Made by a program: the position numbers and the translations under genes
In this document: positions 1 through 32,079 of the stretch, in pieces
Numbering within the stretch: the first letter of the stretch is position 1
Layout: the number at the start of each line of letters is the position of its first letter
Origin: a virus
Direction: 5' to 3' (one strand)
Virus record (IMG/VR): IMGVR_UViG_3300010413_000151
Coordinates: 1-32,079 of that record
Length of the DNA: 32,079 nucleotides
Notes under the pieces: model-generated
Databases searched by the model: none
What the model was told of the DNA's origin: nothing
Seen by the model: the letters and a program-made list of their open reading frames with translations, nothing else

Positions 1-250
1 CAGAGGCACACAGACACCCAGAGTGCCCAGAGGCAGACCCAGAGGCACACAGACACCCAGAGTGCCCAGAGGCACACCCAGACACCCAGAGTGCCCAGAG
101 GCAGACTCAGCATACCCAGAGTGCCCAGAGGCAGACCCAGACACCCAGAGTGCCCAGAGGCAGACTCAGCATACCCAGAGTGCCCATAGACACACAGAGT
201 GCCCAGAGGCAGACCCAGAGGCAGACTCAGCATACCCAGAGTGCCCATAG
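1..250. repeat. Short-word repeat array (CCCAGAGTGCCCA)
   Basis: The 13-base word CCCAGAGTGCCCA occurs exactly at 17, 56, 85, 115, 144, 174 and 235, and once with a mismatch near 193. Spacing is mostly 29-30 bp. The intervening sequence is built from a few shared words such as AGGCAGAC and CTCAGCATA. Open frames through it encode only low-complexity PECPEAD-like peptides and have no ribosome site, so I do not call a gene. The array runs off the left edge. The same word appears reverse-complemented in the 3101-3231 array with the same period of about 29 bp. Confidence 0.85.
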
Positions 251-259
251 ACATACATA

Positions 260-290
260 CACTTGACCATTAGAGTCTAATGGGCAAGTG
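260..290. repeat. 15-bp inverted repeat (hairpin)
   Basis: Arms at 260-274 and 276-290 pair at 14 of 15 positions around a single central base. It sits beyond the 3' end of the - strand kinase-like gene, at the border of the repeat array. No U-run follows on the - strand, so it is not a classical intrinsic terminator, though a terminating or boundary role for that gene is possible. Confidence 0.6.
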
Positions 291-304
291 TTTATATGCA
301 TATG

Positions 305-344
305 AGTGCGCGCGCGCACTGGGTGATTATTGCGCGCGCGCACT
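305..344. repeat. Paired alternating CG palindromes
   Basis: Two nearly identical 16-base palindromes built on (CG)n cores lie at 305-320 (AGTGCGCGCGCGCACT) and 329-344. They are immediately 3' of the - strand gene. Alternating purine-pyrimidine CG tracts are prone to Z-DNA and can form hairpins. No function can be assigned. Confidence 0.6.
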
Positions 345-353
345 GATCAAACT

Positions 354-1208
354 TTAGGCAAACGTGAAAATGTATTTCCAATCTGTGTATTTCGCACTGA
401 TCAAGTGTGCATTTTCCAAACCGGGCAAAAACGGCTGATTCTCTTTACATATCGGGCAACGTGTTGGATACCCAGATTCAACGCACCCAGTGCCACAAAT
501 AACGCAAGTGTGCCGTGCTTTCATCTCTTCTAGGCACTCCGGGCACAATCGGGTGTCTATGTCTATTTCGTCTTCGTCAAACAAGAATCCGCACTCTTCA
601 CACGTGTTAGCACAGTCTAGGCACAGACACTTATCATCAAGAATTGTACCATTGCCCGATGGTACTTGGCACTGGCACTCTTCACACTTTGGCATATTAT
701 CCCAACAGTCTTCACAGTATACATGTCCATTGTCTGTGTGATAGTTAAAATCATAGATCATTGCACAATTGCACTCATCGCACCTTGAATCACATGACCA
801 ATCTGGGTCACAGTCTAACCACACAAATTGTCTTGTGCCGTCTTCTTTGACCCAAACTCCCCAATTCCCATCATGATCATCCAGGTGTGAAATTGCACCC
901 GCGCTATACCATTCGTTTTCAATCCAGGACATAAAATCAAAATAATCGTCTTCGTCTTCTTCGTCAAACCAACCAACCTGATCAACTTTATAGGTTAAAA
1001 TGCAGTTCTCTGTGTAGTCTAATACTGGCAACGCAAGGTCACAACTTGCCAAATATTCTTGCTGTTGCACTTCTGCATAGTCTACGTCTCCGGTTTTTAT
1101 CACAAAACCTGGATATACTTCGTAGACACTTCCAAACGAACCTGAGTCAAGGTATTTAGCGTCACTCATATCAATATCACAGATTCTAGGATTCTTTGGG
1201 TCAAACAT
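354..1208 (-). CDS. Kinase-like domain fused to cysteine-rich zinc-binding tail
   Basis: A 284-residue protein and the only convincing - strand gene. Residues 20-40 read as a glycine-rich loop (G23-S-F-G26-S-V) followed by a V-I-K38 strand. Residues 108-115 are H-L-D-D-H-D-G-N, matching the HxDxHxGN catalytic loop of aminoglycoside-phosphotransferase and ABC1-type kinases. D132 or D134 could be the metal-binding Asp. From C139 to near the end there are about ten CxxC or CxC pairs, suggesting several zinc ribbons or a LIM-like treble-clef array. The kinase part, about 138 residues, is much smaller than usual. I chose the ATG at 1208 because AGAAAGGAAA lies 9 nt upstream; the in-frame ATG at 1253 has no ribosome site and would add 15 residues. 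Substrate unknown. Base composition is more AT-rich than the + strand genes. Confidence 0.75.
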   Translation of the reverse strand: MFDPKNPRICDIDMSDAKYLDSGSFGSVYEVYPGFVIKTGDVDYAEVQQQEYLASCDLALPVLDYTENCILTYKVDQVGWFDEEDEDDYFDFMSWIENEWYSAGAISHLDDHDGNWGVWVKEDGTRQFVWLDCDPDWSCDSRCDECNCAMIYDFNYHTDNGHVYCEDCWDNMPKCEECQCQVPSGNGTILDDKCLCLDCANTCEECGFLFDEDEIDIDTRLCPECLEEMKARHTCVICGTGCVESGYPTRCPICKENQPFLPGLENAHLISAKYTDWKYIFTFA

Positions 1209-1225
1209 TTTGCACTTTCCTTTCT

Positions 1226-1325
1226 GGGTGCAATTGCACCCAAACGATTGCATTAAAATTATGTCCTAACAATAAGCACACACACCCGGTGTCTGTGCTT
1301 ATTGTTAGGTCACAAGATTGTGACC
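1226..1325. promoter_or_regulatory. Cluster of three perfect palindromes upstream of the kinase-like gene
   Basis: Reading leftward into the - strand gene, there is a GGTCACAA/TTGTGACC palindrome (1308-1325), then a perfect 16-bp stem (1265-1280 with 1294-1309, 13-nt loop), then the 16-bp palindrome GGGTGCAATTGCACCC (1226-1241), which abuts the likely ribosome site. Such a stack in a 5' region could be operators for a dimeric repressor or a structured leader. The first two arms overlap by two bases. No promoter hexamers are obvious on the - strand. Confidence 0.55.
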
Positions 1326-1740
1326 TAGCATTCTACTATAACGCACTGAGTGCCGTATACACCATATTGCACACTTGATCAATATGGCACTGCCAATTGA
1401 CCATACCAGACACTTGAAGCATTGCCATAACTGGCAGACTCACAATTCCGAAAAAACATAGCGACATTTTCATTTTATAATCCTTTCTTGACTATGATTT
1501 TATTGCCTATTGCACCCACAAAACCCGCGCGCGGTTTTGTGCACCAACGGCGTAAACTCACAATATATTTGAGATGATTCTCATTTATCGTTCGCACTCA
1601 AAACAAGGGTGTCATTACTCAATAGTGATTGTGTGCAATACCATTCTAGCGTGCTATAACGCGCGCTGGTTTTGTGTGTGCTAAGGAAATAAAATCTGTG
1701 CACTTTAGGATAAGTGCTAACCTTTTATCACTCTGGGCAA

Positions 1741-1804
1741 TAGTGTAAGTGTTTATAGCACAATCGCACTGTGCTATACAGTGCCTCAAACGGCACTTAC
1801 ACTA
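1741..1804. other. Nested inverted repeats with alternative folds
   Basis: An outer perfect 11-bp stem (1741-1751 with 1794-1804) encloses a perfect 9-bp stem (1754-1762 with 1770-1778, 7-nt loop). A third stem, 1780-1785 with 1792-1797, shares bases 1794-1797 with the outer arm, so the two folds are mutually exclusive. This could be a cruciform or a switching RNA. No neighbouring + strand gene follows it within the window. Confidence 0.5.
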
Positions 1805-2077
1805 AAGAGTGCAATCACAATTTGTGATTATGAGGGTTTTGTTTCGTGGTGCGCACTGAGGGTGCACTAAAGAGGTGTAGCACTGAGGGTGCACAGACAC
1901 AGAAAGAGTCAACGCGATATAATCTGTGGGTGCGACCATCGCAGGAATTAGACTCACGCACTGGCTAACTACCATAATGAGGCAAACGGCACTGAAAAGT
2001 GCCTCAATAACCCTGAAAGTTCTAACTATTGAGTTTACGCACCCGGTCAATTAAGCACGCCGATACCCATTCGGGAA

Positions 2078-2111
2078 GTGATAGACACAATTGACTATCA
2101 CCTGTTTTTTT
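2078..2111 (+). terminator. Orphan intrinsic terminator-like hairpin
   Basis: GTGATAG (2078-2084) pairs with CTATCAC (2095-2101), followed by CTG and seven T residues (2105-2111). This has the form of a rho-independent terminator on the + strand. No + strand gene is recognisable upstream, so it may end an untranslated RNA, block read-through from beyond the window, or be chance in a T-rich tract. Confidence 0.4.
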
Positions 2112-2710
2112 CCTCTGTGCACTCGTGCTAGTTGTATTACGTCACTTTGTGGACGTCCTACCCATTTTCGCACCCAATTTTCCGATTGGATTGTGCTACC
2201 CGTAGGCTATTCGATTGTGTGTGTCCGTGCTTGCGTGTTACGTGCACACGATATCACACCCGAAAACAAAACCCAAGTGTCAAACGTCACTATTTGGGCA
2301 CTGATTCAACCTTAAAATAAACACCCGATTTACGCCTAAATTTGTCATAGAACAGATGTTTGTCATTATTCTACACATAAAACGTTTCGAATCTGACTAT
2401 TAAATACATAGGTTCGGACTGGAAATTCTACATACGATATCGCGCCAAACGAAATTATTATGGCAACTAAAATCTACATATGTAGAATTATTGACCCATT
2501 TTCCACATATAAATTGGTCTAAAATCGCACTAGAAAACAGGTACATAATATATGTAACTAGACAGTTTATAACTAAATACCGTGTAAACTAGACCAATTG
2601 TGTCTAATCTAAATCTATAAATATATAGTCTAGTCTGTGCAATACAATGCCTATTCTACACTTAAAATATGAGTATACATAGGTTAAAGTGTGCACTAGA
2701 CACCCAAAAC

Positions 2711-2812
2711 ACACCCGAAATAGCCACAAAACACACCCAAAACAGCACTAGAATCGCACTAGAAAACAACACACCCAAAACAGCACACCCGAAATAGCCA
2801 CAAAACACACCC
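2711..2812. repeat. Perfect 28-bp direct repeat in A/C-rich tract
   Basis: A 28-base sequence starting ACACCCGAAATAGCC occurs identically at 2711-2738 and 2785-2812. Between and around the copies are shorter repeats such as ACACCCAAAACAGCA and GCACTAGAA. The + strand from about 2700 to 3060 is almost guanine-free. The word TTGACCACAGACA/C recurs near 2856, 2895 and 3042. No gene is supported. Confidence 0.75.
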
Positions 2813-3100
2813 TCAAACACATCACAATTGATTCTAATGGTATTGAGTGCACAGATTGACCACAGACACCATAGATCAAAACACACGTGTTAGAATTGAC
2901 CACAGACAGATTAGAATGCAAACACACACACACCCAGAGGCACACACCCAAACACGCGCCTAAACGCACTACAATCAATTCTAAGGTCACAAAACCGAAA
3001 TAGACACCCGGTATACTATAATTGCCATTGCACCCGCTAGAATTGACCACAGACCCATTAGAGATGATATTTATAGCACACCCGAAATATACCGGGCACA

Positions 3101-3231
3101 CCGGGCACTCTGGGCGATTGGCACAGACACAGACACCGGGCACACCGGGCACTCTGGGCGATTGGCACAGACACCGGGCACTCTGGGCGATTGGCACAGA
3201 CACCGGGCACTCTGGGCAATCGGCACACACA
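3101..3231. repeat. 29-bp tandem repeat array
   Basis: Three identical 29-base units lie at 3101-3129, 3145-3173 and 3174-3202, with a degenerate fourth at 3203-3231; the last three are directly adjacent. Each begins CCGGGCACTCTGGGC and ends CACAGACA. The core GGGCACTCTGGG is the reverse complement of the main word of the 1-250 array, and the period is the same. These are not CRISPR repeats because no unique spacers separate them. They resemble iterons or a satellite. Confidence 0.85.
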
Positions 3232-4043
3232 CACCGGGCACACACCCATAATAGACAATGGGTATACTGGGCACTGAGGCACACCCACAGACACCGGGCA
3301 CTGAGTGCACACCGGGCACACACCACACACGATAGAATGTAGGCACACCCAGAGTCAACCCAAGTGCACACCCATAATAGACACCGGGCACAATCGACAG
3401 GTTAACAAGTGCATAGGATGCATCCAGTTATAATGCATATCAAATAATAGAACGTGTGTTCTATATCGCCGCTACTTGTAGGCAATAGCGCGCGCTATAG
3501 GTTTGCGTAGGTTTTGCCCCATATACGCATAGGGTTGGGTGTGTTTCGGGTGTGTGCACTCTGGGTGTCTGTGCACTCTGGGTGTGTTTCGGGTGTGTTG
3601 CCTCTGGGCACTTTTTACCCACAGAGTGACGATGTATAATACATATTATACTTCACAACAAAAAGGATTAAATTGATCTAGTATATAATTACATAGGGTT
3701 AACCCACAACTATACTCAGATTATTATTGAGTATATCACTCTGGGTGTGCACTCTGGGCACACACACAGAAAGGATATACTGAGACAATAACCCAACAAG
3801 TTTACATAATGCCGGGGGGTGTCTGTTTTTGCGCGCGCGCAAGCGTGAGTCAGGCACTCCCTACCCGCGCATCTAAGACTAAAATTTTACGAACGGTATG
3901 TACTAATGTCCAGAGTGAGATCAAGCAAGAAAGTTCCCGGCGCTCACGGCCAGCGCGACGGCGGCAAAAATCTTTAGCGCAATGCGCGGACGCGCGACCC
4001 CTCACTACAGATAGTGTGACAGAAGGTGTGACTGTGGCCGATG
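3232..4043. other. Gene-free region with scattered repeat words
   Basis: A 16-base word CACACCCATAATAGAC is repeated at 3241-3256 and 3367-3382. The palindrome GTATAAT-ACAT-ATTATAC lies at 3634-3651. G/T-rich words GCACTCTGGG at 3556, 3573 and 3749 are the reverse complement of words common in the first kilobases, so the strand bias reverses around 3.1-3.5 kb. The 89-residue frame starting at 3809 lacks a ribosome site and looks non-coding. Confidence 0.55.
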
Positions 4044-4128
4044 TCACACCCAAAATGTACCAATACTTACCAGTTTAACCCCCACTGTCACACCCCGATC
4101 ACACCCAATCACACCCCCTATCACACCC
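4044..4128. repeat. TCACACCC iteron-like array
   Basis: TCACACCC occurs at 4044, 4088, 4099, 4109 and 4121. The last four copies are 11, 10 and 12 bp apart, close to one helical turn. The inverse word TGTGAC lies at 4015 and 4027. Phased short repeats of this sort are typical of sites where a protein binds cooperatively, such as replication origins or operators. Confidence 0.65.
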
Positions 4129-4181
4129 AAATCCCCCCATTTTGGATGGTAAAATTACCCCCCAAAAACCCCGCCTAGAAC

Positions 4182-4248
4182 TATGCGCACAAATATGCGC
4201 ATAACGCTATGCGCATAGTATGCGCACATATGCGCACGTCTATGCGCC
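4182..4248. repeat. TATGCGCA iteron-like array
   Basis: TATGCGCA starts at 4182, 4194, 4208, 4219 and 4229, with a sixth copy TATGCGCC at 4241. Spacings are 12, 14, 11, 10 and 12 bp. The core TGCGCA is self-complementary. It lies between the TCACACCC array and the 11-bp array in front of the first rightward promoter, which fits an origin or early control region. Confidence 0.7.
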
Positions 4249-4537
4249 TATTGACGTTTGTTCAAACTGGCGCTACTGGTTACAGGCCCAAGCCGCGAAA
4301 CCCACTAAAAGAAGCCCGAAATTTGATATCCCCCTATTTCACATTTTGAGAAAATCCGCAATCCCCCAATTACGGGTTTTCGGGTTTCTCACTCCCCATT
4401 TCCCGCCCTGCGAACCGAACGCGCCTATTTGCGACGAGAAAAGGGTTTTTTCCCGCTTATCTGGGTCGATCTCCGCCAATTGGGGCAAAATGTGCGAAAG
4501 TCCGGGTTATCTCAGAGCTATTCGGCCCGGAAACACG
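4249..4537. other. Spacer between repeat arrays, no gene supported
   Basis: A 121-residue open frame crosses this stretch from 4220, but it starts inside the TATGCGCA array, ends inside the ATATCCCAA array, has no ribosome site and resembles no family I know. I treat the stretch as untranslated control DNA. Confidence 0.4.
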
Positions 4538-4581
4538 ATATCCCAAGAATATCCCAAATATATCCCAAGAATATCCCAAAA
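4538..4581. repeat. Exact 11-bp tandem repeat upstream of the first promoter
   Basis: ATATCCCAA begins at 4538, 4549, 4560 and 4571, exactly 11 bp apart, with two variable bases closing each unit (GA, AT, GA, AA). It ends 12 bp before the -35 box at 4593. The helical phasing and position suggest binding sites for an activator or repressor of the rightward early genes. Confidence 0.75.
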
Positions 4582-4592
4582 CTAAAACCCCC

Positions 4593-4621
4593 TTGACAAT
4601 CGCCCTGTGGTGTGATAAGAT
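4593..4621 (+). promoter_or_regulatory. Promoter, leaderless start (first rightward operon)
   Basis: TTGACA (4593-4598), 17 bp, TAAGAT (4616-4621), with TG one base before the -10 (extended -10). Six bases separate the -10 box from ATG at 4628, so transcription should begin at or next to the start codon, giving a leaderless message. The four 11-bp repeats lie just upstream. Confidence 0.8.
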
Positions 4622-4627
4622 GTGACA

Positions 4628-5107
4628 ATGAAAGTAACACTGAACCACACCGAAACGTTGTTAGCCGCTCACGTAGCGAGACAAAGACACCGCGCCAACC
4701 GTGGTGCCGGGGTGCGCGACAGACAAATGGGCCTGGACGATAAACAGTTTATCGACCTGAATGGCGTTGGCGGAGAGTTGGCCGCTTGCAAGGCTCTGGG
4801 TGTCTATCCCGATTTAGAGATTGGTCCGCGCTCAGGGGGTTTTGACCTGATCACTCGTAGGGGCTACAAAGCCGATGTTAAAACGACAACCCGCCGTGAC
4901 GGTCGGCTACTTGCCTTTCTTGACAAGAAACCCGAAGATAGCGACATCTACATATTGGTGGTTGGCGAAATGCCTGAGTATGAGATAGTCGGTTGGTGTT
5001 GGGCGAAAGAGTTATTGAAGCCCGAAAACGTCATCAACCTTGGGCACGGTGACACCTACGGTTTGGGTCAAGATCATTTGAGGGTGTTCCCGGAAAAAAG
5101 TGTATAA
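4628..5107 (+). CDS. PD-(D/E)XK nuclease-like protein
   Basis: 159 residues. E50 (G-G-E-L), D73 (G-G-F-D-L) and D83-V-K85 fit the E...D...(D/E)xK pattern of the PD-(D/E)XK nuclease superfamily, the fold of many restriction enzymes, phage resolvases and recombination exonucleases. The motif order and the K-T-T tail after DVK match; the exact subfamily is not clear. It could be a structure-specific or host-DNA-degrading nuclease. Start: ATG 4628, 6 nt from the -10 box; the GTG at 4622 lies between the -10 box and the expected transcript start and is less likely. First gene of the rightward operon. Its TAA stop is embedded in a palindromic element. Confidence 0.65.
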   Translation: MKVTLNHTETLLAAHVARQRHRANRGAGVRDRQMGLDDKQFIDLNGVGGELAACKALGVYPDLEIGPRSGGFDLITRRGYKADVKTTTRRDGRLLAFLDKKPEDSDIYILVVGEMPEYEIVGWCWAKELLKPENVINLGHGDTYGLGQDHLRVFPEKSV

Positions 5108-5116
5108 CCGTTAGAC
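5102..5116. repeat. Stop-codon palindrome, copy 1
   Basis: GTATAACCGTTAGAC, one mismatch from a 15-bp odd palindrome GTCTAACSGTTAGAC. The TAA at 5105-5107 ends the nuclease-like gene. The ribosome site AAAGGTGAG of the next gene follows directly. Confidence 0.7.
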
Positions 5117-5134
5117 AAAGGTGAGAGCGCCAGA

Positions 5135-5329
5135 ATGGAAGAGCAAAAAGTAGCGGTGTTGTTAACTGAACCACAAATCGACCTATTGATTAGTGGGTTG
5201 AAATCGCTTAGGGGTACGTATTGGTTCGATGGGGAAATGGTAGTTACGATTAACGATCTGAATGAATTTATGCAAAGTAAGAAACTCAGCTTTGATACGA
5301 ACAAACCCCGGAATGTCGAAAGGTGCTGA
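5135..5329 (+). CDS. Small hypothetical protein (64 aa)
   Basis: ATG at 5135 follows AAAGGTGAG by about 10 nt, a good ribosome site just after the stop-codon palindrome. The product is soluble-looking, with a helical N-terminal half and no cysteine motifs apart from the last residue. No family recognised. It is the second gene of the operon, and its TGA stop lies 2 nt before the next ATG. Confidence 0.65.
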   Translation: MEEQKVAVLLTEPQIDLLISGLKSLRGTYWFDGEMVVTINDLNEFMQSKKLSFDTNKPRNVERC

Positions 5330-5331
5330 GT

Positions 5332-5559
5332 ATGGAACCGTTTTGTTCCTGGGAATTTGCCCGGTTGGGTTTGTGCGGAAACGCAAGTATTCATTCGGTG
5401 TATCAAGGCCCGCTCACGATCACACATATTTTTCTGATCGGGGTTTTGTTGGTGTTCCCGGTTATCGCCGCGTACCAGACCGGCTATGTCGTGGGTATTA
5501 GAAAATCAAGAAACGAGACGATTGAAAATAAGGATGGTGTCGAGTATGAATGTGAATAG
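5332..5559 (+). CDS. Small membrane protein (75 aa)
   Basis: Start ATG 5332 with GAAAGGTG upstream; a longer GTG start at 5323 is possible but would cover that site. A single strong hydrophobic segment spans roughly residues 32-55, followed by a charged tail (R-K-S-R-N). It would be a single-pass inner-membrane protein. No family recognised. It overlaps the next gene, also a membrane protein, by 14 nt, which suggests a co-translated pair. Confidence 0.65.
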   Translation: MEPFCSWEFARLGLCGNASIHSVYQGPLTITHIFLIGVLLVFPVIAAYQTGYVVGIRKSRNETIENKDGVEYECE

Positions 5560-5728
5560 AGGGTTGGTTGGTTGGATTGGTGGGTGCCTGGTCGGGTTGT
5601 TGATGTTTGTCGTCATCGTCGCCGCTCTGGTCGTGTTTAGCAACTTGGTGATGAAAACCCGGACATATACGCCCGTAACGCCAATTCCTATGGAGTGGCC
5701 TATACCCACAGTAACCCCGGCTAGTTAG
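5546..5728 (+). CDS. Small membrane protein (60 aa)
   Basis: ATG 5546 with AAGGATGGTG upstream. It has one long hydrophobic helix (about residues 8-34) and a short, proline-rich C-terminal tail (TPVTPIP, PTVTPAS). No family recognised. The longer frame from 5486 lies inside the preceding gene and has no ribosome site. Its TAG stop abuts the ATG of the next gene without a gap. Confidence 0.65.
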   Translation: MNVNRGLVGWIGGCLVGLLMFVVIVAALVVFSNLVMKTRTYTPVTPIPMEWPIPTVTPAS

Positions 5729-5968
5729 ATGACAACCCGCGCCAGAAAGATCAAGCCCGACGAAGAGCTATTGGCCGATTTCATTATTAGCTTGGGGGAC
5801 GCGGAAACCCTTATGAGGGGATTAGAGGCGCTGCCAGATGACGATGAATTGGCTCAGGAATTGCACGCGGACTTGGGCGGCATTGTCGAGTATATCAAGT
5901 CTCGTACTCCAAAGAGACGAAGGGGGACGATAAGTAACGATGCTAACAGAAAAAACTTTGGGTCGTAG
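5729..5968 (+). CDS. Hypothetical acidic protein (79 aa)
   Basis: The ATG directly follows the previous stop (TAG-ATG) and has no ribosome site of its own, so expression probably depends on translational coupling. It is rich in Asp, Glu and Leu in the middle (helical), with a basic cluster K-R-R-R-G near residue 63. No family recognised. It overlaps the next gene by 29 nt. Confidence 0.6.
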   Translation: MTTRARKIKPDEELLADFIISLGDAETLMRGLEALPDDDELAQELHADLGGIVEYIKSRTPKRRRGTISNDANRKNFGS

Positions 5969-6128
5969 GTACTGTGGGGAGTGTAGAGAGGGACCAAAAC
6001 CGTGTATCATCCTCAGTTCTGATTTCGAGCAAGTGGTACTGTGCGAACGTTGCTATACCGAATTGGGAACGCTTTTCAGCGTGGGGGATGACAAGCTAGA
6101 CAACCCGCCAAAGGAAGTGGTTAGATGA
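5940..6128 (+). CDS. Small zinc-ribbon protein (62 aa)
   Basis: Two CxxC knuckles, C12-G-E-C and C35-E-R-C, separated by about 20 residues, as in a zinc ribbon. An AGGGGGA-type ribosome site lies about 15 nt upstream, inside the previous gene. The role is unknown; phage proteins of this size and form may bind nucleic acid or host polymerase. It ends in an ATGA overlap with the next gene. Confidence 0.65.
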   Translation: MLTEKTLGRRYCGECREGPKPCIILSSDFEQVVLCERCYTELGTLFSVGDDKLDNPPKEVVR

Positions 6129-6352
6129 AAGCTGTAGTCCTGTCGATTAACTTTGAGGAAGAGGGTATTATGTCCACGTGGTTTAGTGGGGATGACGCCG
6201 AACAAAAGGCGAATGGTTTTCTATCGGAAATAGGGGATGATTTTCCGGGATGGAAACATAAAGTCCTGTTAGACGCCGAAGCGCACAACGCCCGGTTTCT
6301 CAAACAAGCAACCGCGTTTCTTATGTTTGAAGATGATGAAGAGGGGAGTTGA
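6125..6352 (+). CDS. Hypothetical protein (75 aa)
   Basis: Starts in an ATGA overlap with the preceding stop, so it is likely coupled. An acidic, soluble protein with an E-D-D-E-E tail; the central part (residues 20-60) looks alpha-helical. No motif or family recognised. Confidence 0.6.
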   Translation: MKAVVLSINFEEEGIMSTWFSGDDAEQKANGFLSEIGDDFPGWKHKVLLDAEAHNARFLKQATAFLMFEDDEEGS

Positions 6353-6353
6353 T

Positions 6354-6548
6354 ATGGCAAAGAGAATAGCGAATTGTTCAGGGTGTGGGTGCACAATCGA
6401 AATTGACGATGATAGCGTTACCAGGGTGCTTGATGAAAAGTGCCCAAGCTGTTTTGGTAAGTCGCCTATAGGTTCTGTGAGCATAGATGGTATAATTGCT
6501 CAGAGAGAGAAGCGCATTAGGAAAACAAAGGGCAAGTGGGGTTGGTAA
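6354..6548 (+). CDS. Small zinc-ribbon protein (64 aa)
   Basis: ATG 6354 is preceded by GAGGGGAG, so I prefer it over the in-frame ATGs at 6327 and 6333. C9-x2-C12-x-C14 and C35-P-S-C38 form a compact zinc ribbon. The C-terminus is basic (E-K-R-I-R-K-T-K-G-K), which suits nucleic-acid binding. No family named. It is the second of a series of small cysteine-pair proteins in this operon. Confidence 0.65.
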   Translation: MAKRIANCSGCGCTIEIDDDSVTRVLDEKCPSCFGKSPIGSVSIDGIIAQREKRIRKTKGKWGW

Positions 6549-6597
6549 AAACGAATTGGTGTGGGGAATAGCCCTCACTGGTTGGAGTTGATAAAAT

Positions 6598-6783
6598 ATG
6601 CACATTAGACAGGATGAATGCTCTAACTGTGGGTCAAAGAATAATGAGGTTGTGATAGTTAAGGGGTATAATGGAAATGCGGGGTTGTGCTACACCTGTA
6701 TTTTGGATGTCGTGAGCCTGCTATTAGAAGAGGGGGAGACACCACTTAAAGACGGTAAACAGGATAAGTTTTCCCATCGCTGA
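6598..6783 (+). CDS. Small zinc-ribbon protein (61 aa)
   Basis: C8-S-N-C11 and C31-Y-T-C34 form a zinc ribbon, followed by an acidic helix. The ribosome site is GGAG about 9 nt before the ATG. Its TGA stop at 6781 lies inside a second open frame (+1) that runs to 6988 and encodes another zinc ribbon without a canonical start, so this gene may be the first half of a frameshifted product. Confidence 0.6.
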   Translation: MHIRQDECSNCGSKNNEVVIVKGYNGNAGLCYTCILDVVSLLLEEGETPLKDGKQDKFSHR

Positions 6784-6988
6784 GCCGTGTTACGAACCTA
6801 CGCAAGTCACATACGAAGCCGCTATACTGCAAACTTGGTGTTGCAAGTGTAGAAAATGGATTGACGGCACAGGGACAACCTATCATATGTATTGCCCCAC
6901 GTGTGGGCGATATTGGGACGATGCACGACGCAAGCCGGTCAAAAATCAGGACGCGCCGGGTAGGTGCGAAAAAGAGGGGGTGTTATGA
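6728..6988 (+). CDS. Zinc-ribbon reading frame with no canonical start
   Basis: The frame is open from 6728 to the TGA at 6986-6988. It contains W-C-C-K-C...Y-C-P-T-C, a clear zinc ribbon, and its stop overlaps the next gene's ATG as ATGA, the normal junction in this operon. There is no ATG, GTG or TTG before the cysteine region; the only ATG (codon 55) would cut the ribbon in half. It could use a rare start (ATA 6764, CTG 6827), be reached by +1 frameshifting near the TGA at 6781 of the upstream gene, or reflect a sequence error. True start unknown. Confidence 0.5.
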   Translation, partial: KRGRHHLKTVNRISFPIAEPCYEPTQVTYEAAILQTWCCKCRKWIDGTGTTYHMYCPTCGRYWDDARRKPVKNQDAPGRCEKEGVL

Positions 6989-7206
6989 CGGATAAAAGGG
7001 GTTTTTTCGTGGGGGTGATCTCGTGTGCCGCTTGGTGTGCATATAACGCTTATTACGTTATGGCCGACACGCCGGGGCAGGCGCGCGACAGGGTAAGAAA
7101 AGAACACTTCCCCAACTTCAAGCCAGAGCAATTAACCATAAAGATTGTCGAGATCGTAGACAGTGAAGAAGTAACGGAACTGGATGAACTAGACGTTGTT
7201 GGATAG
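6985..7206 (+). CDS. Hypothetical protein (73 aa)
   Basis: ATG 6985 with AGAGGGGGTG upstream, overlapping the previous stop by 4 nt. The N-terminal half has a short beta-like segment (F-F-V-G-V-I) and the pattern A-R-D-R-V-R-K; the C-terminus is acidic. The next gene has a comparable layout (W-I-F-E-V..., A-R-T-R-F), so the two may be distant paralogs. No family recognised. Confidence 0.6.
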   Translation: MTDKRGFFVGVISCAAWCAYNAYYVMADTPGQARDRVRKEHFPNFKPEQLTIKIVEIVDSEEVTELDELDVVG

Positions 7207-7207
7207 C

Positions 7208-7236
7208 TTGACAACCGTTGTCGGGTGTGATAAAAT
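7208..7236 (+). promoter_or_regulatory. Promoter, very short leader
   Basis: TTGACA (7208-7213), 17 bp, TAAAAT (7231-7236), with TGA before the -10 box. The expected start near 7243 leaves about 11 nt before ATG 7254, just enough for the ribosome site GGGGTGA. This is an internal promoter of the rightward operon. Confidence 0.75.
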
Positions 7237-7253
7237 GTGATGGGGGTGACGAT

Positions 7254-7484
7254 ATGTACCTTTGGATTTTTGAGGTATTTCATCCACGAAGTATGTGTGG
7301 ATGGAGTGATTACTACATCGTGGCTGGCATAAGTGAAACCGATGCCCGCACACGCTTCAAAGCCAGTGTTGGCAACACGGAAACAGAACCGGACGTGATT
7401 GGCCCATACCCTATCACCCAGGTTCTAGAGATCGGCGCGAGTGACGAAGGTATCACCATCCCAGAGATTGAGAAAGGGGCATAG
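7254..7484 (+). CDS. Hypothetical protein (76 aa)
   Basis: ATG 7254 follows GGGGGTGAC and its own promoter; the longer frame from 7218 would overlap the promoter. A small soluble alpha/beta-looking protein (Y-L-W-I-F-E-V; A-R-T-R-F-K-A). It resembles the preceding 73-residue protein in layout. No known family. Confidence 0.65.
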   Translation: MYLWIFEVFHPRSMCGWSDYYIVAGISETDARTRFKASVGNTETEPDVIGPYPITQVLEIGASDEGITIPEIEKGA

Positions 7485-7486
7485 CT

Positions 7487-7732
7487 ATGAAAGCGCACTT
7501 TGCATTGCAACTTATGATGCGCACAATTAGAAGCAAGGATGTATCACAAGACCCGGAATGGCAAGCGTTAGCCGCCGCCGTTGAAGAACTGAAGCGCCTT
7601 TATCGTGTTGAGGTAATCGCGCAGCACGCTTGGTGTTCAGGTGACGTTAAACACCTGGATTCCGTGTTTGGCGAAAAAGAAGATGATTGCCTGGACTGGC
7701 AAAGGGTGAGAGTTAGTGACAACGCTGATTAA
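7487..7732 (+). CDS. Hypothetical protein (81 aa)
   Basis: ATG 7487 with GAAAGGGG upstream, 2 nt after the preceding TAG. Mostly helical, with W-Q-A-L-A-A-A-V-E-E-L-K-R-L in the centre. No motif recognised. It overlaps the next gene by 17 nt. Confidence 0.6.
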   Translation: MKAHFALQLMMRTIRSKDVSQDPEWQALAAAVEELKRLYRVEVIAQHAWCSGDVKHLDSVFGEKEDDCLDWQRVRVSDNAD

Positions 7733-7976
7733 ATACCACGATTGCGTTATGGTAACAACGCGATTTTACGACGCTGGCGACTTTCCCCAACTGCAAGTGA
7801 ATATGGGCACGCGCGTTGTTGCAAACTTGACTAGGTACGAAACCCCTGTACTTGGCGAACGGGCGTGGTGGTTGCACGTTGGTGGTGATATCGTGTGTGT
7901 TGGCAAAGACGAAAAAGAAGCGGTCAGTAAGGCTCTAGAGATTCTTGGCTATGTTAACGTAAATAGCGACCAATAA
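7716..7976 (+). CDS. Hypothetical protein (86 aa)
   Basis: GTG 7716 is preceded by GGGTGAGAG and chosen on that basis; ATG 7749 is an alternative. Residues 50-75 (W-W-L-H-V-G-G-D-I-V-C-V-G-K-D-E-K-E-A) read as a beta hairpin and helix, like the small alpha/beta proteins before it. No family recognised. The TAA stop lies in the second stop-codon palindrome. Confidence 0.55.
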   Translation: MTTLIKYHDCVMVTTRFYDAGDFPQLQVNMGTRVVANLTRYETPVLGERAWWLHVGGDIVCVGKDEKEAVSKALEILGYVNVNSDQ

Positions 7977-7985
7977 ACCGTTTAT
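7973..7985. repeat. Stop-codon palindrome, copy 2
   Basis: ATAAACCGTTTAT, a perfect 13-bp odd palindrome of the TAAACSGTTTA subtype. The TAA at 7974-7976 is the stop of the preceding gene; AAGGGGTG, the next ribosome site, follows. Confidence 0.7.
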
Positions 7986-7997
7986 AAGGGGTGTCAA

Positions 7998-8840
7998 ATG
8001 GGTAAAAAAGTTGATGTGAAAGAAGTTGGTATTAAAGAAGCCGCCGCAAAACTGCTTAACGGTGATGCGGTTGTGGTCGAGTACACCAAGCTTGCTTGGC
8101 CGGTAGAAGTAGACGCGCCGGTTGTTAGGGGTCTCGACTACCCGGATTGGCTCTCAGAAGAGGCAGAGCGGGGCGTCAAGCGCGTTAAGGTACTGCTTGA
8201 AGATTATTCGGATGTAGACGAGTCGGAGCTACCGAAATGGTTGATTGGCTTTGAGCCTGAAGAAGAGCCAGAGGTAATAGTTATCGAGCGCGACGACTTA
8301 CCCGAATGGCTTCAGCCGATTGAGGATGATTGTGATGAAGAGGCCCACGACTGTGAAGAATTCGCTAAGGGCGTGGCGGACGTGCTAGACACCCTTGACA
8401 AACACAAGGCCAACGCGTTTGTTTACTACCCGCCAGAGCCAGAGCCAAAGCCGCGCGAAACTACAGAAATGTCTAACCGTGAGATTTTGGAAATAATCAG
8501 GGTGGATGTTGACGCGGCAATGAAACGGATAATGAGAGACGTGCGAGTTAGCACGGAAACGATAGCCGAAAGCGCAAGCAAACCCCACATAAGCCGCGCG
8601 CCTGTGCGGGCAAAACAAGGCCCAAATTATCCTGTCGTAGAGCGCACAACCGGGCGCAGGGTGAATTTGGCGACCGGGCAAGTAGAACACCCCTATGAGG
8701 CGATTACAGACCCCAACGAAGCCGGTAGACTTGGGCCAAATGTTAGGTCCGCAGTGCGTTGGGTTAGTCGGACACTTACAGAGCCAAGACGGTCAACCGC
8801 TGTATGCACCGCCGACAGGGGTTGGGTCAGGTCAATGTGA
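7998..8840 (+). CDS. Acidic hypothetical protein with repeated P-x-W-L motifs (280 aa)
   Basis: ATG 7998 with AAGGGGTG. Residues 45-115 contain three similar short motifs, Y-P-D-W-L, L-P-K-W-L and L-P-E-W-L, each in strongly acidic sequence, which may be repeated binding peptides. A lysine/arginine-richer half follows (residues 150-250). The last 35 or so residues turn Arg/Ser/Thr/Trp-rich and unlike the rest, while the +1 frame from 8740 becomes protein-like, so the true C-terminus may lie in that frame. No known family. Confidence 0.6.
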   Translation: MGKKVDVKEVGIKEAAAKLLNGDAVVVEYTKLAWPVEVDAPVVRGLDYPDWLSEEAERGVKRVKVLLEDYSDVDESELPKWLIGFEPEEEPEVIVIERDDLPEWLQPIEDDCDEEAHDCEEFAKGVADVLDTLDKHKANAFVYYPPEPEPKPRETTEMSNREILEIIRVDVDAAMKRIMRDVRVSTETIAESASKPHISRAPVRAKQGPNYPVVERTTGRRVNLATGQVEHPYEAITDPNEAGRLGPNVRSAVRWVSRTLTEPRRSTAVCTADRGWVRSM

Positions 8841-8970
8841 GATGCAAGAGATAAGAGAAGAGTTTAGGGGAAGACAACTTAAGCGTTGGGTGCCACAAAC
8901 ATTGCTATTGATAGTTCTGATATTTGCCTGTGCCGTATTGGGTTACGGCACGGTTTTTTTGGGATGGTGA
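8740..8970 (+). CDS. Small membrane protein, start uncertain
   Basis: A 76-residue frame. Its last 42 residues, from a possible ATG at 8842 one base after the previous stop, contain a single transmembrane helix (V-P-Q-T-L-L-L-I-V-L-I-F...). The part upstream of 8842 (Q-S-Q-D-G-Q-P-L-Y-A-P-P-T-G) looks like real protein and overlaps the preceding gene out of frame. Either the gene starts at 8740, or it starts at 8842 and the upstream sequence belongs to the preceding protein by frameshift. Neither start has a strong ribosome site. Confidence 0.5.
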   Translation: MLGPQCVGLVGHLQSQDGQPLYAPPTGVGSGQCEMQEIREEFRGRQLKRWVPQTLLLIVLIFACAVLGYGTVFLGW

Positions 8971-8973
8971 CAA

Positions 8974-9489
8974 ATGCCAAGGTTACACCAAAATCAAGCA
9001 TCGCACTATAATTACAAATGCGGCTTAGGACCATTTGACGTGTGTGTTACCTGCTATTACAAATATTACCGTGGTAGGCCGGTTCAGAAGTCGCCAGATT
9101 ATAATGACGGCGAATATACGTGCGCGGAATGCGGTAGGGTGCTGTCAGATGACGATGATCTGATAATTGCAAGGCGGCGGAGATCGTTAGGTTCGGGTTG
9201 GCCGTTCGCGCTTAAGTTCTGGGCTGTGTATGTTCTGCTTGGCGCTGTGGCGTTTGTGGTTGGCTATCTCGTGACACACAAAACCGAAAATTTGAATGTC
9301 GGGTTTCTGGCTGGAAGCGGTGTGTATCTGGCCGGGGTGCTTGTTCTGTTTGTCGTGATTGTTAGGTGGGTTGTTGATGAAGTCAGGTCTGCAAAAAAGC
9401 CAGTGCCCGATTTTGTCAGCATAGAAACCCCGGAATTGGCAGAACCGCCAGACCCGCCGTTAGCCGTGGGAGATGTAAAGGGGAACTGA
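8974..9489 (+). CDS. Zinc-ribbon membrane protein (171 aa)
   Basis: ATG 8974 after GGTGA. The N-terminus has C16, C24-V-T-C27 and a later C-A-E-C pair (about 49-52), a zinc-ribbon pattern. A basic R-R-R-R cluster and two transmembrane helices (roughly 76-98 and 108-132) follow, then a proline-rich acidic tail. A cytoplasmic zinc domain anchored in the membrane is plausible. No family recognised. Its TGA overlaps the next ATG by one base. Confidence 0.65.
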   Translation: MPRLHQNQASHYNYKCGLGPFDVCVTCYYKYYRGRPVQKSPDYNDGEYTCAECGRVLSDDDDLIIARRRRSLGSGWPFALKFWAVYVLLGAVAFVVGYLVTHKTENLNVGFLAGSGVYLAGVLVLFVVIVRWVVDEVRSAKKPVPDFVSIETPELAEPPDPPLAVGDVKGN

Positions 9490-9626
9490 TGGAAACTCAG
9501 CCGTTTCAGCCGTGGGAGTTTGCTATATTGATTGGCGCAATGCTTATGACTATTATACGTTTGGTGTGTTTAGTACCGGCAATAAAAATACCGTTTTTCT
9601 GTGAGGGTGAAAATGGCGATTGTTAA
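9489..9626 (+). CDS. Very small membrane protein (45 aa)
   Basis: The ATG overlaps the preceding stop (TGATG), the usual sign of coupled translation. The product has one hydrophobic segment, about residues 11-34 (F-A-I-L-I-G-A-M-L-M-T-I-I), and ends in a Cys-rich tail (F-F-C-E-G-E-N-G-D-C). The stop at 9624-9626 lies 14 nt inside the next gene. It fills what would otherwise be the largest gap in this operon. Confidence 0.5.
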   Translation: METQPFQPWEFAILIGAMLMTIIRLVCLVPAIKIPFFCEGENGDC

Positions 9627-9834
9627 AAAGTATTTCACTGCCGTTGATGTTGTCGATTACCTGTCTGAAAGCAAAGCAAAACTAGTTGTTGAACTTGACG
9701 CAGACTATATGTATTTTGAACCAGATATATTAGATGGCGGTTTGAGGCTTGAAATAGAGCACGACTCGGTTACGTTTGATGAAATTGTTGAAGAAATAGC
9801 GGCGCGCCTGGGCTTCAGTATTTACATTACATAG
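9613..9834 (+). CDS. Hypothetical acidic protein (73 aa)
   Basis: ATG 9613 is preceded by GAGGGTGA, so I prefer it over GTG 9601. A small alpha/beta protein with a long acidic stretch (E-L-D-A-D-Y-M-Y-F-E-P-D-I-L-D). No family recognised. The next gene follows after 9 nt. Confidence 0.6.
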   Translation: MAIVKKYFTAVDVVDYLSESKAKLVVELDADYMYFEPDILDGGLRLEIEHDSVTFDEIVEEIAARLGFSIYIT

Positions 9835-9843
9835 GGGGGTACG

Positions 9844-10335
9844 ATGTGCGGCGGAGAAGTCTATTTTGACGGTGAGGTATATTCCGTTTTTGCAAATTGC
9901 CCAGAATGCGGAGAGGAAATAAGCGCCGATCTGAGCGCGCTTTCAAGCCAGGTAAACAGGGAGTGCACTGGCTGTGGTATGTTGGTGGGTTTGTCAATCG
10001 GGGTTGTCACCACTCCGGGAGAGAAACCGTGTATGCTTTCTGATCAACAACGGCGCGCACTATCAATCATACTCAGCTATGATAACGGCATTACTCCATC
10101 ACAGTTTGCTGGTAAGATGTGGCCCGATAGCCAGGGTCACAAGACGTATTATAATGTTGGCCGGGGCGTTAGTCGGGGTGCGGGTATGGCTCTGGCTGGC
10201 GGCGGGTATCTGGGTAGACTGAGAAACGCCGGTTTAGCCCGCTGGCGGCACACGCCCACAAACGCAAAGATATACTATGTAACCGAACTTGCAAGAAGTT
10301 TATTAGGCGACTGTGGCGGGCCGGTCGATTTTTAA
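9844..10335 (+). CDS. Zinc-ribbon plus winged-helix DNA-binding protein (163 aa)
   Basis: ATG 9844 with AGGGGGG. Residues 19-44 hold C-P-E-C and C-T-G-C, a zinc ribbon. Residues 65-155 look like a winged helix-turn-helix: L-S-D-Q-Q-R-R-A-L-S-I-I-L, then I-T-P-S-Q-F-A-G-K-M-W, a recognition-helix region, a basic wing (R-W-R-H) and I-Y-Y-V-T-E-L-A-R. This could be a transcription regulator of the phage. It is the last gene before the promoter/terminator at 10356-10416. Confidence 0.55.
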   Translation: MCGGEVYFDGEVYSVFANCPECGEEISADLSALSSQVNRECTGCGMLVGLSIGVVTTPGEKPCMLSDQQRRALSIILSYDNGITPSQFAGKMWPDSQGHKTYYNVGRGVSRGAGMALAGGGYLGRLRNAGLARWRHTPTNAKIYYVTELARSLLGDCGGPVDF

Positions 10336-10355
10336 GGTTCTGGCAGATGTGGCAC

Positions 10356-10384
10356 TTGACAAGCAAGATACTGTATGATATTAT
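10356..10384 (+). promoter_or_regulatory. Promoter overlapping a terminator
   Basis: TTGACA (10356-10361), 17 bp, TATTAT (10379-10384), with TGA before the -10 box. The terminator's left arm starts 2 nt after the -10 box, so RNA starting about 7 nt downstream would lack most of that arm. Confidence 0.75.
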
Positions 10385-10385
10385 G

Positions 10386-10416
10386 GGATAGTCGATTGGT
10401 ACTATCCTATTTTTTT
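10386..10416 (+). terminator. Intrinsic terminator
   Basis: GGATAGT (10386-10392) pairs with ACTATCC (10401-10407) around an 8-nt loop, followed by TA and seven T (10410-10416). It would stop transcripts arriving from the upstream operon. Transcripts from the overlapping promoter should start inside the left arm and escape. Confidence 0.75.
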
Positions 10417-10439
10417 GCAACCTAAGGGGGGTTGCTGAG

Positions 10440-10823
10440 ATGAAAGCCAAAAGAAGTCTAAGACATAGGCGAATCGTGTTGAATGAGTGTCAGAAGGGTG
10501 ACGTTAACGCGTTTGTGTTTCTGAATGGTAGCGGGTCTATTGTTGCAAAAAAAGGCCCGGTCACTATTGGTAAGTGGACCTGTTATTTTCCGGTAGACAA
10601 GTTCCCGCCAATTGCAATCAGCGCCACAGGCACGGCAATTCGTTATCTGGGCGCTAAAGAAGACGAAGAAAGCTTTTGTGTTGCTTCCGGTGTAGCGTTT
10701 AAGCGCGCGATGCGAAACGTAGCAAGGCAGACGTGTGATATTATTGAGGCGCTAGAAGAGAGTGAGGCGCTTAATCTGCTTGATTACATTGCCGATTTCA
10801 ACAGTTCTAGCAAGTGTGGGTAA
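10440..10823 (+). CDS. Hypothetical protein (127 aa)
   Basis: ATG 10440 with AAGGGGGG upstream. Basic N-terminus (K-A-K-R-S-L-R-H-R-R), a beta-rich middle (V-N-A-F-V-F-L-N-G-S-G-S-I-V), and a helical acidic C-terminus (I-I-E-A-L-E-E-S-E-A). No family recognised. First gene of the second rightward transcription unit. Confidence 0.6.
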   Translation: MKAKRSLRHRRIVLNECQKGDVNAFVFLNGSGSIVAKKGPVTIGKWTCYFPVDKFPPIAISATGTAIRYLGAKEDEESFCVASGVAFKRAMRNVARQTCDIIEALEESEALNLLDYIADFNSSSKCG

Positions 10824-10824
10824 G

Positions 10825-10989
10825 ATGACGCTAATACCTGAGTTGAAAGCCGTTATAGCCGCAATCATCGCTATTGTATTGGTGTTTGTGTCTGCCCAAT
10901 TCTTGCCGGTGACACCCCCGCCACTTGCGTATGTCTTTATGGTGTTCGGTTTCTGGGTGATGCTATTCTCCGCTATGACAATGAGGTAA
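10825..10989 (+). CDS. Small membrane protein (54 aa)
   Basis: ATG 10825, 1 nt after the previous stop. Two hydrophobic helices (about 7-26 and 33-51) separated by a P-V-T-P-P-P turn make a hairpin membrane protein. Small holin- or antiholin-like proteins look like this, but so do many phage membrane proteins of unknown role. Confidence 0.6.
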   Translation: MTLIPELKAVIAAIIAIVLVFVSAQFLPVTPPPLAYVFMVFGFWVMLFSAMTMR

Positions 10990-10990
10990 T

Positions 10991-11797
10991 ATGGACGCAC
11001 AATATCTGTACCTTGATTTAGAAACAGGCCTTGACGAAAATATAGCTGATAGGTGGTCGTTGCCGCCCATTATCCCGGTTGAGAAGATGCCAAAGCCTCA
11101 GGACGTGATCAGCGGCACGGTTGCGGACGTGACCGCAACATTGGGCGGCTATGATGCAATGGCGCTTCATCCAGATTGGGTGACAAGTGTTTGGGACGCA
11201 GAAACGGCGGGAAAAGATCGTGCCGGTGTGCTTAAGGTAATCTCGACCGTATTACACAAGCGTGACGACTATATAAAGCGGTTGCCGCTTGACCCTCAGT
11301 TGTGTAGTATCATAAGCGCGGGCGTTGCCCTGGATGATAAACCAGCACTGGCGCTATTAAAGGGCGACGAAATATCAGAGGCGCATTTGCTCAGGATGGT
11401 TTGGGATTACGTAGCGGCGGCAAATATCATTGTTGGTTGGAAAGTGATCAATTTCGATTTGCGCGTTTTGGTGATGCGGTCAATACAGCTTTCGGTTAAG
11501 CCAACCAGGGCGCTTGATTTGCGCAAGTGGGGCAATCCACACGCTATTGATCTCAAAATCGAGCTATGGGGCAATGATACCGGCGTCAAGGGCCTTAAGG
11601 AAACGGCTATGCACTTTGGAATGGAAATTCCTGCTGGCGATATGGATGGTTCTATGGTGTGGTCCTATACCCCAGAACAATTGCGAGAGTACCAATTGAG
11701 TGATGTCATAATCACGCGCAAAATACACTTGGCAGTAGCCGGGTTTTTGTCAAATGTGCCGCCAATTTTCCACCCCGACAATGAGGCACCATTCTAA
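10991..11797 (+). CDS. 3'-5' exonuclease, DnaQ/PolB-exonuclease type
   Basis: 268 residues. Exo I is D9-L-E11, Exo II is N-F-D156-L-R, and Exo III is Y234-x3-D238, the arrangement of the metal-binding acids of the DEDDy exonuclease superfamily. The I-I-V-G-W-K-V-I-N-F-D context matches the exonuclease domain related to family B DNA polymerases. The enzyme would remove nucleotides from 3' ends in phage DNA replication, repair or nucleotide salvage. A region of about 80 residues between Exo I and the rest is longer than in minimal enzymes. No polymerase is seen in the window. ATG 10991 with GAGGT upstream. Confidence 0.8.
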   Translation: MDAQYLYLDLETGLDENIADRWSLPPIIPVEKMPKPQDVISGTVADVTATLGGYDAMALHPDWVTSVWDAETAGKDRAGVLKVISTVLHKRDDYIKRLPLDPQLCSIISAGVALDDKPALALLKGDEISEAHLLRMVWDYVAAANIIVGWKVINFDLRVLVMRSIQLSVKPTRALDLRKWGNPHAIDLKIELWGNDTGVKGLKETAMHFGMEIPAGDMDGSMVWSYTPEQLREYQLSDVIITRKIHLAVAGFLSNVPPIFHPDNEAPF

Positions 11798-12150
11798 TGT
11801 CACTAGTTGTTTGGGATGAACCTGTAAAGCACGTGCCGCTAGATGAATGGGAAGCACTTAGCGCAGACGGCGCGCCGCCCGGTGTGTACACCCGCAGATG
11901 GAAAGATACGCAGGTGTGGTATGGAAAAGTGGGCGGAACAAGAAAGCCGCCAATGTTTGTAACGCTAAGATATACAACGTCAAACTACGTCTATGTTAAA
12001 GTTATTGTCTCTGAAACAGGCACCGTTAACGTGTCTATGAATGGCACCGCAGAAATGACACGAAATGAGTTTATTGATATGGGCGTGGCAATTTCTGAAG
12101 CGTTTGAAAAGATAGCCAGGGAAAAGCCTAGCGAACACGCGCTAGTCTAA
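11797..12150 (+). CDS. Hypothetical protein (117 aa)
   Basis: Starts in a TAATG overlap with the exonuclease gene, so likely coupled. A beta-rich N-terminal part (V-Y-T-R-R-W-K-D-T-Q-V-W-Y-G) is followed by strands and a C-terminal helix. No motif recognised. The TAA stop lies inside the third stop-codon palindrome. Confidence 0.6.
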   Translation: MSLVVWDEPVKHVPLDEWEALSADGAPPGVYTRRWKDTQVWYGKVGGTRKPPMFVTLRYTTSNYVYVKVIVSETGTVNVSMNGTAEMTRNEFIDMGVAISEAFEKIAREKPSEHALV

Positions 12151-12159
12151 CGGTTAGAC
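12145..12159. repeat. Stop-codon palindrome, copy 3
   Basis: GTCTAACGGTTAGAC, a perfect 15-bp odd palindrome. TAA at 12148-12150 is the stop of the preceding gene. AAAAAGGAGAC, the next ribosome site, follows at once. Confidence 0.8.
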
Positions 12160-12174
12160 AAAAAGGAGACTTTG

Positions 12175-12441
12175 ATGGTAGCTGCAACGGCGGTTAGTGT
12201 GGCGGTTAGTGATGAAGCTATTAGGGCTGTTATCAACATCGCCAAAGAACGCGATAGAATGGCTGACAAGCTTGCTGGAAAGGTTGCTTTGTGCCTGATA
12301 GCTGGCGATTTCGAAATGGCGAATAAACTAGCGCAAGAAGCCAGGGCTTTAACAGCTAGGTCGGCTTCGGCTTTGGAAACTCTGGAACTTTTGGGGGTAA
12401 GCGTTGAAGATACCGGGGATGTCAAGCGCAACTTTTCCTGA
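12175..12441 (+). CDS. Hypothetical helical protein (88 aa)
   Basis: ATG 12175 has a strong site, AAAAAGGAG, 5 nt upstream. Alanine-rich and almost entirely helical (A-I-R-A-V-I-N-I-A-K-E-R; A-N-K-L-A-Q-E-A-R-A-L), probably a small coiled-coil or helical bundle. No family recognised. It overlaps the next gene by 38 nt. Confidence 0.6.
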   Translation: MVAATAVSVAVSDEAIRAVINIAKERDRMADKLAGKVALCLIAGDFEMANKLAQEARALTARSASALETLELLGVSVEDTGDVKRNFS

Positions 12442-12721
12442 GCCGCCGTTACCAAGGATAAGGTTTTTCTACATCCTTATCCATATGGTACTTGGTTGGC
12501 TAGTTGTCTTCGTGCTTGGGTTTCTAATCCTGAGCGTGACTAAACAGCGTATCATCACCTGTGGGTGTCTGGCTAGTGTAATTGGTGTCGGTGCGCTACT
12601 GGTAAGCTTTATATCAAAAGGTTCTTCAAGGTACGATACTGATGGAAACATTATAGACTATGAGGGCGGACAGGATGAATGGAAAGGCGCAGGCAGACCG
12701 GGCGCTTTTGATCACTGGTAA
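12404..12721 (+). CDS. Membrane protein (105 aa)
   Basis: TTG 12404 follows GGGGGTAAG; ATG 12419 is an alternative with no clear site. Two transmembrane helices (about 20-44 and 49-70) are followed by a polar tail with repeated acidic residues. No family recognised. Confidence 0.55.
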   Translation: MKIPGMSSATFPEPPLPRIRFFYILIHMVLGWLVVFVLGFLILSVTKQRIITCGCLASVIGVGALLVSFISKGSSRYDTDGNIIDYEGGQDEWKGAGRPGAFDHW

Positions 12722-13238
12722 ATCTAAATCTGGCAAGACATCACTGGCGCGCGCAGTTCAGAGGCAGTATCCACGCGGGCTAATTGTGCCTATGGCTATG
12801 TACCTGAAGCATTATGCCAGGGAAATAGGGTGGAATGGCATAAAGGATGATCGGGGCGTGAAGCTGCTCCAAGAATTTGGTATGGTGTTCAGGGATTATG
12901 ACCCGGATATTTGGGTAAGGCACAGTTTAGAAGAGTGGGTTATTACGACAGGCAATTATGATCTTTTCATCGCTGATGACATTAGATTTCCCAACGAAGT
13001 TCATCGCATATCTGGTTTTTTCGGAATAGAATATACAACCGTAGTTAGAATGGAGAGGGATGGAAATGGACTAGAGGGCGAATTAGCGACACACGCTTCA
13101 GAGCAAGAATTCTTGCAAATCAAACCGGATTTTGTTATCACTAATGATGGTGATTTGAAAGAATTGGAAGTAGAGGCCGGTAAGCTGTTAAGCGTTATGG
13201 GTCTACCAGTTGTAAAGGGGGTTTCTTATGGCTACTGA
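12675..13238 (+). CDS. Deoxynucleoside monophosphate kinase, phage type
   Basis: 187 residues. The Walker A loop is G15-K-S-K-S-G-K21-T. D101-D-I-R-F-P-N-E108 matches the D-D-V-R-F-P-N-E signature of phage dNMP kinases (the T4 gp1 group), which phosphorylate dNMPs, including modified ones, using ATP. Length is typical. ATG 12675 is chosen for GAGGGCGGACAGG upstream; ATG 12660 would add five residues. It would supply dNTP precursors for phage replication, in keeping with the nearby exonuclease. Confidence 0.75.
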   Translation: MNGKAQADRALLITGKSKSGKTSLARAVQRQYPRGLIVPMAMYLKHYAREIGWNGIKDDRGVKLLQEFGMVFRDYDPDIWVRHSLEEWVITTGNYDLFIADDIRFPNEVHRISGFFGIEYTTVVRMERDGNGLEGELATHASEQEFLQIKPDFVITNDGDLKELEVEAGKLLSVMGLPVVKGVSYGY

Positions 13239-14031
13239 TGATAGTTTCGAAGAAATGTTTTCCGATTTCGACATTGGCGAATTTGACAGAGAGGTTGCGG
13301 CTTGCTTTGACGTGTCCGCTGATTTCGTTGGGCCGTGGATGGATTTGGCGGAAGAGGTTATGGGCCTGTGGCACGTTTGGCGCGCCGTCAATCCTGGCCC
13401 ATACGATACAATGTCAAAAGACGTTTCATTTAAGGCGCTGGTAACGATTTCGAGTATTTGCACGGCAGAAGCGTTTGATTTAATCGGGCTGTCAGAGGCA
13501 GAAGATAAAAGTTGTCCGCTTCCTTTAATTGAGCGCGCTTTTCGCAATAAGCAACTAGCCGAACAAGTGGCATTACTGCCTGTTTTTGGCGGCGCGATTG
13601 ATGCGCTTAATGATGAAATGGATGGAATGGACATTCCTAGCTTGGCTGATGGATTGCTTGCCAGTTGGGTTGAATACGAAGATGCGTTTTTGAGAGTAAT
13701 GAGGGCGGCGGTTGCCGATCTTCCGATGTTGGTTGGGATTAGTACGCCAACCATAAACTGTGACACGTGTAGCGAAAGCGCGGATTGCCTGTTTAACGAA
13801 GACAACGCAACTGATGTTAACGTGCTGCGCTGTTTATTGCGTGAAGTTGTTGAAGACGGACAGGGCAACCCGGATGAATATGTCCTAGAATATGAGGCCC
13901 AAGGCGGAGAAGTACGCGTAGTGCATTGGCACCATAACGTGTGTTCAGGGAGTCTAATCAGAGAGGTTGTGGAAACGTTCGAAAACGTGCAAGATTTGCA
14001 CACCTGGATGATAGGCATGTTGGTTACATAG
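13228..14031 (+). CDS. Hypothetical acidic protein (267 aa)
   Basis: ATG 13228 with AAAGGGGG. Highly acidic at the N-terminus (D-D-S-F-E-E-M-F-S-D-F-D). A mostly helical body of about 170 residues is followed by C-D-T-C-S-E-S-A-D-C, a possible metal site, and V-H-W-H-H-N-V-C-S-G near residue 235, which has the look of a metal or nuclease centre but does not fit a named motif. No family recognised. Confidence 0.6.
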   Translation: MATDDSFEEMFSDFDIGEFDREVAACFDVSADFVGPWMDLAEEVMGLWHVWRAVNPGPYDTMSKDVSFKALVTISSICTAEAFDLIGLSEAEDKSCPLPLIERAFRNKQLAEQVALLPVFGGAIDALNDEMDGMDIPSLADGLLASWVEYEDAFLRVMRAAVADLPMLVGISTPTINCDTCSESADCLFNEDNATDVNVLRCLLREVVEDGQGNPDEYVLEYEAQGGEVRVVHWHHNVCSGSLIREVVETFENVQDLHTWMIGMLVT

Positions 14032-14058
14032 CGCCACGTATAGCGGTTGACATATAAA

Positions 14059-14087
14059 TTGCGCCGGGGGTAGTGCCCCCGGCGCAA
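14059..14087 (+). terminator. Strong 12-bp GC-rich hairpin between genes
   Basis: TTGCGCCGGGGG (14059-14070) pairs perfectly with CCCCCGGCGCAA (14076-14087) around TAGTG. No U-run follows; GATCGGGGGG comes next and serves as the ribosome site of the next gene. It could be a partial terminator, an mRNA stabiliser or an operator. A TTGACA at 14046 has no -10 box at the right distance. Confidence 0.45.
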
Positions 14088-14101
14088 GATCGGGGGGTAG
14101 T

Positions 14102-14647
14102 ATGAGGGTTGATGATCTAAAAGACGTTGCTGAGAGACCGCCGCTTATTCTTTATGCCGACAATCGCCAGACAGACAAAATAGTTTTGCACATCGCGCTT
14201 AAACAGGGGAGTATTGTAAGGGCGGGCGGGCAATGGGACACAATAGCCCAGGTTACAGAGTGCAACCGCATTGCCGAATATTGGCACATTTGGGGCGGGT
14301 ATGGCGAACACAAGTGGTTGAGTGTCGAAGAGTTTTTGAAGGTGAATGGCGATGACTACAGGCTATGTGCCAGGTGTGGCGGTCTAGACGATTTTGAAAA
14401 GGCGCTGGAAGGGTTTCGCATAAACAGAAAAAGGATTGAGGAAGAACGTGCAGAGCGTCTACGAGTCGAAAGGCAAGCTGAGCAAAAAATACGCATTTGG
14501 AAAGAGGTCGAGCTAGAGTTATTTATGAACAAATACGTTACCACAGACGCGCCACTAGATAGGGTCAGTCAATTCAGGTATGAGTACCGTGTACCCAACA
14601 GTGGCATTGTCATAACACTGAAGGTGGGATGGGAAGATGATAAGTGA
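14102..14647 (+). CDS. Hypothetical protein with coiled coil (181 aa)
   Basis: ATG 14102 with GGGGGG. Residues 25-80 look beta-rich (I-V-L-H-I-A-L-K-Q-G). C-A-R-C-G-G near residue 83 is a single zinc-knuckle-like pair. A charged helix of about 45 residues (R-K-R-I-E-E-E-R-A-E-R-L-R-V-E-R-Q) is a probable coiled coil. No family recognised. Confidence 0.55.
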   Translation: MRVDDLKDVAERPPLILYADNRQTDKIVLHIALKQGSIVRAGGQWDTIAQVTECNRIAEYWHIWGGYGEHKWLSVEEFLKVNGDDYRLCARCGGLDDFEKALEGFRINRKRIEEERAERLRVERQAEQKIRIWKEVELELFMNKYVTTDAPLDRVSQFRYEYRVPNSGIVITLKVGWEDDK

Positions 14648-14873
14648 GCCTGTATTAGCGTTTATGGCATTGGTTGCCGCGTTCGTGTTTGTCCGCCTGG
14701 TTGATTGTTGGGCGATTCTTCCGTGTGACAAGGGGCTTAAGTGGCTACTATCTTGTTTGATCTTCAGAAAGCGCGTGTATGAATTTCGTGCGGTTCTGTT
14801 TGAGCGTATTATGTTGACAATCATTTTTTTGTATGCTCTTGGGTATACAATCATAAGCGTGTGGGGCAAGTAA
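14637..14873 (+). CDS. Small membrane protein (78 aa)
   Basis: ATG 14637 after GGTGGGATGGGAAG, overlapping the previous gene by 11 nt. It has two clear hydrophobic helices (about 5-28 and 56-75) with a weaker, Cys-containing segment between. No family recognised. Confidence 0.6.
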   Translation: MISEPVLAFMALVAAFVFVRLVDCWAILPCDKGLKWLLSCLIFRKRVYEFRAVLFERIMLTIIFLYALGYTIISVWGK

Positions 14874-14874
14874 T

Positions 14875-15315
14875 ATGTTAGACTTAAAGCCGTTACATAG
14901 AGCAAAGGCGATATTAAAGCAATACGAGCTATCAAGGGGCGCGGGCCACACATCGGGTATGGTGGAAGGTATTCGCTCTGCGTCGAAGACTAACCAATAC
15001 GTTGTTCTGGTTGTTGCAACACTCGACCAGGGCAACGCGCTTATTAGCAGGTTTGGACTTGACAAAGATAGGATAAAGTTGGTTACGCCTCAATCGTTTG
15101 ACAATGGCGATTTTGATGGTTCGTATGATGTGCCGATGTTCATAGACAACTATGTTCTGTACACTCTGTTAGGCGATATGGTAACGTTTGTTGAAACGGT
15201 GATTGGTGCTCACAGCCTGTTAACCCAAGCGTACAAAGATATGGTGGTTAGCTTAAATTCAAAACTTCAAGAGGCGCTTGCTTTATTGAGACCGGGCGGA
15301 GATATCATACTATGA
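14875..15315 (+). CDS. Degenerate P-loop-like protein (146 aa)
   Basis: Residues 22-27 read G-A-G-H-T-S, where a Walker A loop would have Lys in place of His25. This is followed by a hydrophobic strand V-V-L-V-V-A-T and D-V-P-M-F-I-D-N near residue 85, which could be a Walker-B-like strand. I believe phage proteins with G-x-G-H-T and this layout exist, but I cannot name a family. It may bind nucleotide without hydrolysis. ATG 14875 is 1 nt after the previous stop; its 3' end overlaps the next ATG by 4 nt. Confidence 0.5.
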   Translation: MLDLKPLHRAKAILKQYELSRGAGHTSGMVEGIRSASKTNQYVVLVVATLDQGNALISRFGLDKDRIKLVTPQSFDNGDFDGSYDVPMFIDNYVLYTLLGDMVTFVETVIGAHSLLTQAYKDMVVSLNSKLQEALALLRPGGDIIL

Positions 15316-15599
15316 CTAAACTATTTGCTGTGGCTATGTCTGCTACAAAAGAAACCAGACAGACGCTAGAAATTCCAAGTGCGATAGATGATACAAAAAT
15401 AATGCAGATTGCGGATGTCACTTATCACGGCACAAAAGCCGGTTTTGTGATTGCCGAAGATTACAGAGAGGCGGGCGATAGAGCTATAGAAATGGCAAAA
15501 GACATTCTGCCCACTTCGGAAGGTTGGGGCAATCACCGGGTGCACGTTTTAGCAATAGAGAGCGTTTTGGCAAAGGAAGCGCAAAATAATGTTCACTGA
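15312..15599 (+). CDS. Hypothetical protein (95 aa)
   Basis: An ATGA-type overlap with the previous gene and GGCGGAG upstream. Alpha/beta character: A-D-V-T-Y-H-G-T-K-A-G-F-V-I strand region, then a helix E-A-G-D-R-A-I-E-M-A-K-D. No family recognised. Confidence 0.6.
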   Translation: MTKLFAVAMSATKETRQTLEIPSAIDDTKIMQIADVTYHGTKAGFVIAEDYREAGDRAIEMAKDILPTSEGWGNHRVHVLAIESVLAKEAQNNVH

Positions 15600-16017
15600 G
15601 ACGGTATCCACTTTCTTTATTTTTGCTGGCTCAGATTATTACCCAAGCGGCGGTGCCAGTGATTACGTTGCTACGTTTGCATCCTTTGAAGCCGCACTTT
15701 CATACGTCAAGGAAAACGCGATAGACAGTTTAAGCGGGGTGCCGGTTAGTGATTGGATAGCTATTGAGGAATTCAATTTTGAGACCGGCGAATTCAGAAC
15801 GCATAGATACTACTCAATTCGTGGTCTGTGGAATAGACCATATAAAAAGGTGCCTGGGCTGTATGAAAGCCTGATAACCAGGCAGACAACGATACCAAAT
15901 CAGTTTTTGGGCAAGATGCTGGTAGACGATATTACGGGAGAACGCTTTTTCATTAGCGCCAGAGAACAACCCGAAGAGGGGTGGTGTTTGCCCAAAATGC
16001 TTGACACTGAACAATAA
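15589..16017 (+). CDS. Hypothetical protein (142 aa)
   Basis: ATG 15589 overlaps the previous gene by 11 nt and has only a weak ribosome site. N-terminal F-I-F-A-G-S-D-Y-Y-P-S-G-G-A-S-D suggests a small alpha/beta fold; W-I-A-I-E-E-F-N-F-E-T-G-E-F follows. No family recognised. Its 3' end carries the -35 box of the packaging-gene promoter, so the two are physically overlapped. Confidence 0.55.
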   Translation: MFTETVSTFFIFAGSDYYPSGGASDYVATFASFEAALSYVKENAIDSLSGVPVSDWIAIEEFNFETGEFRTHRYYSIRGLWNRPYKKVPGLYESLITRQTTIPNQFLGKMLVDDITGERFFISAREQPEEGWCLPKMLDTEQ

Positions 16018-16029
16018 ATCTGGTAAAAT
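16001..16029 (+). promoter_or_regulatory. Promoter, leaderless start (packaging genes)
   Basis: TTGACA (16001-16006), 17 bp, TAAAAT (16024-16029), with TGG before the -10 box. Six bases later lies the GTG at 16036, giving the same -10-to-start distance as at 4628 and 24584. No ribosome site is present. It would open the packaging/virion block. Confidence 0.75.
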
Positions 16030-16035
16030 GCGTAT

Positions 16036-16629
16036 GTGAAGTACATACCCACTGTTGATGATTTAGCGACAGACCTATTACCAGAGATTTCAGCGGGTGA
16101 ACTAGATTTAGACCAATTAGCACGACATCTAGATAAGTCACGTAGAAACCTGGAAGCCCTAATAAGGCGCGACCCCGCCGCAAATGATTTGATACAGGCG
16201 GCGCGCGCTGAAGTAGAGGCTTTTTCGGCGTTACGGCTATTGATGCTAGTACCAGACGCGCTAAACGCCCTAGAAGACATATTGGTTGGCGTTGATGGCG
16301 ACCGCAAAACAATGATGGCGCGTGTCCAGGCGGCAAGAGAAATACTAGACAGAAACGCAGTAACGGCGAAAGTGTCCCGATCTAGCTCTATGGGCAACCC
16401 CATAGACGAAGGCAGGTCGGTTTTGCCGCCTTTGGAAGAAGTGCTCAGGGGGGTGCCAGAGGGTGACGAATTGGCTGTTGTTGATCGTTATATGAACCTT
16501 ATAAGCGAAATAGACGCAGTGAGACGCGGAGAAAGACCAATCCCCGCTAACGGAGACAACCCAGGTGCAAGACAAGTATATTCCGGGGAGATTCAAGAAA
16601 GCGAATCTGAGGCTATATCCGACTCGTAG
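16036..16629 (+). CDS. Putative terminase small subunit
   Basis: 197 residues. Residues 23-47 (L-D-L-D-Q-L-A-R-H-L-D-K-S-R-R-N-L-E) form a helix-turn-helix-like DNA-binding region, followed by helices with M-M-A-R-V-Q-A-A-R-E-I-L-D-R-N-A, a segment resembling the R-x-x-A-A-x-x-I-L-D-R that often occurs in small terminase proteins. The tail is acidic and disordered. Position at the head of the packaging/structural block supports TerS, which recognises phage DNA for the large subunit. TerL is 4.6 kb away, farther than usual. It could instead be another HTH regulator. GTG start set by the promoter. Confidence 0.5.
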   Translation: MKYIPTVDDLATDLLPEISAGELDLDQLARHLDKSRRNLEALIRRDPAANDLIQAARAEVEAFSALRLLMLVPDALNALEDILVGVDGDRKTMMARVQAAREILDRNAVTAKVSRSSSMGNPIDEGRSVLPPLEEVLRGVPEGDELAVVDRYMNLISEIDAVRRGERPIPANGDNPGARQVYSGEIQESESEAISDS

Positions 16630-17059
16630 TATAGCGGTTCTGCAAACAGAAACCGGCGCGGTTATAGCAACATATACGGTAGACTACACTTACGTTGCCC
16701 CGCTACAGTTAGAAGACCTTACTTACAGGCGCATTGTGCCCGCTGGCACGGTACTTGCCTATAATCCCACTACCGGCAAAGTTGTTCCCAACTATACAAC
16801 CTATGGATTTGGAGTGATCGGTGTTAGCAGGCACGATGTTGATTTAGATGAAGTTGGCGCTAACACGGAAGGTGATCGCCTGGTAAGTTGCATTCTTCGT
16901 GGTGTCGTGTATGAGGATAACGCTTGGGATAATGGCACCCACGGCACCGTGCTTCAGGCTACAAAAGACGCGTTGGGTAAGCGTGTTGATTTTGTCAAAA
17001 CAACAAGCAATCACCCGCTCAGCGTTGAGGGGGATTGGCCCGATTGGACCGTTTACTAA
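16565..17059 (+). CDS. Putative head-decoration-type structural protein (164 aa)
   Basis: The centre (I-V-P-A-G-T-V-L-A-Y-N-P-T-T-G-K-V, later G-V-I-G-V-S and L-R-G-V-V-Y-E-D) has the short-strand pattern of lambda-D-like decoration proteins: a P-A-G-T-V-L turn, then a residue stretch with D-x-D and R-G. GTG 16565 is preceded by CGGAGA and overlaps the TerS-like gene by 65 nt. If right, it would sit on the capsid surface. The assignment is by pattern only. Confidence 0.45.
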   Translation: MQDKYIPGRFKKANLRLYPTRSIAVLQTETGAVIATYTVDYTYVAPLQLEDLTYRRIVPAGTVLAYNPTTGKVVPNYTTYGFGVIGVSRHDVDLDEVGANTEGDRLVSCILRGVVYEDNAWDNGTHGTVLQATKDALGKRVDFVKTTSNHPLSVEGDWPDWTVY

Positions 17060-17697
17060 GAGTTTTTATACACCCGCCTAAGGCGGGTGGTGTTTCCACA
17101 ACAGACGCATTAAAAGAGGCGTTGCCGGGTAGAGTTCAGATTTTCCCACGGTATTTTATTGACAGGGAAATTGGCGACGAAACAGATATAGCTATAGGTC
17201 ATTTATCATTTGGTTGTCACAAGACGATAAGGCGGGTTGAAAACCGTTTCAATGTTAGGTACTTGACTCAACTTCGTGACCCCGTTGACCGTGCGTGGTC
17301 ACATTGGAATTACTTAGTTCGTCAAGGCAGAATGGAATTTACCCTGATCGAACTACTGGGAAGTGACCGGGCTATAGCAGATAACCTTATGACGCGTCAA
17401 TTGTCTGGTATGGCACACTCTGAGCCTGTTTCTACTGACCTTAAAGTTACCGACGATGATCTAAGACAGGCTAAATACAACATAGCTCAGCATTTTGACT
17501 GGATTGGTGTACTAGACTATTACAGGGCAAGTATGGCCCGCCTGTCTTTGCTATTGGAAGTAGACTTGCCGGTGTATAGGCACAACACCTGGACACACAG
17601 GCACCCGCCGACTGAGGAAGAGAGGGCGGCGCTAGAGGCAAATAACCAGTTTGATATTGAATTATATAGATGGGTAAAGTCCGTATATTATCCCTAA
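17044..17697 (+). CDS. PAPS-dependent sulfotransferase, copy 1
   Basis: 217 residues. H10-P-P-K13-A-G-G-V-S18 matches the 5'-phosphosulfate loop (H-x-P-K-T-G-G-T-S) of carbohydrate sulfotransferases, and R78-D-P-V-D-R-A-W-S86-H-W is the 3'-phosphate-binding site with its Arg and Ser in the usual spacing. Such enzymes move sulfate from PAPS to a hydroxyl of a sugar or other acceptor. The length is compact but complete. TTG 17044 is chosen for its distance from GAGGGGGA; TTG 17035 lies too close. A second copy follows. Phage sulfotransferases are uncommon. Confidence 0.75.
   Translation: MDRLLRVFIHPPKAGGVSTTDALKEALPGRVQIFPRYFIDREIGDETDIAIGHLSFGCHKTIRRVENRFNVRYLTQLRDPVDRAWSHWNYLVRQGRMEFTLIELLGSDRAIADNLMTRQLSGMAHSEPVSTDLKVTDDDLRQAKYNIAQHFDWIGVLDYYRASMARLSLLLEVDLPVYRHNTWTHRHPPTEEERAALEANNQFDIELYRWVKSVYYP
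17071..17089 (+). other. GC hairpin in the first codons of sulfotransferase 1
   Basis: CACCCGCC (17071-17078) pairs with GGCGGGTG (17082-17089) around a 3-nt loop. These bases encode the P-P-K-A-G-G loop, so part of the symmetry may be forced by the protein. About 30 nt from the start codon, it could reduce translation. Confidence 0.35.
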
Positions 17698-17710
17698 AGT
17701 GGACGCACGT

Positions 17711-18412
17711 ATGAAAGATATCGTTTTATTCACCCACGTATACCGAACCGGGGGAATGGCGGCATACGAGTACCTAAAAGAAAAGATAGGAGACCGGGCG
17801 CAAAGGGCACATCTAGAGCAGATATTGCCAGCGCAGCAAGGCGCCTGGGGCGACACAGAAATAATAATAGGTCACTTTCCTTACGGCACACATAACTTTA
17901 TTCCGTGGCGGACACCAAAATACGTCGCGTTTGTTCGTGAGCCTGCCGATAGGATTTTAAGTCATTGGTTTTCCGGTCAAGACCCGGAACGCACATTTGA
18001 TAAGTTTGTGGAAGGCGCGCGTGATGGGAGATTGGCGACGATTGACAATATGATGACTCGTATACTGTCAAGCCCTAGCCCGGAGCTAATCAAGCGCGGG
18101 CACAATGCGTGCATAATTGACCGTGATATCACCTGGGAAGACTTAGCGCAAGCGAAAACCAATCTTGAAAAACGATATCTCTTTGTCGGGACTACTGAGT
18201 GGTGGTCAGATAGTATGCGTTGGCTGTGTGATTACTTTGATTGGCCTAGCCCTAGTCGTGGACGTTATAAGAAAGATAATTCGTCCAGGTTCAGGCCCAG
18301 AGGCCGGGAGTTACCCGGCGATGTGATGGAGGTAATATATCGGAGAGAAATTTTTGATGTCGAGCTATACCACTTTGCTAAAGAATTGGCTTCAGATTAT
18401 TTGTGGAGGTAG
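17711..18412 (+). CDS. Sulfotransferase-like protein, copy 2
   Basis: 233 residues. It shares the layout of the preceding gene: H9-V-Y-R12-T-G-G at the 5'-phosphosulfate position and R76-E-P-A-D-R-I-L-S84-H-W at the 3'-phosphate site, with the same Arg-to-Ser spacing. The usual Lys of P-K-T-G-G is Arg12 and the Pro is Tyr11, so PAPS binding may be altered or the acceptor different. Both proteins also share I-D-N-M-M-T-R or A-D-N-L-M-T-R. Likely a diverged duplicate. ATG 17711 with AAAGTGG upstream; GTG 17699 is an alternative. Confidence 0.7.
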   Translation: MKDIVLFTHVYRTGGMAAYEYLKEKIGDRAQRAHLEQILPAQQGAWGDTEIIIGHFPYGTHNFIPWRTPKYVAFVREPADRILSHWFSGQDPERTFDKFVEGARDGRLATIDNMMTRILSSPSPELIKRGHNACIIDRDITWEDLAQAKTNLEKRYLFVGTTEWWSDSMRWLCDYFDWPSPSRGRYKKDNSSRFRPRGRELPGDVMEVIYRREIFDVELYHFAKELASDYLWR

Positions 18413-18417
18413 TAAAG

Positions 18418-19152
18418 ATGTACACACCCGATGTATGGGACATTAGACCAGACGGACATAATTCTTTCAACGTTTTACCAAAGCTAGGTGTCGGTGATTA
18501 CCAGACGCTAAAAGACTTCTACCATTTCGACTTGCTAATACAGCACGGCTACAGCCGCGCCAAGCCGGGTGAGTTGTTCTGGGGAGTTGCGGCGCTAGAG
18601 CTTAAAGCAGGACCGGCCATTCTGCAACCACAGGTGCGCGACGAAGAGGGCGGGCTTATCCTAACTCCGCCCGGTATCCTGCTATTCTTGAATTGGCCGG
18701 GAACGGAAGGGTTTCCCGCAACGGTAGACCCGCCATACTTTCAAAACGGTGTAGCTGGCTTCACTGAGGGCAAGGGTAGCATTGGATGGGGTTTTGGCGG
18801 AGACTCGCATATTGGTCCAGACGGCGGACCATTTACCGTGTGGGTTTCCTCAGACCCAATCACGGCAACCTATGAGCGCCGTGTTGGTAGTGATGCGGTA
18901 ACAAAGCTTGGATGGTGGGATGATCATATCATACCTAACCCGATCTTTCAGGTTATGCGCAAAGAGGGAAGCGGCCCGCCTCAGCCGGTCGGTGATATGT
19001 TCCTGGTACAAATCGACCGTGACGGCAAAATACTTGGGTATATGGAGTGGGTAAAGGGTGTCCCCCCAACTGGCGTGGACACTAACGGCGCTGTTGGCCT
19101 GATGGTTGACGGTGTGATCACGCACTTTATGCCCTGGAAAGCGAACAAATAA
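18418..19152 (+). CDS. Hypothetical, probably virion or carbohydrate-binding protein (244 aa)
   Basis: ATG 18418 has a strong GGAGGT upstream. Rich in Gly, Pro, Trp and short strands (I-G-W-G-F-G-G-D-S-H-I-G-P-D-G-G-P-F-T-V-W-V-S-S-D-P), as in a beta-sandwich or lectin-like domain. It lies between sulfotransferases and a methyltransferase within the virion block. It could be a fibre or decoration protein, or the acceptor of the glycan. I cannot name a family. The TAA stop lies in the fourth stop-codon palindrome. Confidence 0.6.
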   Translation: MYTPDVWDIRPDGHNSFNVLPKLGVGDYQTLKDFYHFDLLIQHGYSRAKPGELFWGVAALELKAGPAILQPQVRDEEGGLILTPPGILLFLNWPGTEGFPATVDPPYFQNGVAGFTEGKGSIGWGFGGDSHIGPDGGPFTVWVSSDPITATYERRVGSDAVTKLGWWDDHIIPNPIFQVMRKEGSGPPQPVGDMFLVQIDRDGKILGYMEWVKGVPPTGVDTNGAVGLMVDGVITHFMPWKANK

Positions 19153-19161
19153 ACGGTTTAT
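19149..19161. repeat. Stop-codon palindrome, copy 4
   Basis: ATAAACGGTTTAT, a perfect 13-bp odd palindrome and the other-centre version of copy 2. TAA at 19150-19152 ends the preceding gene; AGGGGGT, the next ribosome site, follows. Confidence 0.7.
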
Positions 19162-19175
19162 AGGGGGTATGCGTT

Positions 19176-19829
19176 TTGAATGGCAAGGAATACGGTTTCC
19201 AAAAAGAATTGAACCTGATAGACACATATGAGAAAGTGCCGGGTTGGTGTAGCGTAGAAAAGATGCGCTTTATGCAAGCGCAAATCAGGGATACAGCCAA
19301 GCGCATACCCCCCAAGGGCAAGCATTTTGAAATACTCGATTTAGGTAGTTGGAAGGGCAGAAGCGCGGGCGCTCTGGCAAACGCTTTGGGCGAAAATATT
19401 CCGTCTTTTGTGTGGTGCGTTGACCACTGGTTAGGCGCGCCCGCAGAGCGGAATACCAATCATATTCAGGCCGGTATTCGCCCGCTTTCTGTCCTTTGGG
19501 AATTCTTGCAATATATGTCACACCTTGGGCTGTTGGGTAAGAAGATCGGCTACATATCTATGCCGACTGTGGAAGCGGTGAGCTATTTCGAAGATGGTCA
19601 GTTTTCGTTTATGTTTATTGACGCCGATCACGAGAATATGCGCCGTGATGCACTGTTGTACTTGCCCAAGCTTAAGCCTGGGGGTGTTGCGGTTTTTGAT
19701 GATCTTAACTGGCCTCTGGTTAGGAGTGATTGGAATTTGCTAATGGGTGAATTGCCAGTCAACGAATACGACCTGTCAGAGCATAATGTAAATGGTCCTG
19801 TTGGGCGAATACTCAAAAAGATTGTCTAA
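19176..19829 (+). CDS. Class I SAM-dependent methyltransferase
   Basis: 217 residues. E52-I-L-D-L-G-S-W-K-G-R62 is the SAM-binding motif I. V-D83-H-W follows at the end of strand 2. F-I-D149-A-D-H-E and the K-L-K-P-G-G-V-A-V-F-D-D block are typical of the group often found beside glycosyltransferases that methylates sugars or small acceptors. TTG 19176, with AGGGGGT 8 nt upstream, is the only start that keeps the protein complete. An acceptor cannot be named; O-methylation of a glycan would fit the neighbours. Confidence 0.75.
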   Translation: MNGKEYGFQKELNLIDTYEKVPGWCSVEKMRFMQAQIRDTAKRIPPKGKHFEILDLGSWKGRSAGALANALGENIPSFVWCVDHWLGAPAERNTNHIQAGIRPLSVLWEFLQYMSHLGLLGKKIGYISMPTVEAVSYFEDGQFSFMFIDADHENMRRDALLYLPKLKPGGVAVFDDLNWPLVRSDWNLLMGELPVNEYDLSEHNVNGPVGRILKKIV

Positions 19830-19838
19830 CCGTTAGAC
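19824..19838. repeat. Stop-codon palindrome, copy 5
   Basis: GTCTAACCGTTAGAC, perfect 15-bp odd palindrome, differing from copy 3 only at its centre. TAA at 19827-19829 ends the methyltransferase gene. A G-rich ribosome site follows. Confidence 0.8.
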
Positions 19839-19862
19839 ACCGGGGGGTGGGAGAACGAAGAA

Positions 19863-20504
19863 ATGGCTGATGCAACTTGGGGCGAAAGATACCCGCAGAT
19901 ACAAGACGATGGCGACTTAAAGATACACCTGTCCGGGTCTGATACGGGCGTTGCCGTAACGACATACCCTATAGATGGTCAGTCGTGGCTAGTAGACGGT
20001 GATAGCAAGGCAATTGTAACTATACCGTGGGAGCATCACTTAGTACACGAAGGATACATGTGGTCCTCACTTCATTTGAAAACGGGCATTGCCAATGATG
20101 GCAAATACTTGATTCACTTTAAGACCGGGAGCGGAAAGCGTGTTCACCTAGCTATAGAACTGCAAGCATCCACAAAAGCGTATGCAACTGTTTACGCCGG
20201 GGCTACAATGTCGGCTAACGGAACAACCATACCGGTAGGGTCTAACAAGTTGGGTAACACAGATTTTCAACCAGACATCGCGCTTTATCATACCCCTACC
20301 GTAAGCGTCAACGGAAGTGCTATGGGTCAGTTGCTTATGGGGAGTGGTACTAAGCAAAACCCCGCTGGCGGTTCTAGTCGCGCCTCTGGTGCGGAGTGGG
20401 AACTTGCACAGAATACTAGCTATTGGGTTTTGGTAGAAGGGAAGGGCGGCGCAGGTGTTACAACGGACTTTTCATTTGAGGCCCTATTCTACAGAGAGCC
20501 GTAA
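19863..20504 (+). CDS. Phage structural protein (head-fibre-like family), copy 1
   Basis: 213 residues. I-P-W-E-H-H-L-V-H-E-G-Y-M-W at about 58-71, G-K-R-V-H-L-A-I-E-L, A-T-V-Y-A-G-A-T-M-S-A-N-G-T and a final E-W-E-L-A-Q-N-T-S-Y-W-V-L fit the pattern of a family of beta-rich phage virion proteins near head genes (H-x-x-I-H-x-G, then L-Y-E-G, then E-W-x-L). The next gene shares the same landmarks. Probably a capsid-associated fibre or spike. Position before TerL fits. Confidence 0.55.
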   Translation: MADATWGERYPQIQDDGDLKIHLSGSDTGVAVTTYPIDGQSWLVDGDSKAIVTIPWEHHLVHEGYMWSSLHLKTGIANDGKYLIHFKTGSGKRVHLAIELQASTKAYATVYAGATMSANGTTIPVGSNKLGNTDFQPDIALYHTPTVSVNGSAMGQLLMGSGTKQNPAGGSSRASGAEWELAQNTSYWVLVEGKGGAGVTTDFSFEALFYREP

Positions 20505-20635
20505 GTGAAATAGTTCACGTGGCTTGCCCAGAGACGCTCTAAGCTTTCAAAGGTACTAGGTGTCGTATTCTGCGCTCAGGGGGCTTAGAAACGGGTGCAA
20601 TGGGCATAGCGGGCGTTTTGCCGGGATGGTGAGAA

Positions 20636-21232
20636 ATGGCTAAAAACGTTGATAGTGTAGTAGCGATATTTGGGACCGTTAAAGATGCGGGTGATACAAA
20701 AATAAGGATTGACCCGGAAACAGGTTCTTTAGTTATCGTGCCCTGGCAACATTTTTTGATACACAAGGGGCTATTGTATGCCGCCGCATATATGCACGAG
20801 AGCATATCTAAAAATGGTGTAGCGGATATGATTGTCTCGGCGTGTCCTAATCACTCACTGCACGTTTTTTCTGCGAAGTGGGTATCTGGCGGTAAAGCGC
20901 ACCTAGAACTTTATGGCGCGCCTGTATGGGAAGAGGGGACCGGTACAGAAATTTACGCAAGCAATATGTTGTTTGGAAGCCCCAATACAAGCACTACGCT
21001 GATTATAGCAGACCCGGTGCTTACAAGTCCGGGTGTGCTGGCCCACAAGCAACTAATGGCGGGTGGTGTATTGCCTTATCTGTATGGCGGACACCACGAA
21101 ATTGCTCACGAGTGGGTGTTGCCAGCGGGCGGCAAAGTGCTGGTAAGAATTAGAAACCTGGCAAATACAACGGTGGACATTTCTTGGCAATTAAACTTTT
21201 TTGAAAACGGCGATAACATTTTATGGGATTAG
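20636..21232 (+). CDS. Phage structural protein (head-fibre-like family), copy 2
   Basis: 198 residues. V-P-W-Q-H-F-L-I-H-K-G-L-L-Y aligns with the landmark of the preceding protein, as do H-L-E-L-Y-G-A-P and H-E-W-V-L-P-A-G-G-K-V-L-V. These look like paralogs that diverged after duplication. ATG 20636 with GGTGAG. The 131-bp gap before it holds only a weak 5-bp hairpin at 20505-20518 and no convincing gene. It overlaps TerL by 10 nt. Confidence 0.55.
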   Translation: MAKNVDSVVAIFGTVKDAGDTKIRIDPETGSLVIVPWQHFLIHKGLLYAAAYMHESISKNGVADMIVSACPNHSLHVFSAKWVSGGKAHLELYGAPVWEEGTGTEIYASNMLFGSPNTSTTLIIADPVLTSPGVLAHKQLMAGGVLPYLYGGHHEIAHEWVLPAGGKVLVRIRNLANTTVDISWQLNFFENGDNILWD

Positions 21233-23079
21233 TTCAGACGTTGCCAGTGGTTAGCGACCCTCTTCTTACTGCAAGCGTGGAAGAGTGGGCGCTACACAAG
21301 GCGCGGTTGGTAAAACAGCTATACCAGCGCGGTTTAGAGTATGAGCCGTGGTCTAAAGATCGTGCTGATTGGTGGTACAAGTCGTTGACGTATTTCGTCA
21401 ACGAATTCATATTATCGCCGGTTGAAGGTATGGAAGACCAGGCGGAAAAGCTTCCAATGCCAGATTTTCACAGGGATTGGTATTGGTGGCGCGTGTCAGA
21501 GCAAAATTATCTCAATTTAGCCCCACGTGATCACGCAAAAACGTCTGTGCATACTGTGTTTTCTACGGTGTGGGAAATTTGCGTTAACCGGAATATTCGT
21601 ATCTTCATCGTTTTCTCAACAACGGATGTTGCGAAATTGGTGTTGGCGGAGATCAAAAGCCAGTTAACGCAAAACCCACTTATTCGCGCCGGGTTTGGCA
21701 TCTTCAATCCCGCTGAATTAGACGCGAGTGAGCGCACGGTTGACCAGGACTGGTCACAGAATAGCATCACGGTAAATCGCCCAGGTTTCGGCATCAAAGA
21801 CCCCACGGTTGCGGTTGCTGGCGCATTGACTAACGTGTTATCAAGGCGCGCTGATCGTTTGCTAGTTGACGACCCTCTCACGGACGCTATAGCCCACTCA
21901 GAAGCTAAATCGTTGGCACTAGAGCGTTGGTATGCAAATGACGTGCAACCCGTTTTGGTCCGTGGCGGACAAGAACTTATAACCGGCACTCTATATAGAA
22001 AGGGCGACTTTTACCATAAGATAATGGAATTGGATAAAGAGACCGGGGGCATATACAGAATCTTTGTCGGTGATGCAATTCTCGATGAGGCAAACAAGAC
22101 TGTTTTATGGCCCGAAAGATGGTCTTATAAAGATTTAGAAATTCAGCGCGCCAAACTTGGTTATGTCCACTTTAACCGTAACTATAGAAACAGGATTGTA
22201 TCAGACGCGGATAGCGTGTTCCCGATGATATGGTTTACGGGCGGGCTAGAAGAGTCTACGGGCATTGTGTACCGTGGTTGCTTTGAGCCAACGCTAACAC
22301 TTGGGATGGGACCAAAATTACCCGGTCGTGGTCGTTGGTTGCAGTATATTGTTATGGGTGTTGACCCCGCTATAGGCTATTCGGACACTGCGGCTTATTT
22401 CGCGCTGGTTGTATTGGGCATAAATTATAGAAACGAGATCGTCATTGCCGATTTGGTTAGGGGTCAGTACGGATTTGTGCATCAAAAGCGCCTCATTGCT
22501 CAAAAGTATTACCAGTGGAAACCCAGGCACGTTATCGTGGAGTCAAATGCGTATCAAAAGGCGCTGGCTGAAGGTATGCAAGAAAGTTATCCAGAAATAC
22601 CAATAGTGCCGTATTACACGAGCGGTCAGAGGTTGCCGCCCGATATCGGTGTTCCGGGTATGGATGTCTACTTTGAAACCGGGCGCTTCAGGATACCGCG
22701 CGGAAGCCAGCACTCTATTGAGGCCACAGACAAATTGATAGAAGAGTTGCACTACTGGGGTGTTCACGACACATCTGACACTGCTATGGCGCTGTGGTTC
22801 GCTTTTCAGAGAGTAGTTGACAAGCTTGAAAGAATGGGCGCGTTGCCGCCTACTGAAAACCTGATATTTGGCGACCGCTTACGTTGGGAAGCCGGGATGA
22901 TAAAGGGTTTGGGCGGCGGTATCATACCACGTGGCGTGCAAGCCGAAATAGCGCGCGCGGCTATGGCTGGCCCACTAGCCAGGAGATCACCAATAGGAAA
23001 CCGGGGTGTTGGGCTGTTTAGCACAGCGTTCACAAGGCCCGGTAGGAGAGTAGTCGATGGAAGATACACGGATGATTGA
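21223..23079 (+). CDS. terL: Terminase large subunit
   Basis: 618 residues, normal for TerL. The N-terminal ATPase has the adapted Walker A L99-A-P-R-D-H-A-K106-T107-S and Walker B L-L-V-D216-D217. The C-terminal RNase-H-like nuclease has V-D381-P-A-I-G, V-I-V-E440-S-N and H-D-T-S-D519. It cuts phage DNA and drives it into the prohead through the portal, which is the next gene. The Walker A lacks the usual G-S-G-K and has the R-x-x-A-K-T/S form common among terminases. ATG 21223 is inside the 3' end of the previous gene with no clear ribosome site, suggesting coupling. About 70 extra residues lie after the last catalytic acid. Confidence 0.9.
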   Translation: MGLVQTLPVVSDPLLTASVEEWALHKARLVKQLYQRGLEYEPWSKDRADWWYKSLTYFVNEFILSPVEGMEDQAEKLPMPDFHRDWYWWRVSEQNYLNLAPRDHAKTSVHTVFSTVWEICVNRNIRIFIVFSTTDVAKLVLAEIKSQLTQNPLIRAGFGIFNPAELDASERTVDQDWSQNSITVNRPGFGIKDPTVAVAGALTNVLSRRADRLLVDDPLTDAIAHSEAKSLALERWYANDVQPVLVRGGQELITGTLYRKGDFYHKIMELDKETGGIYRIFVGDAILDEANKTVLWPERWSYKDLEIQRAKLGYVHFNRNYRNRIVSDADSVFPMIWFTGGLEESTGIVYRGCFEPTLTLGMGPKLPGRGRWLQYIVMGVDPAIGYSDTAAYFALVVLGINYRNEIVIADLVRGQYGFVHQKRLIAQKYYQWKPRHVIVESNAYQKALAEGMQESYPEIPIVPYYTSGQRLPPDIGVPGMDVYFETGRFRIPRGSQHSIEATDKLIEELHYWGVHDTSDTAMALWFAFQRVVDKLERMGALPPTENLIFGDRLRWEAGMIKGLGGGIIPRGVQAEIARAAMAGPLARRSPIGNRGVGLFSTAFTRPGRRVVDGRYTDD

Positions 23080-24562
23080 TAGCGCACTGCCAGCGGCGGT
23101 AGAGTTGGCAGAAATGCAAATGCCAAGGATGTATTTAGATGTCGAGCAACCAAACATTATCCGCAGGGTTGCCAATCGCTTACTTGCCAAGCCTGGTCCG
23201 AAGCCGCGCATTAAAACGTATGCGTATAGAGGCAAGACTCCGCCTCAGCTATACTCGACAATGCGGCGGATTGGTGAATACAGGGAAGACCCTGTTTCAC
23301 TGGAAACATACGATCTAATTAGGCACTACCCGGTTGTGAAGCTTGGACTTGTCGCGCGCGCAGCACCGATTTTCACGGCGCTTAGAGAAGTCAAGGTTGA
23401 TGGTAGCAATGAAGATATAAACGCGTTTATAGAATATGTCTTTGTCAAGGAGTGGCTTATCAAGCTTGCTCAGCAAACTATTATACCTAGCTACGCTTTT
23501 GGAATTGCGCCCAATGAGGTAGTGTGGAAGTCTGTTCCAAAGCTTACCGTTGAATATGTAAACTCTGAGGGTATGCCGGGTGTGGCCTGGAATGGACCGG
23601 CATTACTGTTTGATGAGTTTAGATTTATACACCCGTTGTCCCTGAAAGAAATTGTTATCAAGAAAGACAGGACAAAAGACTATAACGGCTTAATACAGTG
23701 GCCGCCCGCTGGACAGGAAGAGATATGGATACCGCCCGTAAAGACGTTGCACTTTGTAAATAATCAGCTATGGGCCGGTTTGTGGGGCGAAAGCGAGTTA
23801 CGCGCTCTCTACGCGGGTTGGTACTATGCAGAATTTTTCAGGGCGCTACAGGCTGACTATCTCAGGTTCAAGGTTATTCCGCCTCTCGTTGGTTATGCGC
23901 CGCCTGGTACGCGTATAGACGAAAACGGTGTAGAGAGAGACAATATGGAAGTGGCGGGTGAGGTTCTGGCGGGCGCTTTCGCAAATATGGTTGTTGTGCT
24001 ACCAGATGAAAGGGATGATCGGGGAAACCAGCAATGGAGTTATCAAGAACTAACAACCCAGAACGTAAGCGATGTATACACAAAAGCGATTGAAGAATTA
24101 GAAGTGCTTATGTTGCGGGCTATGCTTGTGCCAGAAAGAACCGTAACACAAAATATGGCCGCTGTTGGGTCATACAACCAGGCGCAAGAGCACGCTGAGC
24201 GTATGGTTGATATGGCTAAACTGGAAACCGATCATTTTCTAGCAATGGTAAACGAACACCTAATACCCAAGCTTGTTGAAGACCATTTTGGACCGGACGC
24301 GCCGCCAGCAAAGATTAAGGCGCACAACTTATCTGAGGCGCTTAAGGAAAAGCTGCAAACCATCGTGTTGACCATTTTGCAGAATGATAAATACGGCATA
24401 TACGCTCAGCAAGTTGCGTTTCAAGACCTATTGGAGTTTGTGGGTATACCGTGGCGAACTGGCGGAAAAGAGGGGTTGCCAGAGCCAATATTCCCTGAGC
24501 CAGCAACACCCGGCGCGCCAGACGAAACCGGCAACGGCGACGATAGTGTTGACAAACGTTAA
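23057..24562 (+). CDS. Portal protein
   Basis: 501 residues. The order (R-I-G-E-Y-R-E-D-P; long helical stem around 110-140; H-F-V-N-N-Q-L-W-A-G-L-W-G-E-S-E-L-R at about 230; A-Y-A-G-W-Y-Y-A-E-F-F-R; later V-P-E-R-T-V-T-Q) matches phage portal proteins of the Mu gp29/DUF935-like group. It forms the dodecameric ring at one capsid vertex. ATG 23057 follows GGAGAG and overlaps TerL by 23 nt. The C-terminal tail is Pro/acidic. Its 3' end contains the -35 box of the next promoter. Confidence 0.8.
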   Translation: MEDTRMIDSALPAAVELAEMQMPRMYLDVEQPNIIRRVANRLLAKPGPKPRIKTYAYRGKTPPQLYSTMRRIGEYREDPVSLETYDLIRHYPVVKLGLVARAAPIFTALREVKVDGSNEDINAFIEYVFVKEWLIKLAQQTIIPSYAFGIAPNEVVWKSVPKLTVEYVNSEGMPGVAWNGPALLFDEFRFIHPLSLKEIVIKKDRTKDYNGLIQWPPAGQEEIWIPPVKTLHFVNNQLWAGLWGESELRALYAGWYYAEFFRALQADYLRFKVIPPLVGYAPPGTRIDENGVERDNMEVAGEVLAGAFANMVVVLPDERDDRGNQQWSYQELTTQNVSDVYTKAIEELEVLMLRAMLVPERTVTQNMAAVGSYNQAQEHAERMVDMAKLETDHFLAMVNEHLIPKLVEDHFGPDAPPAKIKAHNLSEALKEKLQTIVLTILQNDKYGIYAQQVAFQDLLEFVGIPWRTGGKEGLPEPIFPEPATPGAPDETGNGDDSVDKR

Positions 24563-24577
24563 GCCGTATGATATAAT
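24549..24577 (+). promoter_or_regulatory. Promoter, leaderless start
   Basis: TTGACA (24549-24554), 17 bp, perfect TATAAT (24572-24577) with TGA before it. ATG 24584 is 6 nt after the -10 box, and no ribosome site is present. It overlaps the end of the portal gene and starts a new unit. Confidence 0.85.
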
Positions 24578-24583
24578 CGCTTT

Positions 24584-24823
24584 ATGTATTCTTTCAAGTA
24601 TTGGGGTGATAGCGAAAACGAAGAGGAATGGTTAGTAAATCACGATGGTAAGGTTATCGTGTTCCCAAGCCTTAAGTTTGCAAAGGCGCTATTACCCATA
24701 CTTACTAGTGGCATTGCCCGACGCGTGACCATAGAGAAATACAATGGCGAACTTGAAACGGCACCATTATCACGTGAGGCAGAAATAGCCAGGGCGTTAG
24801 AACAAAATGACAGACGACGTTGA
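24584..24823 (+). CDS. Hypothetical protein (79 aa)
   Basis: Leaderless by promoter position. N-terminal F-K-Y-W-G-D, then I-V-F-P-S-L-K-F-A-K-A-L-L-P-I-L; basic C-terminus (N-D-R-R-R). No family recognised. It overlaps the next gene by 17 nt. Confidence 0.6.
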   Translation: MYSFKYWGDSENEEEWLVNHDGKVIVFPSLKFAKALLPILTSGIARRVTIEKYNGELETAPLSREAEIARALEQNDRRR

Positions 24824-25121
24824 TATACCTAAGCCCATTCAGAGAAGTGCGTATGTCGAAATAACGAGTGATGTGTTGTGCCAGCGTCTAATTTGGCTCA
24901 AAAGATTTGTGGATAGAAACGGGTTTTTCCCGACATACGAAATGATAGCGAACGGTTGGCAAGTAACCAAGTCAGCCGTAAGGCACTCACTTTCTCTTAT
25001 GGCTGAGCGCGGATGGGTAAGGTTTGTTGGTAAGAGGTCTATTTTAACCAACGAAGATACGTGCTATGAACCGAAACCCGAAAGGGTTGTAACGGGGGAA
25101 GGATGGCGAAGGTTGAGCTAG
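24807..25121 (+). CDS. Winged-helix DNA-binding protein (104 aa)
   Basis: Residues 30-75 (F-V-D-R-N-G-F-F-P-T-Y-E-M-I-A...V-T-K-S-A-V-R-H-S-L-S-L-M-A-E-R-G-W-V-R) follow the LexA-N/MarR-like winged-helix layout: helix, turn, recognition helix starting S-A-V-R-H, then a wing strand. It is a candidate regulator of late gene expression and sits directly after the leaderless promoter. The exact operator is unknown. No clear ribosome site, so probably coupled. Confidence 0.55.
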   Translation: MTDDVDIPKPIQRSAYVEITSDVLCQRLIWLKRFVDRNGFFPTYEMIANGWQVTKSAVRHSLSLMAERGWVRFVGKRSILTNEDTCYEPKPERVVTGEGWRRLS

Positions 25122-25321
25122 GTTTGTCAGCTATATCGCTGGCGCTGTTAGCCACAATTCTATACATCATAAGAATGAAGCCCCGCAAGCCGAAAAGACC
25201 GGAATGGCAACAGGTCTATCTTGATACGGCTGGCGGGTATGTTTTGTGTTGGTGTAATGATATTCTTACAACGACCCAGGCAGTTTTTTTACATTGGCAA
25301 ATGGGGCACTTTGATAGGTGA
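25103..25321 (+). CDS. Small membrane-anchored protein (72 aa)
   Basis: ATG 25103 with GGGGGAAGG. An N-terminal transmembrane helix (about 5-23) is followed by a basic stretch (K-P-R-K-P-K-R-P) and a soluble part with C-W-C. No family recognised. Confidence 0.55.
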   Translation: MAKVELGLSAISLALLATILYIIRMKPRKPKRPEWQQVYLDTAGGYVLCWCNDILTTTQAVFLHWQMGHFDR

Positions 25322-25324
25322 TAT

Positions 25325-26551
25325 ATGGACGATCTTAACATATCTGAAGATTACGGTTTTGTGATAAGGAACCTGATCAGGTCGGGCTTTGAAGGAAATT
25401 TCGCTGAGCATATCAAAGACACCTTGCGCGCTTGGGATAATCCCACTGATAGTCCTGCGGAAGTGATAGGATATTTAACACAAAAGGGCTATGAGTTCGG
25501 CACAAGCGGTCTATCTATGCACGCGAAAGCCGTTGATCTTATGGCGCATCTGATTGAGTATTATACCACTCTGCCTAGCTACAATATATTGGTGGTGTCA
25601 ACCGCGTCAATACTAACACCACCTGAGCGGTATGGCGGTATGGAAAGAATGGTAGATTACTTGTCACGCGGGCTAAGTTTTCTGGGGCATCACGTGCAAG
25701 TGGTCGCCAAGACGAAGTCAACAAATCCTTTCATAATTGCAACGGCGGGCGATGAAAAAGATTTTCCCGAAGTTGTTTCTGAAATAATTGACGAATTCGA
25801 TATAGTAATTGACCTTTCGCACGATAAGCGCATAGGGCAAACTTACCCAGAGAAACCACAGCTAAATGTGTACCAAGTTATGAGTGTTGGGCACAGGGTG
25901 AATCCTGTGTTTATTTCATATGGGCAAAAGCGGCACACTAGGCTAAATGGGCCTGTGGTGCATTATGGGTTGCGCCTGGAAGACTACCCCGTGAATTACC
26001 GTGTTCGGGATGATTACTTGCTGTATATGGGGTCTATCATACCAGAGAAGCGGGTAGAATGGGCAATTGATGTTGCGCTGAAAATGGGCAGGCCCATTAA
26101 GATAGCCGGTCCTCACTGGGAACCGGACTACTGGAAAAACGTAATAACACCATTGCTTAAAGCTGAGGGGGTGGATTATGTAGGCGACGTTGGCGGAGAG
26201 CGAAAGCTAGAACTGTTGCAAAACGCATTTGCCCTTATACATCCAGTTGGCGGATTTAATTGGGTAGAAGCGGGGGCGATAATCGCACAAGAAAGCAATG
26301 CTGTTGGTACTCCGGTTGTGGCAACAACAAACGGGTGTCTCCCGGAATATATTAGAGACGGAGAGAACGGCTATATGAGTGATACGCCCGATGGTATGGT
26401 TGAAGCTATGAAACCGATGGTAGAGGGACGCGGGCCAACTTGGTTTTCTTGTCGAAAAGCAACCGCGCCTAGAAATTGGTTTAAGATGTCTATTGACTAC
26501 CACAACTTAGCTACAGATGTTCTAAATGGACAAAGATGGACAGGAGGCTAG
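25325..26551 (+). CDS. Glycosyltransferase, GT-B fold, family 4 type
   Basis: 408 residues. R102-Y-G-G-M-E107 begins the N-terminal Rossmann domain, preceded by about 85 extra residues of unknown role. The C-terminal donor domain has L-Y-M-G-S-I-I-P-E-K-R near 235, E323-S-N-A-V-G-T-P-V-V and P-E341-Y-I-R-D-G-E-N-G-Y, the family 4 signatures for nucleotide-sugar binding. It would transfer a sugar from an NDP donor. ATG 25325 with AGGTGA. First of five glycosyltransferase genes. Confidence 0.8.
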   Translation: MDDLNISEDYGFVIRNLIRSGFEGNFAEHIKDTLRAWDNPTDSPAEVIGYLTQKGYEFGTSGLSMHAKAVDLMAHLIEYYTTLPSYNILVVSTASILTPPERYGGMERMVDYLSRGLSFLGHHVQVVAKTKSTNPFIIATAGDEKDFPEVVSEIIDEFDIVIDLSHDKRIGQTYPEKPQLNVYQVMSVGHRVNPVFISYGQKRHTRLNGPVVHYGLRLEDYPVNYRVRDDYLLYMGSIIPEKRVEWAIDVALKMGRPIKIAGPHWEPDYWKNVITPLLKAEGVDYVGDVGGERKLELLQNAFALIHPVGGFNWVEAGAIIAQESNAVGTPVVATTNGCLPEYIRDGENGYMSDTPDGMVEAMKPMVEGRGPTWFSCRKATAPRNWFKMSIDYHNLATDVLNGQRWTGG

Positions 26552-26554
26552 TAA

Positions 26555-27058
26555 ATGAGTACCGATCAAGTATTGTATCTAATTTACAATTTCATTCTGA
26601 GCCTGTGGGCCGACACCGTTGTTAAGGTGATTGTGCTTCAGGTCTCGCTAAACTTCGTGGCGGCTATTGCCGCCGCCGTTGCAACCGGCGCGTTTAAGGT
26701 TGACAAGCTAATCGAAGTGTTTTATCGAAAGCTTTTCCCGCTGATTATGATATACGCTATTTCTCGTGTTGTATCAGAGGCGTTGTCTACCCTACAACCT
26801 GGGGATGTCGGCGGGGTTTTTGATACGCTGGTTACGTTTATCTTAGCTAATCTTCCACTGCTTTCACTGGCGGCAATTGAGTTGCTACTTATCAAAGACC
26901 TGCTTAATAGTCTGGCTCAAATTCCTGGGCTTCAGGGTATGACAGATGCGGTGCCTAGCAAGCTTGGGAATACCGTCTTTGATAGGGACACTCTACTTAC
27001 GGCCCAAGCCAACCGGCGCGCACCCGTTATAGAAAGGGTGCCGCCTAAGGGTTACTAA
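26555..27058 (+). CDS. Putative holin-like membrane protein (167 aa)
   Basis: ATG 26555 with AGGAGG. Three or four hydrophobic helices (about 20-46, 60-75, 85-112) with the pattern L-N-F-V-A-A-I-A-A-A-V-A-T-G-A-F-K-V-D-K-L, similar to phage holins that have a long first helix, a G-x-F-x-x-x-K-L turn and a second helix. The polar C-terminal tail is about 50 residues. No endolysin lies beside it in the window, so lysis function is not supported by context. The TAA stop is in the sixth palindrome. Confidence 0.45.
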   Translation: MSTDQVLYLIYNFILSLWADTVVKVIVLQVSLNFVAAIAAAVATGAFKVDKLIEVFYRKLFPLIMIYAISRVVSEALSTLQPGDVGGVFDTLVTFILANLPLLSLAAIELLLIKDLLNSLAQIPGLQGMTDAVPSKLGNTVFDRDTLLTAQANRRAPVIERVPPKGY

Positions 27059-27065
27059 CCGTTAG
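27055..27065. repeat. Stop-codon palindrome, copy 6
   Basis: CTAACCGTTAG, an 11-bp odd palindrome with shorter arms than copies 3 and 5. TAA at 27056-27058 ends the holin-like gene. The ATG of the next gene begins at 27066, directly after the right arm. GTTAG-ATG also occurs at 5724 and 6120 without a full left arm. Confidence 0.65.
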
Positions 27066-27317
27066 ATGGTAGATGTATGGGGGGCGCAGGCAGTAGTAGC
27101 CAATAACACAGAGCCATTCACGCAAGCTGAATTCCTTGACGAAATTCAAAACATATTAGACGATGCTAGATCGGGAATGTCAGAAACGTTGGTTACTACT
27201 GCCTGTATGATTACCGTCTTAAGGTACGCGAACGGCATTGGTGTAAATATTGACGAAGAAGTTAGCAACGCAATTCGTAGTGCGGTAACGAATGAATGGA
27301 AGAAAAGAACAAGATAG
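27066..27317 (+). CDS. Hypothetical protein (83 aa)
   Basis: ATG 27066 abuts the palindrome; no separate ribosome site. Mostly helical and acidic (T-Q-A-E-F-L-D-E-I-Q-N-I-L-D-D-A). No family recognised. It overlaps the next gene by 22 nt. Confidence 0.6.
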   Translation: MVDVWGAQAVVANNTEPFTQAEFLDEIQNILDDARSGMSETLVTTACMITVLRYANGIGVNIDEEVSNAIRSAVTNEWKKRTR

Positions 27318-28024
27318 CGTTGATAGTGCCGTCATATAATGATTGGCATTTCTTAGCCAGATTTACCGATTCGTTGTTTCAATCAATAACTGGCGTGCCA
27401 TTTCAGATAATAATAGTTGATGATCATTCCACAGACGGCACCGTTGCGTGGGTTACTAGCAACCTTGAAAATTACGTAACGTATATAAGGCCAGAAAGCA
27501 AGTCGTATTTTACCAGGGCTGTGAATCACGGTATTTCCTACGCGCTTCAAAATACAGAAAGTGATTATTTTCTTATCGTTAATAGCGATATTACATTTAC
27601 AGATTATTGGGGCGCTGGTATGGTTGGCACGTCTATACAGAAAGAGGCCGGTATAGTTGGCGCTACCCTATTAAACCCAAACGGCACATTACAACACGTT
27701 GGCGCATTTGGCCGGGGTAGGCATATCGACATAAACAAAATACAGACCCGGTTTTTTGATGGGTACGAACCGGCGTGGGTCACTGGCGCGGCAATGATGG
27801 TTAAGCGTGAAGTATTTCTAGAAATAGGCCTGTTTCCCGTTCTGGTTGGTGAGCCGGTGCAATACGACGCATCGGATAGAGAATTCTGCAAAAATGCTAC
27901 ACTGGCCGGAATCAATATAGCAGTTAGCCCCGTAGTTTTATATCATCACACATTGCAAGCTGAGAGCTACCGGCGTGCTATGGGCCAATACAGTAGTTTT
28001 GCAATGTCTCGCGCGGACAGGTGA
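27296..28024 (+). CDS. Glycosyltransferase family 2 (GT-A)
   Basis: 242 residues. I-V-P-S-Y-N at the start, I-V-D42-D43-H-S-T-D-G-T for nucleotide binding and V-N96-S-D98 at the DxD-like metal site are GT2 signatures. V-T-G-A-A-M-M-V-K-R-E-V-F follows as in rhamnosyl- and related transferases. It uses an NDP-sugar and a metal ion. The donor is unknown. Second glycosyltransferase gene, overlapping the previous gene. Confidence 0.8.
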   Translation: MEEKNKIALIVPSYNDWHFLARFTDSLFQSITGVPFQIIIVDDHSTDGTVAWVTSNLENYVTYIRPESKSYFTRAVNHGISYALQNTESDYFLIVNSDITFTDYWGAGMVGTSIQKEAGIVGATLLNPNGTLQHVGAFGRGRHIDINKIQTRFFDGYEPAWVTGAAMMVKREVFLEIGLFPVLVGEPVQYDASDREFCKNATLAGINIAVSPVVLYHHTLQAESYRRAMGQYSSFAMSRADR

Positions 28025-28026
28025 AA

Positions 28027-29064
28027 ATGAGAGTTTCAATAGTAAGAGATCGTTGGCTTAACCCTTGGGACGTTGGTAACTATGCGGGCTTAACAGATAT
28101 GGTAGGTAGCTTGACGTTTTGGGGACGACAGACCGCTAACGGTGATATAGACTGGCAGGCGTTGCGCGAATTGTACCCCGGTGCCGAATTCAAAGCATAC
28201 AACAGAACGTATGAGGTTATAGAACACGAACCGGACATTATTGATGTGCCAGACGCTCACTATGAGTTCACACAAGACTTGGTTGGCCGTGGTATAAAGA
28301 CCGTGATTGCAACCTGGGATAACCTACCCGGCAAGAACACAATAAACACTAGCGCCAGAAAAGCACTTATTGAGGCAGATGGTTTTATAGCTAGAAGCAC
28401 TATGGCAAAACAGGCGCTTATGTTTGATGGTGTAGTGCCTGATAGGATTAGACGGATACCGGGCGCTGTTAACACAAATTTCTTCAAGCCGCTCAAAACC
28501 ACTGAGCGTGAAGATGCTGTTTTATTTGTGGGAAGATTGGTAAATGAAAAGGGAATACAGGTTTTGATGTGGGCGATATCCCAAGTCCCCGGTGTTGAGT
28601 TGTGGATTGTGGGCACAGGCCCGGAAGAAGAGGCATTAAAGAAATGGACCGATTACGCGGGTATACACGATAGAACAAGATGGTTAGGAACACTGTCGAG
28701 ACACGAATTAGCAGATGTATACAGACAAGCAAAGGTGCTTGCAGTTCCTAGTGTGCCAAAACTAGAAAGTCACCCATACTCGACTTGGTTAGAGCAATTC
28801 GGGCAAGTCATCATAGAGGGCTTAGCATCCGGGTTGCCCATTGCCGGGTCTTTGAGTGGTGCTATACCTGAGGTCGGCGGAGATGTTGCGGGACTTTATC
28901 ACATTCCGATGCAATGGCCGAAATTGGCGGAAGACATTAACACTATCATTTTCGGTAAGGGAGTATTCACTAGAATGTCACGTGCTGCGAGAAAAAGGGC
29001 GGTTACGTATTATGATAGTATTATTGTGGCCGAAAAAACCCTTTCCTGGTACAACGTACTATGA
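28027..29064 (+). CDS. Glycosyltransferase, GT-B fold, family 4 type
   Basis: 345 residues. V-L-F-V-G-R-L-V-N-E-K-G near 165 is the usual start of the donor domain; E-Q-F-G-Q-V-I-I-E-G-L-A-S-G-L-P-I near 255-271 and G-A-I-P-E-V follow. The N-terminal domain has D-V-P-D-A-H-Y-E-F and W-D-N-L-P-G. ATG 28027 with ACAGGTGA; GTG 28021 lies inside that site. Its 3' end overlaps the next ATG by 4 nt. Confidence 0.8.
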   Translation: MRVSIVRDRWLNPWDVGNYAGLTDMVGSLTFWGRQTANGDIDWQALRELYPGAEFKAYNRTYEVIEHEPDIIDVPDAHYEFTQDLVGRGIKTVIATWDNLPGKNTINTSARKALIEADGFIARSTMAKQALMFDGVVPDRIRRIPGAVNTNFFKPLKTTEREDAVLFVGRLVNEKGIQVLMWAISQVPGVELWIVGTGPEEEALKKWTDYAGIHDRTRWLGTLSRHELADVYRQAKVLAVPSVPKLESHPYSTWLEQFGQVIIEGLASGLPIAGSLSGAIPEVGGDVAGLYHIPMQWPKLAEDINTIIFGKGVFTRMSRAARKRAVTYYDSIIVAEKTLSWYNVL

Positions 29065-29768
29065 CGAAAATTGCTGTTAGTATGATTATGCAAGACGAAG
29101 AAGAGTATATTGGCCGTGCGGTTAGCAGTGTGACATTTGCGGACTGTGTTTGTATTTATGATTTTGTCAGTCAAGATGACAGTGTGTGGATTGCCAAACA
29201 GAGCACGCCAAAGGGTGTGTTGTTATATTTAGACCAAGTCGAATGGCCCGACGATTTTTCGGCGGCACGCAATCTCTCGTTGGGCCTAGTGCCCACTGAT
29301 CGTGTTGATTGGTGGATGCGGTTAGATGCAGACGAAGAATATTCGCCCGATCTACGGGCTAATATTGTCGATATGTTAGAGAGCTTACCAGATGACATCA
29401 CGGCTGTGCGTATAAGGCAAACTAACTTGTGGCCCGATAAAGACCACTACGCCGCAAACCTGGGCGGGTTTGAGACGCACCCAAGAATCTTTAGGGTGCC
29501 GCGCGATGGAAGTTACCAATTGTGGTCCGGGCAGGTGCACGAATTCGTTAAGGTAATGGGCTTAAACGGTTTAGTACCTATACCACAGAGTCAAATAGCA
29601 ACTTGGGGTGCACAGGTTTTTCATTATGGGTGGCTAGAAAAGTCTAGGCGCGAACAACGAGAAGATTTATACGCTACTATGCCGGGGTCTGGGGTAAAAG
29701 GGCGCGGCGACTTGACAGATAGAAAATATGCGGTTAGAGAACTACCGCCAGGAGTCAGGGATAGATGA
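29061..29768 (+). CDS. Glycosyltransferase family 2, WaaE/KdtX-like
   Basis: 235 residues. M-I-M-Q-D-E-E-E-Y-I-G-R-A at the N-terminus, D-F-S-A-A-R-N and W-W-M-R-L-D89-A-D91-E-E match the GT2 group of lipopolysaccharide-core-like glucosyltransferases that begin with N-E-E and have D-F-S-x-x-R-N. The D-A-D is the metal site. The pair S-Q-D-D replaces the usual S-x-S-x-D-x-T near 37. It has an ATGA overlap on both sides. Confidence 0.75.
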   Translation: MTKIAVSMIMQDEEEYIGRAVSSVTFADCVCIYDFVSQDDSVWIAKQSTPKGVLLYLDQVEWPDDFSAARNLSLGLVPTDRVDWWMRLDADEEYSPDLRANIVDMLESLPDDITAVRIRQTNLWPDKDHYAANLGGFETHPRIFRVPRDGSYQLWSGQVHEFVKVMGLNGLVPIPQSQIATWGAQVFHYGWLEKSRREQREDLYATMPGSGVKGRGDLTDRKYAVRELPPGVRDR

Positions 29769-32079
29769 AAATTGCCTTTATCGCCGGTCACATTGGTTCA
29801 TCTGGGCTTAAACCATCTGGTCAATACGGGGGTGGGGAGTTACATACATTTGCTTTTCTAGACATTCTCAGAAAAAAATACGATGTAACGGCAATAGTCC
29901 CTAATCTTTTCTACCCCGCATTTGATAGCGCGGCAGAATACGGCTATGATTTAGAGGGCTTAGAATGGCGACCGATGGGCAAAAACCTAGATTGGCTCAG
30001 AACCTTTGACGTAATGATCGCCAAAGATCACGGAAGATTGTATCCGCCAATATGTCATAGAAACATTCTGTCCGTTTTCTTTCCCCAATACCCCGATTGG
30101 GGCGAGTCGATTGGTGGGTATGACACTGTATTGGCAAACTCGCAATATACCGCCAGTTGGGTCAAGCGTTATTGGAAACGTGATGCGGATGTGGTATATC
30201 CGCCAGTGCCAATAGATAACATCCTGTCTGTTGCCGGGTCTCCGTCGCCAAAGAAGTTTAATCGAATAGTAAACATTGGCCGGTTTTTTCGTGTTGCCGC
30301 TGGCAACAACAAGAACCACTTGGTTGTCATCAACGCTTTCAAGAAAATGATGCTTCCAGATTGGGAACTTGTCTTGATCGGTGCCAAGCAAGATGGTGTG
30401 TATTTTCAAGAAGTGCTTGATACAATCGGGGACGATAAACGCATCAAGATTTATCACGATCTACCACGTCAAGAGTACATAGATATGTTAGCCCAGAGCC
30501 GTTTTATCTGGGCGGCAACCGGCTATAGTGGCGGAGAAGATATCCCGCCTAGCTCACGTGAGCACTTCGGTATTTTCCCGGTTGAGGGCGCTGTGTTAGG
30601 CACAATACCGTTTGTGCATAATTCTGGCGGTTCACCCGAAGGGCCAACGTTAGTTTGGGATACCCCGGATGATTTGATCGAGAAGACAAGGGAACTTATA
30701 GAAGACCAGGAAAAGGCAAAGCGAACCGCTAATGATCTGAAGCAAAGGGCGAGACAGTTTGATATTGAGGTACAAGCGGCGCGCCTGATCGAGATTATAG
30801 AAAGACCTGTTGTGGTACTGCCAGAGGAAGGCAAGGGCAAGGTTTTTATATCAGCGCCAGCGCGCGAAAACATAACGGTTGGGATGGTTTCGGATAGCGC
30901 CGAAAGGACAACCGGCTTTGGTATGGTGACTAAAGGCGTTGGAACTAGATTGTCAGAGATGGGGTATAAGGTAAAGCTGTTGGGGCTTTCAGACCCGCAC
31001 AGAGGACCGCCCAATTATACAGACTTGCTATATACTTGGCGTGCTTGGCCCGGTGAGAATTACCACAATCTTGTCAAGTCTTTTGTTCAAGAAGAGAAAG
31101 TAGACGTGCTTTATGTGAATTATGACCCCGGCAATATACGCCTGGTTCTTGATGCGCTAATGGGTAGTAGTATAGACATCCCGGTTGTAAGCTATATGCC
31201 CATAGAAGCCGCGCCGGTGATACCCCAGATGATAGACACGCTTCGACTTGTGCGCTTGTTTAATGGCGAAACCATCTTATATACCAGATGGGCGGTAGAG
31301 CAGGTATTAAAGGCGGGTGGTCCAAGGTGCGCATTTGTTTATCACGGTGCCGATCACGCCGACTTTAGGCCACCAACCCCAGAAGAAGCCATTAAGGTTA
31401 GGCGCGCGGTTGGTTGGGAAGATAAATTTGTGATAGTGAGCGTTGGCCGAAACAAAAGGTCTAAAAACCATCAAATATTGCTTGACGCTATTAAGATTCT
31501 CGTTGATGCTGGTCACAATGATATAAGGGCGTATATACACAGCAACCCTCACGATTTTGTCCCCAACTCTTCGGTGCCGCTGTATGACACTGTAGAAGTT
31601 AGGGGGCTTCAGGGCATCGTTGAATTTCCCGCCGACTTGCACGATCAGACGCGCGGTGTTCAGTATGATGGTGATAGGTTCATCCAGGCACCGGACACAA
31701 ACGATGAAAATGAACTTAGGCGCATTATGATATCTGCGTTGAATTATATGGAACGGCTTTGGTTGGCTTTTCCAAATGGCGCGTATGTAAATACATCTAT
31801 GGCTGAGGGTTTCGGCTTGCCGCAAATTGAGGCTATGAGAGTCGGCTTGCCTGTCATTAGTATTGACGACCAGGGGCCACAGCGTGAGGTTATGGGCAAC
31901 GTGCCAATTTGGGTGCCCCATTCCTGGGAAGAGTATTGGAATACTGGCGCTATTCTCAGAAACGCCAACCCCGCTCACATAGCCCAAGCGATTATAGACC
32001 TTAAAGAAGGCAATCGGGGCTTAGATCGTTGGGAACTTTCAACAATGGGTATAGAATGGGCGCATCGCTATACCTGGGA
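29765..32079 (+). CDS. Bifunctional glycosyltransferase, two family 4 domains (partial)
   Basis: Open from ATG 29765 to the right edge, 771 codons without a stop. The first GT-B unit: Q20-Y-G-G-G-E25 loop, V-N-I-G-R-F-F near 168, and E-H-F-G-I-F-P-V-E-G-A-V-L-G-T near 265-280. A linker near 360 leads to a second unit: T-V-G-M-V-S-D-S near 370, V-S-V-G-R-N-K-R near 557 and S-M-A-E-G-F-G-L-P-Q-I-E-A-M near 680. Two active-looking domains suggest one enzyme making two linkages or a repeating disaccharide, or a duplication in which one domain is structural. The 3' end is outside the window. Confidence 0.8.
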   Translation, partial: MKIAFIAGHIGSSGLKPSGQYGGGELHTFAFLDILRKKYDVTAIVPNLFYPAFDSAAEYGYDLEGLEWRPMGKNLDWLRTFDVMIAKDHGRLYPPICHRNILSVFFPQYPDWGESIGGYDTVLANSQYTASWVKRYWKRDADVVYPPVPIDNILSVAGSPSPKKFNRIVNIGRFFRVAAGNNKNHLVVINAFKKMMLPDWELVLIGAKQDGVYFQEVLDTIGDDKRIKIYHDLPRQEYIDMLAQSRFIWAATGYSGGEDIPPSSREHFGIFPVEGAVLGTIPFVHNSGGSPEGPTLVWDTPDDLIEKTRELIEDQEKAKRTANDLKQRARQFDIEVQAARLIEIIERPVVVLPEEGKGKVFISAPARENITVGMVSDSAERTTGFGMVTKGVGTRLSEMGYKVKLLGLSDPHRGPPNYTDLLYTWRAWPGENYHNLVKSFVQEEKVDVLYVNYDPGNIRLVLDALMGSSIDIPVVSYMPIEAAPVIPQMIDTLRLVRLFNGETILYTRWAVEQVLKAGGPRCAFVYHGADHADFRPPTPEEAIKVRRAVGWEDKFVIVSVGRNKRSKNHQILLDAIKILVDAGHNDIRAYIHSNPHDFVPNSSVPLYDTVEVRGLQGIVEFPADLHDQTRGVQYDGDRFIQAPDTNDENELRRIMISALNYMERLWLAFPNGAYVNTSMAEGFGLPQIEAMRVGLPVISIDDQGPQREVMGNVPIWVPHSWEEYWNTGAILRNANPAHIAQAIIDLKEGNRGLDRWELSTMGIEWAHRYTW

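Follow-up and report, generated by a model that had tools for sequence, protein, structure and literature searches.

What is the function of three different short words, each repeated at close to one turn of the DNA helix, which lie together within 540 bp in front of the rightward genes of an uncultured phage? The DNA analysed here, hereafter the window, is a 32,079-base IMG/VR virus entry, classed as linear and probably a fragment. The first-pass annotation had described this locus as a replication origin or operator complex, which is about right, but the arrays have to be separated: array 1 is origin-like and array 3 is operator-like. The region is probably an origin combined with an early-promoter control region, that is, an ordinary kind of region in a new phage.

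The gene-free region and its three arrays

The layout of the window is as follows.

354-1253, minus strand: leftward gene, the only one in the window, with no family match
1254-4621, no strand: non-coding repeat-rich region that separates the leftward gene from the rightward block (from the ORF list, translations and sequence)
4087-4128, plus strand: array 1, four TCACACCC iterons at 4088, 4099, 4109 and 4121
4182-4248, no strand: array 2, five copies of TATGCGCA and TATGCGCC at 4241, with a palindromic core TGCGCA
4538-4579, plus strand: array 3, four copies of ATATCCCAA at steps of exactly 11 bp, putative operator or activator site
4593-4621, plus strand: promoter TTGACA-N17-TAAGAT, with TG before the -10 hexamer (extended -10)
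4628-5107, plus strand: first rightward gene, DUF5843 / phrog_18407 by family matches
10991, plus strand: DNA-polymerase-type exonuclease gene
12660, plus strand: dNMP kinase gene
16565, plus strand: head protein gene
21223, plus strand: large terminase gene
23057, plus strand: Mu-like portal gene

The ORF list and inspection of the sequence gave no convincing gene between 1254 and 4621 (about 3.4 kb), no ORF tested in this interval matched a family, and the arrays occupy the right-hand part of the gene-free stretch. The promoter and the change of gene direction announced for the vicinity of the arrays are both present, since the leftward gene ends the left side at 1253 and all clear genes from 4628 to the right end are rightward. 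In this rightward block the small early genes come first, and it also includes a run of glycosyltransferase-type genes.

The word positions claimed for the three arrays were recovered by exact matching: TCACACCC at 4044, 4088, 4099, 4109 and 4121, with one more match at 2254; TATGCGCA at 4182, 4194, 4208, 4219 and 4229; and ATATCCCAA at 4538, 4549, 4560 and 4571. The exception is the sixth TATGCGCA copy, at 4241, which is imperfect (TATGCGCC, a 7/8 match). The presentation of one protein face per turn, also claimed, holds for array 1 (steps of 11, 10 and 12 bp over its four copies) and for array 3 (11, 11 and 11), but is loose in array 2, whose steps of 12, 14, 11, 10 and 12 (mean 11.8) are poorly phased. 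The presence of three different words in 540 bp is far beyond chance as judged by shuffling. Three-copy chains of any 8-mer with a spacing of 9-14 bp were found in 0 of 2000 dinucleotide shuffles of positions 3900-4650, in 0 of 100 such shuffles of the whole window, and, for two stricter local regions, in 0 of 1000 shuffles each. Phage DNA not selected for arrays, about 1.0 Mb in all, contained 13 chains of at least four copies, mostly coding repeats, which corresponds to a background of 0.007 per 540 bp, against three here.

Several other features of this part of the window deserve mention. Long tandem repeats with a 59-bp unit (CCCAGAG...) fill positions 1-250, and the left contig end breaks within them; other long non-coding tandem repeats, with units of 29, 44 and 73 bp (ACACCGGGCACTCTGGGCGATTGGCACAG), lie at 3091-3242. 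Between 2255 and 3750, CACACCC words (plus strand, 2710-3367) are followed by GGGTGTG words (3537-3743), among which are two pairs exactly 11 bp apart, and this field extends the word family of array 1 over about 2 kb with one change of orientation. The N-terminal pattern of the leftward gene product is kinase-like (GSFGSVYEVYPGFVIK), and several CxxC pairs are present in this protein. That of the first rightward gene has an ADVKT motif reminiscent of PD-(D/E)XK nucleases; the relatives of this gene are distant only and stand in unrelated contexts, and they include genes of Methylophilales phage MEP301 and Mycobacterium phage Antsirabe, the latter named an HNH endonuclease and adjoining RecB- and RecT-like genes.

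Array 1 and a candidate replication origin

Array 1 is not limited to the four iterons listed above. Two inverted copies of its word, at 4014 and 4025, had escaped the first-pass annotation, and together with the copy at 4044 they constitute a second cluster, at a distance of 44 bp from the main one:

4014-4020, minus strand: inverted iteron word GTGTGAC
4025-4032, minus strand: inverted iteron word GGTGTGAC, which begins a 13-nt arm (4025-4037)
4043-4051, plus strand: iteron word GTCACACCC, exact match
4052-4086, no strand: spacer between the iteron clusters, putative unwinding element

With both orientations included, the steps of this word are 12, 18, 44, 11, 10 and 12. A 12/13 inverted repeat spans the spacer, pairing GGTGTGACTGTGG (4025-4037) with CCACTGTCACACC (4082-4094), and the AT content reaches 62% over 4040-4079, which is only modestly richer than the approximately 52% of the window. 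Array 1 thus consists of short words at 10-12 bp, in both orientations and in two groups, which is the arrangement of iteron clusters at phage and satellite origins with a primase-helicase as initiator.

We scanned 2.9 million viral contigs for stretches with three TCACACC words in phase and obtained 92 of these, many of which are in-frame protein repeats and were used as an internal control. Thirty-three non-coding records, picked to avoid duplicates, were compared with 17 coding-repeat records, coding and non-coding being assigned via ORF overlap and by eye. PF13148 (DUF3987) was found over the cut-off in 10 of the 33 non-coding records and PF05272 (VapE-like) in two; none of the 17 controls contained DUF3987, and one of them gave a weak VapE match, far from its array. 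The arrays of L034 and L052 adjoin a protein of 624-635 aa that matches a PHROG DNA primase family, and L037 has a similar protein, judged by eye. With this primase-like family included, replication genes stand beside the array in 14 of the 33 non-coding records and in none of the 17 controls (Fisher p 0.0009), a count in which the DUF3987 group enters related phages more than once and whose initiators form four groups at 50% identity; members of one initiator family are related. The same or a similar word occurs beside replication genes in other phages, though not at every array.

The distance from the non-coding arrays to these genes is 160-583 bp. The adjoining genes belong to four families, namely DUF3987 with Prim-Pol, two VapE-type helicases and the 624-635 aa primase-like protein, between which blastp detects no similarity. 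In the DUF3987 group (L058 excepted) and in L079 the array is upstream of the gene, and in L045, L058 and the L034 group it is downstream; such variability is easier to reconcile with an origin than with a single operator. In L103 the TCACACC array is inside a replication-initiation gene. A scan with one word selects for that word and does not give its frequency among origins, so that the recurrence of TCACACC is not in itself independent evidence. Other words accompany related primases: in RcDora, phased GGTGAG recurs every 9 bp beside the gene, on both strands, and V16 has the word ATCGGAC. The plan is thus common while the word drifts, often keeping GGTG.

Among the closest known counterparts is the origin of phage P4 (NC_001609, 9086-9809), whose initiator is the alpha primase-helicase. 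Its type 1 repeats, annotated at 9310, 9320, 9331, 9353 (inverted), 9396 and 9406, have the word GGTGAACA, to be compared with GGTGTGA in the window, and their steps of 10, 11, 24, 41 and 10 are close in kind to those of array 1. In both cases 8-bp words 10-11 bp apart occur in both orientations, with about 41-44 bp between the clusters. Furthermore, the P4 type 2 decamer (9176, 9186, 9196) is an exact 10-bp tandem, and the window likewise has a second word in exact tandem; both loci lie between leftward genes (in P4, the alpha side) and rightward genes. P4 differs in that its small genome also encodes the initiator and contains a second cis region, crr, whereas the window shows no initiator. 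The loci of L077, L058, L045 and L079 share with the window the TCACACC word, steps of 10-12 bp, a non-coding location and, in most of them, both orientations; in these the initiator gene is at most 0.6 kb away and the array is a presumptive origin, whereas the 32 kb of the window contain no such gene. The origins of SaPI Rep and SCCmec Cch2 also combine short iterons with an initiator helicase, as proposed here; Rep and Cch2 are reported to bind such iterons, Cch2 via its C-terminal domain (PMC7581432). Their iteron words are different, and these origins lie directly downstream of the helicase gene. The VirE and DUF3987 domains have been predicted to be replicative helicases of mobile elements (PMC5862659). 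In lambda-type origins the phased initiator iterons are inside the O-like gene, which recalls the array of L103; the array of the window, in contrast, is non-coding, and the window has no O-like gene.

On the strength of these likenesses, we lean towards reading positions 4014-4128 as the group of iterons to which the initiator binds at a replication origin of the P4 / VapE / DUF3987 kind. The phage initiator, for which a VapE-, DUF3987- or P4-alpha-like primase-helicase is most likely, would have its gene in the part of the genome outside the window and would bind the 7-8 bp words TCACACC / GGTGTGA via a C-terminal DNA-binding domain. Two helicase rings would assemble on the four same-face copies at one side of the spacer 4052-4086 and on the inverted copies at the other, and would open this spacer. 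Array 3 (4538-4579) would be a separate site, where a regulator bound head to tail every 11 bp would control the rightward promoter. Origin and early promoter would then be neighbours, with the leftward genes to one side and the rightward block to the other, as is the case in P4.

If this is right, the origin of an uncultured phage lineage has been placed from its sequence alone, and the missing part of the genome is predicted to encode a primase-helicase that binds GGTGTGA. A rule for candidate origins would follow, namely that they are marked in non-coding DNA by TCACACC or GGTG-core words that recur every 10-12 bp, are present in both orientations and leave a gap of roughly four turns. Such a rule would span phages with very different initiators, whose origins are rarely annotated, and the word and its spacing could guide the search for origins among uncultured phages.

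Arrays 2 and 3 and the alternative readings

Between the end of array 3 and the -35 hexamer there are 13 bp, so that the array stands at a promoter in front of a gene. Pairs of ATATCCCAA 11 bp apart were found in 12 viral contigs, and in about half of these cases a gene start follows within approximately 20-50 bp when the other strand (TTGGGATAT) is read; L007 fronts an O-like initiator gene, and in L012 the copies are beside an integrase. Because array 3 adjoins a good promoter and because the same word elsewhere mostly precedes gene starts, the simplest reading that fits is an operator or activator site. The ATG at 4628 is about 7 nt past the -10 hexamer and the corresponding mRNA may be leaderless; a Shine-Dalgarno-like word precedes only 16 of the 45 start codons examined. 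At 4593-4640 and 7223-7245, GGTGTGATAAGATGTGAC and GGTGTGATAAAATGTGAT recur as stretches that resemble promoters.

Could all three arrays be transcriptional operators for two or three phage regulators that act on the early promoter of the rightward genes, and perhaps on a leftward promoter too, with the origin elsewhere? We regard this as possible but unlikely. The proximity of array 3 to the promoter, the ATATCCCAA tandems before gene starts in unrelated phages, the presence of GGTGTGA at 4609, within the promoter spacer, and at 7223, within a comparable promoter-like stretch, and the fact that an 83-kb relative replicates without such arrays are all in keeping with it. However, array 1 lies 465 bp upstream of the promoter, its clusters have both orientations and are 44 bp apart, as at origins, and its word elsewhere adjoins primase-helicase genes, sometimes downstream of them. 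The TGTGATAA sequence at 4609 and 7223 also resembles an extended -10 element, and it is on account of this coincidence, and of the similar stretch at 7223, that GGTGTGA at 4609 was set aside as an iteron.

It is improbable that the region is filler of low complexity (CACACCC, CCCAGAG) that serves no specific function, in which array 1 would result from local repeat growth. Array 1 does lie within a field of similar words, CACACCC and related words being frequent and scattered over 2255-3367, and other tandem repeats occupy 1-250 and 3091-3242. On the other hand, the phasing at 10-12 bp is independent for three unrelated words, slippage would copy whole units whereas the TCACACC linkers vary in sequence and length, and local shuffles never reproduce the arrays.

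We consider it very improbable that array 1 (or 3) represents the arm-type sites of a tyrosine integrase in an attachment region, the integrase being off the left end: five TCACACC arrays (L031, L072, L073, L074, L096) adjoin integrase-like genes, several near a tRNA-like sequence, and are probably arm-type sites, L012 has its ATATCCCAA copies beside an integrase and the P4 attP arms are also 12-bp tandem repeats, but the window contains neither an integrase nor a tRNA, and these attachment-type cases have no or almost no opposite-orientation copies, whereas the window has both orientations and the four-turn gap.

Array 2 could be a cruciform or a dimer-binding array. As single-stranded DNA it folds far better than shuffled sequences (z -4.2) and has a strong hairpin potential, which is expected from its palindromic core; triples of TATGCGCA occur in seven viral contigs in no consistent context. 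A microRNA model match obtained on the TATGCGCA repeats in the RNA family search was weak and single and was rejected as repeat noise. A more ambitious reading would make the 540-bp region an assembly of iteron origin, palindromic hairpin array and 11-bp operator, bound by three proteins and coupling replication to early rightward transcription, several unrelated initiator families having converged on TCACACC; this we put forward only tentatively, as rather unlikely.

Initiator, relatives and GC skew

The favoured reading of array 1 as an origin calls for an initiator. As the first-pass annotation had remarked, none is recognised in the window, and our searches bore this out over the 32-kb fragment; the rest of the genome lies outside it. 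GC skew had been suggested as a check, and the cumulative minimum at 4700 does agree with an origin; it also coincides with the change of gene direction, with which it agrees equally well, and we rejected it as proof for that reason.

The absence of the arrays from relatives had been named as an observation that would count against the proposal, and it was made in part. Among the relatives sought by TerL and portal, only G003 (L005, 83 kb; TerL 55% identical) is long enough to be informative, and it has no phased arrays. This is weak evidence against an origin, since G003 does not share the genes around this region; furthermore, its replication module is different, with an O-like initiator and a DnaB-like helicase far from its terL. 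The close relative L006 covers the right side only, and no phased arrays were found in the contigs of the other relatives, which do not share the flanking genes and whose coverage of the region is not clear.

Some further features were noticed in the window and in its relatives. A glycosyltransferase cassette (25325-32077), 3' of the portal gene, is common to G003 and L006, and two sulfotransferase-like genes (17035-18412) lie 5' of the terminase gene of the window. Positions 2084-4004 of G003 encode a TGT-like / DUF6884 protein and a Vut_1 transporter, which suggests 7-deazaguanine chemistry. Finally, a 58%-identical terminase is found on L137, a contig binned in an Altiarchaeales archaeon MAG, which is probably a virus or a binning artefact.

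Follow-up and report, generated by a model that had tools for sequence, protein, structure and literature searches.

The window, a virus record of 32,079 bases that is probably a fragment, carries genes on the + strand only from position 16036 to its right end, most of them touching or overlapping their neighbours, in keeping with the tight single-strand order described in the first-pass annotation. The first of these genes (16036..16629, +) encodes a probable terminase small subunit: it has no strong profile match and keeps its earlier TerS-like label by position only, homologues being found before TerL in the related contigs L003, L013, L014, L015 and L022, whilst the gene that follows (16565..17059, +), previously called decoration-like, can now be placed in the phrog_909 head family (E 1.8e-7). 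Further along lie TerL (21223..23079, +; phrog_38, E 2.3e-54) and the portal protein (23057..24562, +; Portal_Mu, E 9e-16), both as originally called; TerL is 55% identical to that of a related 83-kb phage, G001. Carbohydrate-active enzymes are indeed encoded among these virion genes, as had been noted, but they form two units, one on either side of TerL and portal, instead of a single embedded block.

The first unit is a cassette of six genes and 4,163 bases that separates the phrog_909-like head gene, its left border, from TerL. It opens with two predicted sulfotransferases, ST1 (17044..17697, +), of the PAPS-dependent, carbohydrate O-sulfotransferase (Sulfotransfer_2) type, and ST2 (17711..18412, +). 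These are followed by a 249 amino acid protein with no Pfam or PHROG match (18403..19152, +) and by a SAM methyltransferase (19176..19829, +), an earlier assignment that a match to Methyltransf_24 (E 1.2e-13) confirms and to which a weak similarity to TylF, a sugar O-methyltransferase family, can be added (E 0.033). The last two genes encode paralogous proteins (E 6e-10 between them) that match phrog_5335: copy a (19863..20504, +; E 1.5e-9), a possible virion surface protein with 17% serine plus threonine, and copy b (20636..21232, +; E 1.2e-8), the stop codon of which overlaps the start of TerL. In the Methylophilales phage MEP301, a phrog_5335 homologue is encoded between TerL and the head-tail connector, which makes a virion role plausible, and we regard the two proteins as candidate virion proteins.

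The second unit lies behind the portal gene. It is preceded by a gene for a winged-helix-like protein (24807..25121, +) the homologue of which, in G001 and in L012 and L014, forms the N-terminus of a protein ending in a GT2 glycosyltransferase. There follow a GT4 glycosyltransferase (25325..26551, +; Glycos_transf_1, E 1.3e-13; 49.5% identical to its G001 counterpart), a small holin-like membrane protein with three hydrophobic segments (26555..27058, +; Phage_holin_4_1, E 0.007, below the cut-off), a GT2 enzyme (27296..28024, +; Glycos_transf_2, E 2.5e-19; 42% to G001), a second GT4 enzyme (28021..29064, +; Glycos_transf_1, E 4e-23; 41%), a second GT2 enzyme (29061..29768, +; Glycos_transf_2, E 8.5e-6; phrog_13126, E 3e-14; 41%) and a two-domain GT4 protein truncated by the end of the contig (29765..32079, +; Glycos_transf_1, E 5.5e-25, in several stretches), which is 44% and 37% identical to the two halves of the G001 gene. 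The count of five glycosyltransferase genes with six domains given in the first-pass annotation therefore stands, all of them scoring above the Pfam cut-offs. None of the enzymes of the cassette or the block has a clear membrane segment, and neither flippase nor polymerase genes were seen in the glycosyltransferase block.

The two sulfotransferases are less easily recognised. A profile search had been suggested as the check on their identity and, taken literally, it would fail for ST1, which finds no match in the Pfam, PHROG or NCBIfam profiles; ST2 reaches Sulfotransfer_2 (PF03567) with E 0.0078 and 16.8 bits, below the gathering cut-off of 22 bits. PHROG has no match for either member of the pair and NCBIfam returned nothing for any sulfotransferase. 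Single-protein scans of viral contigs with ST1 or ST2 gave no relatives, nor did tblastn with ST1, ST2 and three relatives against 50,697 phage records. Three other comparisons do identify them. ST1 and ST2 are diverged paralogues (27% identity, E 8e-15), and they match two Sulfotransfer_2 proteins of G001, both of which lie above the Pfam cut-off, with E values of 1e-8 to 1e-11. Alignment of seven phage proteins (ST1, ST2 and five others) reveals a retained GG in the 5' loop, an invariant histidine and a C-terminal D-x-x-L element, together with an invariant 3' phosphate motif, R-x-P-x-x-R-x-x-S, represented by LRDPVDRAWSHW in ST1 and VREPADRILSHW in ST2. Searched against all PDB chains, the seven-sequence profile identified heparan sulfate 6-O-sulfotransferase (E 1.4e-19) and 2-O-sulfotransferase (E 1.5e-13). 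Predicted structures agree with this: the top PDB match by Foldseek for the AlphaFold model of ST1 (pLDDT 84) is the heparan sulfate 6-O-sulfotransferase 5t05 (E 8.8e-10, TM 0.74), and that for the ST2 model (pLDDT 72) is the 2-O-sulfotransferase 4ndz (E 1.1e-6).

Homology to the G001 proteins, the phage profile and the predicted folds thus bear out the proposal of two PAPS-type enzymes, and on grounds of ancestry and fold we class ST1 and ST2 as O-sulfotransferases of the carbohydrate type, with catalysis predicted. Both remain open reading frames and both retain the 3' phosphate motif. In the 5' phosphosulfate loop (PKxGG), ST1 has the usual lysine (HPPKAGG) but ST2 has arginine in its place (HVYRTGG), which makes the activity of ST2 less certain. 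The fold, the 3' phosphate motif and the C-terminal D-x-x-LY element are shared with the Sulfotransfer_2 heparan sulfate 6-O and 2-O enzymes (5t03/5t05, 4ndz), as is the PAPS 5' loop apart from the arginine of ST2; the phage-borne ST1 and ST2 differ from those enzymes in their low identity (about 17-20%), their small size (about 220 amino acids) and their lack of a membrane anchor.

In five related contigs (L003/G001, L012, L013, L014 and L022), which count as about three lineages because L012, L013 and L014 are almost duplicates of one another, nothing separates the phrog_909-like gene from TerL, and the two share an overlap of 7-11 bases. This suggests that the cassette was gained in the lineage of the window, the direction of change being inferred from those three or so lineages. 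A chimeric assembly at this point is unlikely: both borders of the cassette are exact gene overlaps (17044/17059 and 21223/21232), the GC content is uniform (0.487 against 0.474-0.480) and a search for long repeats flanking the cassette found none. The same overlaps suggest that the cassette is co-expressed with the head genes.

G001 carries counterparts of the window's five glycosyltransferases in identical order, at 37-50% identity, in a block to which two sulfotransferases, three methyltransferases and other glycosyltransferases also belong. This G001 block is directly flanked on one side by the portal gene and on the other by those for the head maturation protease and major capsid protein, with tail genes beyond. 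Judged by this conserved order, the glycosyltransferase block is an old unit. Other relatives (L012-L014 and L015; TerL 43-55% identical) carry a different, though related, set of glycan genes at the equivalent place, encoding GT2 enzymes, methyltransferases and a DegT sugar aminotransferase, with an epimerase in addition in L015. Taken together, these comparisons point to a variable glycan module in the head operon of this phage group; two members, the window and G001, have acquired sulfotransferases, each at a position of its own. Sulfotransferases do not appear to be a fixed trait of the group: PF03567 was found at E 1e-3 in 0 of 46 other TerL-related records, a threshold that ST1 and ST2 themselves would also fail. 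As for the host, the sole relative in a species genome is a contig in a Candidatus Altiarchaeales metagenome-assembled genome of uncertain binning that has no APS kinase, and we have not adopted this assignment.

What might such a module do? The first-pass annotation envisaged a methylated, possibly sulfated glycan on the virion or on a host polymer. The enzyme identities, the carbohydrate-type PAPS fold and the location among late head and packaging genes support that proposal in part and, of its two targets, we lean towards the first: with somewhat less than even confidence, we propose a phage glycan-decoration module that adds sulfate and methyl groups, with a virion surface protein as the likeliest target. 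The classes of enzyme and the arrangement of their genes follow from sequence and predicted structure, whereas the acceptor, the order of the steps and the activities are proposals. The pathway would be cytoplasmic and expressed alongside the late head genes. Soluble glycosyltransferases would add sugars one after another to a surface protein of the virion, the candidate acceptors being the phrog_5335 pair or the phrog_909 protein, and so build up a short oligosaccharide; the methyltransferase would then cap the glycan with methyl and the sulfotransferases with sulfate, giving the particle a negatively charged, masked surface. The PAPS would have to come from the host, since none of the genes recognised in the window is one for making it. 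A more specific version, in which the sulfated and methylated glycan sits on the phage's own particle and the acquired cassette brings both the modifying enzymes and their virion protein substrates, is possible but doubtful. For viruses of bacteria or archaea, we know of no earlier case in which sulfation is directed at the virion.

Morons also occur in late operons and, for this reason, a virion target cannot be established from the location of the genes by itself. The main rival, which we disfavour and think rather unlikely, is that the module remodels a surface polymer of the host (capsule, O-antigen, cell-wall glycan or archaeal S-layer glycan), with the sulfotransferases sulfating that polymer, and so acts in the manner of serotype conversion, blocking superinfection or altering adsorption. 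PHROGs places related glycosyltransferases and sulfotransferases, GtrB-like families included, in the category of morons, auxiliary metabolism and host takeover; in three other viral contigs, inspected by eye, a sulfotransferase lies in a large sugar cluster with epimerases and aminotransferases; and the small membrane protein within the glycosyltransferase block would suit such a role. Against this, a GtrA-type flippase, a polymerase and a membrane-anchored polyprenol glycosyltransferase were all looked for in the block and not found, expression from a late head operon would come too late to bring much benefit in superinfection, and the cassette also brings two possible virion proteins.

It is less probable still that ST1 and ST2 are functionally separate from the glycosyltransferases, sulfating a protein side chain or small molecule, or being carried along, degenerate, in a mobile moron cassette. 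In the window, the two sulfotransferase genes are not contiguous with the glycosyltransferase genes but belong to an insertion that is lineage-specific and 7 kb away from the block, and ST2 has the lysine to arginine change; the lack of contiguity and the arginine count against the decoration reading also. The association claimed between the two enzyme classes does recur elsewhere, in the same virion block in G001 and more widely. In a broader scan, Sulfotransfer_2 genes turned up in 49 viral records, above the cut-off in 48 of them, and a glycosyltransferase lies within 10 kb of the sulfotransferase in nine of the 49; the remaining 40 have none in that range, indicating that the pairing is not obligatory and lending some weight to separate functions. 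That both frames are open with the 3' phosphate motif kept, that their folds are nearest to those of glycan O-sulfotransferases and that the G001 sulfotransferases lie inside the homologous glycosyltransferase block all argue the other way. Finally, the glycosyltransferases and capping enzymes might modify phage DNA (hypermodified bases) against host nucleases, as glycosylated DNA is a known feature of phages in general and a TGT/DpdA-like protein and Vut_1-family transporter in G001 suggest 7-deazaguanine DNA, but the glycosyltransferases are of general GT2 and GT4 types, the window showed no sign of an enzyme that hydroxymethylates bases and we know of no sulfated DNA base, making this reading highly improbable.

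The interest of the virion-decoration reading is that carbohydrate-type sulfotransferases, found within a conserved glycosyltransferase block in one phage and beside head genes in another, offer a concrete and testable guess at a substrate. Should virions prove to bear such sulfated sugar chains, the consequences would extend to the charge of the particle, its adsorption, its recognition and its stability in the environment, and the available tools would gain glycan sulfotransferases that are small, soluble and PAPS-dependent.

Sulfotransferases as such have been seen in phages before. They are already catalogued as PHROG 3347 ('Galactose-3-O-sulfotransferase') and in BFVD entries of uncultured Caudovirales, and have been listed as auxiliary genes (PMC8290583, PMC12285232); Sulfotransfer_3 genes are found in cyanophages and OM43 phages, where their role is stated to be unclear (PMC10580990). 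Phrase searches of the literature for papers on phage sulfotransferases returned none. Like the pair described here, the known enzymes are encoded in tailed-phage genomes, but in the window they form a tandem pair beside head genes, accompanied by a methyltransferase and a glycosyltransferase block. Phage-encoded glycosyltransferases that modify glycans are also familiar from serotype-conversion (gtr) modules, from which the present block differs in that no GtrA flippase or membrane-bound GtrB-type enzyme was found and in that it sits in the head operon.

Virion glycosylation, too, is already known. Mycobacteriophages are described as glycosylating their capsid and tail-tube proteins with transferases that they themselves encode (Freeman et al. 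2023, as cited in PMC12363180), the examples being Che8 gp110, Corndog gp38 and Myrna, and a glycosyltransferase and methyltransferase in a Rhodococcus phage have been given the same virion-glycan reading (PMC13313380). As in those mycobacteriophages, the glycosyltransferases of the window are phage-encoded; by comparison, the window belongs to a different phage group and has six domains in one block together with a methyltransferase and two sulfotransferases, and whilst the mycobacteriophage targets are capsid and tail proteins, the virion target here is a proposed one. The window is thus a new and informative arrangement of parts of known kinds.

Sulfotransferases occur next to candidate virion genes in two other phages (contigs L019 and L021), where they lie (at 9977-10777 and 9968-10723, respectively) directly behind genes resembling pectate-lyase-type tail spikes. 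They are further cases of a virion-linked context. A single 124-kb viral record (G094, the source of contig L141) has about eight matches to Sulfotransfer_2, the Pfam family to which the two sulfotransferases of the window are related, together with four GT2 glycosyltransferase matches.

A close terminase large subunit (TerL) relative (58%) is encoded on contig L022 (WJJK01000131.1). The contig has been binned to a Candidatus Altiarchaeales MAG, possibly reflecting either an archaeal host or misbinning, and carries a TnpB-like gene close to its right end.

The left end of the window (1-4500) is largely non-coding, with tandem repeats at 16-247 (units of 20-29 and 59 bases) and 3091-3242 (29, 44 and 73 bases), and the GC skew changes sign at ~4.6-5 kb. 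An ORF on the minus strand (354-1253) encodes a glycine loop resembling that of protein kinases (GSFGSVYEV), as well as zinc-ribbon-like repeats rich in Cys; its Pfam matches are weak only.

The related 83-kb phage G001 has one gene for a TGT/DpdA-like protein with a DUF6884 fusion and another for a YhhQ-type transporter of the Vut_1 family (2084-3400 and 3357-4004 of its stretch L003), which suggests 7-deazaguanine DNA modification. Its 1213 aa two-domain GT4 protein (record positions 24701-28342; 6202-9843 of stretch L008) has an intein-like insertion in the second domain, beginning CFSGDTLITLSDG and finishing NNIVVHN, that is absent from the window's counterpart. A winged-helix-like protein is encoded by a separate gene in the window (24807-25121), whereas in G001 (L003, 14236-15318) and the related contig L012 (5234-6283) it is fused to a GT2 glycosyltransferase.
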